Below are positions 1 through 64,000 of a stretch of 64,000 bases of DNA, piece after piece. The stretch lies in NCBI RefSeq assembly GCF_000003815.2, contig NC_049992.1:17534489-17598488 (forward strand), in the 5' to 3' direction. The first letter of the stretch is position 1. Each line of letters begins with the position of its first letter. The position numbers and the translations under genes are program-made. The stretch is from Branchiostoma floridae (lineage: Eukaryota > Chordata > Leptocardii > Amphioxiformes > Branchiostomatidae). The notes beneath the pieces are model-generated. The model was not told the origin of the DNA, searched no databases, and saw only the letters and a list, made by a program, of their open reading frames with translations.

Positions 1-637
1 CTTAACGTGATAATCGCGTATTGTAAAATCAATCTACCGTTGATAATTGCGCAGTTGATAATCATGTAAAGATATGTCGTTAACTACATCACTAATTACA
101 TTAAGAACACAGATAAGCAATTCATTGTCCATCTATTTGCGTATTTTGATTTGATGGTTAATTAACTTTTTGTGTGTTTAGTTAAACTGTATTCTAGCTG
201 CGACAGATAAATTTACATCCATATTTCAGGGGAAAATCTGTTAAAATGCATGTTCCCCTCAAACAAAACATTAAGTTCGATTAAGATTAAGTTTGCCTAA
301 ACACAAGTTATATCGTTGTCTGGATTTATAATTAAAACCCGCCCATGTGTTTGCTTAAGGCATGATGTAACCATGGTAACACTTGGTTTGACATAAATGT
401 ATTGACCATCAAAAAATAAAAGATTACTTCTGTTGACCGAGTGGCACAACAAAATATTTCAAAATACGTTATTGTCACACTATATCAAATTCAATGGACA
501 AAGTAACCTTGAATGTATACTGGGCCTTAACTTGTTGTATGCGACATCAATTCTATCGTTATATCCACTCCCATAGTGAATGTGTGCATTTACAGCAAAT
601 AACTACTACAAATCTGTAAGAATTATGCAAGACAGTA
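1..637. other. No gene recognised
   Basis: AT-rich sequence without a plausible exon, tRNA-like box or repeat that I recognise. It is the left edge of the window and ends at a fold-back element. Confidence 0.5.
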
Positions 638-877
638 TACCCCATTTTCACTAGGACGGCGCTCTCGCCGCGCTCTCTCTGCGACCTAAAATTTGCCAGA
701 TCGCTCATCGAATTGCATAAAAAAGAAACGAATCTTTTTACACTTTGTGTGTTTTGTTGTCTTCTCGGTCACACTTTTACGGTCTGTATGATATACCCAG
801 TGTGAAAGCGAGTGAGGTTTGAGAATTTAGGTCGCAGTGAGAGCGCAGCGCGATCGCAGTCTAGTGGAAAGGGGGCC
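638..877. repeat. MITE family A, copy 1
   Basis: Short fold-back element of about 240 bp. The left end reads TACCCCATTTTCACTAGGAC, and the right end is its approximate inverse, with gatcgcagtctagtgg near the end. The interior has the family's recurring stretch (GCGACCTAAAATTT, then ACACTTTGTGTGTTTTGTTG). The right flank is TTA and the left flank is GTA. Better copies at 9819 and 37101 are flanked by TTA on both sides, which fits a PIF/Harbinger-type nonautonomous element. There is no coding capacity. Confidence 0.75.
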
Positions 878-880
878 TTA

Positions 881-2432
881 AGGTGGGTTTACACCTGCGT
901 ATATTTTCAAGTGCGCATGATTTCCGCATGAAATTTTGTCAATACGCGGCCGAACGCCTAACATTTGGATTTTTTTTGGAATAAATTAAATTGTACGTCG
1001 AGCCCATCTGGCGTTTGAATTACGACTTCAGCGTTTTTATTTCGCATGAGATGCGAATGACTGCAACTGAAATGCGCAACAAAATTTTCCGTACTGCGAA
1101 TAGATTCGTATGGGGTACGTATGTTGGGCGTTTTCCGGACGCACACAACGTCTACCGACAGCATACCTGACGCACCTGGTGCTAACTGCATTCCAAACGC
1201 ATTTCAGGTGTGTCAGAGGAACAGTTTGTGTTACATATACTTTTGTTTGCGAGCATTGCCAATAGAGTATTTTTGTTAGAGGAACCCTTTGTACTACGTA
1301 TGCCTTTGTTTACAGGCAGTGCAAGTAGAACATTGACAAGTAAACAGTGAAGAGTTTTTTTTTATTCATTTGAGAAGCCGTAAAGCAGTGACACTGTGTT
1401 TTTACAGAAATGTGGGCCATCATTTACCTTAAGAAATTATGTGCACTGTTAACATTGTGTTTGTTTTCACTTTGTCCTTAATGATTTCCCCTATCATCTT
1501 AGTACTTCAACTACTATAAAAGTCACACTCATACACACCACAAAACGTATTCAAGATCGATATCTTTATCAAACACGTAAATTAAACAATTATGAAACCT
1601 CACGCCCTCTTTCAAAGTTGTAATATGGCTCTATATTGCACCTTTATATCATGTGGTTCTACACACAAAAAAGTGCCATTATCAGCAATTAAGTCAAATA
1701 TCTGTTACACAAAATGGCACGTGTGTCACACAAATTGACCCAGTGCTTGAGCAGGTCCCTCTACATCTTCCCGTCCCTAGAGGCTCTGTTGGGACCAGTT
1801 ACATTCATGGTGTCCTGCAAGTTGTGACCATCTTTCTATGCCCCCGGTACAACTTCGTCGGTCCTGGCCTGGATCTGCCATCTTGAGATGATTTTTTTTT
1901 TGGTCTGGACTCAGATGCACCTTCGTATTTATTCCAACATGATCTGGAGTGTGCGTCGATCACGCTATCAGGACGCGTAGTATGCGCAAAGCGATTGCAG
2001 AACGCACGGTACTAAATCGTGATCTATGTGTGCATTCGTTATACGGTCGCTCATGGTGCGTTGTGTCTGCGCTGTAAGAACGCTATGTACTCGCAATACC
2101 GCGATATCCGCGTATTACTGCGTATAAAGCGCAAACATGTAGCGTCTTCATAGCGCAATCGACCGACGTGGGACCACTGTATTGCGCATCCATAACGTTT
2201 TGGGCACCAAACTGCGTACGAATGATAGTTTTGTGCATGTCCAAAACTATCAGGCGAACTGGGCGTATATTTTCGTTTGCCTGCGTTCGTGAAACTTTGT
2301 AAAAACGATTCAGATGCGATAGAGGTGCGACTTGTGCGTGCGGCCGCGTATTGAAGAAATTAGTCAAAATGTCGAAAAATGTCAAAACGGAACTCATGCG
2401 GCATGAAAATATACGCAGGTGTAAACCCACCT
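881..2432. mobile_element. 1.55 kb fold-back DNA element with TTA duplication
   Basis: The ends are inverted copies: AGGTGGGTTTACACCTGCGT at the left and its complement at 2400-2432. TTA lies on both sides (878-880 and 2433-2435). The subterminal parts are also inversely related, with repeated TACGC-type motifs. No transposase ORF is visible; the short ORFs inside are unconvincing. The TTA duplication suggests a PIF/Harbinger-type nonautonomous element. A shorter relative with similar ends lies at 12551-12869. Confidence 0.75.
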
Positions 2433-2596
2433 TTAGTGAAACTTCCGTCCACACACTCTGCTGAAGTGATTTACATGTTGAAAAAAGAAAAGGAATTGGG
2501 CATTAATTTGCCTGGAAGTTAGACGGCAAAAAAGGTTAACTATTATGACTATTTTTTCCAGGATCCGTGGTCTAAATAAAGAGAATCCTTTTCCAC

Positions 2597-2829
2597 GTAA
2601 CGCTAGTTCACCTTTTATTCGCGGGGCAAACTATATCCGTTTTTGTTTTTAGACAGGATATTTATGGAAATCTGGATATCAAGATGAAGGACGGTGGTTT
2701 CAAACGACAATATTTTGAATATGTTGCAATTTGAAACTACCGTCCGTCGATTTGATATTCCTAAATACACCGGCTTTTAGATACAACGGATATAGGTTCC
2801 CCCTGCGGATAAAGGTCAACTAGCGTTAC
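2597..2829. repeat. Fold-back MITE
   Basis: About 233 bp with inverted ends beginning GTAACGCTAGTT at the left and ending AACTAGCGTTAC at the right. The pairing extends inward through TATATCCGTT and AACGGATATA. It is noncoding and the family was not identified. Confidence 0.7.
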
Positions 2830-3789
2830 ATCGGCGTCGGCATTTACCTCTATATTTACACTACCTGTCGATATCTGCACAACTATCTTCAAACTGACAG
2901 CTTTGTAATCCCTCTAAGGTATCCCCGGTCAATACTGTGTTAAACCCGGATACACGCAGGATACAGGCCTTCTCTATGTAGGGTAATTGCAATTTTAGAA
3001 GCATGCGAGAAACAGAGGACTTCAAACGGTCGTCCGTACGAAACCGTTGAGCTGTGTCTTCTCCTCAGGCTGGTTGAAAACGTGGATGTCATAGGAAAGA
3101 CGAGGGGAACCGTCCAACACGATTGGAGTGATCCGCACGCCACGGACAAATGAGGTTTTAATGATGTGTCTCCCCGGGCAACCCTACACGACCTCCCCTC
3201 ACTAATTCCAGATTAAATCGCTGAACCCGCTCTGCTCTGTCATAGATGTGTCAATGAATAAAGGGCCTCGGATTTCATTTCTCCGTTGTCCCCAAATGGC
3301 AAGATTTGCATAAAATTGTGGGCTTCCTGGAGCCGTATTCAAGGGTTTGTGCACCAGTCGTAATTATTTTGTCCCTGCCTTCTGCATCGGTATTTATCTT
3401 GTCATCACACTTTATACACGTTTTTTTTATTCAAGTTAAAGTACTTATTACCCAGGATAAAAAACATGATCATTCACAGTTAATAACTTTTATTTTCTAG
3501 TGCTGTGATTATGGAAGTACAACATAAATTTCACTTCCAATTTACGAATTGGCATTAACTTAACTTGCTCTGAGTCACCAATGTGTCATCGCATTGACAT
3601 GCACGCGAACATACCTAAAGACATGATTGAAATGATAAAACACAACTAAAAAAATCGATGTCTTTATATGTATTGTATGTTATTTTTAGATATTCTATAT
3701 CTTTTCGAGCAAGGACTTTGCACCTTTCTACGCAATATCTTCTTGCAATATGTCTTCTATGATGTGATAACTAACAGCGTATTGTTTTG
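2830..3789. other. No gene recognised
   Basis: About 960 bases of AT-rich sequence. The ORFs inside are short and have no recognisable motif. Confidence 0.4.
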
Positions 3790-4238
3790 CTTTAGCCCGC
3801 GACGTTTTCTGAATCTGGTGGCATCATTGGCCTAGCGCTGGCATTGACGGATGAAGCTGGAAAGTGAGGTTCCATTTCAAGTCCCAGGCAAAGAAACCTG
3901 GTATCACCTACAGAGTAGAGACTGCAGATGAGCACAGGAGGATTTCCCGGAACCGTTGGAAAGGTCGGCATTGTTCGTCAGCGACTCGGAAACGGGGAAT
4001 GAACGAAGGCTGGGCGGGATCACTGCGCGTTGCGCTGGTTGGACGAGACGGGGAGAGGCAGCAGCTGCAAGATGAGTACACCGGAGGTGTAGCGGTCCAG
4101 TCCGGGCATACTTTTATGGATCGGCGCATGGAAAATATCCTTCAAAGTCGACCAGTGAGGCAGACTTTCTGTCTTTGAGGACCAGCAGTTTTCAACACCC
4201 TTTTCTGCTTTACATCTGGATAGTCCTAAAACATCCAG
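3790..4238 (+). other. GC-rich patch ending in a consensus splice donor
   Basis: This stretch is clearly richer in G+C than its surroundings and carries overlapping ORFs on both strands (104 and 73 codons), neither recognisable. It ends at CATCCAG followed by GTAAGT at 4239, a full-consensus 5' splice site. The receptor start codon at 20941 is immediately preceded by a polypyrimidine tract and AG, so an upstream noncoding exon is expected somewhere, and this patch is one candidate. Nothing in the sequence links the two directly. It could instead be an old repeat. Confidence 0.25.
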
Positions 4239-4288
4239 GTAAGTCTATAACGTATACCCTACCTCATGGTCATCTCACTAAGAGGTGC

Positions 4289-4490
4289 CATGCGATTTAC
4301 GAACAATAGGTATAGTTCTACGTTGAAAAATTCACCCAGCTTACTTTAAAACCTAGTCGGGAAAAATGCCCTGTTCGTATGATATATGACATGCGATTTA
4401 CGAACAATAGGTATAGTTCTATGTTGTAAAATTCAACCGGTTCTCTTCAAAACCTAAACTGGAACAAAATTATGTTCGTACATGTGAGAA
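4289..4490. repeat. Tandem duplication, about 101 bp unit, two copies
   Basis: The stretch CATGCGATTTACGAACAATA begins at 4289 and again at 4390. Each copy continues through GGTATAGTTCTA and ends in a diverged TGTTCGTA segment. Confidence 0.8.
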
Positions 4491-6429
4491 TTTTATTACT
4501 TCACGTGGTGCCGGATGCTTTCAAATTCAAAGACAAGACAAAACGCAGTGCCTTGCTTGACCTAATGCGTGATGTGTAGGGAACGCACTGATCAAATGGT
4601 CATTAAATGCCAAGCGATGCGTCTAATATCTTGTATTGCATTGGCTGATAACAATCTAGTCATGATGTGAATCGAAAAGGTCGCAGTCTTTAAACATTAC
4701 ATCCAAATGTGACGTTTATCAACCGTGACTCCTAAGCACCGTTATAGCATCTAGGAACATCTGGTTATAACGTCTGTAACGATAACTTCTGCGCAATATA
4801 CTGCGTACACTTTTGAACTTGCTCTGTCAGTGTGCATTGGGCCACAGGAATCGTAATTTTCCATCAAATAGAATTGCTGGAATGTTAGGAAACATAATGT
4901 GGTAATTACATGCGTCAGTGGAAATGTTGTGCAATCTTGTAACTTAGCGTTAGGCATACGCAAACGGCCGTTCTATGGCACATTACACAACATAACAGAA
5001 GCAATTGCATTGCTACTTCAAGTTTTATGATGCCTACTACTCAGATTGAGCTTAACATGGCGTTTGAGTTAGTTGTTCGACGCAACAGGATGCAAGCGTT
5101 CCTCTCGTAAGATGGGCAGCCATACATCAATGACGGACGAAGGGCATATGCATGATTCAAAAGAGTCCATCCCTTTTATTTTCGGATAATTTTTCAATCG
5201 ACAGCTTTTACAAGTGCGCGCATGTTTTCAGATACATACTGATACATAAACAAGGAGGCTATTTAACTACTAACTTGTAATGTATTGAACCTAATTCAGA
5301 CAGTCGCTGCATTTGCACAACTGTTTTATGTTACTGTGCAATTAAATCAGAATGAAAACTGCTAGGACTCTTTTTCTTTCGTTATACTAAAACATACATT
5401 AAAACGTACTTTAAACAGATTCATGAAATGTTGTGTCTTCGCTGTTTTAATGGTGAGCAAACTATCAGACATATGCACCCTGGTACGTTTTTTTCACGTT
5501 TAGTAAGGAATGCTCTTTCGTAGGGCATGACGCTTACCACTTCCTCAAATCCCCTGAGCTTTTCACGACTAGGTTAAAACAGGTATTGCCCTATGGCCTT
5601 TAACGATCAAACATGTAGATAGATCATAGTCATGTCAAATATAAAGTTGTGAACAGATGGAACAACACGGAGACAGAAGTGCTAACAGATAAGGGAAATA
5701 AGAGTTTAGACGGGTCATATTTCAATTAAATGTGTTTGCACAATCTAATATTTAAAACAAACATGTCAATGTCGTATTCAAAACGCCAATGAGCAAGCCA
5801 TTCTGATTAAATGATATGATTACATCCGTGCAAATCAATTTTACTCTGTTAAAAAGAAGAATTTTAGACCATACTGTAAACCATACATAGCTGTTGCAAA
5901 ATTAGTAAATATACAAGGAAGTTGAAAAAAACAACAACTAAAAACTGATGCATATGACGAAGAGTGTCAAATTCGATTCAAAGAACAAAATGAATAATCT
6001 CTTGTTCGGTATACCATTCTCTCTGTGTTGATAGTTAGTCACTTGTTAAACATTTCTTTATTAAGTAACGTATCTTCCATAATTATGACGAGGGTAGCTT
6101 TTTCGCCAACCTTTTATTTTGCTCGCTCGCATCACTTTTGGGATTCCAAAGAATGGACTAAACATGTATAGAATTACAAGACTTCGGTAGTAAACATGCC
6201 AGCGTACCACAAAACCGAAAATACTTTATCATGATCTGGTGACTCATCGTATGTTTTATTGCCAATATGACTGTGGTAAAGAACGATCTCTGCTTCATGC
6301 TGCAAATACCAATGTGAAGTCGTGAAAGAAGGACGCAGGTGGAGATAAAATATAACTACAGAAATGATTCAGCATCAGTTTGTTCCACATAGCATGTTAA
6401 AATTACCTACTGATTACTATGAGACTTAA
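4491..6429. other. No gene recognised
   Basis: About 1.9 kb of AT-rich sequence with no exon-like or repeat structure that I can support. Confidence 0.4.
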
Positions 6430-6788
6430 GGTGGTCTCTCACTGCACTTGTGGCACCGGTGCGGGGTTCGTAGATGACTCAATGGATTTCAGAGATAAAG
6501 AACGATTTTCTTCCTTTTTTGTGTATTTTGTTGTCTTCTAAGCCGTCCTAAGTAATATCTACATTGTTGAGAATCGAGAAAATAACACATCAGTGCCGGC
6601 ACTGTTGTGTTACTCAGTTTTTTTAAATAATTTAGACGTTGCGTTACACGTAAAAGTTTGACTGAGAAGATTATAAAATACAAAAGACGTAAGAAAATTC
6701 GTTCTTTGTCTCTGAAATTCGTTGAGTTATCTTTCGAACACCTCAGTGCTACACCGGTGGTGCCCCAAGTGAGGTGAGATACTCCCTA
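6430..6788. repeat. MITE family C, copy 1
   Basis: About 360 bp fold-back. The left end has GGTGGTCTCTCACTGCACTT followed by GGCACCGGTGC; the right end has CACCGGTGGTGCCCCAAGTG and GAGATACTCCC. The interior shares TTTGTGTATTTTGTTGTCTT with family A, suggesting related elements. Other copies lie near 14225, 42432, 45600 and 62455. Confidence 0.7.
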
Positions 6789-7029
6789 TATAGATACTGG
6801 TCTTTCTTCCACCAGTCGGTGATCGCGCTGCGGGATCGCTATGACTTCAATTTGATTTATGTGACCGTTGATTTGATAATTGATATATGATGTACAATGT
6901 GAAAGTAGGGCTGCAAAGACAACAAGCCACATAAAACGTTTCATCTATGAAATCCGTTGAGCTCTTAAATCGCTCGGTGCGATACCCCCGCTTGATTGGA
7001 ATGGAGGTGTGGCTATGAGGGCTAGACAG

Positions 7030-7490
7030 TAACGAGTCAGGAAAAATAGAATCCTGCTCTGCACCCCCACCCTTGCCTTAAAAACTTGTGTAAAGCAGGA
7101 TCGGAATGTACCGGTATACCGTCTGAATAAAATTCTTTTAAAAAGAGGTCTTCCCGGGAATCCCTAGTGCATTCTAGATATTTTACCCTATTCCTGTGGC
7201 TGTCCAGAATGTTTTTGTCGTGCTCAAAACTTTCGAGGTGCATTTGAGGTGGAGAAATATCGAACGGCATTCTACTGCATTACGATCATATTCTAAGGCA
7301 TTCCAACATTATTCGAAACGTTCTGATCTCATTAGATGGAGAACTGGCCGACCGCAAGATTAAAATCAAATACCTGGAATGCAGTGAGAATTTCTAGAAT
7401 GTAATACTAATACCCAGGAATATACAAGAATTTTCATTCAGACAACTTTCCGGTTCATTCCATGCACCTCAGGTGTAAAGAGGCGTTATA
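7030..7490. repeat. Diverged fold-back repeat related to 33920-34335
   Basis: Rich in GAATTTCTAGAAT-type motifs. It shares TGCAGTGAGAATTTCTAGAA and the CATTCC/GGAATG-rich ends with the element at 33920-34335 (TGCAGAGAGAATTTCTAGAA there). The boundaries are approximate. Confidence 0.5.
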
Positions 7491-8439
7491 CATAGACCCA
7501 TTGTCGCCCCAAAGTTGCAACATTCCTCATTTCGGCTGGTTCTGCTTTATTTCTGTTGCTTCAGTTTCAGTGCGGAGGCCATATAAGCAAGAACAAACTT
7601 GCGGGCATTGACACATTCTCTTGAGACTCTGTGCAAAGCTTTGGTAAATGCAAGCATTAAAGTTACATTATAATAAGCCGCATGGTGCTTTCACGCGGCA
7701 ATTAGAAAATGCCCTAGCTGCCTCGTTTGTACCTTTGACTTCCCGGAGGATATTTCAAAATGATTTATCAAGGACGAAGGAGAATACAAGGCTGTGACTT
7801 TTAGAACTTTTACTGGGTTGATTTATTTATATTTCTCTCTAATGAACACCTTTGTCTTGACATCTTGGAGTTAGCGATTGCTTTGGTACGAAGATGTTCG
7901 ATCACGTTCCAACGTAACTAACAAGACACGAAATACGTTTCATGAAAATAATGATCCTTAAGAGATTTTCAAGGATATATTGTACAAATCAGGCTGCTGA
8001 GTAAAATGGCTATTAAGGTAACGAGGCGCTTTTGCTACATCAGTAAATATCTCCGTTTCTGCCAATAAATCTTCATAATATTCCTGCATAGTGTTCTGTA
8101 TGAAAGCTGCAAATACATTGGCCACATGAGATATGAATCTAATAGATGACTCTACGAGCAGTGTTTTTATTTATCATTCAATTATAAGTTTCACCAAAAA
8201 CAAGGCAAAAGTTTTTGGATTGCCCTAACTTGATTGTGATAGCGATACGTCTTTTCACCTTTGTCTTGAGAAACATTTGGGTTATGTCCATCAGAGAAGC
8301 AATTGTGAGAAAGGTTTCCTATAAATGAGTAGTTTAGAGGATCAGGGGACGCTTTGGCCTGAAACTTTCTTATGACATGTCGACTATGAAAGGAGAAGTC
8401 GTTGTGGCTATTTGCCTCCGTGAAAGTTTTTATTTCATT
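7491..8439. other. No gene recognised
   Basis: AT-rich unique-looking sequence without supportable features. Confidence 0.4.
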
Positions 8440-8720
8440 TTTTTTAATTCTTAAACAGAGAGGTACATTCGTCAAAAAGTAAGGTACTAAGACTAGTACT
8501 TTTACAATCTACAACTATTGCACAGGGAGCAATACAGAGTCTCTCATATCACATGAGTAAGGGTATATTTGTCAAATACAAGGAAGTTAAGACTAGTGTT
8601 CTACAATCTTCAACTATTGCACAGTTTTACAATGTATACGTGTCTTCTATTACATAGGTAATGGTACATTTGACAAGCACAAGGATGTTGAAAATAACAT
8701 TTCCACAATCTACAACTATT
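8440..8720. repeat. Minisatellite, about 95-100 bp unit, three diverged copies
   Basis: The phrase ACAATCTACAACTATTGC (with TTCAACTATTGC in the middle copy) recurs three times. Each time it is preceded by a GGTAC/ATTTG-TCAA and AAGGA-GTT segment. The copies differ by several substitutions and small indels. Confidence 0.7.
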
Positions 8721-9524
8721 GCCTTTGTGAAAGTTGCAAAACATATTTTGATAATACCTTACATTTCAGAAAGCATTGTAAAGTATACGGCATTTACAGA
8801 TGCGAGTCAGTAACGTATAATTAGTACTATAATCACAGTAGGCTTCCCTAGCGAGTGATGTATGCAACAATCTGCAATGCATTATCTACAGTGATTAACA
8901 TTTACCCGTAATCTTGATGAAATTGGATGATGAATGCTATCGATACAATTATAAGTACATTAGCCGCGGAGGTAAATGCGCATTCACCATAAGGGTAGTT
9001 TGAAGACATTAGGCTATGCAATCACAGGCAATCATCTTTCGATTTTGTTTGTTTTGAAAACTGTGATTCTGATAATTGTCTAAACATCGCCGTCTGTCTT
9101 TCAGACGACTCAAGGGCACCCTCAGCCGGCTGATATAAAACATTTGCCGGTAGAATTCATCTTCAAATCCCCGTTGAGTAGTTTGACCTCAAACTGATTA
9201 CAAAACCGCTATTATGTGGTTGATCTCTAAATCACGATTTGGCAATGTTTATGATATAGTCAAATATAAAAACAGTTAGGTTAATCAAATTATGATAATG
9301 TCATGCATTTTTATTCTTCCTCTTTTCGTCCATACCTCATTATTAGGAAGAACATAAAATATTTAACAGAGACATGTGTTATCATTAAAAAGTCTGGCAT
9401 CAAACACGTACTAAGTTTTAACGAGTTTCTTAACTTACGTTTTATTATAGGCAAGCCTATCTCTTGAGTCAGAGAAACTTAAGTTTTGTCAATGTGTTTT
9501 TACAAGATATGATGTAACGTTGAG
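8721..9524. other. No gene recognised
   Basis: AT-rich sequence with no supportable gene or repeat. Confidence 0.4.
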
Positions 9525-9800
9525 TTACACGTTCAAGTCCTAATCCCGCACTAGATGGTGCATAGGGCACACATCTCCGTTTCTGTAGCCCCGGGCCACA
9601 CAGCTTTGTGCAATTAATACAACAGGGAGCTAGTCCACTGGTAGTCGCCTGTTTGTGAAACTTCTATAATATTTTCCTAATGTGCTAAGCAGGGATATCA
9701 GCATTTGCCATTTAGAGCCTTCTGCATGACTCGGTCGGGGATAGAACTCACGATCTACCGACTGCAAGGCGAACACTGTACCTACTTGTTCATTGTACCG
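9525..9800 (-). mobile_element. tRNA-derived SINE, copy 1
   Basis: Read on the minus strand it begins GCCGGTACAATGAACAAGTA, then has a degenerate RNA polymerase III B box (GTGAGTTCTATCCCCGACC) and continues into a body shared with the element at 11735-12003 (CTGTAGCCC-GGGCCACACA on the plus strand). The B box carries one change from the usual GTTCGATCC. It is noncoding and probably an old, inactive copy. Confidence 0.7.
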
Positions 9801-9818
9801 GCAACATAAGGTTACTTA

Positions 9819-10054
9819 TACCCCCTTTCCACTAGGACGAAGCTCTCACCGCACTCTCTCTACGACCTTAAAATTGACACATCACTCTACGAATTGTATA
9901 GAGAATGAACAAATCTATTTACACTTTCTGTGTTTTGTTGTCTTCTCAGTCACACATTTTGTACGATATTCCTCGTATAAAAGTGAAGGATACACATATC
10001 CTATTTAGGTCGCAGTGGGAGCGAAGCGTGATCGCCGTCTAGTGGAAATTTGGC
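9819..10054. repeat. MITE family A, copy 2
   Basis: Begins TACCCCCTTTCCACTAGGAC and ends with the inverse (gccgtctagtggaaatttggc). It is flanked by TTA at 9816-9818 and 10055-10057, the best-preserved target duplication of the family here. Confidence 0.8.
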
Positions 10055-10319
10055 TTAAGCTATAAATGGATTTAGTTACATACATCAGCTTTTGTAGTTT
10101 CCTTGCTCGTTTTGACATCTTTAACAGCATCGTTTGAAACAGACAGGCACAGTTTTTTCATGCAGATACCGTGCCAGGATCGTTGCCCGCTTGACAGAAT
10201 GATTCATTTATGTCGCCGAGACGCATCTTGTAATCTCACACGGGAATGCTTCTTCACACCTTTGACTCTGCCAGTTTGGGAATTAAGCCTTCTCAGTAAC
10301 TACGTTTAATGAAACGTAC

Positions 10320-10720
10320 TTTCAGCGCCCGCGTGCCACGGTGCGACCATGACACAAGACCTTCATGTTTCCATGGATGCCTGTAGTAGCATTCGATCAA
10401 CCCAAGGAAAGGGCACTATAAGATTGCTATTTGATGATTGCTTCGGGGCTACGCCATTATCGCCAATACTCTCCAGAGGCATCGTCGTTCGTGAACAGTT
10501 TGGCCGGATTCCAGGGGCATGCCAAATGTCACTGTCTCCTAGGGGCATGCTGTGATGAATCCCGTAGGTTCTCCACCAGAACTCATGACGAGCGGCCCAC
10601 GAGGTGCCCATTTGTCGTGCCGGCAGATGGTGTCCTACCGGGGATTACCAGAGACCCTCCGTGGCCCAGGGGAAATTGCACCGTCGCTGTCGTCCTACTC
10701 TAACCTTGTTCCAGGGTTGC
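10320..10720. other. GC-rich unassigned patch
   Basis: Raised G+C relative to its surroundings, with overlapping short ORFs on both strands (68, 90 and 82 codons). No family motif was recognised and there is no clear exon boundary pair. It could be a decayed repeat or a CpG-rich regulatory patch. Confidence 0.3.
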
Positions 10721-10730
10721 ACGTCCGATA

Positions 10731-11734
10731 ATTTATATGCCACCGGTGTCACGTCAAATTTATTGATACCTCCATAATTTTGGGTATAACCACAGGAGAG
10801 ACCCTCGCTCCTGCTACAAGAGCATTATATTGTCCAAAGAACTCTGTTTATTATCATTTTTTATTGAATGAAGATCTTCATTGTACACTTTTGGCCAACC
10901 GACCCAAGTACAGGTCACAACAAGACATGTACTCTTACATATAAGAATATCACAAATCTAGTCCAACACAAAAGTTCGGCTTTTTCTCGCTTCTTATTTG
11001 ACTAAATAGAATGGAACTATTTAGCAGTCGTGTGTTCAAAGCTTCATTTTGAAGTACCGTTTGCCTGGGCAAAGACTTTCATACACTCCCACCCTATACA
11101 ACATTCATATTGCTGACTATCCCAAACAGATTATGTGAGTTCACTATAGCTTATCAAATATGCAAAGTTTTGCCGAAGCTTTTGCCATACCTAACGGAAT
11201 GAAATTTGAATTTTTATTTTTACAATTCTTGAATCCAATTGCAATGATGCATTTGAAGTCTTAATAGCCAGAACATGCACAGGTGGTTACTAGGTTTCTA
11301 ACGGCAAAATGAAAATACATGTTCATTGGGAATCAGACAGGAGTGGCATCGAAACGCACTTTTTTGTTTCAAATATAGCATTGAATTTCTTCCTTGTACT
11401 GTACATAATTCTGCCGTGCTTAGAAGCAAACTTTGCAGTACACATTCCTTAAAAGAAACATCATGATGTTTAATGGTTCGGTCACATTTGCAAACAGGGG
11501 TTCGGGCTGGCAGCTTTCGAGAACGAAAAGTATACTATAATTGACAACAAAACACACGGAACGTAAAGAAATCAAAATCTTTACTTTTTCCTGTCCGCAT
11601 ACATCCTGGCCGGGCCCCAGTTTGAAAATGTGGCCGAAGCAGAAAGTGAAAAGCAGGAGAGTCAACCTACATGACAATGTTTTTTTCTTCTTCGTTTTTC
11701 GACTATAATGATAAATGATAGATAAAGTTGCCCG
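10731..11734. other. No gene recognised
   Basis: About 1 kb of AT-rich sequence. A 125-codon minus-strand ORF running into the adjacent SINE has no recognisable motif and is not called. Confidence 0.4.
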
Positions 11735-12003
11735 TACACCAGTAACAGATGCGTAGGGGTGGCGCCCATCTCCATTTCTGTAGCCCTTGGGCCACACATG
11801 TGCAAGCCACTACAGCAGGGGGCTGGTTCGCTGGTAGTGATGTGTGTTTAACTCCCATACTCTTCCTCATTAGTGTTGAGTGCTAAGCAGAGAAAGCAGC
11901 ATGTACCATTTTTAAAGTCTTTGGTATGACTCGGTCGGGGATCGAACTCACGACCTACCGAATGCAAGGCGAACACACTACCCACTCGGTCATTGCACCG
12001 AAA
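11735..12003 (-). mobile_element. tRNA-derived SINE, copy 2
   Basis: On the minus strand it starts CGGTGCAATGACCGAGTGGG, an A-box-like region, followed by GAGTTCGATCCCCGACCGAG, a good B box. The body is shared with the 9525-9800 copy. The head resembles a Ser/Leu-type tRNA. It is noncoding. Confidence 0.8.
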
Positions 12004-12391
12004 TTTTTTCGACTGGTGCTTAAAAAAAATGAGTAGATACCAATATCATATAGCAGCATCCGTCGTTGCGTGTTCTCCATACATGAATTCGATTAATCCG
12101 TCTCAAGGTTTTGTTTTCGTATTCTCCAGAGAACGGCGGAGGTATTTTTAATCTTTCGTGTATTGTGCTGTAACGGAGGCACTCCCGGTGGATGAACCCT
12201 CGTGGCAGCTCCCGACGCAGTCCCAATCAGTGAGAATGCGAGTACATCAATAGTCATTGTCGATGGGGTCACATTGCAAGCCTCGCGCCTACCTAGTGGC
12301 TGTTACAGCGACTTTGCAACAATCCAATTCGTGTTTTGAAGTGTCACTTCTACAAAATATCATTCTCGAGCAGCCTGCAAACCCCCCCTTA

Positions 12392-12550
12392 TACCCCCTT
12401 TCCACCAAGACGGCGCTCTCGCCGCGCTCTTTCTGCGACCTAACATTTTACAGATCACTCAACGAATAGAAAAGAAACGAATCTTTCTACCCTTTGTGTG
12501 CTTTGTTGTACTTTCAGCCACACTTTTACGTTTTGTGTGATATACCCAGT
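12392..12550. repeat. MITE family A, copy 3, right end truncated
   Basis: Begins TACCCCCTTTCCACCAAGAC after a TTA at 12389-12391, and runs through the family interior to GATATACCCAGT. There it is cut off by the next element. Confidence 0.7.
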
Positions 12551-12869
12551 GTAAAGGTGGGGTCACACATGCGTATATATTTAAGTCCGTTTGAGGTGCG
12601 TATGAAGCTCTTAGTCTCTACCAGGCTCCACAGGTCGCGGGGAAAATAGTACAAATTGGACAAATATAGGTACATAACATGCCAGATGAGTTGGCTGACC
12701 GAGAAGTATGGTTAGCGACCAAGCTTACTCGTCTAACTTGTTACCTGTTTACAGTTTGTCCAATTTCTATTATTTTTACAACGACCTGTGGGGCCTGGTG
12801 GAGGCAAATACTCCCATACGCGCCTTATACGGACTTAAATATATACGCAGGTGTGACCCCCTCCTTTAC
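12551..12869. repeat. Fold-back MITE, relative of the 881-2432 element
   Basis: The left end is GTAAAGGTGGGGTCACACAT and the right end is its inverse, GTGTGACCCCCTCCTTTAC. Inside each end lies TGCGTATATATTTAAGTCC or its complement. It is 319 bp and noncoding. Confidence 0.75.
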
Positions 12870-12940
12870 AGCGACTTTGCAACAATCAAATTCAAGGGTT
12901 ACTTCCGCAAAATAGCTTTCTCGAGCGGCTTGCAAGCCCT

Positions 12941-13350
12941 ATCTTCAATTGCGCGTAAACACTGCATTAGTAATATAGATGCACTACTAATGTAACAAAT
13001 CCAATGTGTAGTGCAAATAGATAATAAAATTCTTATCCACAACAATGTGATTTTCAAGAGCCTACTTTTCGATGACCGTCTGCAATCATCAGAGCAAAAA
13101 TGGCTGGTTCTCTCTACACTGCAGCTAAGTGCGATTACCTGCTTAATAACAGTATTTATATTGGTGACAATTTGTTGTGATTAGGGCCGCATTGATAGCA
13201 ATGACAAATAAATGTAGATTATAAGTGCAAATTGAACCAGTCATTATGTGGCTCAAAAAAGATGACAGATGGTCATCAAAATGTCGAATTGAGAATAAAG
13301 AATCTTCACAATGCGTTATTCATTAACTGAGAGAACTATTCATGTCTATA
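12941..13350. other. No gene recognised
   Basis: AT-rich sequence with no supportable feature. Confidence 0.4.
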
Positions 13351-13358
13351 CTGCAAAT

Positions 13359-13870
13359 TAGGGGTGGGTATCAGTACACCGTACCAGTACAAAACCGGTT
13401 TTGATTGTCGGACAGGTCCAAAAAACTGGACCTGAAAAAACCCCACAGTGGACCAGGTGCTGGACCTATTCGAGAATGAACAGATTATTCTGACAGGCGT
13501 TTACGTGTTTTGGGGGCTTACTAGTGTAAGAAAATAACAAGAGCGAAGTATAGGAGAGTTAATAGTTATTTTTACCAGGCTTCTACGGTATAACACAGTT
13601 AGTCGCAGTGAGTGTTGTTGGCTTGGATAGGATTTTAAAACGTCAATGAACGTCGGATACTCTACCAAATAGAATCCTTTGTAGGGAAATTAACCATAAT
13701 GATTGTTTTGAGTACGTATCACCCTTTCACACGTTTTCACAGATAATTAGGTCCAGATTCAGGTCCAAACCTGGACCTGATCCTCTGGACCTGGACCGTA
13801 CCTGGACCGTACCTGGATCGTATTTGGACCGTACCTGGACCTAAATTTTCTGTACCGCTACCCACCCCTA
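13359..13870. mobile_element. hAT-like nonautonomous element (512 bp)
   Basis: Inverted ends TAGGGGTGGGTA and TACCCACCCCTA lie between identical 8 bp flanks CTGCAAAT (13351-13358 and 13871-13878). An 8 bp target duplication with these ends is typical of the hAT superfamily. The right part holds a short tandem array of GGACCGTACCT. There is no transposase ORF. A fragment of the same family is at 34880-34962. Confidence 0.85.
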
Positions 13871-13878
13871 CTGCAAAT

Positions 13879-14224
13879 GTTTTCATGTTTATTCTGTTAC
13901 AAAATCAATGTCCTATGGATTTTACCGCGGCCGTGCTCAGGTAGTACCAAAAATGCATGCAGTCAATTTTTACTATAATGGTGATACGGCGCAGGTATTA
14001 AAGTAAAGCATGTAATACATTTGTTGTCACGATCCGAATAAACAGTTTAGCCACCTTCCACCTATTTACGTGACTAAGCTTTATGAGAACAGCCCATTCT
14101 TTGAACGACTAGGTCTGTGTCATTACTAGTTGTCATCTTCCCGTGTTTTACCTTCGCCAAGAGGGCTGTTTTCGATTTTGCTATGGTGGCGTTGCCGTGG
14201 ACGTATGCATGCATAAAAGGTAGC
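13879..14224. other. No gene recognised
   Basis: AT-rich; no supportable feature. Confidence 0.4.
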
Positions 14225-14468
14225 ACTGCACTGGGGGCACCGGCGCGGCACTGCAAGGGTTTGTAGATGACTCAACGAATTTCAACGAGATAAAGAACGT
14301 ATTTTCCTACGTACGTTTGCGTATTTTGTTGTCTTCTTAGTCATACATTTACGTGTTATTCTATATCTACATTATTTAAAAAATGCCAAAATTAAAAAAA
14401 AAAACAGTGCTGCAGTAAACGAACCCTGCAGTGCCGCACCGGTGCCCCAAGTGCAGTGAGATACCACA
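14225..14468. repeat. MITE family C, copy 2
   Basis: Left end GCACTGCACTGGGGGCACCG; right end GCACCGGTGCCCCAAGTGCA then GTGAGATACCAC. The interior again has GCGTATTTTGTTGTCTTCTT. It is noncoding. Confidence 0.7.
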
Positions 14469-15339
14469 TTCAACTCGAGAAGCTGTTGATGGGCCTTGAT
14501 GATATTTTGAAAGTGGGTCGATGTCTGAGAGGCACAGGTCAAGATCGATATAGTATCGGTATAGTAGTGACTCCCTATGTTGCTGCATTGAAACTGTTTT
14601 ATTTGTGTGTTTATATGTAAACAGTATGAATTGTTGTGGTATACGGTATTGCTGAACTATGATATTTCCCGTGAGCGAAGTAAAGAAACAACCTGATTTC
14701 TTTTGCAAGGCGTCATTCACTGCCTTGAAAGGAAAAATGAATATTCGTTGATAGTTCCCTTACGTTGGTGAATGACTAAATTGCAATGTTCTCTATTACC
14801 AAACAAAATTCTAGGAATAACTAAGTTTTTAATGACCATCTCCGATATCCAGTAATTATTGCCCTTTAGAAAATGACAGATGTTCACTGAAACGTAAGCT
14901 CTAAAAATGTTGTTATGCATAAATTTGTGGTTTCTCTGGACCCCCAGGAGTCATTGAAGAACGCCAGTAGGCGATTGATGAATGAAACTGAAACTGAACT
15001 TTCTTACGCCAAAAATCAGTGATCCAGACGTTTTGGATAGCATTTACTATCTTTTGTCAATGGCACTGAAGAAATAGTTAGAGAATAAAATATGTTTCTA
15101 CCAGATCTCTTCAGTGTCACTGGCGAAAGATAGTGGTTGCTACCTGAACCGTCTAACCAAAATCATATCCAGTTACTTGTCAATGAGTAATTACTTTTAA
15201 CGCATCTTATGAAATGGATGTCTAACGTTCGTAGACCTAAAGAACTCTCTCAAATCGAAAATGAAAGCGTCTTTGTGTATACTTCAAGACGATGTCCGTT
15301 AAGACTGACAAGCTTAAGACGAAAGGTGCATTGATACGG
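14469..15339. other. No gene recognised
   Basis: AT-rich; the minus-strand ORFs (114 and 67 codons) have no recognisable motif and overlap MITE sequence. Confidence 0.4.
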
Positions 15340-15541
15340 ATTCTTTAACTAGTTTAAGTTAGTTTAAGTTAGGGCTCCCTTGGAAATCAGTTACTACGTT
15401 AACTGAAGGGACTACCCTAAAGATCAATAAATAAAATAAATAAACTAGAGTAGTCGTTTAGTATACTGTTTACCATTATTTGTATGTAATTGTTTGTCAC
15501 TTGCAATTAGCCCTCGGGCAAGAATTTGCAATAAAACTTAC
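15340..15541 (+). mobile_element. Non-LTR retrotransposon 3' tails (CR1-like)
   Basis: Two tail-like pieces. At 15350-15445, AGGGACTACCCTAAAGATCA is followed by an AATAAATAAAATAAATAA run. At 15503-15541, TTGCAATTAGCCCTCGGGCA is followed by AGAATTTGCAATAAAACTT. The second motif recurs at 26405, 27410 and, inverted, at 45255, so it is the end of a family present at least four times here. No ORF accompanies them. Confidence 0.6.
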
Positions 15542-16775
15542 ATTGATACGACATCATAGAACATGAATCATGAGCTCCGATACATGCACTAACATACTAG
15601 AACCTTCACATTTGGAAGCTTTTCAAAAGTATACTTCGAGTCTAAAAAAAAGGATGTGCCTACATTGTATGTGCATTCAACATCGTAGATCCATCTCATA
15701 CATCACTCTTGCTGAGATAAAAACAGCAGTTTTATCTTCCATAGAAAAGGAAATGATTTGTGACTATCTGTGTGAATGTCCCGTTGATGCGATTCTTCAG
15801 ACTCGATAAATAATGGCTCCATCAACAATGCACAGCCCTTATGTTTTACAGCGGTGCACTTGACGATATCTCCAGTATCATCGCTTCTTGCGGAGGCGCC
15901 GTGGTTGATATCAAGCAATATATACTTAAATCCGTCGGGGTTTTATAAAGGGCACATTTGTCTTTCCGCTTGTGATAGAAAGATTCACCGACGCTTCCTT
16001 AGAGGAAGTGAGAGACTTACTTTTGAAGGTAATGTCACCGGGATTCAGTCACATGAAGCCGCAATAATTTAACTGGTATTTGAGACGACGCGAAGCAATA
16101 AAGGTAGATTTGCGTTGTCATCCGTCAATACAGTTCCCGTCAGTCATAATTCATAAGTTTATTTTTCTCCTAAGTTTGTGGAGATTCGATCAATTGCGGG
16201 TAATCGTGTCTAGTAGTTGAGGACATCTTTCATAACAATAATGTCAACTTTAATTATTCAGGCGTATGTCTGCCTCCAGTAGTATAACTGCCTTCATGTT
16301 AGATGATTATTACTTATTTGAACACTACATTCATAAAGTATTTATAAAATAGTTTAACCCCATCCAGGTCATGATGCTTCTTTCTTATATGCATGGACAG
16401 GTGATCATCATCATTAAAGATAAAACTATCTATGGAATGATTCATAAATTGAATCATAAGAATTCCTCCCCAATAGGCTGCGATATCCTTTTACATCGAC
16501 CTTTAGTAAAGTTCCTGTACATCTGTTTTTACACGAAAGGAAGTCCAAATGTAATACTATTGATTGAATAAAAAGCTCATTCACTTTATTCGTCGAACGA
16601 ATTGAAATTTGGCACAAATTCTAAGACACATATTCCCCTGAGATTGAAATATCTAACTTGTTTGTCTCGATTTTCATTGATACCTACGTGAAATCAACGA
16701 GGTAGTTCATGCCAGAGATGGAAATAAGGATGAGGCGCATATGAATTTTGATACATCTGTAGTTTCTTACTTGAC
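15542..16775. other. No gene recognised
   Basis: AT-rich sequence. Several 60-80 codon ORFs on both strands look like chance. Confidence 0.4.
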
Positions 16776-17081
16776 TTAATCCTCTTTGCCCCTTCTGAAG
16801 CACAGGACCTCAGTAAGTCTTCTCCACCTCCTTCGATCCCCGGCAGTCTTCATAGCCTCTTGCCATGAGGTGTCTGCGTATTCAAGGTCTTTTTTCACCC
16901 CTCTTCTCCAGGATAGTCTAGATCTCCCCCTTCTCCTCTTGACCTGTGGGTTCCACTCTAGTACTGTCCTCGTGATGGAAGATGGAGGTTTTCTTAAGGT
17001 GTGCCCAATCCATCTCCATTTCCTCCGCCTGATTGACACCTCCACAGGTTCCTGGCCTGTTCTCTCCATCTGTAGTTTCAT
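16776..17081 (-). pseudogene. LINE ORF C-terminal fragment
   Basis: The 101-codon reading frame is the tail of a non-LTR retrotransposon endonuclease/reverse transcriptase protein. It contains RRRKWRWIGHTLRKP, then WNPQVKRRRGRSRLSWRRGV and a Trp-Arg-Arg near the end. This is the conserved region after the reverse transcriptase domain in many LINE families. The reverse transcriptase itself is missing, so this is a 5'-truncated dead copy. The exact clade (CR1, RTE or L2-like) cannot be decided from this piece. Confidence 0.75.
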
Positions 17082-19321
17082 ACTCCTAAAATAGCCAAAA
17101 TTAAATCACGAAATGTTTTATTACCCTTTGATCTGGTCTTTGCTTTCGACAGAATTGCAAGAGTACTAAGTACTGTGATCATCTTGAAATGAACTCAGTC
17201 GCTCATAAAAACCTGAACAATCTAATGTGATATTCAGTCTTGATAAGATATGTGCATTTATACTTGTGCAAAGTTTCAACTCATTCGATGGGATAGTGAT
17301 TCCGTTTTAAAAATAATTTTTGAACCTGCCAACCCCCCACCCCCCTACCCCCTGCCCGTAAATCGTACCGCTATACATGATACTTTGCTAGTGCGACCGT
17401 GTACTGAAAGAGTCAAAAGTGGTGGTGCAGAAAACATAAGAGGTGCGACTATGGTCAATACTTTAAAACACAATATTCTTATCTCGTACTCGGGATAAAG
17501 AACGTAAAAGACAAATGTAGACTACATGCTTCAGCTAAAATAACTCTGTCCCTGCCCTTTGGAATAAATGTCGACATACATGTCATCACTACGGGTATGG
17601 AATTTGGCAGCCTTTACGAAATGTACTTCGGAGTTAATATGGATATTCAGCCACATGTTACCCATTGATTGTGCTAAAGAATTGTTATCACCCTTGACCG
17701 AAATTGGCTCAAGTTCAATTGTTTCATTTGTGTCTTTGTGACCTTGGACAAATACTGGTATTACGCAAATTATAAATTATTCAAATTCGAGTCTTTTTAG
17801 TGTCCTGTCTATAATGCTTAGAACTACTACAAAATTTTGATATTATTATAATCTGCCTATGTACAGTTAATACCATCGAGGTTAGTAACCTTATATATTG
17901 TGGTTTACGTAGTACTTTATTATCTACAGGGCTTCAGATATTGGTCGTTTAAAAGTTGAAGCATATGTAGTTAATAAGGGGCAATGACCTTGGTGACACG
18001 CTACAAGGTTCTGATCCTAGTAGTTATCGGTTCAGTTATCCACTTTTTGAGGGGCCAAAAAGCGATGGCAACAAATATGTCGATAGTATCCTTTATTCTA
18101 TTTTAGGCTCTCACAGGCCCATATGACACAAGGACAAACATTAAAAACATAGAATATGTACGACATTTTAAAACATCCTGGAAATATTATGGCTAATTAC
18201 AGAGGCGCCGCCAGAGATTGGTGAAGAATGAATTGTGGTAAAATGAGTCGGATCTAAGCACAAACTGTGAAATGGTATTGGTTGAATTGAAAAGTGTATG
18301 TATCATTTGACTATTTTGAAAACTCATCAACATTTAAGTTGAACGTTAGAATATTGCATTTACCCAACTATTATACTCCGTCAGACATCTTGTAATTTGC
18401 CATGATAAGACTAGATGATAGATGATAAAGAAAATGTTATTAATAGTCAAATTAAATAAGCCTTCCCATGACTTTATTGTCAAATTGCTTTCCGCCTACG
18501 CTGTACCATGATTGCACCTAACAATGCAGAGAAAACAAACAAAATACAGAAAACGTTCAATTCAATTTCACCCTTCAAGCCAATTATACTCGTTTCCTGT
18601 CGAGAATAGATTGTTGGAAACACAAATCATAAACAGATTACAGGCTAAGATTGATCGTATACCACATTAAACACCTCAAAGCCACCATGCATGTTACCAT
18701 GGGCATATGTCTGATTGGAGAAGAAAATTTGCCAATTTAAGCCATAGAATTCGAAGTCTAATTCCGAAAAGGCAAGCAATTACGTCTTTATGATCGCAAG
18801 GATCGCTCTCGCAAATCAATTCTGCCGACAAAATTTCATTCCAGAATTCGTCTTCGTTTGAACAATTTTCATGTAAGTGAAGCTCTTGAATATTTCAACA
18901 CGTAGGTAAAGGTGCTGAAACTTAACTGTAACTTAGAACGGATAGTTTATCCGGGTACGGAGGTAGAAGGCGGTGGAAGAAGAGTGCTGATGACCCCGCC
19001 TTCCAATACCTTGTCACAGTAGAATACGACAACCCCAACGTCGCACTGTTTTTATAATCTTTTAAGTTAATTACAGTGCTGCATCATTCTTGTCTGTGCA
19101 TAAGCAAATACATATTTAAAAAAAAAACAGAAAACAGAACCATACAACAAGTGACAAGTGGATTTTCTAGTCGGTTTTTACCTATTAAAATATTTTGCGA
19201 TAGTCTAAGAGATATCACTTAACAATACCTCATACCACTTGAAGTCGAATCTGTACATACTACATAATACATTGGCCTTAGTAGTTGTAGTAAGATTACA
19301 CTAGTACTTGTACTTGTACTT
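17082..19321. other. No gene recognised
   Basis: About 2.2 kb of AT-rich sequence with a C-rich run at about 17333-17352. The 18940-19030 stretch is more GC-rich but unrecognised. Confidence 0.4.
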
Positions 19322-20490
19322 AGATTATTTAGCACTACCTGGAACTTTATCATCGATCTGACCCGTACTTAGCTTGTAAGAATAGAAAGCGTACAAGAAA
19401 TGTCTTAATGCATTCATTCGTTCTTGATTCATTCATTCATTCCTTAACGTACGTAGTCAATGTTTCGAACGCTTTTGAGTAATTTCAGTAGCACTTGTAC
19501 CGACTTTCTGATAAGCGTATGATAGATAAGTATGGGATCTTGTTTAGTGCATTCATTTTGTTCGTGGCGTAGTAATATAATGTGCGATGTAATGATATAA
19601 AATCGGCGTTAAATCTACAATATCAATCATGCGCCCTCAAATGTCATTAATCCAACTCCTACGTAGATTATTTAGAGCTACAGTCAAACCTGCCCAAGAC
19701 GACCACCCGGGGGACCGGAAAAAAGCGGTCGATTTGGACAGGTGGTCGCTGAGAAGAGTATCGACTCAAAACATGCCCGATGGAAAGTATAAATGGTTTC
19801 CATTGTGCTTAATGGCATAAAGCAAGCACACTGCACGCACGCAAAGAAGCGAGGTCTTTAATCTCAAATACAACAGGCACACTGTAAACTGTAAATTTAA
19901 CCCCAAAATCCAACGAAAACTGGCCGATTTCAGCACAAAATCGTGCTAGTTATCATCAAAAATCGATGAAAACCTCAATTTTGAAAATGATGCGGTCGTT
20001 AAGGGTCCCGATTTGGGCCGGTCGCGGTCGCGTTGGCCAGGTGGTCGTTGAGAAAAGGTCGCTTAATGCTTACGTCAATGGGAAAATAAATCGGGACCGA
20101 GAAAAAAGTGGTCGAAATGGCCAGGTGGTCGCTGAGAAGAGGTGGTCGCTCGGGCAGGTTTGAATGTACCAAGAACTTTATCCTCCTGACCTGTATGTCG
20201 CTTGCAAGAACAGAAGCGTACAATAAAGGTCTTCATTCATTCATTTGTCCGTCCAGAATTCATTAACGTACGTAGTCAATTTTTCGAAGGTTTTTGAGCA
20301 ATTTCATCAGCACTTGTACCGACCTTATGATAAGTGTATGATAGATAAGTATGGGATCTTGTTTTGTGCGTATTCATTAAGATTGTTCGTGGCGTTGTTA
20401 TATAACGTGTGATGTAATGATATGAAATCAGCGTTAAATCTACAATATCAATCATACGCCCTCGAATTTCATTAATCCAACTCCTACCAA
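19322..20490. repeat. Tandem duplication (about 340 bp unit) split by a MITE
   Basis: Copy 1 runs from about 19322 to 19663; copy 2 from about 19664 to 20490. Both contain ACGTACGTAGTCAAT, TAAGTATGGGATCTTGTTT and AATCCAACTCCTAC in order. Copy 2 is interrupted near its start by the 486 bp element at 19681-20166. Confidence 0.8.
19681..20166. repeat. Fold-back MITE with TA duplication
   Basis: Left end CAGTCAAACCTGCCCAAGAC; right end its inverse (GGGCAGGTTTGAATG). TA is found on both sides (19679-19680 and 20167-20168). Inside, GGTGGTCGCTGAGAAGA recurs several times. It is inserted in the second copy of the surrounding tandem duplication, so it came after the duplication. Confidence 0.8.
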
Positions 20491-20803
20491 CTTTATGATC
20501 ATGATAATAATCTTAAATGCATATTAAAGCCCAAAAGTGCCAATGCAGCATTTACAATAGATTTATGTAGTAAAGTGATTTTCCATAGCGTTCAGATTTT
20601 CCACGGGTGAAAAAGTATACTTTACGTGTAGCTCTCATCACATTTTATCTATACCCTGGTCTACTTATTTGACCATTGGTGCACTGTGGAACATAAACCA
20701 ACCAGTTTTATCCACTATTCTCGGTTTTCTATTTAGATAATTTGAAATTGCAGATGATTCTATTCTTCACTATTGTCATCGCCTGTCCATTTTCTGTCCA
20801 TTG
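20491..20803. other. Region upstream of exon 1, nothing recognised
   Basis: AT-rich. I see no convincing TATA box or initiator that I could tie to the receptor gene. Confidence 0.35.
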
Positions 20804-20844
20804 TCACACGCACACACACACATACACACACGCGCGCGCGCACA
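20804..20844. repeat. (CA)n / (CG)n microsatellite
   Basis: Alternating CA repeats passing into CGCGCGCG, about 97 bases before the receptor start codon. Confidence 0.9.
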
Positions 20845-20940
20845 TCATTGCCTGTAGTACCCTCTTTCTTCTTCATTGACACGATAACTATCACTGGGAT
20901 AGAACTAACGCAAGTTTCTTTTATTTCTCTGTCGGAACAG

Positions 20941-21070
20941 ATGCACCGTAACATCGTCATGGTAATTGCACCGTTACTAGTGCTACTGCAGCTGACCACT
21001 GCCACCAAGGTTGAGGAGTGTCAGTTTGGAGGAATACCCGGAGAACAAAGACCCTGTAAAGTTATGATAG
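20941..21070 (+). CDS. Exon 1: start codon and signal peptide
   Basis: Residues 1-43 plus one base. ATG is followed by a hydrophobic core ([11 protein letters not shown]) and a likely cleavage after TTA (residue 21). The mature start holds a Cys pair, C27 and C39, before the first strand of the amino-terminal domain. The donor is ATAG then GTGAGT. A pyrimidine tract and AG directly precede the ATG, so a noncoding exon may be spliced to it. The frame is also open upstream from 20773, but through a CA repeat, which makes the upstream Met unlikely. Confidence 0.85.
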
Positions 21071-24000
21071 GTGAGTAAAAACCTTCTGAACTTGTAATTG
21101 CCATATGTGTTATTAGAAGTCATTATTTTTAGCTGATCTGTAATTGCGAACACGCACAAAAAAATAGGAATTTTGAAAATCTGATCTTTTCCCTGCAAGG
21201 AATGGGCAGTCCACTGTTTTTGAAAATTAGCAAAAAAAATCTGCCCCCCCCCCTCCCCTCCTCACACATACATACCGACTCCTGTGGAATCATCATTTTA
21301 ATTCGGTTGATTTTTAATCAGAAATGAAAGTATAGATTTGTATTTGTAATATATTTATCCAAAAGATTACAGTACGTGAAACTCGATTGTGGGCTATATA
21401 AGGCCACGCTTTTGGTCTATTGCATATTGCTACAATCAGTTTGTGTCAGATAAGACAAAGGGTCATTTGGATATATTTTTCGCAAGCTTATTGTGTAATT
21501 TAGTATATAATGCATTTATCATTGTTACTTGTGCCATATTATGCGATACAACAAATCACAGCAAACATATCCTTCTTATCTATAGAATAACATCGACGCA
21601 TGAAATGTTTATATTTTCAAAAAAGAAAAGAAAAAATTGGAATGTTGGAATAGTCTTGGCATTAAAGTTAAGTGACTCCCACGCTCTGAAACTCTCATCA
21701 TTTCATATTTGACTGTCAAGAACCATGGTTTTGCGTCAAGGGAGTACGAAGGTGAATCGTTCGAGTGCCGGGTTTGCTTTAAATCGATATGGCTACCTTA
21801 ACGCCATACATATGATGAGTTATATAAAATGTAACATTGATAAAAAGACGTTGTATTTTTTGGTCCGGTAAGGACATAAGGCAAGTTTAAATACTGTAAA
21901 TCCATTTAATTTCGCAAGGATTTGATTTCGCGGCAGAAGGAAAATGAAGTATTCGAGGTGGTTTTGACTTCGCGTTAGTGCCATCCCGCGAATGTATTTA
22001 CAGTACTGTACTGTAGTCGCATACCTTTTATTAATATTCGCGGTGGTTTTAAGTTCACGGTTCAGCGGCCAACGCGAAAACCGCGATAAAACCACCGCGA
22101 AAGTTTCTGCATTTACATTTATGAGGTTAATGTAGACACGTTTGTTTTCTTCCTTTAAATAAAGACATTAATAAAGTTTTCAACTAATTACAAAGTTTGA
22201 TCAATATATGTTAGATCGGCACCGTTATCAGATATAGGGCAGGTTTAATTACTGAATATGCTTATTGCAAGTTTATGCCGAGGGCTAACGTATTTTTAAG
22301 GCCCCCTCTCACTTGACGTGCGGCACGCTTGCGGCATTGCTGCGTTCGTTCACTGCGGCACTGCTGTGTTAATTTCGCCGATTTTGTCTTGCACTCACAC
22401 TGACGTGCGGCACTGTTGCGTTTCTAAACTAAATGAACATGTTATTGGCAATTGCAGCGTTGTCAATTTATGAAAAATCACTGTAAAATGATGAGAATGC
22501 CCCAAAATGAGATTTATAATGAAAAGATTTCCCTTATGATAATGAATTATATGATACATATGCTATAAATAACCTTGAACGACTTTTACTGTAAAGGAAA
22601 TGACCCAAATGAACGGACACGAACCATATACCAGATTTGAATCGATGTGTACGTTTTGCACCATGTAACGTTATGTGTAATTATGTATGTTAATATGTTT
22701 ATTCACCAATTTTGCAAATTTTTAAAATGAAAATGCTTGATATTTCATACTTATTTTGTATGACGCGGAGTATTTTCATTGTCGGCGGATGGCTTACCAG
22801 CCTATTGATGTCTAAGTCTATCATATTTGTAAAAAGTGAGAAAAATATGGCCCATCGGTTTGAATGACTGGAATATTGTATTTTATCGGCGGCAGGCTAC
22901 CAGCAATGATTAGCTTGTAACGTTATAACGCAAACGCAAACTCGTTATCATCCAACATAAATAAATTATTTTTGAACGTTGTACGATAATCTTTTTCTCT
23001 ACATCCGTAGGTTAATCGATAAACCAGTTACTTATTTTTTGTTTTCAAGTATAAAATACTGACCTACTTCCAATTAAATAAATCAAAAGATGTATTTTTA
23101 AGTTAACTCTGAATACGGATACTAGGTAAGTTTTGTGGAATTCGCAGTGTTTTTACTGGATCGAAAACCACTGTAAAATTATAGAAATGCATCTAAAATA
23201 GTTTTTCGGTGATAAAAGGATGTTTACTTTTGATTCTTGGTGTAAAATAGGCAAAATATATCCTTGATACTGTTTGGGGCATGGTGGCGGCACTGTTGCG
23301 GCACCGTTGCGGCACTGTTGCGGCACTGTTGCGGCATCTTGCCACTTGCGTTATTTTTAAACTTTTTAAAAAACGTCGCGCTTGCTTGCGGCACTTCTAG
23401 GTTTGCTTGCGGCACCTCTAGGTTTGCTTGCGGCACCTCTAGGTTCCGTGGCGGTACATCTGCGTTTTCGAACGCAGCAATGCCGCAAGCGTGCCGCACG
23501 TCAAGTGAGAGGGGGCCTTAAGGAAAGTACAGAGGTGCTAAGAAATACATTCTATGACTATGTTGTGCTACTTATGGCAGCTTCACCTAGTATGATTCAT
23601 TGAATGCATTTTACCAATACCTTTTCACCAAATCTGTTTTATATTAAAATAAATACAATATTTTTTCATACTTTGAAGCACCATAAATCTCTGTATGTCG
23701 CTCAACTGCTGTGGGGTATTGTAGTAGCAAAACTTAAGTAGGCACGACGTTTGAATGAAAGCATGTCTTTACGTAGGCTTTTAGCGTGCTTAAAGATCAG
23801 ATTTTGAGTATTGTCTACCGGTGCGTAGTTCCGTTGAGCGTATATTTACCATATCTACTGTAGACAGGTTAACCCTGTTACATGCCCTTTAGTTATTTCC
23901 TAAGCCATATAGAATATCTTATCATGAGGCCTTTGATCCCATTGATATTGGCTGGCTCGGATTATAATGTATGATATACATATATATAATTTGAGCATTC

Positions 24001-27000
24001 GCACTGGCAGACATCACGGCACTGCTTATATATTACATACAGATGTATGTTTTACAACCTAATGAAATAAGTAGGGCCAGTCTTATACAAAATGGATTCT
24101 ACGAGCTCTGGCCATTTGTGTATGCAGCTTACAAGCAGCACCGTGTGGCGCACTAGTAATTAGTGTACCGTGTACTATCATCTGTCTGTAGCCCCCATGC
24201 TTTAAAACACATTTCGATAAGATTTCGGATCACAGGAAATACCTCGGTTTAAGTTGGTCTGTTTTTTGTGTGTGCTTCCGTTCGGCTTGTGAAACGCTCC
24301 TTACATTTTCACAGAGGATGAAGCAAATATTCAAGACGCGACAAAATATGACTTTTGTCTATTTCATTATCGTCTGCGCTGCGCTGGACGCCCACCTTTG
24401 ATTGAAAGTGAAGTGGATTGAAAAATGATACCTTCGATAGTAAGACCTGTGTGGACTGTCGTAAAGATGGGACATTGGAAACCCGTTTTGTGTGAAATAG
24501 AAGACATCATGCAAATATCACACATAGACTCCTCCACGTGACTATTTAAAGTAGGGTGTACTGTAAATGCAGAAGTGTTTGCGGTGCTTTTATGTTTGTG
24601 TTTTCACACCACCGCGAACATAAAACCACCGCAAACACTTTCCATTATATAGTAAGTGAAGAACTTTATTGCACGACAATTGTACACGATAGAATGTATG
24701 GTATCAGCTATTACACAAAGTGCAAAATAGTGGTATAGGATAAAGATTAACAACAAGCTTAACATAACAATAAAATAAGAGCTATCATAATTATTTGATA
24801 GGATTGCAATGGAGAAGGCTTATCATTAGTTTCGGTATTATTTCTAATAGCAGAGAAGTCCTTGGTATATTTGCCTATTTTTGCATTATGAGAGTTCTGA
24901 CATTGCATGAGACTGCAGTCTATGGCGTTACCGCGAACTTAAAACCACAGCGAACAATCCATTGTCCCGCTTCCGCGAAATTAAATCCCCGCGAATTCAA
25001 ATGCATGAACAGTAAGTTCTAGACATCATCTACGCCATCGTAATGCTATCTAAACGATGCATTTCTTTACAAAGCTGCTTGCAACGGGAAAACGCGCATC
25101 ATTTGGGACTAACTGCCAAAATGTTCCATACCACCTGTTTATTAGATGACAGACTTGTATGAATATTATTGGAAAAAAAAAAACAGCTTCAGTCTGATTT
25201 CCATAGAGTTAGGCTGTGATATTGTATTGACTTATTTTATGTGGAGGACCACAGGAAGAATAGATTACAGAAGATAATTATATATCCAAATAAAGTTAAG
25301 GTATTTCATGCCGTGACGTCTTCGTCCATATACACAGGTGGCACGCGATATTATTACTACTCTGCAAACGCATCAGCAATACCAGCAGCGATTGTCAATG
25401 TTTCAGTCGCTTCACACCGTTAGAGCTGTAAGGTAATAGTTCTCAATTTTCCGTCCAATCGGGTATCAAATTGGGTCTGGTTTCTCATTACGCAGCCCAC
25501 CGCAATTCGTAACAAAATTGACGTGGACCCGTACCTTTACGTGTCCTTCATTCAAAACATTATTGGCAAGTTTTCTTTTATACCTTTATTCTTTAAATGT
25601 CACCAGCTTCAATAAGTTTCAAGAGATTCCAAACGTACACTACCTTTTACTTACATCAAAAACTTTCTCCCACCAAAAACATCTAGATCAAAACATGTCT
25701 AGGACAAAAGATTAAAAGAAAGGAAGTGCTGGTGGAGAACCACCATCAAACGCATGGGAAGGGGGAGGGGGGGATGTGCTTAAACGACCTTGGCCTTTGC
25801 CTTTTCTGACCTTTATCCATGTACCAAATAGCATTTTAATCTATCCAAAGGTTTACGATATGGGTCACAAATAGCTGGAAACACATAGCACACTGAAAGT
25901 GTTTTCTGTGGTTCGTCATCTAAAACTGCTGCACACCATCTGCTACACTCTCTGTTTTACAACAACCAATCGTCCTACCAATTATACTACAGGGGCTACC
26001 AGGACGTGACAACTGAATTGCTGCCATTGAAAACCTACACTTCCTTCCAGTTTAACCACTCAGATCATTCTATACCGTAGCTTCCAATCTGTTACTTAAT
26101 ATTTACGTGTACATAGACTAGACCTCTGCCCCCCTCGTAAGTTTCTACAAAAATTCCCAAACGCTTACCGATGAAAACAAAACTATAACGCTGTTAACGT
26201 CACATAACCCACTTATCATAGAAAAAGTGGGGTACTTCGTCTTTCACTGCTTCCAGAAAAGAAATCAAACCCCAAATACATAGATTGTAGCTCTCAGTAG
26301 TCCATATCATTTATATAATAGTCACTTGTCTACATTTTTCACCATTGTTATCTATACCAAATTACTTTATTTTATGTATGTTTACTATATTTTTTGTATG
26401 CATGTTGCAATTAGCCCTCGGGCAAGAACTTGCAAATAAACTTCTTCTCTATATTAAGTTTTAACTTCTGTTCTACTCATTGACAAGAAGGCCAGGGTTG
26501 TCTAAGGCTTTATCTTGTTGGTCTACCTGAAGTACACGTTAACCAATTAAGTTCATTCTGTGTATCCTATGTGATGGATAATATTGGCACCCAATATCAC
26601 CTAAGCTGCCTGACTTTGCCATGTATTGCATTGTTTGCGATTTCAAGATATCTCAATCTCTGAAACACCAAAAACAATACCTTTTATTATGGAGACCACA
26701 GTCACCAAATGACCATCAACAACTAAGCAGTGTACTAATGGGTAGCACTCCTTTGTACACAAAAAGGCTTCAATCAAATACGAACTCCTGTGCCTATTTC
26801 ACTGTGGCTTATATAATACAAACCGTATTTGCCATATCTCAACCAGCGTAATTTGGAAGTTATGTAAAATATGATGTATCAGACAATTCGTCCTCGAGTA
26901 CTACATTATGAATTGTGCACGAATCGTCCATCTACAAATGACACACTCGTCCAGGTTATAAAACCTTAAAGGCTTTTATTTTCATTGATGCATGAACGTG

Positions 27001-30000
27001 CTTTGTTCTACAATTAACTTGTGCGATAGGCTGAAGTAATTCTACGTATATGTATAATTTAAAGTGGAAACTAATGCTGACTTCAAATTGGCCTCAACCA
27101 ACGTATTGGTGGAATGTGTCATAAGAAATTCACAATTGTTTAATACATAAGTTTTATGTTGACTTTTTTTACATTTCCTCAAAAATACATCCTGACTTCA
27201 GCTTGAAACCGATTAAGCAGTAGAACCTTTTTGCACGGTTACTTTTACAAATAGCATTTGCCATTTTCCACATGATTTCATTTTAACTTCCTACTCGTAT
27301 GCCACGAATACCACAACATCCCACCAGCATAAGCTAGCCGCTTTTAAGTCAGGTTTAGTAGTTAAACAATGACTTGTATTTTACACTGTTTGAATCTTTC
27401 TATGTTACCTGCAATTAGCCCACGGGCAAGAATTTGCAATAAAACTTGTTATGTTATTACGTAGGCCTTCGGAAAAAATGAGTTCCCGGCTACCCTACTA
27501 ACCCTTAAAACGCATGTCGACCATAGCTAATTTTTTAGTCCGCCGCTGACAAATAATATAAGATTCTGAAAATGAAATTTTGAGTCATAAAACTAAAAAC
27601 TTCCTGTATTTGACTGACAAATGCTTCGAACATTAGATCGTTAACATTATAGTTATTTTCGTTTATTGCGATAATTGTGTTTGTAAAATACATTCCTTTA
27701 TCATTTATAATGTGGTGTTGAAACTACCGATGTTCTGATACATTTGATTTTCACATTGCAAAACTGTAATTGTTGGCTACCTTTTCAGTACTGTATTCGG
27801 AAACCCTCGGCCGTTTTTATAGATTTGAACAGGAACATTTTCTATACAGTTATTTACAGCCATTTTACATGGAGACATTTTTCATCCCTCTCACTATTTG
27901 TATCCTTAGAAATGAAGCCAGTGGACTTTGACACAGGGCAGCCTAAAGGAAAGTGGAAAATATAAATGCCAGTAATATCTGTGAGAGTTGGCCATTCTAC
28001 GGGGCATTCAGCTAGCTGATTAGATGTGCAGCAACCTAGAACTGATACAGTAGCCCTGGTTGGTAATATAAAACTTGTCTCTGAGTATATGCCACTTCCT
28101 ATATATACGCTGCTCCAGTGAGGAATATATTTGAACAGGGAAGAGATAACTATATCCTCGGTTTTCACGGTACAGTGGTAATTAATTTTGAGAATGAAAG
28201 GTCTGTTCGTCAGAGACGAATGCACGGGATTAAAAGTGTCTTGAACTGCTTTTTACGGAAAACAGGCTGACTGAAAGTATTACCGAATGTATGGGGCCTT
28301 AATCAAGACATCCTCAAACTATTCATGGCGTGAAGCCAATGTCCGGAAAAGAAATATAGCAAGCTAAAGAAGACAGAAAACATGCCGATCCAAACATTAC
28401 TCATTGCCATGTTCTACAGACAAAGGTGAACGGAAATGGATGCGGTCAAAACGTAGACGACAGAGGTGGACACGGGTGAATAGGAATAGATAGGGAGGAA
28501 CAAGGGTGGGTAAGACTATGTGAAACTAGGGTGTGCATCAAGGTTAAGAACTATGAATGGCAAATCACATCAATATACGAGCTTCAACTGCAAAATCACA
28601 TCAGGGCTTCTTCATGCATCTACTCAGTATACGAGGGTTGATCAATAAGGTCTGGTCATAGGTCGTGACCAGACATAATGTACAGTGCACAGAACTCATT
28701 TTTTGAGACACAATCATATATAGGATGGAGTTTCTTATTAATAATCACAAAGTTGCTAGGTATTATGTCCATTACTTTTCAGTCAACGTCCTTTCGAAAA
28801 TTAGTGAGTAGTGAGAAAAAGGCGATCATAGCTGTGTAGGTCAAGATCTACATGGAACAAGAATATATAAATCTACGAAGACTTTTTAAAGTGTTTTATG
28901 AGAAATACCTTCGTATTCTACCATGAATTAAGTGGTTATTTTACTTCCAGCAAATAACGTTTACTCGTACATCTTATTAAGCCCCAACAATCTCTCTCCC
29001 ATCCAACTTTATTGATTTTCAAAAGGGCATTTTGGTAGATATTCATAAATGTTTTTTTCTTTCTTTATAGTATCACAGGTGTTGAATTGTACACACAATA
29101 TCTAGGTGAGACCCAGAATTTATTGATCACCCCTCGTAGCACATCATTTCACTGACAGACCACAAAGCCACACTTAAACGATAAACTATTACATATATCT
29201 ACGTTACTTGGAATGTTTGACGAGATGGGTTGCAAATGTGTACATTTATCACGCCAAATATTGTTGTGAGAGCATCTGGCATATTTATTCCCAGTGGTGG
29301 CATTTGGAAGAGTAAAATATCACTCAGCAGGTAGACCACCATGGGCGTCAAATAGTCGTAAACTCTTGGGATCAAAAACAACCCATTATGATATTAATAA
29401 CGCTGTGTTATTGGTACGTGGTATGGTTGTAAATGGAGCCTAATGTAGACACTATATGGCTGATTTAGTGTGCAATCTGTCGATCAAGGCGTGAGATGGA
29501 CATATCATCATCAAATGATTCATGTAATGGTCGTGGTTATACCCTTTGTTAATGGCCAAAACGGTAACGTGTCTTACCAAATTTAGCTCTGCTCCATTTG
29601 ACGGTTTTAGTTGTATTACGTTATCTTTAATTTGACTTCAATAAAAAATTCCATCTTCCAAAAGTTAAAAAGGGTGTCATTGTAGCCCAACTGGTAACAG
29701 CCTCGCAGTTGGGCTCCTGACTTGCACTAGCTGGTAACTGGCAGTTACCGGTTCTAAGCACGAAATGGCAACTAGGTTGGGGTTGCAACGGTCTTTTAGA
29801 AAGGACATATATACCGTAGGGGTTCCGTATTCGAGGAGCGGTGCTGCTAGTACGTTTGAAGGAAAAGGTCTAGCGACCCCTCCCCGTAAAAGTTACTCTT
29901 GTTTTGAAACAGCAAGGCAACTTGCTGACCTATGTACCATTGGGCACTAGAAGATGAACGACAACCTCACCTCACCGGTCCCATAGCCTCACCGGCCGTA

Positions 30001-33000
30001 GGGGCAGCAATCCCATCAACATAAGTCTTCCATCTTCTTCTTCTTCTGTGAACAACAACAAGAACAACTAAAAGTTGACGAGTTCTTCCTCTACGTTTGT
30101 AATTTTGTTTCCAAGGACTCAGCTAACTGCAGGATGTGAAAGTCAGCTCCAGGAAGATTAGTTTCTGAAAAGTGTGTTTTTGATGACCGTTAACCAGGTC
30201 AATTTACGGGATAATCCGAGATTACACGGGTTAATAGGAGACTCTACGGTCCAAAGTACATCCCGATCGATTGCTTTCCTGTCAATAAATTCTAACAAAC
30301 CGGTAATTCTTTTGGTGTCAACACGCATTGATTCAAGTCACTTCAAAAGAAGCCCTGGCAATGCAACAAGTATTTTATGTATGTCAACCTATAATAGAAG
30401 CAAGATGGATCGATAGAAACGATTTTGTGTCGAGAGTCAGCAACACTGGTCCTTTGTCCATATGATAACTTTGATGTGTTCTTCTGTGTCATGTTTAGGT
30501 GGCCTATTTGGGTCCTCCTCAGCGGATTGGGTGGCGGAGCTTGCGCTAAACATTGCCATAGATATGGTGAACACCAACCCAGAGTTACTCCCCAACGTCA
30601 CCATCAGTGCAGTCCTCAACAGAACACAGCATTACCTAACAAGCTTCAGGAACATACAGAACAGTAAGTACAGAACACAACATTACCTAACAAGCTTCAG
30701 GAACATACAGAACAGTAAGTACAGAACACAGCATTACCTAACAAGCTTCAGGAACATACAGAACAGTAAGTACAGAACACAGCTTTACCTAATAAGCTTC
30801 AGCAACATACAGAACAGTAAGTAAGAACACAGCTTTACCTAACAAGCTTCAGGAACATACAGAACAGTAAGTACAGAACACAGCTTTACCTAATAATCTT
30901 CAGCAACATACAGAACAGTAAGTAAGAACACAGCTTTACCTAACAAACTTCGGGAACATACATAACAGTAAGTACAGAACGTAGCCTTATCTAACAGGCT
31001 TCAGGAACATACAGAACAGTAAGTACAGAACACAGCTTTAACTTACAAGCTTCAAGAACATCCAGAACAGTAAGTACAAAACACAGCATTACTAACAAGC
31101 GTCAAGAAGATACAGAACAGTAAGTACAGAAAGAAATGTTACCTAACAACCTTCAAAGGCGTACAGAATAGTAAATATAGACCACAGCATTGTCCAACAA
31201 CCTCCAATAACCTACAGAACCGTACGGACAGAACGCAGTCATACAGAACAGTAATTTAAGAATGTTGTATTACCTAACAACCTTCATGGATATACAAAAG
31301 AGTCAATAAGTACTGAACAGTTATCATTAGAACAAAGCATTAACTAACAACTCTAATACCTTACAGAAACGTACAGAACACAGTATCAAATTTTCCTATT
31401 AACGAAATTCAGAAATATAAAGAATAATAAGTCCATAACAAAACATTATATTTTGGAACATACATAATGTATATTATGATACGACAAGGTACTTACAGAA
31501 TGATAAGTAAAGAACACAACACCTAACAATTAATATACAGAACAGCTAAGTGCAGTGAGCAAGATTTACTAACATTTCCTCCTGGAACATAACACAGCAT
31601 TACTCAACATCCTTCAAGATTATGCAACATGTACAGGCTAGATTATGCATCATAGCACGTAAAGGTATGACACCACGGGGCAAAAATCAATACGATAACG
31701 AGAATTATTGAATTCTACCTTCCTACAGCCGACAGCGATATCTGTTACCCTCCTTCCTACACTAACAATTTAGAATATTGACTAACCTTCGCTGTCCCTT
31801 TTTCAATTCCATCAAGCGAATCAAATTACCAAGCATAATATGACAGCTGAATGTAAGTAATATACGACAAAATAAGGTCTTTATTTATATACAGTAAACA
31901 TAATCTTTCCTGACAACGTTTATCAGAAAATCTTCAAATTTTCTTTTCTTTCTTAGCGTTCGTCTGGCCCCAATTAAATGTGAGTTGCCACAGACATATG
32001 AAATTGGCTGATGCCACAAAAATGTGAGATTCGATGTACTCAAATTACTATCATCACACGTGTGAGCAATCAATGAAATCTTCATTCATATACAGTAAAC
32101 ATGATCTACTCTTACAACATCTATCAGTAAATTTACAAATTTTCTCCTATTTCTTAGCGTTCATCTGGCCCCAATTAACTGTGAGTTGCCACAGAAATAT
32201 CAGATTGGCTGATGGATCAATGTACTCAAATCACTATCATCACACGTGTGAGCAATCAATGAAATTTTCATTCATATACAGTAAACATGATCTACTCTTA
32301 CAACATCTATCAGAAAATCTACAAATTTTCACCTCTTTTTTGCGTTCGTCTGGCCCCAATTAACTGTGAGTTCCCACAGAAATAAGAGATTGGCTGATGG
32401 ATCAATGTACTCAAATCACTATCATCACACGTGTGAGCAATCAATGAAATCTTCATTCATATACAGTAAACATGATCTACTCTTACAACATCTATCAGTA
32501 AATCTACAAATTTTCTCCTCTTTCTTAGCGTTTGTCTGGCCCCAATTAAATGTGAGTTGCCAGAGAAATATGAGATTGGCCGATGGTTCGATGTCCTCAA
32601 ATTACTATGATCACACATGTGAGCAACCAATGCATACGGGAAAATGTTCTGAATAATAGCCTTTTGTGACCTTTCTCTAACTGGGAAGATGTTTTTTGCA
32701 TTAGCTTTGTGTTGCGTAAGCGTCTGATAACGTTGACCGCTGGCCCTGGCCACGCATTACCTTAGAAGATTAATGCCAATGCACCTGAACGTGTTTGACC
32801 TTTTAACAAAATGTCACTACATCCTTTCAACTTCCTTCAAGCCTAAAAGTTTTGCGCATTTCATTTAATGTGAATAATCATCTGTATTATATACCATCTG
32901 CTGTAACATCATAAAAAATTACACCGCAGAGTCTCAATTTTTTAAGGATTTGTCCTTGAAATCCTTTGAAATAAAAGTTTTATATGGCACCATAAAAAGA

Positions 33001-36000
33001 TGAAAGGTGATTGGCCCATTGAGAATTCAGTACGAATGATGTATATACATGCTTGCTAATTGGTTGTTGACCCATTTTACTGTGGGGGTTCAAACGCTCG
33101 TATCGCCGCCTATCCATTTGATGTGCATTAAGTTCGGAGGAGACAGACAGTCGAGGTATTTGACACCAGGTTAGACTGTAATATACATAAATGGTGTACT
33201 TAACTCGTTGGGTCCCGGCCCTTGCACCATTATATAACATTTAGGTCCAGTATAAGAAGGACGTTTACAGAAGGTGCATTTTAGGTACATTCTGTCCCGA
33301 ATAAGCTGTTATGGTGTTGTGTTCAATAATGGGAAACTTTAGTGTATAGATAATAATTATAACGTTGCAATCGAATAGTTTACAAGGACGTAATATCTGT
33401 TAGCACAGGAATTATATTTTACCAGGTGAATTCGACTTATTTATCTTTTTATATGATAACAGGTTATTTTGCTATTGAATATTTATTCAAACCAACTCAT
33501 AGTGGAGAAATGTTGTATCACTTATTAATAATTGTATGAATTAGAGAAACATAGATTGTATTCGTTGCTGATTTCCAGCTGTCTTTTTGCTGGATGAACT
33601 AACTAGAAATTTTTAGAAAAATTCTGTATTACTTCCGTGTATGAAGAAATGAAACATTGGTTGTATTCGTTTGTACATTCCAACTTACTTTTGCTGTACG
33701 AACTCTGAAGAAATGTGAAGTCCGCATTATTTGTATACGGTACGAAAACATATACTGTATCTGTTTATACATCCCAACTTAATTTTTGCTGTATAAACTA
33801 CATTCAACTTCAAAATGCTCTTCATCCTTTATTCTATCTTGGCTAAGGCACTTATCGAAATTCTTTTGTAATAGGATAGTAGAAACTTTGTCTTCCTACA
33901 AGATTATGTTCCAATCCCATAGGGCCTTCAAACTGAAACCGAATTAGCAGGAATCAAGCAGAACCAGCCGGAATGAAGTATTTGCAAAATCCGTGCCACA
34001 TTCGGGGCCATTCGGGTGGGAATTCCAAATGGACCTTTTGTCCCCTTCACACGAGAAGGAATGAGCCAAAATGCCGTCGGAATGAAAATTCTTTTCTATT
34101 CCAGGTAAGTCGTATTGTATTCGAAGTGGCTTGCAGTTTCGTTTCTACATCGAAGTCCCAAAGATTTAAGCATGTCAAAAACTTTCTGACCAGCCAAAAT
34201 AACGGGCACAACTCTGGAATGCAGAGAGAATTTCTAGAATACACTACGTAGTCCCAGGATTAGTGAAGAATTTTCACACTCACGGCATTCCGGCTCATTC
34301 TTGCTCTCGTGTGAAGGGGCCTTCAAGCGTGAAAGGAGCAAACGGGCCGTGCCATCAGGCTCTTTAATCATCTGTCACTACAACCGCTGGCGTTGGTGGT
34401 TTATCACTTCGCCACTGGGGCGTGAAGGTAATTAACAGCCCAGCCGGAAGCGACTTCGCACTAATCCGCCTAAATGAAGACCTTCGTCACCGTCCGGTTG
34501 AGAAGCGAATGCCCTTGAGATAAAGCTCTATATTAACTCCTTCCGCTCAACAAGGTGGCAGTTTTATCACTTGTGCCTGTTGAACGAAATGCAGTCATTA
34601 TTTCAACCTTAACATAAGAGAAAGGCAACATCGCGTTTTTGTGGCGAGCAAGCTGTTTCAGAGACGTTGGCCACTTTTACTGGCAACATGCCATCAAAAG
34701 AGATACGGCAATGCCAAGGCTTTTTGTAGAGTGCACTCGCAGTAAGATCGTTTTGAGATCACTTCAAAGAAGCACAAGAGGTAGAATATATATTTTAGAA
34801 CTGCGTAAAGGTCAGGGAATCCGAATATGCTTAGTTAAGAAAAAAATACAGGTCCAACATTGAAGACACTAATTTTTCAGGTCCGGTTTTTCTGGACCGG
34901 TCCAACAAGACAAAACGGTTTTGTACCTTTATATCGTACCGGTAGCCACCCCTAGCCTAGTATCTGTAAAGGGAAAAAAAGTCAATATGCCAATGTATAG
35001 CGTTCCACGCTGGCTCATTCCTACTGTGTATTCAGAGCGCTGATTGTATCAACATTTTCTATCCCTGGCAGTTGCTGGGCAGATTAGTGGGAAGATTGCC
35101 ACAGACCGAATGATGTGCGGATTTGATTAACGCGACGACCCCTGGCGTGCTGCAATCGGGCCGTGTACGACCTTGACTTGCTCCCGGTGCTTGCCAAGCA
35201 TGCTCCTCCTACCAGACAACCAACTATTAGTAGCCTCCACCAGGCCTTCCTTCGGGGATACGGGGATCGTAGAATTCGCCAAAATAATCGGGAAATTGGC
35301 CAGGGGGGTCAGTCCACGCTTTTAAAGGTTCATGTTCCTTCTCCCGCGCGACCTACGAGCATCTCTGGCAGCAAAACTCCAAGTTGGTAAATTAGTTTCC
35401 TTTTGATAGCCAGCGTAGTCAGTTTTTAGTCCACTAGGCTTCCTTCGGAGATACGGGATAGTACAATTCGCCAAAATAATCGGGAAATTTGCCAGGGGAG
35501 TCAGTTCACGCTTCTAAAGGTTCATTTTCCTTCTCCTGCGCGAACGACGAGTGTCTCTGATAGCAAAACTCCCTTGGTAAATTATTCTCCCTATAATAGC
35601 CAGTCAGTCTGTTAGCGACTAACAACCAGTCAAATCTTTCGATAAAAACGGGGAAACCATAGCGTAATGGAAGGAAGACATGTGACAAGATAAGGATACA
35701 GCTACATGCCCAGATACCGTTCTTAAACGGTCGTTTGAGCCATATATCCGTCTTGACGCCAGCTATAACTGGATAACGGCGACGTTTCCTGCAAACACAA
35801 ATAGAGTGTTTTAGCGACCATATCAATAACTGAAGTTTGTTAACTATATCTATTAAACCGAAGAAGGTCATATTTCACGGTTCAGAATAAAAACATACCT
35901 ATATACATACGGGTATTAGACTTACACATAAAACATACCTATAAACATGCGGGCATTAGAATCACACAGAAATATACCGAGATCATAAAATAGCTTTCAT

Positions 36001-39000
36001 GAAGAGTAGAACGTTTGAAAAAAAAATTACCAATACAGTAAAAGCCGCTTAATTGCACGGCATATTTGCTTGTGAATATCGTACAATTATCCGGCTGGTG
36101 CAATGATGCGAAGTTATCTAGCTGGACCGCACCGGTTTGGGATTTTGGGATTCAGTGCAGTTAACAGAAGTTCGCGTTAATCCGTTGTGCAATTATAACT
36201 GGCTTCTGCAGTATACACTTAACCAGGTAGCAATGGACTAGGTATACGAGATGAATAGGGTTACCTGGATTTTGAGACATTTCGAATTTAACCAGAAATG
36301 ACAGGAGAATCATGTTACACGCTCGCATTAACTGATTCTTCCTGGAATCAAGTACATGCCTGAACCGCAGAATCACCTTGTCCATCATTGTAACAGCGCC
36401 AGACGTACCGTCGTCTCTTAAACGACAGGAACAGCTTGCTTGTCAGATGTGGTACTGTATCGCACTCTTTACGTGCCACTATAGTCTGACATTGCGGTAC
36501 GTTCTTAGATTAAGACATCTACACAATGGGAATCTTTGACTTAGTAGGTAAGTTTGCCAAGGCATATTTAGCATTCCATGCACGCTACTTGGAAGAATCC
36601 CAAAACACAAGTTGCGGCCAATCTACAGTTATCTTTTCCTGGAAACTTCTTACTGGCAAACTAATGAGTTTTATACTAAGGGAATACATTTCTTATCACA
36701 TGTAAGCCCTACTTTAATTTCTTCATTGCACGACTCTTAACAAAGGTATCAATGAATCAAAACAACATCTCCATCCACTTGTCTTTTGAGACCAGTCAGG
36801 GTGTGATAATGTAGAAACTGTCAATGCAAACATTGAGACTTTACATTTGTGCACTAGCCGTGTAGTAAGCAAACCAATGTTCATGGCAACATCATAACGG
36901 ACTAGCACCACCGAAAATGAGTGAATTGAGGCTGTGGTTCTGATTAGTTGGCAAATGGTTAACTCCGGTTCAATTCTGGGATGGTACAACCCTGTTGGGG
37001 ATACAGTCGCCTTTTTGAAAGGGGTATAAATTTGGGATTCCGTGTCCCATTAGGTGTCTTGAGGACATTTAAGCGGAATGACTAGCAACCCCTTCAGTTA
37101 TACCCCCATTCCACCAGGACGACGCTCTCGCCGCGCTCTCTCTGCGACCTAAAATTTGACAGGTCGCTCAACGAATTGCATAGACTAGAAACGAATCTTT
37201 TTACACTTTGTGCGTTTTATTGTCTTCTTGGTCACATTTTTACATTTTGTATGATGTACCTAGAATGAAAGTGAAGGTTACACATATCCTATTTCGGTCG
37301 CAATCAGAGAGCAGCAGAATCGCCGTCTAGTAAAAAGGGACCCTTACAAATATACCCTGTTCTAGAAGTGGTAAGGAAATTGTGCGACAGTAGCCACTAG
37401 AAAGTTCCGAACGAAATAATGAACTACTGCCGATCTAGCCTGACTGGGTCTATCTGTTACTGTTCTTCAGCTTGCTATCAGGCAACGCAAGGAATCGTTG
37501 CCGTCATTGGACCAGCGACCACCACATCGGTCAAGGCAGTTCATCCAGTATGCGCAGGACTACAGGTTTGCCATCCTCCTACGCAGGGACTTCCAACGGC
37601 GGAGCCGCCTGTCTGGATGTACCCTGCTTTCTCAACCGTCACCCTTAGTTCCTAACCGCCCTGCTTATAAATATTAATGAGCCTATCCTTATATATGCAA
37701 GACCCCTTTTGAAAACTGAAAGGTCTATTCTCTGGTTGGCTGACAGCTGGTGGTGGTGGTGGGAGGGGGCGTCCACATGAACTAGGATTGACGGTTGAAA
37801 AAGCAGGGTACATGCAGACAGGCGGTTTTGCTGTTGCATGTCCCTGCGTAGGAGGATGCAGGTTTGCAAGATTTTGATAAGGGTATCGTACAAAGCCCAA
37901 AACCATACCTACCTACCCACTATACGTAAAAACTAATCATTATGGCCCATGAGTACTGTTGTTTTGTTTGGCTATTATTTTGTATTTGCTGTTTTCTGTT
38001 AGAATATCTTTATGTAGTTTTATAGTTCATTTCTTGTTTTAACTGTATGCTGCAGGTGTGGGCCTTGTAAAGGATGTATAATCATGTTGCCTACACCTCT
38101 CAGATCTCTTTCTGTGAATCGTAATAAATAAATAAAAAAGATAAATAAATAGAAATATAGATAAAAGAGTACGGGGAACAAGGTTAATAGGCCAAACCTC
38201 CATTTGTTTGTCTCCACATAGATCCCACATATAGCTCCTTGGGCCACGGACCCCACCCTGACAGACAACATCAACCAGTACCCTTACTTGGTCAAGATGA
38301 TGCCCCCTGACAGTATGCAAAGCAAAGCCATCGCAGCCTTTGCGGAAAAGCACGACTGGAACAGATTAGCGTTGTTTACTTCGACAAGCGACTACGGTAA
38401 GCGTTATCTTGTTTTTATCATCGGGATGAAATTTCACACATACACATATTCTGTATCTGTATCTATATAGCCGGTATAACCGCCGTTCGGCGTAACACAC
38501 CAGCTCTGCAGGCACGCGGCGCGGCAGCAGCTGGTTATATTACACCGAACGACTCATTACCCCTAAAATATTGATATATACAGTTGTGTGTGCTATGTAT
38601 GCGACCAACAGAATTCAGCCCCCTCAACTAGCCTTTGGGCCCCAAATGTTGCATTTTTGTAACGTATAAACGTAGGTTCGTACGTTCATTTTGTACAACA
38701 GAAAGAACTTTCGCGACAACATAAGGAGAAATATGTCTAGGTGCTTCATATATAGAATACAAATGGATTTATCTGTTTTCAATATACTACAATCGTCGCG
38801 TACACGAATGCGGCGTAGACACAGGCTTATATACTCGAAACACACAAAAAAAGAAGTCTGGGTCGAATGGACTATTTTAGCCCGCCGCAGGTCCTCCTAA
38901 GCTTCCCCTATTCAAACAATAGTATAAGAAGAATTAAATCGGCTCTAAAACCCATCAATTTGAAAGTTTTGTGACAACAAGCGGATCAGTGCCTCACGCT

Positions 39001-40252
39001 GTGTCAAAGCTGTCGCGTCGGAACGCAAAGGGCAACTCACATCTGTGTCGTTCAGTTGACGCTACAGTTTGATCTTGTAAGGAGGTTTAAGGGGCGTATT
39101 CAAATGTGGCATTTTGCTGACATTGCCATGACTATTCATGAGAAGTCTCAGTGAAAACGCCTGGCTTTGAACACCCTAGTGTCAAGCCGACGTTATCGAC
39201 TGCGTACAACGGGATTTCTGGTAGGATCACTGCGGATTTGGGGTCGGTATCGACGACAGGGGTGCTGAGATGCTTCGATTTCTGTGCCCGACAAGACAGT
39301 TAGGTCACAGGCATAAGAACAAAGTTTGAAGCTATATATCCTTGAAGTTTACGAAAGCGAACAAGTACACATTGACAAGAAACTGGTCATGGATAGATTT
39401 TGGTAGAGGTCAGACGTTTTAGTTAGCTTACATTACTTTGTGGCGTCATGGGAGGAGGTGTAACTAGTAGAGCGTTCGGCTAGATAGAGGTCCCTAGTTT
39501 GATACACGCCGTGTCTCCGACGTTGTGTACTTGGGAAAGACACTTTACACGACCTTACTCATGTCATCCAGGTGTACACTAAATGGGTACCTGATTTAGT
39601 GTTTGAGGAGGTAAAAAGGGCCTTTAACTTCTGTCAGTACTGTGTATGTGACGCTTTTGATATACGTAACTAACTTATCTGAAGTGACACATTGTCCTCG
39701 TCTGTCCAAAAGCAAATCTAAAAGAAAATACATTACTTTTGTCATTTGCTACATATGCATAAAACTTTAAACTCTGTCCAGTCGCATAAGTAATTACTGC
39801 TACCTTACGTATGCTAGTACTTGGATGTCTTGCCTTCATCGACGCATTCTTAAAGTTAACTTTGTGGAGAACTTAGTGCGATGCTATTTATTTGCTATTA
39901 TGGCTACTATGCAATAAGGGAAATGACACTTTTATGCAGAAAATATACCGAAAAATCATGAAAATCCGTTGTTCCCTTCTTGAGTTATCCTCTTCTGAAA
40001 GTTTTGGCAAGAATACCCCTGCAATCCCAACACTAGCCGCTAGAGTCATGTCACTTCTACCCGAGCACAAGAGTTATCTAGTACCCCAATATCGTGACCA
40101 TAGCTTAGAACGCGAGATAGCAAAACCGGGCGTTGTGCTGCAGTCCCAACAGAAGCCGCTAGACAGCCCAAAATCTAACCATTTCCATCTTTTATCAAAC
40201 CTCACCTACACATCATGTATAAAACCAATCTACCAAGCCGTTCTTTAGATAT

Positions 40253-40292
<40 letters not shown>

Positions 40293-43200
40293 AACAAACA
40301 CAAAAACAGCTTAAAATGTTGATGTTTTCAGGGATTAACGGCGTACGAGAGTTTCAGAAGATCGCTGCTCAGAGGGACTGGACTATAGTTTCCTCCGAAC
40401 AGTATAACCCGATTGACAAGCCGGAAGAGCTCAACGTGGAGCCCCAGCTGCGAAGTATACGAGATAAAGGTAGGGAAATTAGTCATCAGGCCAGTGGGCA
40501 CAAATGGAAATCTGTACAGGCGATAATGTAAAATTAGGCAAGTTCAGGGTGCCATAAAATCATCCGTAAACATGTCATAACAACTCACCCCACAGAGCAG
40601 CCCTCTATATTAATTAAGTGTACAAAAAGTCTGATTTAAAAAAAAAAAGGACCGACTAGCGACGCTTATATCGCAGCTAGCTCTGAAGTATGTCACCATC
40701 TTGGTTTCTCATGACGTCAATTTAGGGACTGACCACTTCAAGTTGGGGGTCAGCAGAGGCCTAAAAATGGACCAAAACCTTGTTTGTTTTGCCTAATCTG
40801 AATGTCTGCACCCTACACTGTCTCACCTATGTAAAATGTCTCTTGCATTTTCCTGCTATAAGTCGAAAATAGACTTAAAAAAAAAAATCAAATTTGGTCT
40901 TCAGCGGCTTCGTCAATTGGGGCCATTGCCCATCACCCCTCCCCATGTGGAACACCCTTGTGTCACGTGATCTGTGTCACCTTTGACTCGTAGGTCACCT
41001 GGCTAGGAAGAGTTGAAGAAAGATTTCGGAGGGCTGACGAAAGCTTTTTTTATCATAGTACTCTTGCGAAATATTTCATTTTCTGTGCCAAATGAGCTAC
41101 ATCGATCTCTTCCATGAGAAATAATGAAATTTGTAACAAAGTGAAGTTAAATATGAATGTAAATGGTGACATACGATATGTCTGTTCGCAAACTAACGGC
41201 TGGGACTAATTAAAAAAAAAGATATGGTTCGGATCGTAGCTATTGGGAAATAATTAGGCAATAATAATGATCCTGTATAGCGACTTTAACAAGCATAATG
41301 TACAGATGACGCAAATTGCTCGGAATTAGTAGTTGTATTATAAACATACGGGCTGGCAGATACTTCAGGGAACTGTTGATTAGAGTATGTCTAAGAATCT
41401 ACACTTATTAGACCATAATGTTGTGACAATATGGTATTTATTTTTATGATGGCACATTAGTCATAAAGTTGATGCAATACATGTACATGTTGTTTTTTTG
41501 TTGCTGATGTAGGAGTTCGAGTTGTAATATTGAACGGCCTTGCGGAACACGCACGTGTAATTCTGAAGCAAGCAAAGGCCTTAGGTATGACGGGACATGG
41601 TTGGGCCTGGGTCGTCACAGATGGAATCACCTCAATAGTACGTACTTTTTCAACATCATTTAAAAATAGGATATAGGAGAATTCTTTTTAAGACAACCAG
41701 CAGGTACTTATATTGCTTACGTTTCGATGTCTATCAGACACCTTCGTTATAGCTTCTAATTGTAACTGAAGTTCTGCTTCTCACCGCTATATGTAGTCGA
41801 TGTAGGTGGCGCTTTTGCGGTGAGAAAACAACCCCAAACGTGGCTAAGCTCGTATTCCCCCTCGTCCCAGTTCATCACTGGGGTTGAAAATAATTTATCA
41901 TAGTTACCTTATAAGCGTAGGAATTTGGCTCCCTTTGAGAGTGGTGCATTGTTCTTGTGTACTTGCAATCGAAAAAGAAAACTCTTATCACAACTTTGGA
42001 CCTCTTCATAAACAGTTCTCTATCAATTCAAACTTTCGCTAATATACAACATTGGCTAATGTGTTATATCAATATACAATATCATCTTCAACGACTAGGA
42101 CCAAAGATTATCATTAATTCATTTTTATGCTTCACATGGCCAGTGTGCGTTCTTAAACAGTATTCGGGTTGCATTTATTTCATAACAGCACAAAATAAGG
42201 CTTAGAAGACTTTTGGATGATTTGCTTTATACTAGCTGGAATACGATAAAAGATTTTCACCTTAGTTTTGAAATGATGTAAGTAGCCACGAAGCCATAAC
42301 GTTATAGTGCTAGAAAAGAAGCATTCAGCATTTCAGAAATTCCTCCTGAGATGTGGAAGTGTAAACATGGGAGGAGGAAGGATGATTTGGCTTCTGTAAA
42401 AGTGGCAAAAAGTATTCTTGTTGGTAAGGTTTGAATGTGTGCACTTTGGGCATCTCTGCGGCCATGCGGGGTTCAAAAGAATTTCAGACACAAAGATCGA
42501 CCTTCTTACGTTTTGTGTATTTTGTTGTCTTCTAAGTCATAGTTTTACGTATTACGCAATATCTAAACTATAAATAAATCGGCAAAAATAATACAACAGT
42601 GCCGCAGTGAACCAACCCCGCAGTTCCGCACAGGTGCTTCAAGTTCAGTGAGATACCATCTTTAGTGGAGCTCAATCTGGAAAACAATACGTATCTGTAA
42701 GCAGCGACACCTAGCTGCAGTACTAGTGCGAAATACAACCAGTCAGGTTTGCTCCATATAAGGCGAATGACGGCCACCGGTACGTCGGTTAAATAAAACA
42801 TTTAGTTGTATGCAAATAACTGTGTTATTTAGTCTCAAAGACGGCTTTAAACGGAGCACACAATTGAGACAATAATCTATGTAAGCCAACTTTCTAGTTT
42901 TGTTCACTGAAGCAGATAACTCATTGATGCAGCTAGTCACAGTCCAATACAGATCCTTACTGAAAGTTGCAATGAGAGCTAATCTGGGATTAGTTTGTAG
43001 ACAACAAAGCGCAGTATGAGCTTTTATACGCTACTAAATAATCCCTGCTCTAAACACTGAGAGAAGAGCACAGGCTCGGTGTTAACCACTGCGGAGGTTA
43101 AATTGTAAGATTAAGCACAGGTAGTCAAGAATTTTAGTTTTATTCAACAAAAGTTTCGGTGACCACCTGTCCCTTTCCTCGGGATAATGCTGACTTGTTT

Positions 43201-46200
43201 CCGTTGCACTGGTTGCCGAGGTTTCGCGGTCTCAAGCATACTTGAGCTTAGTAGATAGACAGTTACCGCACTAACCGCATGCGCAGTGAACCAGTCAGAA
43301 TTGCCCTGAGGAAACTGAAAGACGGTTACCGAAAGGCCGCTTTAATAAAACAGTTGGTTGTGTACAAAGAAAGGTGTTACCATGGCAGTGGTAAAGAAAT
43401 TCGAAGAACAGAAAATAAATGATTAGGGATAAAATTGATCGGATTGCTCTAAGGTCTTGTAATAAAAAAATGGAAAAGAATAGAAATGAAAATTACATTG
43501 CTCTTGGTTACAGTTTTGTTGAATTGCATTTTCAGTTGGAAATTAATATTGGCTACATCGTGCTACTTGAGATAATTTCATGCTTAGAGCAAGCGACAAT
43601 GGCTCTATTCGTCTTATATGTCTTCAAAGCCTGTGTACATATAGTCGCCCGTACTGGCACCTTGGGGGGGGGGGGTGAATCCGCAACCCGATGGCACACA
43701 AAGTTTTGTCCGCACGTAAAGTTCTATGGCGTGTCTGCGTGCTAAATATCCGTCGGATTCTCTGTGAGTTCGTATGGAAGTGGTACTTACCACTTACGGA
43801 TCCTAAAAGATTGCCCACGTTTTGGCACGTAGACGAAACTGTTCACAGTTCGTGAATGTCATTCTTACAGGAGGGTCTGTATGACCCATGTCAACCTGTC
43901 CCTGACCACCTGTTGGGGATAGTGGGTACCAGGGTGTCTGTAGGCAGAGGATCGCATTATAAAGAACTTTTGCGAAGACTCAAACTCGCCAGGTCTCAGG
44001 GAGGCAGGGGAAGCAGACCAGGACGTGTCAACTGTGGAGGGTTCGTGGACGTGAGTACAACCACCCGATACATACAGGATTCATGATACTAATGCAGGAA
44101 TCGTGGCAAAGGATTCATCATAGGAATTGGTGTAAAGAAATCCTTTAGTCCTTGAAAGAATTCCTTCGACATGTTAGGAGCATAAATCCTGGAATCGTAC
44201 GGGATTCACGCACAGACTGACGGGAAGGTTTGAATATGGTGATGGGCCACCCTAGATTTTGGGGGGGGGGGGGTTGGCGGTCGACAACAAACGTACATTC
44301 GTACATGCCACTGTATCATCATCAGTGACAGGTGTCCAACAACAGCCATAACATTCCCATACCCCACATTTGAATGGCTGTATGTACGGTATTGTGGTGC
44401 TACGTCAAAAAACAAACGTCATTCCAAGCAAGACTGCATCTGTACTGTCTAAGATAGTATGAATATAAAGCCGAATCCGATGTGACAAAACGTGCACCAA
44501 CGGTGTCTGTTATCTGCCCCTGAGGAACATACGAAACAGTTCCTGAAATGGATCGAGACTTATCAATTTTGTCATCCGATAAATCTCCATTCCACAGGGG
44601 GTTCCAAAACAGGTATAAAAAGGAACAGCGCTATATCACTTCTGACAATGTCTTTTGACAAATGTTCCTCGTTTTTCCTCCCCAAAGGTTTACGCGTACG
44701 CAACGTTCGACTCCGTGATGGCACTCGCGTACGGCCTGCACGACTTCCTGAGCTCGGGGAGGAACCTGTACGCTCCCGACCTGCCGTGTAACGTCTGCGA
44801 AGGCGCCCCAGGGGCTCACCCGTGGGACCAAGGCTCCACCCTCTATCAGTTCATCAAACAGGTCAGGTTTCAATGGTGTTTCAATGGTGATCATAGATTG
44901 ACAGAAATACAAGTGTGACTTGTGGAAAAGACTAAACTTTACGTAACCAACACCAAGTTAGATTTGGACTTACCCAAAATTTCCAGCCGACTCCGTCTGC
45001 CTTGTTCACGGAATGGACCCGTCTGCTGTAGCTTCCTGACGTGGCGTCAGGGACAAACGACTGCAGCAGAGGGTCGTAAATGCCATTGGTGTTGGTTACG
45101 TAAAGTTTAGTCATTTACAGATGAACTTTCATGCTAACAAGTATGACTTGGCAAGAAGACCCCAAAATGTCAGTGATTAAAAAATAATGGTTAACTTTGT
45201 AAAATATGCATTTTAGAAACTCGTTGCCATGGCAACACGTAACATGATAATGAGTAAAGTTTATTGCAACTTCCTGCCCGTGGGCTAATTGCAGGTAACA
45301 TAAGAGATTCAAACAATGTAAAAACAATATCACAAGTGTCTATTCTAGTCTAAAACTAGTAAAGGCTAACTCTAGATCCTGGGTTATTGGGTTCGACTCC
45401 TTTTCTGAAGACAGTGGAAGACGAAAGATCCCACCTTTTCTATTATGTGTGGGTTTTGTGATGTTAGAAGGAAGAATTGTTTTTTTTTTGTAAGTGAATG
45501 TAAAGAAGTCTGGGTGGAATTTGAGGGCATCTTCAAACAGGTCTTTTCTTTCGTGATTGTAGAAAGAGCAGTTTGACATTAGAAATGTGTTTCGTCTTCC
45601 ACCTCGTTTGTGTTGGTATTCTCTCCGATTTTTTTTAGAAATTTAGATATTGCATAATACGTAAAAGTACGTCTTAGAAGACGACAAAATAGACAAAGGG
45701 TAAGAAAATTCGTTCTTTATATTATCTCTGCAATTCGTTGAGTATCTTTCGAACCCCACAGTGACGCAAGCTTGACGCAAGTGCAGTGAGAGTGCGCCTT
45801 TACGAACTGAGTTACGCATATGATGAGTATGAAGTTAACTCCCAATCTTAGAGAAGGTAATAAATCAGTGACACTACATTTCCATCATCAGGCAAATGGG
45901 CCGGGTGCAGTTGCGGACATCAGTTTCAACTCCAGAGCTGCACCCATGGAGAATATGTTCGACGTGGTGAACCTTAGGAAGAAGGGCATGGCAAAGGTAC
46001 CTACCTAATTCAAACTCTACCAATGAGTAGTAAACTTTCCTACAGTTTTTCGTTTAGTTATCCGACCTTATTGATTTGGCTTTATTGTGGTTGCAACAAG
46101 GCAAGATACATTGGACATAAGTAGCTGGTGTATTGGCCCACAGATAACACATCAGAGAATATGTAGAATACAAAATACTAGTAACCTTAAGTACAATCTA

Positions 46201-47151
46201 CGAAGCAGCATCGTAAAACAGTCCATTTCAACAGTGTATGACCTCACTGATAAATTAGCACTTTAAAATTTTGTAACCAACACAGTTCAACACTGCAACG
46301 ACTCTCTCGGCCTGTGTATTATGAAAAAATAAACATGAATACAATTCAGAGACGTGACTGTGCTCTATAAAATGTATAGCTACGCATGCAAATAAAGATC
46401 AAAAGGCCGCAAAACCGCTGTATGACGTACAGTTCTATCGGATACAAAATGTTTTACAGAAACTCTGTGCAGAATTATTCATACTTTGGCACTTTGTTAT
46501 TATGGTTTCTGCTGAAGATTGTCTTACCAGTCCGTTTGATTAAGGATGGCAATAAATCACATGGACTCAAAATATTGGTCCCGAACGTCATTGGTGAAGA
46601 CCGACTTAATGTCAACTTGTGTCAATTGTAGTTGAACTTGTTAGAGCGGCCTGTTCATGATTGCCATGTGTTTCAACACAAAATGTACGAACTGTACATA
46701 GCGAGGCAATGAAGTGATGAAAAAGGTCTCGAAAACGTACTACATCATTTTGGGATACTCCCACTATTTTTCCTCTATCTTCTCACTGTACAATAGTCAT
46801 CGTTGAACCAAAAGTAGTAGTTGCCATTATTATAAAATTACTATCATCATTATCTTCCTTGTACAAAGATGAGGAATTCTTTTATTTTTTCCATCGTTAG
46901 GTGGAAAGGGCATGGATATATTAATAATGTTTTTGTATGTGAGTCAAGCCCTACCCAGTATGGTGATGCATGCTGAAATGTTCATGGCTTGTCATAAACT
47001 TACCGACAGCGGTAATAACTAAAACATGAAACCTGATACATGCATCCTCACATACCGCATCTACGCTTGTGTTAAAAAATAAAATCCAGCATTCAAACGA
47101 AGAAGTGTTCGAAACGTGTTATAATCTTTAGTATGTACTAAGAGGAATTTT

Positions 47152-47193
<42 letters not shown>

Positions 47194-47214
47194 ACACACA
47201 CACACACACATATA

Positions 47215-47253
<39 letters not shown>

Positions 47254-50200
47254 ATATGTGTGTGTATAACCGTTATATAAATTACCAAAAGAAGACTGAG
47301 ATTTGCATGGCCAGCACTTTGAAGAAATTGAAACTTTTCCACAAAATTTTCCACGAAATGGACCTGTCCAATGTTACTTACGGAACGTGACATCTGACAG
47401 ACAATCGCGCATGCGTCTTTTTCTGTCTCTGTTCAATGCGCGGTTCGCATATTTACTGCTTCCTTCAGTTTTTTTGGAGGGAAATATGGTTCAAATTCAA
47501 GGATGTTGGCTTTATTCAGCGAAACGTGATGTTCTAGTGATTCTATGCGCATATAAGTACTTATTATAGTGCAGTATAGTGCAGTCTTCTCTCATAATGT
47601 CTTCTCCAAAAAAAGTTTACTGTCATGGCTTCATCCTAAGAAAACTTATATACAGCAACCTGACACAACGTTTTTTTTCCAGCACTCAAACGTCACCGAT
47701 AGAATATTATCTAGCTCAGACGGATCTGCCCAAACTGCCCCTAAAGGTCTTTCTATCTCCCAGAAGTATATTTTACGGATCAAATACGTGCGTTATCTCG
47801 ACAAAACATCACCGTATGTCATTCACTACCGGTAAATTTACAGGGGCCCGCTGGCACTCTATCTCCCGACCTGTCTGCCACTGATGTAATGTGATATGCT
47901 ACAGAATGATAACTACAAAGGGTGGTTGACCGCTGGCGGCCATTTTGAAACGGCTGATGCTCACTTATTGACTCAGTGAGCCAAAAAGCACATTCGACAT
48001 GGAAGTCTGGTACAGAACCTTTTATAAGCTGCTGTTTTTAGAACATAGGGCGTTGTGATAAAAATTCAAGCCTTGCAAATCCATTCGCAAAGGTTCACGT
48101 CAAACTATAAGGAATGGACCGCAACAGTTAATTCCGAAGGCGATTTTTTTGGTCAACTGCCCCTCCCCCCCCCCCACACACACACACAAAATATAGTTTC
48201 ACATTGTCACATTGATATGACTCGTGTTAAAAAGGTAAAATGTATTTAAAAATTTCCACAGGCAACCGGTCTTGAAAAAAAATGTTTTTCTGCATAACCC
48301 TTTTGTGCGTATAATGAACAATGAAATAACCATGAACATCTTAAATTCTAAGTGTCCTAATGAAAACCACTCGTACACATCACTTACAACAATGTACGTG
48401 CACAGCGCTAAAACATCCAAAACATGTTCAAGATAATGTTTTAAAAGTCTTTTAATGGTACTTTTTGGCACGACTTACAATCAACACGGCGCCAGCTGTG
48501 CAATCCACTACACTTACCAGTACAGAAAACCTGTTGGTAAGTATTCAAGTCCCGCCTGAAAATCTGATCACTGTGAAAACAGCTAATATAGCTAACATAG
48601 TGGCAATTTGTAAGCTATGAGAGAAGAACTCGTCTGGAATTCTTACCACTTTCCGATTGATTGTTGCGCAGGTGGGAGAGTGGTCCGAAGAGGAGGGTCT
48701 GACTCTTGATGAGCATGTTGTGTTCATGGGAGGGACGACAAAGGTTCCGGTCGACAGCTCTTACGACCTGAACAACAAAACACTCATGGTCACTACTATA
48801 CTGGTAAGTTAAGTGTTAAGTGTACAATACAGCATTTGCATCGGCGTTGGTGTTCATAAAAGTTAACATTAAAAACAAAAATTAATATCCATATAGTAAG
48901 GTTCTTTTAGCACAACCAGAAAATAACTTACTTCCGACGTTTCGGTGTCTGTCAGACACCATCATCAGGGTGGAATGACGGGAACTACTTCTTGCTGCTA
49001 CTTATAGCCGATGTAGGTGGCGTTGCAGCAGCAAGAATGCCATCCCAGACGTGGCTCAGCTTGTATCCCCCCTCGTCTCTGTTCATGACTGGCACTGATT
49101 TTCTGATCCAAACTGCTTCTTTAATCCATCGAGTTCTTCTGTTTTCCTCTCTGTCAATGACTCTTGCCCCCTCCCAGTCTATTACGCAATTGTTTCTATG
49201 AATATGGTCTGTGACTGCCGATTTGTTCTCTGTTTGTTCTGCTGCCTTCTTCTGAGATCTTGTGTATGCACTGCCTTTGCTAATTTTGTGCCTCCTTTTT
49301 GTGTTCTTCAAGTCTGGTGTTGAAAGTCCTGCCCGTCTCTCCAATGTACACCTTGTCACAACTTTTGCACGGAATCTTGTAGACACAGTCTGTTTTAGAG
49401 GAGTCTTCCAGTCTGTCCTTGGGATGCACCAACAAGTTTCTGAGCGTGGTCTTGGGCTTAACTGCCGTGGCAATGGCATGTTTTCTGAAGATCCTTTCAA
49501 GTGTCTCTGTAATGCCTTTGACATAAGGTATGATGATCATGCCCTTGGACTTCTGTTCTTCTTTCTTCTTTTCTTTCTTGGGTTTGGGTTTGTTGGACTG
49601 ATGTTGCACTCTTTTGAAAGTCCAGTCTGGGTAACCACAGAGTGACAGGGCTTGTTTGATGTGTTTGACCTCTTGTTGTCTGTCTGTTTCCTCTGTGACC
49701 ACTGTTTTGCTCCTGTCCATCAGCGTTCTGATTACTCCTAGTTTCTGGTGGAGCGGATGATGGGAATTGAAATCCAGATACTGGTCTGTGTGGGTCTTTT
49801 TTCTGTAGACCAAAAGTTTCACCGTGCCGTCTTCTCTCCTCACTAGTAAGGTGTCCAGAAAGGGTAGAGTGCCCTGATCTTCTTCCTCATGGGTGAACTT
49901 GATACTACCCGTGGGGTCTATGGAGTTTAAGTGGTCGGTAAGTTCATGTTGTGTCCCCTGTCTNNNNNNNNNNNNNNNNNNNNNNNNNNNNNNNNNNNNN
50001 NNNNNNNNNNNNNNNNNNNNNNNNNNNNNNNNNNNNNNNNNNNNNNNNNNNNNNNNNNNNNNNNNNNNNNNNNNNNNNNNNNNNNNNNNNNNNNNNNNNN
50101 NNNNNNNNNNNNNNNNNNNNNNNNNNNNNNNTCTAAAACTGAAATAAGTTGTGGTGACTATGAAAGTTAACAACTCCATGATGTCCTCCACTTGGAGCTT

Positions 50201-53200
50201 GGTTCTGTTCTTGAGGTCAGTATCAGCAAGTAGTCTATCCTTGATGATGTTGAGAGTCTCTGGCACTGGAGTGTTAGTGAAAAGTGACACTACGTCATGA
50301 GATACAAACATCTCACCCTCTTCTACTATGATACTAGCCATTTCTTCGGCGAGGTGTTTGGAGTTTTTGATATGGTGCTCAGTTTTCCCAACCACAGGGG
50401 CCAAAAGGTCAGCTAGCGCTCGTGACGTATTGTAACCGATCGACCCGGTGTAATCTACAATCGGTCTAAGCGGGTTGTCGGGTTTGTGTATCTTAGGAGT
50501 AGCGTACATTCTAGGAGTATTCTCTGCCGTTGGATATAAGTATTTATACTGCTCTTCCGAAATTTTCCCCCCATCTTTCAGCCTCTTTAGAATGGCTAGC
50601 AGCTTACGTTTATATTTCTGTGTTGGATCTTTTTCGAGTTTCTGGTAGGTCTTTTCGTCGGATAACATGCGGTTTACCTTTGATTCGTAGTCTTCTGTGT
50701 CCATAATCACTGTCGCTTTTCCTTTGTCCGCTGGCAGTATCATAACATCCTTGTCCTTCTTCAGCTGTTGTATGGCCTTTCTTTCTTCTTTGCTGATGTT
50801 GGAAACCGGGAGTTTTGCCTTCGTCAGGACTCCTGCAACCTGCGCTCTGAGCTGTTGTGCCTCGGGCGGCGGCAAGCACAAACATGCATTTTCTGTGGCG
50901 ACGATGAAATCCCATCATCCGCTCCACCAGAAACTAGGAGTAATCAGAACGCTGATGGACAGGAGCAAAACAGTGGTCACAGAGGAAACAGACAGACAAC
51001 AAGAGGTCAAACACATCAAACAAGCCCTGTCACTCTGTGGTTACCCAGACTGGACTTTCAAAAGAGTGCAACATCAGTCCAACAAACCCAAACCCAAGAA
51101 AGAAAAGAAGAAAGAAGAACAGAAGTCCAAGGGCATGATCATCATACCTTATGTCAAAGGCATTACAGAGACACTTGAAAGGATCTTCAGAAAACATGCC
51201 ATTGCCACGGCAGTTAAGCCCAAGACCACGCTCAGAAACTTGTTGGTGCATCCCAAGGACAGACTGGAAGACTCCTCTAAAACAGACTGTGTCTACAAGA
51301 TTCCGTGCAAAAGTTGTGACAAGGTGTACATTGGAGAGACGGGCAGGACTTTCAACACCAGACTTGAAGAACACAAAAAGGAGGCACAAAACAGCAAAGG
51401 CAGTGCATACACAAGATCTCAGAAGAAGGCAGCAGAACAAACAGAGAACAAATCGGCAGTCACAGACCATATTCATAGAAACAATTGCGTAATAGACTGG
51501 GAGGGGGCAAGAGTCATTGACAGAGAGGAAAACAGAAGAACTCGATGGATTAAAGAAGCAGTTTGGATCAGAAAATCAGTGCCAGTCATGAACAGAGACG
51601 AGGGGGGATACAAGCTGAGCCACGTCTGGGATGGCATTCTTGCTGCTGCAACGCCACCTACATCGGCTATAAGTAGCAGCAAGAAGTAGTTCCCGTCATT
51701 CCACCCTGATGATGGTGTCTGACAGACACCGAAACGTCGGAAGTAAGTTATTTTCTGGTTGTGCTAAAAGAACCTTACTATATGAATAATTGCCAACCTG
51801 ATGAAGTTATTCACGGAAAAATTAATATCACATTCACAAAAGTTTCAACTGGTCCGAGTAATGAGTAATCAATTGTTCCATAAGCTTTTGGGTTCAATCT
51901 TTATGTTATCATTTGTAAGCGTTTTATTTATTCATTTATAAACTGCAGGGTGCATTTCATTTTAACAGTACAGAAAGATATGATCCTTTTTAAGAATGAT
52001 AAAAGAATGGTAGAAATCCGATATAGCAAATAAACCTATCACAAGTGAATTAAATAATGGATAAAAGTATATTTGTTTAATTTTTATATTTTGTCTGTTA
52101 GAAAGGTTATCAACATTAACTTAACACCCCCTTCCTTCAATCATTAACCAACAACGATATATGTTCAAAAATATCGTTATACTATGCCATTAGACTTTAT
52201 GTGATATGGCACTTAGAAGATCAGATCTGCCATATCCTTTTACTACCTTACTACCAACGACGTTATCCATATACTACATTACAAACAGCAATTGAACCAG
52301 TCGTCAAGAGTGAAGAGTCGGAACATCAGATGCTTTCTTAAACAGAACATCAGATGTTTTGGTATACAAAATAAACGAAACAAAAAAATATCTTGAAATT
52401 GACTAAGAGACGTATATGAAGCATATGGCAAATATGTTTACATGTACTAGCAATACCTGCGTATTAAGAGGAAGTACAAATAAAATTGGTGGGTTAATGT
52501 TTTGAAGCTGTTAGATGGATTAGTAATACGTGACTCTTTATAGATCGCAATTTTGTCACTCTCAAGATTGAAGCGGTCTATATTAGATGCTTATTGTTCA
52601 TTTCCGCTATTAGACAAACCTATTCCGTAAACATCAAAGCCTCAATCAAACTTTGGAATGAATTCAAAACATTTTGCAGACTACACATCGTTTGGTTTGT
52701 TTATAAACGTCTTAAGCTAGATAATCTATGTTAATTGCGTCTAGTTAATACTTTTTCATGTTTAGATTACTAATGGTTTATCAAACTAGACAGAAAAAAC
52801 GTAGACTATCAATCTATTGGTGAAGATATATTGCAAACATTGCAAGTCGTCAAATATACCTCAATGCCGTGTTTATCATATCATATTGTATATAATAGGC
52901 GAAATTTAAAACCTGGACTAACAGAATAAATACGGAAAACTTTTACGGATGGTAGCATTAGTACTGAAAGTGTGAAATCGTGATGTAGAATCGCAAAAAA
53001 AAATAAACGGATTTTTAAAAATTCCTATACACCATAGGATACACAAATTCTGTCATAAGTTTTGGAATTTTGGCTGACGTTCGCAGATTTCTACCGAATT
53101 CCGCAGAATTCTAAGAACTGCCCATGTCTATAAAGACTTTCAATTGCTACCTAGACATTTTGTTTCATCATACACGTAGACAATACATGTAACTAATTTC

Positions 53201-56200
53201 TTCAATCTTTTATATTTCAAATTACTAAGTATGAATATATGTATTGTCTCATTATCACAATTATCGCTCTGGGTAGATAGATATGTAGTGAGGACATAAT
53301 AGAAGTACGTTGAATATTTCTCTACTTGTTCTGTTGCTACATGTAGTCATTAGTCTTTTTCTTTCTTCATTATTTCCACAGGAGCGACCTTTCATCATGA
53401 TAAGAAGCGACCCCGAACTTAAAGGAAACGACAGGTTTGAAGGCATGTGTATCGATCTCCTCAACGAGCTCCAGAAGTCTCTCAACTTCCAATACAAAAT
53501 CTATCTGGTGCCGGATGGGAAATTTGGTTCGCAAGATCCCATCACGGGCGAGTGGAACGGTCTCGTGCGAGAACTACTTGATGCGGTGAGTAAGATTATA
53601 TGCGGCAATGTATGGGCAGATTTGATGATATACGGTGCCTTCAGGTAACTCAATTCTCCAGATAGATATCATATCATAGGACCACACTACACACTACATT
53701 ACAATGGATCACAAAAAGCAATCATCGTGGTGCTCATAATGTTCCTGAAATGACCAATTACCTTTGATGATACTGATAATCTTCGTGGTAGATGATAACG
53801 GCCTTCGTATTTCCATTTTTCAAACAGTCGATTCTAAGCTTTAAAAATGTCCTAAAAAACTCAATATGTACCTATAATTTAATCTCCAAGCAAATCCTGC
53901 AATGGCATAAGATAGTACCAAACTGGCCAAGGAGTGTAACCATCCCGAAGTTGTCCATTTGCCTCGTAGCGAAACATACTCCCAAGCCGGCTTGATTCAC
54001 TCCTCTGCCAGCTTTTGATACTATCTTATGCTACCATAGGATCTGCTTGGAGATTACCCATCATTAGCAAAGTTCCAAAATTGACTCTTCAATTCCCAAT
54101 GTCTATTCCCCAGAAAGCTGACCTTGCTGCAGCAACCCTGACCATCAGCTACGAGCGTCTCCAAGTCATATCCTTCACCCAACCCTACCTGGACCTCGGC
54201 ATGTCCATACTGATGAGAAGTCAGGACCCCAAGAAGAATCTCTTCGCCTTTCTGGACCCTTTTAGCCCAGACCTGTGGATAGCCTTTGTATTGTCAATGA
54301 TCGTTGTGTCCTTTGGGGTCTGGTTTTGCAGGTATGCATACTTTTTAAAAACCTATGTATAAAACTTCTGACAACTTGGTGCCACAATCAACTCTGCCTA
54401 ACATTATTTTACTGAATGCTACAAGACAAACAATTGAAATTATCAAAATCACGAAGAAAACAAACTCCTAACAACTTGCAACGTACGCCAACTAGCAATT
54501 ACTCAAACAACTGGATAGGATTCTGGAAACGGTCAGACGTTTCAGACGTTTCGTCAATGAATAGTTGCTATTTGGCACATCTAATTACCTGGGTGTGTAC
54601 CTTCATCTATATAAGTTTTAACATAACTAAGTCAGCGAAAATTATATTAGTAACAGAAGCCATCATGTTGGTAAACATAAATACAACAGGAGTTACGTGA
54701 ACAAATCCAGCACGATCGAAGAAAACAAATCAAAATCATAATCCTTAATCATGTCCTTCACCTGTATATGTCAATGACATGAGGTTCATTCATTGCAATG
54801 CTAGACCGGGTGTTATAACATATAGCCGTGTTAAGGTTTTATGACTAACGTCAGTTTTAGAGCTGTGTACACAAAGGACTAAAGATAACTTACAGCATGT
54901 CAAACAGTAGGTTTCATGGGGCCATGTAAAACTACTCATGTGGCAGTGAAGGAGAACGTGCCTTTTGCAAGCTTTCAGAAATGCCTTTTGGCCAGACATT
55001 GATGGATTTCGCAATTACACAGGGATCTTCTTCTTTATCAGGCGGTCGGCATGTCTTAAATATTTAGGTCGTTTCAGCGATTCCATAGGCATCATCGTAT
55101 TTAACCTCGCAGTACAGTGCCATGCATGCGTGCTCATTAAACGACATCCGAGTCGGATGAAAACTGTCTCATTATCACCGCACGAAATCTGATCTTGACT
55201 TAAAGCATTTGTAAAGCATACATAAAAGCTTGATTTTGTTAAAGACGCATATTTACGCATCCTTTAAGAAATTATTAAAGATTGGATTTTGTGCAGTGTA
55301 CAGTCATTATGAACAAAAACAGTGTTTAATCATTCTCAATAGGATACGTAATGAATACGCAAATCATACATTGATGGAAAAACGCAATCTTTACGCATTA
55401 GATATCGCACAGTGTCTGTGTGTCATTGAATGTGAGTCAATGAAAGATTTTTAAAGATAAGTCTTTACGGTGTTCTACAGCACTTTCAGTCCCTACGGAC
55501 ATTACGGCGCGTATGCTCAAAGGACCGACCCACAGGATACGTCCCAGGAGGAACTGAGTAACAACCTCAATCTGTGGAACTCCTTTTGGTTCGCCTTCTC
55601 CTCCTGGATGCAACAGGTTAGTTACCCTTTGACAAAGATTTAAACACATACACACAACTAAAGTTCAATTAGCTTGGGGAAATTTCGAGACGAGCTCTGT
55701 CTCTTTGTCAACCTGGAGGTCTCATCTTGGAGTTTCTTTCTTACGTGACGTTTGATGGACATCGTCCCGTGGCAAGACACAGTTATACACAGGTCTCAGA
55801 TAGTGGCGCCCCCTGTCCCTGTTCAAAGTGCTCTTCTGTCGACGGATCTGAATGGCCTCTCGCACACCCCCGCAAACCAGTCCGGATCCTGATCAGGAAC
55901 TTACGTTAGTTATTCTTAGTAGAAGGCATAGTGCTTTTGGTTTTTGTTTGGGTTGGTGCGTGTTTAGGTTAATGTCTGTGAATGTAGTAAAACTCATAAA
56001 GGACTTGGCGAATTTTGCTAATATTTAGCATGATTATTGTAACTTCTACATGAGAGCTTAAAATGATGAGATGTGGGGCTCCATGCGGCTTGTTACGGTA
56101 CTGTAGCGGAACCTCGCTGGAAAGATGGTATTGTCATCAATGTAAAAACATTGGGTTGACGATAATGATATTAAGGGTTTGGGTGGGTTGTATCTTGTAT

Positions 56201-59200
56201 CTTGTACAACTGCTGTGTCTATTCAAAACTACGTAAATGTGATCTATATGCCGTGAGTATTGTCTCGCTATCATTTGCAAAATTTTCAATTTTTTCAAAT
56301 CTACCAAATGTCAGTAAACAGAGGCTTAGAAAAAGCAAGATAATTGACATGATTAGCCGTTACTTGAACTTAGCAACTACATGAAAACACGAATGGATAA
56401 TATTGTGCAAAAATTCTCTGTTTGAACCAGTTTTAAATTATTTTGTGGTTGGCAATATATATTTGCATTCATGTGGTTGATGCTGTAAACCTCTTGTAAT
56501 GAAAACCCGAGTCAATTAGTTTATTGTCTTCAAGATTACTTCCAAAACACAGCTAGCAATGAAATGCAATTTAAAACTGAATGTATTGAATCGATTGTCG
56601 GTGTAATAACTGGTGTATCAATGATATACTTTAAGCAAAACAATACTTTGACCAAATATGAAAATAATTGTGATAAAAAATAATGCCAGTCTAAATAAAC
56701 CTATCCTTTGATGTACTTGCAGCCTACAAATCCCATTTTCCGGTGAAGGCGGACCATTTTCGAGAAGCTTTTATGTCCTATCTCAACATCGTGTACACGT
56801 CAGCGGAAATCGCGTTAGATAACTGCTTGTAAATCCACCTCCTGCTGAAAAGTACAAGGTCAGCATGAGCAATTTTGACCATTATAAACGTTCCTCCGAT
56901 CTTGTGGTCTATCAGGGTCAATCCAGGTCCATACCCGATCTTATCCCGGTGGTTACGTACCAATTGGAAGGGCCTGCGGTTTTATCCAACGGCTCACGCT
57001 GGGGCTGTATAGTAGTTATCTACCATCCATTTACCTTACAGGTTGTACTTGTTATACACATGTAGGAGTCCGGTGCAATGGCCAAGTGAGTAGAGTATTT
57101 GCCCTGCATTTGATTGGTCGTACGGGGGTTCTAACATCGGCCAAGTCATACCAAAGACTTTCAAACTGCTCTGTCTGTAAAAAAACGGGTCTTAGTGGTA
57201 AGTGTGCAGATGTTGACACACCGGCGCACCAAATCCGTAGGTGTTTTTTGCACCTTTAGACAGATTAGTCGTGAGACTCGGCGGGCGTCACTCCACCGTC
57301 ATGGAGGCAGGGGCATGGCGAGTATCGAACTCAGAACGCTCTAGCCGTTGCTCCACACAGACACCCCTTTATCTGCTAGCATTCAACATTTGGGAAAACT
57401 AACGCTAAAGAAGTTGAACACACATCTTTACAAATAGACAAGCACTCTTGTTGTAGTGATTGCACTCAGTTGTCCGCCTAGTAAACAAGTGGTCACCTGT
57501 TCAAACTGTCGTCGGTGTGTCACTGAATACTCGGTTCCACATCCTAGCATTTCATAACCTTTTGGGGATGACCCGAATCAAAGGTGTACCCAAGGATACA
57601 GCTCAGTTGCAAAAATAAAAATATAATTTTGATAAATGGAAAAATAAATATTGAAAAATATTCCACCTGTGCCAACTTTCCTGACCTGATAAATTTCATG
57701 ATGAAGTCAATCTTTTCATTCATTCACAGGTTTGTATAAGTTTTCTTTTTCTAAAGTGTGCCATGCATACAATCGAATCCACCTGTCCTCAGTGAAAGAA
57801 AATACATGAAGTAAATCTCTAAAATGAGGAGCAAAGTCTTATCTTTGCTACTTTGTATCCAAAGTTGCACTTTCTATTACCATAAACCTTTTGTAACAGT
57901 GCTTTTGTTTATTCACCACACGCAAGCACGTTATTGGTCATTGTCGGTAAGGCAGGAAACGTAAATGTTAAAAGTGCTTGTGTTAAACCAACTGTGCTGA
58001 TTGTCGTCACGCTCTTGAAGAATCTAGTACTGTCAGAACGTGGTGGCTAACTTGGCGCGTTATATCATAGCAGGAAATGAAGTAAATCTTTTTGGTCATC
58101 ATCATTCTAAATGGTAGAGGTTACAATCTTGCTCTTACACTATCATTTCACTAAGGCGGCGACCTCGTTGCAACCTCGCAGAGACCAACCGCGATCGCTA
58201 AACGAATTTCATTTTTAGAAAAGCGAATCTTTTTACCCTTTGTGTGTTATGTTGTATTTTCAGTCGTACTTTTACATTTCACATGACATTTTATTATGAA
58301 GTAAATCCCACTTTTAATTAAGTAAATCCAATAAATTCAACTTATGTCTCAGCAAGGTCGCAGTGAGGTCGCCGTCTAGTGGAATGGGGTTCTTGATAAA
58401 ATTTAGTAACAAAGATTTGTTCGGCTTGTAGAAATACCAAGCTCATAATGCTACAAGCTTCTAAAGGTACAACCGACTGAACCTGCTAAAGGTTTCGTTG
58501 TAGATTCTAAATGTCACCACCGTTCAAGGGTAAGGCGGGGGCGTTTCTGGATAACAGCCCCTCCTTCAATAAACCAGGAATAATACTCGCCATTTGGGAG
58601 GTTATTACGCTGTGAGTCTTTGATGTTTCAGTCAATCGTGGTAGCGACCCCTGCCACGGGGTACGGTGGAATCTTCAGAGTTCTCAGGTCAGGTTATACG
58701 GGTGAAAAATTACCTCGGCTGTGGCAGTAATGGTTTCGTTATTGATTGCTGCAGCCGCTGGCTGCGATTGTGAACACCAGAGTGGACGGGGCGTACTCTT
58801 TTTGAATACTCCTGGACGATCAAGATTAAAATCACCATTTAAAGGAACAACTCCCTCATGTAGGAAACGCAGGAGTATTCTACTAAATCAAACAGAAAAC
58901 AGCACAAAAGATATTCTCCAAGCAGATGTTACGGAGGATAGTGGTGACCGCGAGATTTTTCAATTGAAACATCGCGACCACTACTACAACGTACACGCTA
59001 CTTGTAGAATATCGAGAAGAGTGTCATTATTTTTTTTTGCTTAATCATTCAGATACCCCACTTCAAAACCACGAAATCTATAAGTATGCTCATTGCTGTC
59101 TGTGAATGTACTAATCTATATAACTTTTTCTTATCGGCAGTCTCTAAGTACCTGCCATTATTTGATACCTTTCACTAAAAAGACAAACGTGTCAAGGTAT

Positions 59201-62200
59201 TTCAGTCATTGCATTGGTCAGAACGGTATTGGAAAACTTCAGTTGCGGAATCCCATTGGTCAACTGTGTACACTTTGATGGATGACATCATCAACCTTGC
59301 ATTTTTAATCGATGTGGTCATTGAATGCAATGAAGCAAGTCCCGATAGAAAATATAGACGTCCTTGTAGTTAAACAAGATCCATCGGGTCTTTCTAGAAG
59401 TCAAATTATATATCGTTTTCAACGTAACAGTTTCTTACCATAGGTCGGGGACCTAAAATACATAATTCACACTTTGTGCCCTTAATAATCAGATGGGAAT
59501 TGAGTGGTGGCTGGCCGACCAATTTTTATGCATTGTCTCAGGAGTGTTTTTACAAGAAGTATCACCTCACTTCACCTGACCTAACCTTTAGTATCTCATG
59601 CGTGTACGATAAAATACTCTTGAGCAGTGAACCCTGGTATGAGATGACCCACTGTATGATATCTCAACTAGACAACGTTTATTTATTCATGTAAGAACCT
59701 ATAGGATGGTCTCTGACTTATCAAAATCATAACAAATCATCGGGAAGTGGATTAGTTAACAAAAGCTGAATTGATTAAGCATCCACAATAATGTAACATT
59801 GGCGGATTAAAATCCATGCAACGGTTTACGGTAAATGTTCTGTGTGTAAATGAAGATATTACGAGAATTATTTTACCTCAAGATTGTTTTACTCTAAATC
59901 TAGTGATGTTGTGAGACGACGATGTAGCTTATCAATTCTTTAAATCACTTTGTTATGAATAGATGATAAACCTTTCTTGACAATTTATCCTCTTACAAGT
60001 TACGTACAGATCGTGGTAATGAAGCATATTTGGAGTGTTATGATACTAGTAATATGATATTTTACTACATCTACATTATGACTGATATATACTAGTACAA
60101 GCTCAACTACCAATGTCCTTCCTTAGACTTTACTAAGAACGTTTTAACTTTTTAACTAACTTTCTAAGACAGTGGCAAATGTAAGGACAGATTGGGCTAC
60201 CTAATTTCATAAGCAATATGACCTAATAGATAATATTTGAATACCGAAAACTATAGACCGTTGTCTTGTACATCATGTACCATTGAAGATATTTATCTCA
60301 TTGTAGCATTATTTTAAATAACGAAATTCTTCTTTTTATCTGGGTTCCATCTTTTTCTGTAAAGTCGCATTGTCATGCAGGATATTTCTTGACTTGGTGT
60401 GCCCCCCACGGTTTTTATGTTAGCATGGTAAGCAGAGATCAAAGAACTTTTCAGGCTTCCCAGGGGGTGGGTAGGTATCAACCTCACATGCATTGTCAAA
60501 CTACTTATCTTTTGGATGAAGGAGAATTCTTGTTACACAACCAGTGGGTACTTATATAGCTTACGTTTCGATGTCTCTCAGACACCTTCGTCAGAGCTTC
60601 TAACTGGAGTTCTGCTTCTCACCGCTATATGTAGCCGATGTAGGTGGCACTTTTGTGGTGAGAAAACAGTCCCAAACGTGGCTTAGCTTGTATCCTCCCT
60701 CGTCCCGGTTCATCACTGGGGTTTGGGACTGTTTTTTCACCGCAAAAGCGCCACCTACATCAGCTACATATAACGGTGAGAAGCAGAACTTCAGTTAGAA
60801 GCTCTGACGAAGGTGTCTGAGAGACATCGAAACGTAAGCTATATAAGTACCCACTGGTTGTGTAACAAGAATTCTCCTCCATCCTATATTCTACCAACCT
60901 GATGAAACTATTTTCAGTACTTATCTTTTGTGTAAAACTTTTCTTTCCAGACGGAGGTCGCGCCACGCTCCGTGTCGGGGCGTATTGTAGGAGGGTTGTG
61001 GTGGATGGCGGTCACTGTCATCATTGCCACCTACACGGCTAACCTGGCGGCCTTCCTCACTGTAGCACGCATGAGCAGTGGTAAGTCCCCCATTCTACAA
61101 GACGGCGATCGCAAATACTGTAAATGCATTTAAGTTCGCGGGGATTTAATTTCGCGGTAGCGGGAAAGGGGACTTTTCGCGGTGGTTTTAAGTTCGCGGT
61201 AAAGTGGTCACCGCGAAAACCGCGAACATTAATCCACTGCGAACTTATCTGCATTTACAGTACTTTACGCAGGGGCATCCAGCGAAGAAACCGCCTGTCT
61301 GGATGTACCCTGCTTTCCAAACCGTCACCCTTAGTTCCTGACCACCCTGCTTATAAATATTAATGAGCTTTCCCTTATATATGCGAGACACCTTTTGAAA
61401 AAAAAAGGCCTAATCTCTGATTGGCTGACAGATGGTTTGGGGTGGGGGGGGTGCGTCTACAGGAACTAAGTGACGGTTGAGAAAGCAGAGTACATCCAGG
61501 CAGGCGGTTTCGCTTTTGAATGTCCCTGCGTAGGAGGATACGATCGCAATGCGACCTCACTGTGACCTAAATTGTATCCTTGTATTTCTTGATCTTATAT
61601 TTGGAATATGAGGCAAAAGGTTTGACTGGAAAAAACATAAATTTAAAAAAAAAATGTTTTGTTTTAATCTACGACTTCGAGTAAAATGTTAGGTTAAATG
61701 TTAGGTCGCGGCGATGCGCCTGCCCTTGTACAATAAATGTGTAAGGAAGCTACTCAGAACATAAGTAGCACAAATGATTAAACGTTACTTATCAATATGC
61801 AAGGGATTCGCCATCTTCCTTTTGAGCTCTGAAGGGTAGTCACGTGACTTGAAAATACAAGGTCACACGGGTCGCAAGCAAAAGGTGAGAGTGACGCAAT
61901 ATCATCACAGACTCTCGTTCTCCACAGGTATAAATTCAGTTGAAGATCTGGCCAATCAGAAGAAAATACCATATGGAACGGTGAGCAACAGCCAACCAGA
62001 ATCCTTCTTCGAATTTTCCAAGATCGAACACTTCGCGCGGATGTACGACTTCATGACGTCACGGAACACCTTTGTGGAGACGTCCGAAGAGGGGATCCAA
62101 AGGGTTCACGACCCGAACGACGACTATGCCTTTATTTGGGACTCGGCTGTTCTGGACTATGAGGCCGAGCAGGAGCCGTGTGAGATTATGACAGTAGGAA

Positions 62201-64000
62201 GACTGTTCGGGAAGATAGGGTACGGGTTCGGCCTCCCCATGCAGTCTCTCTACACGGAGAGGTTCTCACTGGAAATCATGAAACTGAGGAAGTCGGGGGA
62301 GATCGACAAACTGAAACGGAAATGGTACGATGGGCCATGCAAGCATCAGATTTCTGGTGAGTAAGATTTTAAACAAAGTTCTTTATACGTGTTTTACTCA
62401 ATATACATTGACTTTGTGTGTTTTTTTTTACGTTATACTTTTCCACAAACTATCCGGTGGCACATAGTGTGGGCACTGTTGAGGCACTGTTAGGGTACGG
62501 TGGGGAAACCGTGCGTCATTTTTAAACTAAAAAAACAACGTCGCTTTTTGGTTCGCTTACTGCGCCTCTAGGTTCCGTGGGGCACCTCTATGTTCAGTGA
62601 ATGTATATCTGCGTTATCGAACCCCGTAGTGCCGCAAGCGTGCCCCAAGTGCAGTAAGATACTACCTTTACGCGTGTGCAGTGGTACCTACCCCAAAAAA
62701 CTTTAGATGCACCCACCGACATAAATTCACATAGATCGAGTATTTCGATGATGTTATGTCCTATTTTCCATAGGAGCCGTGACTACCGCTGCTGGGAACA
62801 CGCTAGACTTCAAGTCCATGGCGGGCGTGTTCTACTGCCTGTTCGGGGGAGTGATGTTCGGGTGTCTGGTCGTCCTTATAGAGTGGTGCGTTGCAGCACA
62901 CAAAGAAGTTCATCCTCACAAACCAGAGGTACGTGACTGTTGCTGTCAAACCTTTTTGTTGTGTTTTAATATAATTACATTCGCCAATAACGTTTTTTTT
63001 TTGGCATTTACTGCCTCCAGAAACGGGCAGTCCTCAGGGAACAGCTTATGTCGGATATCCAAAACACGGCCAAAATTATATGAAACAAGACGCATCCTGG
63101 ATAAACAACGGTGTTTATCCAGAACATGCACTTGGGGGTGGAGCTTCCAAAATTTTAATGAATGGTTGATGATGATACTTCAATGTTCACATACGCTTAC
63201 GTATCAGACTGTCGTTTTCCGTGTAGCGACACATTCTGGTTAGGTTTTAATAGCATCCAAACGACGTCCCTTTGCCATACAATGCTCTGTCTGCATCCTG
63301 GATATCCAGTACACGGCCCGAACAGGAGGACGCGTCCTGGATATCCAGAACACGGCCCAAGCAGACCTGATTTTACAAATAGACACCATGTGCCTGGAAG
63401 TTTTGGGAGTTCACAACATGTCAAAGCTATATTTAGATAGTTCATACTATCAACTTCTCATTACTGACCGTACTTTATACCATGTAAGTATGCAGGACAT
63501 TGCAGATAATTTGATTCCTATGGTAAACTGTATCTTTGTACCTGTCCTGATTTGACCTTACCATAACAGAAGGTATCTCTCTCCATGTGGAGTCTGACAA
63601 TGCAAACATTGTCCCTGGGGTTGAGGAAAACTACGTTTGCGTGGGATCAAATGGTATTTAGTTCAGGTTTGCCGGAAATTGAAGTGTACATCTGGGTATA
63701 TTGCGAGCTTGTCTGGCGTGATTGCGGGATAAAAATCCATACCGATTAAGGTCGGAAATCTAATATGCCCTCCTCAAAACGGTTTTGGAGAAACTCAAAG
63801 ATACATTTTCCTCCTTCAGTTGATAAGGAACCAATCAGCGTCAAGCTTTGTAAATGAGGACGTCTTCTTTGTGCATTATTCTGTGTGTATCAGTCTTAAT
63901 ATAGGACTTGATGAATCTAACTTATCCATCAGGTCTTTCGTTGTGTTTTCATTGATTTCAGAACCAAATTTCCAGAACGAAACGAACTTTTAGGTCGTAT
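20941..64000 (+). CDS. Ionotropic glutamate receptor subunit (AKDF/Epsilon-type), 16 exons plus probable 17th, right end open
   Basis: Ligand-gated cation channel subunit of the plasma membrane. The spliced reading frame is 897 codons to the end of exon 16, within the usual 850-950 of the family once the missing tail is added. Domains: signal peptide about 1-21; amino-terminal domain about 40-425; S1 474-590; M1 595-613; pore loop 647-659; M3 672-695; S2 703-845; M4 861-884. Diagnostic motifs are WNG in S1, the binding Arg in TISYER (R556), [27 protein letters not shown] (W773, D774), and the S2 Cys pair C787/C840. The Cys that ties the amino-terminal domain is C100. The pocket differs from AMPA/kainate receptors (M495, T549, Q725-P726, D774) and looks glycine/D-serine-like. 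The pore lacks the Gly after Met-Gln-Gln. M3 to S2 context is closest to AMPA/kainate, whereas the Trp-Asp pair is like GluN1 and GluD. I cannot decide between Delta, Phi and Epsilon placement without a tree. All junctions are GT-AG with matching phases, so the gene appears intact. Confidence 0.95.
21893..22130. repeat. MITE family E, copy 1
   Basis: Fold-back element whose ends read TACTGTAAATCCATTTAATT at the left, and GTTTCTGCATTTACA at the right. The interior is built of TTTCGCGGTGGTTTTAAGTT-type blocks and their inverse. Better copies lie at 61113-61265 and 24554-24650. Confidence 0.7.
22300..23517. mobile_element. 1218 bp element with 49 bp perfect inverted ends and TTAA flanks
   Basis: The first 49 bases (GGCCCCCTCTCACTTGACGT onward to CTGCGTTCG) are matched exactly, inverted, at the right end. 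TTAA lies on both sides (22296-22299 and 23518-23521). TTAA duplication is the piggyBac hallmark, although the terminal bases differ from usual piggyBac ends. The right part has about three 24 bp repeats containing TGCTTGCGGCACCTCTAGGT. No transposase ORF is present; the short ORFs are repeat artefacts. The perfect ends suggest a young insertion. Confidence 0.8.
24554..24650. repeat. MITE family E, copy 2
   Basis: Begins GTAGGGTGTACTGTAAATGC and is built of GTTTGCGGTG and CACCGCGAAC blocks in inverse orientation, ending ACCACCGCAAACACTTTCC. Confidence 0.65.
24925..25018. repeat. MITE family E, copy 3 (partial)
   Basis: Contains ACCGCGAACTTAAAACCACA and GCGAAATTAAATCCCCGCGA, then AATGCATGAACAGTAAG. 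This is half of the palindrome seen in full at 61113-61265. Confidence 0.6.
26403..26447 (+). mobile_element. CR1-like retrotransposon 3' tail
   Basis: TTGCAATTAGCCCTCGGGCA then AGAACTTGCAAATAAACTTC, matching the tail at 15503-15541. Confidence 0.6.
27408..27452 (+). mobile_element. CR1-like retrotransposon 3' tail
   Basis: CTGCAATTAGCCCACGGGCA then AGAATTTGCAATAAAACTTG, the same tail as at 15503 with one change in the core. Confidence 0.6.
28629..29138. mobile_element. Tc1/mariner-like nonautonomous element
   Basis: Begins CGAGGGTTGATCAATAAGG a few bases in from the left boundary. The inverse lies at the right end (AATTTATTGATCACCCCTCG), with TA flanks. These are typical mariner-type ends with TA target duplication. 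About 510 bp; no transposase reading frame. Confidence 0.75.
29671..30070 (+). mobile_element. tRNA-derived SINE with CAA-rich tail
   Basis: Starts with a tRNA-like head (GTCATTGTAGCCCAACTGGT as an A-box region, GTTACCGGTTCTAAGC as a B-box-like region). It has a long body (GTTGGGGTTGCAACGGTC) and ends in a CTTCTTCTT and AACAACAACAAGAACAAC tail. No coding sequence is supported. Confidence 0.65.
30499..30663 (+). CDS. Exon 2: start of the amino-terminal domain
   Basis: Residues 44-98. It begins at GGLFG, the usual first strand of the iGluR amino-terminal domain, then a helix with [20 protein letters not shown]. The phase 1 donor is ACA then GTAAGT. The last 43 bases of the exon together with the donor form the first unit of a tandem array that continues into the intron. 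Comparison with kainate receptors shows that one unit gives the normal length. Two Asn-glycosylation sequons (NVT and NRT) are visible. Confidence 0.92.
30621..31540 (+). repeat. Minisatellite derived from the exon 2 end and its splice donor
   Basis: Unit of 51 bp: AGAACACAGCATTACCTAAC, then AAGCTTCAGGAACATACAGA, then ACAGTAAGTAC. The first three to four units (30621, 30672, 30723, 30774) are nearly identical and stay in the exon's reading frame; later ones diverge progressively up to about 31540. Nearly every unit to about 31130 keeps the GTAAGT donor. The first unit is coding. Confidence 0.92.
31880..32640. repeat. Tandem array, about 185 bp unit, roughly four copies
   Basis: GTCTGGCCCCAATTAA recurs at about 31965, 32167, 32350 and 32535. 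Each copy is followed by TGTGAGTT-CCA, a CACACGTGTGAGCAATCAAT block and ATATACAGTAAACATGATCT. The first spacing is about 202, the others 184-186. ORFs within the array simply reflect the repeat. Confidence 0.88.
33920..34335. repeat. Fold-back MITE
   Basis: The left end has GGGCCTTCAAACTGAAACCG and the right end has GTGTGAAGGGGCCTTCAAGC. Inverse blocks CCCTTCACACGAGA and TCTCGTGTGAAGGGG lie inside. GAATTTCTAGAAT motifs link it to 7030-7490. The boundaries are approximate. Confidence 0.6.
34880..34962. repeat. hAT-like element fragment
   Basis: AGGTCCGGTTTTTCTGGACC then CGTACCGGTAGCCACCCCTA, matching the ends and GGTCC-rich interior of the 13359-13870 element. Confidence 0.6.
35236..35612. 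repeat. Tandem duplication, about 190 bp unit, two copies
   Basis: GCCAAAATAATCGGGAAATT occurs at 35276 and 35471. Both copies run through CCAGGGG-GTCAGT-CACGCTT and AAAGGTTCAT to GGTAAATTA. Confidence 0.85.
36033..36212. repeat. Fold-back MITE
   Basis: Left end ACAGTAAAAGCCGCTTAATT followed by GCAC; right end GTGCAATTATAACTGGCTTC then TGCAGTAT. About 180 bp; resembles pogo-type ends. Confidence 0.6.
37101..37343. repeat. MITE family A, copy 4
   Basis: Begins TACCCCCATTCCACCAGGAC and ends GAATCGCCGTCTAGTAAAAA then GGGACCC. It is flanked by TTA at 37098-37100 and 37344-37346. It lies about 125 bp before exon 3. Confidence 0.8.
37471..37565 (+). CDS. Exon 3: amino-terminal domain
   Basis: Residues 99-130. 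It contains C100, the Cys that pairs within the upper lobe in AMPA/kainate receptors, and [19 protein letters not shown], the usual second-strand and GP motif. It ends phase 0 at CAG then GTTTGC. The donor hexamer is part of a 9 bp transposon duplication. Confidence 0.92.
37563..37867. mobile_element. MITE family F with 9 bp duplication spanning the exon 3 donor
   Basis: The element 37572-37858 (287 bp) has inverted ends CATCCTCCTACGCAGGGAC and its complement. It is flanked by identical CAGGTTTGC at 37563-37571 and 37859-37867. The first flank contains the exon 3 splice junction (CAG then GTTTGC), so the insertion duplicated the donor. A 9 bp duplication fits Mutator-like elements. The interior is noncoding, with ATTAATGAG and a GGTGGTGGTGG run. 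A second copy is at 61267-61540. Confidence 0.9.
38030..38160 (+). mobile_element. LINE-like 3' tail
   Basis: Contains TGTATAATCATGTTGCCTAC and ends in AATAAATAAATAAAAAAG, typical of non-LTR retrotransposon tails. No ORF. Confidence 0.5.
38222..38396 (+). CDS. Exon 4: amino-terminal domain
   Basis: Residues 131-188 plus one base. [11 protein letters not shown] is the usual IPxI-xx-W strand; then [20 protein letters not shown] and [14 protein letters not shown]. Acceptor CACATAG, donor G then GTAAGC; phase 0 to 1. Confidence 0.93.
39445..39612 (+). mobile_element. tRNA-derived SINE head
   Basis: GGAGGTGTAACTAGTAGAGC as an A-box region and CCTAGTTTGATACACG as a B-box region, followed by a body with CACTTTACACGACCTTACTC and CTAAATGGGTACCTG. 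Confidence 0.55.
40256..40300. repeat. (CA)n and (CAAA)n microsatellite
   Basis: CA alternation runs to 40288, then CAAA units, ending about 30 bases before exon 5. It may sit where the branch point and pyrimidine tract are needed. Confidence 0.9.
40332..40469 (+). CDS. Exon 5: amino-terminal domain
   Basis: Residues 189-234. [20 protein letters not shown], then [12 protein letters not shown]. Acceptor TTTTCAG, donor AAAG then GTAGGG; phase 1 to 1. Confidence 0.92.
40470..41512 (+). other. Intron 5
   Basis: No recognisable repeat or exon. Poly-A runs occur near 40640 and 40880, and the sequence around 40650-40990 looks like an unclassified repeat. Confidence 0.5.
41513..41637 (+). CDS. Exon 6: amino-terminal domain
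   Basis: Residues 235-276. [20 protein letters not shown] then [15 protein letters not shown], the usual region where aromatic residues precede a D-G turn. Donor ATA then GTACGT. Confidence 0.92.
41668..41888 (-). mobile_element. Penelope-like element arm, degenerate
   Basis: On the minus strand it has a decayed end of the Penelope ORF (DEG then a Ser-His-Val-Trp-type segment), CGCCACCTACATCGACTACA, a decayed hammerhead core (TAACGA instead of CTGANGA) with an intact-looking helix (GGTGTCTGATAGACATC) and GAAACGT, then AGAATTCTCC. It is the same subfamily as 60502-60930. It starts about 30 bases after the exon 6 donor. Only one arm is present. Confidence 0.8.
42432..42665. repeat. MITE family C, copy 3
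   Basis: Diverged ends: TGTGCACTTTGGGCATCTCT at the left, and GTGAGATACCATCTTTAG at the right. The interior has the TTTTGTGTATTTTGTTGTCT signature. Confidence 0.65.
43130..43360. repeat. Fold-back element with Penelope-like arm skeleton
   Basis: Two inverted arms of roughly 65 bp. The right arm reads GAATTGCCCTGAGGAAACTG, then GGTTACCGAAAGG and TTTAATAAAACAG. The left arm is its diverged inverse. The order CTGAGGA, helix, ACCGAAA, AATAAAAC looks like a decayed Penelope terminal repeat, but the hammerhead core is not intact. Confidence 0.45.
43871..44050 (+). CDS. Exon 7: amino-terminal domain
   Basis: Residues 277-336. [20 protein letters not shown], then a basic, Gly-rich segment ([20 protein letters not shown]) not typical of AMPA or kainate receptors; likely a surface loop. 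Acceptor TTCTTACAG, donor GAC then GTGAGT; phase 0 both ends. Confidence 0.9.
44051..44687 (+). other. Intron 7
   Basis: A G-run at 44262-44272. Nothing else was recognised. Confidence 0.5.
44688..44861 (+). CDS. Exon 8: amino-terminal domain
   Basis: Residues 337-394. [20 protein letters not shown] is the conserved D-(A/S)-(V/A)-x-x-x-A helix, then [19 protein letters not shown], which has the W-xx-G region and Cys partners for the domain. Acceptor CCCAAAG, donor CAG then GTCAGG. Confidence 0.93.
44931..45113. repeat. Palindromic MITE
   Basis: GACTAAACTTTACGTAACCA at the left is matched inverted at the right (TGGTTACGTAAAGTTTAGTC), with about 27 bp of near-perfect ends. 183 bp, noncoding. 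Confidence 0.85.
45240..45340 (-). mobile_element. CR1-like retrotransposon 3' tail, inverted
   Basis: AGTTTATTGCAACTTCCTGC then CCGTGGGCTAATTGCAGG, the inverse of the tail at 27408-27452. Confidence 0.6.
45600..45803. repeat. MITE family C, partial
   Basis: Right half only: TTAGAAGACGACAAAATAGA, AATTCGTTGAGTATCTTTCG and GTGCAGTGAGAGTGCGCC. It ends about 90 bases before exon 9. Confidence 0.6.
45892..45996 (+). CDS. Exon 9: end of the amino-terminal domain
   Basis: Residues 395-429. [20 protein letters not shown] is the G-x-I-x-F-(D/N) strand that precedes the linker, then [11 protein letters not shown]. Acceptor ATCATCAG, donor AAG then GTACCT. Confidence 0.92.
45997..48671 (+). other. Intron 9
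   Basis: A long CA/TA microsatellite at 47151-47275. Otherwise AT-rich with no recognised exon or element. ORFs of 60-101 codons look like chance. Confidence 0.6.
47151..47275. repeat. (CA)n, (TA)n and (TG)n microsatellite
   Basis: About 55 bases of CA alternation, then about 40 of TA, then TGTGTGTG. Confidence 0.95.
48672..48803 (+). CDS. Exon 10: linker to the ligand-binding domain
   Basis: Residues 430-473. [20 protein letters not shown] is the G-x-W strand; [11 protein letters not shown] is the canonical L-(I/M)-V-T-T-I-L entry to S1. Acceptor TTGCGCAG, donor CTG then GTAAGT. Confidence 0.95.
48890..49765 (-). repeat. Left inverted arm of the Penelope-like element
   Basis: Reverse complement of 50910-51784 except for at least one indel: the left arm has an extra base and a TAG where the right arm reads CAAAACAGC. 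High identity between the arms suggests recent insertion or gene conversion. Confidence 0.9.
48931..48973 (-). ncRNA. Hammerhead ribozyme motif (left arm)
   Basis: Minus-strand copy of the motif at 51701-51743: CTGATGA, a 7 bp helix II, then GAAACGTC. Confidence 0.75.
49280..50908 (-). pseudogene. Penelope-like reverse transcriptase / GIY-YIG protein, broken
   Basis: Minus-strand frame of about 533 codons. Reverse transcriptase landmarks in order: [34 protein letters not shown], then [15 protein letters not shown] with the first catalytic Asp. The YxDD region falls in a 168 nt run of N (an exact multiple of three). After the gap come LPFLDTLLV and the C-terminal GIY-YIG-type nuclease segment [19 protein letters not shown], with its Cys pair. 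It is stopped by a TAG just after HKKEAQN. The N-terminal part is missing at the junction with the right arm (about 50909). It cannot make a full protein. Confidence 0.9.
49964..50131. other. Assembly gap (168 N)
   Basis: A run of N inside the Penelope-like reverse transcriptase. It lies in the spacer between the inverted arms, which are hard to assemble. Confidence 1.
50910..51784 (+). repeat. Right inverted arm of the Penelope-like element, with intact ORF end
   Basis: The plus-strand reading frame (from within the arm to the stop at 51687-51689) carries the linker, the GIY-YIG-type segment and the tail ([19 protein letters not shown], ending in SSSKK) without the stop seen in the left arm. 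No reverse transcriptase is attached to it. Confidence 0.88.
51701..51743 (+). ncRNA. Hammerhead ribozyme motif (right arm)
   Basis: Core CTGATGA (51706-51712), helix II with TGGTGTCTGACAGACACC (7 bp and a short loop), GAA at 51731-51733, then ACGTC. Helix III would be the palindrome ACGT, formable only between two copies, and the cleavage site would be after GUC. Helix I next to the core has only two clear pairs (CC with GG). This agrees with the minimal, probably dimeric hammerheads reported in Penelope-like terminal repeats. Confidence 0.78.
51830..53381 (+). other. Remainder of intron 10
   Basis: AT-rich; no recognised repeat or exon. Ends in a TTTCCACAG acceptor. Confidence 0.5.
53382..53585 (+). 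CDS. Exon 11: ligand-binding segment S1
   Basis: Residues 474-541. [38 protein letters not shown] and [13 protein letters not shown] follow the AMPA/kainate order exactly. M495 (in EGMC) sits where AMPA/kainate have Tyr and GluN1 has Phe, the aromatic that caps the ligand. Acceptor TTTCCACAG, donor GCG then GTGAGT. Confidence 0.97.
53586..54113 (+). other. Intron 11
   Basis: Holds the palindromic element at 53879-54058; otherwise AT-rich. Confidence 0.6.
53879..54058. repeat. Fold-back MITE next to exon 12
   Basis: TAATCTCCAAGCAAATCCTG at the left and its inverse (GGATCTGCTTGGAGATTA) at the right, with about 55 bp of imperfect inverted ends including GCATAAGATAGTA. It ends 55 bases before exon 12. 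Confidence 0.8.
54114..54331 (+). CDS. Exon 12: end of S1 and M1
   Basis: Residues 542-613 plus two bases. [20 protein letters not shown] contains R556, the Arg that holds the ligand alpha-carboxylate, with T551 conserved and Thr (T549) where AMPA/kainate have Pro. [15 protein letters not shown] leads into M1 (595-613). Acceptor TTCCCCAG, donor CAG then GTATGC; phase 2. Confidence 0.97.
54332..55480 (+). other. Intron 12
   Basis: AT-rich; no repeat or exon recognised. Ends TTCTACAG. Confidence 0.5.
55481..55616 (+). CDS. Exon 13: M1-M2 linker and pore loop
   Basis: Residues 614-659. FSPY, a long acidic linker, then [13 protein letters not shown], the re-entrant pore helix. Q658 (CAA) is the Q/R-site position and Q659 (CAG) ends the exon; the donor is GTTAGT. 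The genome encodes Gln at both. Confidence 0.96.
57063..57370. mobile_element. Two tRNA-derived SINE heads, opposite strands
   Basis: Plus strand at 57069: GGTGCAATGGCCAAGTGAGT and GGGGGTTCTAACATCGGCC, the same family as 11735-12003. Minus strand at about 57290-57365: a tRNA-like head with GAGTTCGATACTCGCCATGC as the B box. They abut each other. Confidence 0.65.
58138..58392. repeat. MITE, diverged family A
   Basis: Left end ACTATCATTTCACTAAGGCG; right end GGTCGCCGTCTAGTGGAATG. The interior has CCTTTGTGTGTTATGTTGTA. Confidence 0.65.
60558..60598 (-). ncRNA. Hammerhead ribozyme motif (left arm of the smaller element)
   Basis: Minus-strand copy of the motif at 60800-60840, identical core (CTGACGA, helix, GAAACGTA) with AGCT on both sides. 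Confidence 0.78.
60800..60840 (+). ncRNA. Hammerhead ribozyme motif (right arm of the smaller element)
   Basis: AGCT, core CTGACGA (60804-60810), helix II AGGTGTCTGAGAGACATC, GAA, ACGT, A, AGCT. Helix I is a perfect 4 bp AGCT/AGCT pairing next to the cleavage triplet GUA. Helix III is the palindrome ACGT and needs a second molecule. All invariant core bases fit CUGANGA and GAA. It is transcribed in the receptor pre-mRNA sense. Confidence 0.82.
60951..61080 (+). CDS. Exon 14: M3 and gating motif
   Basis: Residues 660-702 plus one base. [18 protein letters not shown] then M3 with [15 protein letters not shown]. The first residue of the gating motif is Thr (T686), not Ser. The stretch between the Gln pair and PRS is one residue shorter than in AMPA, kainate and delta receptors. 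Acceptor TTTCCAG, donor G then GTAAGT. Confidence 0.97.
61113..61265. repeat. MITE family E, full copy
   Basis: Palindrome: ATACTGTAAATGCATTTAAG at the left and its approximate inverse (TCTGCATTTACAGTACTTTA) at the right. The interior is GTTCGCGG and CCGCGAAC blocks. It starts about 30 bases after the exon 14 donor. Confidence 0.85.
61267..61540. repeat. MITE family F, second copy
   Basis: Shares GCCTGTCTGGATGTACCCTG at the left, and TGTCCCTGCGTAGGAGGAT at the right, with the element at 37572-37858. The left end is shortened or diverged where it meets the neighbouring MITE. Confidence 0.8.
61928..62356 (+). CDS. Exon 15: ligand-binding segment S2
   Basis: Residues 703-845 plus one base; the largest exon. 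[63 protein letters not shown], then [13 protein letters not shown] and [12 protein letters not shown]725-P726 replace the Ser-Thr that contacts the glutamate side chain, and W773-D774 replace the binding Glu region. C787 and C840 form the usual S2 disulfide. Donor G then GTGAGT. Confidence 0.98.
62357..62773 (+). other. Intron 15
   Basis: Contains a family C-like MITE at 62455-62670. Acceptor TTTCCATAG. Confidence 0.7.
62455..62670. repeat. MITE family C/D relative
   Basis: TGTTGAGGCACTGTTAGGG at the left. ATATCTGCGTTATCGAACCC and TGCCGCAAGCGTGCCCCAAG at the right, intermediate between family C and the 22300-23517 element. Confidence 0.65.
62774..62928 (+). CDS. Exon 16: M4
   Basis: Residues 846-897. 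[20 protein letters not shown] is the FxxMAGVF entry into M4 (861-884), then VLIEWC and a His/Lys-rich start of the cytoplasmic tail ([10 protein letters not shown]). Donor GAG then GTACGT; phase 0. Confidence 0.97.
62929..63961 (+). other. Intron 16
   Basis: A short duplication of CCTGGATATCCAG and ACACGGCC near 63295-63355, with a more diverged relative at 63050-63115. No other exon was recognised. The ORF running from exon 16 into the intron is read-through. Confidence 0.55.
63962..64000 (+). CDS. Probable exon 17 start (cut by window edge)
   Basis: A pyrimidine-rich tract and TTTCAG are followed by 13 open codons in the phase exon 16 requires (0): [13 protein letters not shown]. Basic, as cytoplasmic tails after M4 often are. 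It is too short to be sure. Confidence 0.5.

Follow-up and report, generated by a model that had tools for sequence, protein, structure and literature searches.

A probable donor-side mirage in an ionotropic glutamate receptor-like gene of the lancelet Branchiostoma floridae

Amphioxus mirages and related repeats

In the intron-gain model, a tandem duplication copies splice signals. A mirage in an amphioxus Adh gene was reportedly described by Canestro in 2002. Tandem repeats over exon-intron boundaries were termed mirages in the amphioxus Adh3 gene and in the globins BflGb6 and BflGb9 (PMC3087553). According to the same paper, regular splicing seems to be unaffected, as judged from Adh3 data and from RT-PCR of the globins, the BflGb6 mirage has a unit of 150-160 bp that is present in 6 and 3 copies in two haplotypes, and the Adh3 mirage shows somatic instability. 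Mirages in PGBD5 and troponin C are added in PMC3902484; there, an annotated PGBD5 transcript model uses the repeat copies as a 57-residue exon, and the authors favor omitting them. For the Adh3, globin and troponin C mirages, splicing is reported or suggested to be undisturbed (PMC3087553, PMC3902484). Two other systems offer a comparison, namely introns gained through a tandem duplication that spans AGGT (PMC4974935 and others) and intronic minisatellites of C. elegans that are linked to alternative splicing (PMC4039745).

The array described here lies within a 64,000-nucleotide stretch of B. floridae DNA (the window) and, judged from its sequence, is a real and well-preserved mirage, a further case of the class already described in lancelets. 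As in the published examples, a tandem unit spans an exon-intron boundary and splice signals are kept in several units (here, GTAAGT in all ten strong units). The array differs from those examples in its gene (a glutamate receptor), its location on the donor side, its 51-bp unit, the in-frame arrangement of its first four copies and its content of ten strong units plus about ten decayed ones. Unlike intron gain over AGGT, the duplication seen here has created no new intron, its copies being situated within one that was already there. The array is like the C. elegans case in being a minisatellite within an intron; the link to splicing decisions is a feature of the C. elegans repeats, whose description, in its available portion, makes no mention of units derived from a splice junction. 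The initial annotation viewed this array as a rare case, an assessment that is contradicted by the described amphioxus class (PMC3087553, PMC3902484) and by a fitting globin array in the same genome (see below). A literature search on Branchiostoma ionotropic glutamate receptors and tandem repeats returned no title on such an array.

The host gene and anatomy of the array

Homology identifies the host gene as an ionotropic glutamate receptor (AMPA/kainate/delta-like). All features of the gene and its array are on the forward strand. The glutamate-binding domain PF10613 was detected by Pfam in two exons at 53.3-54.4 kb (8.7e-24 and 3.7e-10), and an exon at 61.8-62.4 kb, where Pfam gave no match, corresponds to the second half of the binding domain (GluK2 match, 4.1e-27). 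With a GluK2 query, tblastn placed additional blocks from 30.5 to 62.3 kb, of which six have E <0.001. The ligand-binding and channel exons extend over 53382-62334, with tblastn blocks at 53382-53582, 54105-54311, 55485-55637, 60951-61079 and 61930-62334. In the second ligand-binding exon (61840-62364), D is found where GluK2 has E in AFLMESTTIEF. We take a D at this position to be a feature of glycine- or D-serine-binding subunits, and the receptor may have a ligand other than glutamate.

The 5' part of the gene was delineated as four exons. The coding part of exon 1 (20941-21070), assigned from its open frame, donor (GTGAGT) and phase, likely encodes a signal peptide and ends in phase 1. Exon 2 (30499-30663; 165 bases, both ends in phase 1) encodes the start of the amino-terminal domain; its assignment draws on spliced homology, and its own tblastn match has an E of 0.051. 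Exon 3 (37471-37565), supported by tblastn, spliced homology and the junction reading, has the acceptor TTCTTCAG and joins exon 2, and exon 4 (38222-38396) continues the amino-terminal domain, with its last base placed from a GTAAGC donor (the spliced peptide used 38395). Pfam matches to the exon 2 open frame were weak, unrelated and below the cut-off. A search for exon 2 paralogues in the same genome returned at least seven matches, three of which are the locus itself; the other four score weakly (E 0.02 to 8.8) and did not appear receptor-like on reading.

The array begins within exon 2 and continues into intron 2. Tandem Repeats Finder (TRF) reported a 51-bp period with 12.2 copies at 30619-31238, as well as a period of 101 bp for the same array, and base agreement is 0.70 at a lag of 51 compared with 0.23-0.32 at lags of 45, 47, 49, 52 and 53. 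When the array is cut at its donors, ten strong units of 50 or 51 bp each are obtained (30621-31127), all with GTAAGTA. As the initial annotation had recognized, the unit consists of the final 43 coding bases of exon 2 followed by the donor, GTAAGTA(C/A). Unit 1 (30621-30671) comprises the 43 coding bases (30621-30663) and the first donor, GTAAGTAC (30664-30671), from which the kainate-receptor-like product is obtained. Units 1 and 3 are the same in sequence and unit 2 is one base away from both; the first units are near-identical and in frame, again as annotated. The ten GTAAGT donors are at 30664, 30715, 30766, 30817, 30867, 30918, 30968, 31019, 31070 and 31120, in steps of 51 or 50. Units 2-4 (30672-30824) contain the in-frame donors 30715, 30766 and 30817 and the TAA that closes the frame (30822-30824), and units 5-10 (30825-31127) have intact donors, any use of which meets this stop.

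Decayed units without GTRAGT follow at 31128-31635. A profile search of the region gave 20 stretches, of which ten are strong and the remaining ten are weak, with weak scores falling from 18.7 to -0.9; three of the weak stretches have E >0.1 and some score too low to count alone. The last weak stretch ends at 31625 (envelope 31635). The start at 30621 given in the initial annotation is thus retained, and its 3' end at 31540 is extended to about 31635. Its statement that the later units decay while many keep GTAAGT holds for the ten strong units, whereas a motif scan of the decayed part (31128-31640) found neither GTAAGT nor GTGAGT. The strong units have E values of 3.1e-13 to 1.9e-18 over the window with a profile made from those same units, and the only profile match elsewhere in the window has an E of 0.66. 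A chance origin of the array is excluded. The exon end and its splice signal have been copied at least 10, perhaps 20, times into the following intron. Rfam gave nothing at gathering scores over 29400-33600.

Tandem arrays are prone to collapse or expansion during assembly, and the authors of the globin study describe a draft version of one mirage as apparently misassembled (PMC3087553). An assembly artefact is nevertheless very improbable as the source of the whole array, since the grading of the units, their variation between 50 and 51 bp and the presence of decayed copies are unlike a duplication error and a DNA search of the same genome placed the array at this locus only (31240-31432 and 31487-31555 were also matched). 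The precise number of copies could still be wrong, units 1 and 3 being identical.

Donor choice and the direction of spread

Donor 1 marks the end of a genuine coding exon. Exons 1-4 join in frame, as read from the sequence at the junctions, and their spliced product has a kainate-type amino-terminal domain, with phmmer values against PDB receptors of 1.8e-13 for GluK1 and 2.5e-13 for GluK2. With donor 1 joined to exon 3 at 37471, the peptide aligns with GluK2 with one gap residue; the gap lies nine positions ahead of the junction, and there the lancelet peptide has one residue more than GluK2, in the pairwise alignment and likewise in phmmer. The alignment of this product with kainate receptors continues across the junction, which makes a spread of the repeat from exon to intron the most likely course. 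On balance, the repeated bases are most likely ancestral coding sequence from which the array grew into the intron, in agreement with the original proposal of an array seeded by an exon-intron junction. The reverse direction, in which a pre-existing intronic minisatellite was recruited and exon 2 was extended into the repeat, would account for the 43 exonic bases representing one array unit, but it is highly unlikely: the repeated coding bases occupy GluK2-equivalent residues and the register is kept into exon 3, a protein lacking these bases would fall short of kainate receptors at this point, and the decay runs away from the exon.

With one further repeat inserted (+17 residues), the GluK2 match drops to 41.2 bits (E 1.5e-9), compared with 53.7 for the plain form, and the BLOSUM alignment score to GluK2 declines from 155 to 140, 124 and 110 for the +0, +17, +34 and +51 forms. 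The best match of the +17 form is metabotropic receptor 7, at 42.1 bits compared with 39.8 for the plain form; this match was given less weight since metabotropic receptors are more distant relatives of the ionotropic gene. Most likely, splicing from donor 1, which we infer to be the donor in use, removes the array.

The coding consequences of the other donors are mixed. Donors 2-4 leave the frame open and would add 17, 34 or 51 residues, as predicted in the initial annotation, whereas every form from donors 5-10 is stopped by the TAA at 30822-30824; three of the nine extra donors are therefore open and six lead to a stop. The U1 duplex energy of all ten donors is -7.0 or -7.2, which gives donor 1 no advantage of its own. 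With such near-equal U1 pairing, donor choice would have to come from context, for example exon definition. The suggested array of competing donors is accordingly found in the form of ten intact, nearly equivalent sites, but with a frame that closes after the fourth.

These donors had been proposed to form a length-variation switch, in which donors 1-4 compete to place 0, 17, 34 or 51 extra residues in the amino-terminal domain, with a copy number that varies among alleles. Although four near-equal donors are present, 51 is divisible by 3, and units 1-4 are free of stops up to donor 4, the insertion would fall where kainate receptors align without one, the +17 form is poorer on kainate receptors, and a stop is reached from six of the nine extra donors. 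The donor motif is invariant in all ten units, and the +17 form is slightly better on metabotropic receptor 7. Other mirages display haplotype length variation and somatic instability (PMC3087553), but the published cases are reported or suggested to leave splicing undisturbed. No direct support was obtained for a length switch, and a change of the protein by the array is regarded as unlikely.

GTAAGT shows no differences in the ten strong units, compared with 31 differences from the consensus elsewhere in the unit. A test on 12 columns, chosen post hoc, gave a p of 0.011, and the longest invariant run has a p of 0.055. This invariance could be a hint of selection on the donors, bearing in mind that the test was picked after the data had been seen. 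A related possibility is that the first four donors see low-level or tissue-specific use, giving 0-3 extra 17-residue repeats, and that selection holds the copy donors while the rest of each unit drifts; we judge it slightly less likely still than the length switch.

Growth of the array and neighboring repeats

Identity to unit 1 decreases with distance from the exon, with values of.98, 1.00,.92,.96,.90,.90,.90,.90 and.90 for units 2-10 (Spearman correlation with unit index -0.88, permutation 0.0018, n=9). Over all 20 stretches, the correlation of profile score with position is -0.92, for a profile derived from the first ten. The sole supported fork in the unit tree joins units 4 and 6 (97/97, bootstrap unsettled) and the other forks are open; together with the 101-bp TRF period, this grouping suggests the duplication of a two-unit block within the array. 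Unit 10 is weakly placed with units 1-3, a position not expected from a strict exon-to-intron conveyor, and the order of copying is therefore tentative.

We favor, with a probability of about 0.8, a donor-side mirage, that is, a minisatellite with the junction itself as its unit, whose copies are tolerated and decay intron-ward. A tandem duplication covering the exon 2 end together with its donor would leave a complete donor beside the exon body, so that the extra copies would be intronic and would be removed when donor 1 is used. As the copies would be removed with the intron, such duplications would be tolerated, and the copies would presumably be neutral. Unit 1 would be held by purifying selection, new copies would form near it, presumably via slippage or unequal exchange, and older copies would be pushed into the intron and decay there.

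The same genome contains a second junction array. Among nine globin loci returned, one has a 158-bp repeat of 4.2 copies over an exon acceptor (L032 954-1601, G000:C18), which fits the published BflGb6 mirage. This array is the mirror image of the receptor array, on the acceptor side rather than the donor side, and its copies match the exon copy at identities of.992,.924 and.826 in order of increasing distance when end gaps are excluded (.993,.906 and.784 in another count, in which end gaps are included). In both arrays, the two from which this exon-anchored polarity is known, copies seem to originate next to the exon and to degrade with distance from it. Donor-bearing arrays, with GTRAGT in the unit, are not enriched in a 264 kb sample composed of the window and 20 stretches of 10 kb from the same contig (4 of 50 arrays compared with 3.8 in shuffles); two of these four are in receptor intron 2.

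The receptor array thus provides what appears to be a clear donor-side mirage in a glutamate-receptor gene, with enough units for some of the growth order to be read. If exon-anchored decay is general, mirages would document successive duplications at splice sites, and would offer a natural experiment on the selection of one donor from ten that pair almost equally with U1.

Several other repeats were observed in the gene. A second array in intron 2 (186 bp, 3.2 copies, 32034-32632 by TRF) has a related stretch just upstream, the whole region being 31840-32632. By eye, its copies contain TTCTTAG in three of four cases and GTGAGTT about 23 bases further on in four of four, resembling a repeated tiny pseudo-exon. 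Between 48985 and 51700, two inverted, partly matching open-frame copies surround a run of N (49964-50131), with a weak GIY-YIG match (0.0056) below the cut-off; from its resemblance, we take this pair to be perhaps a Penelope-like retroelement. Two short arrays are located between exons 1 and 2, at 23287-23336 (11 bp, 4.5 copies by TRF) and 23382-23445 (21 bp, 3.0 copies), and GCGGCAC is present in the units of both.
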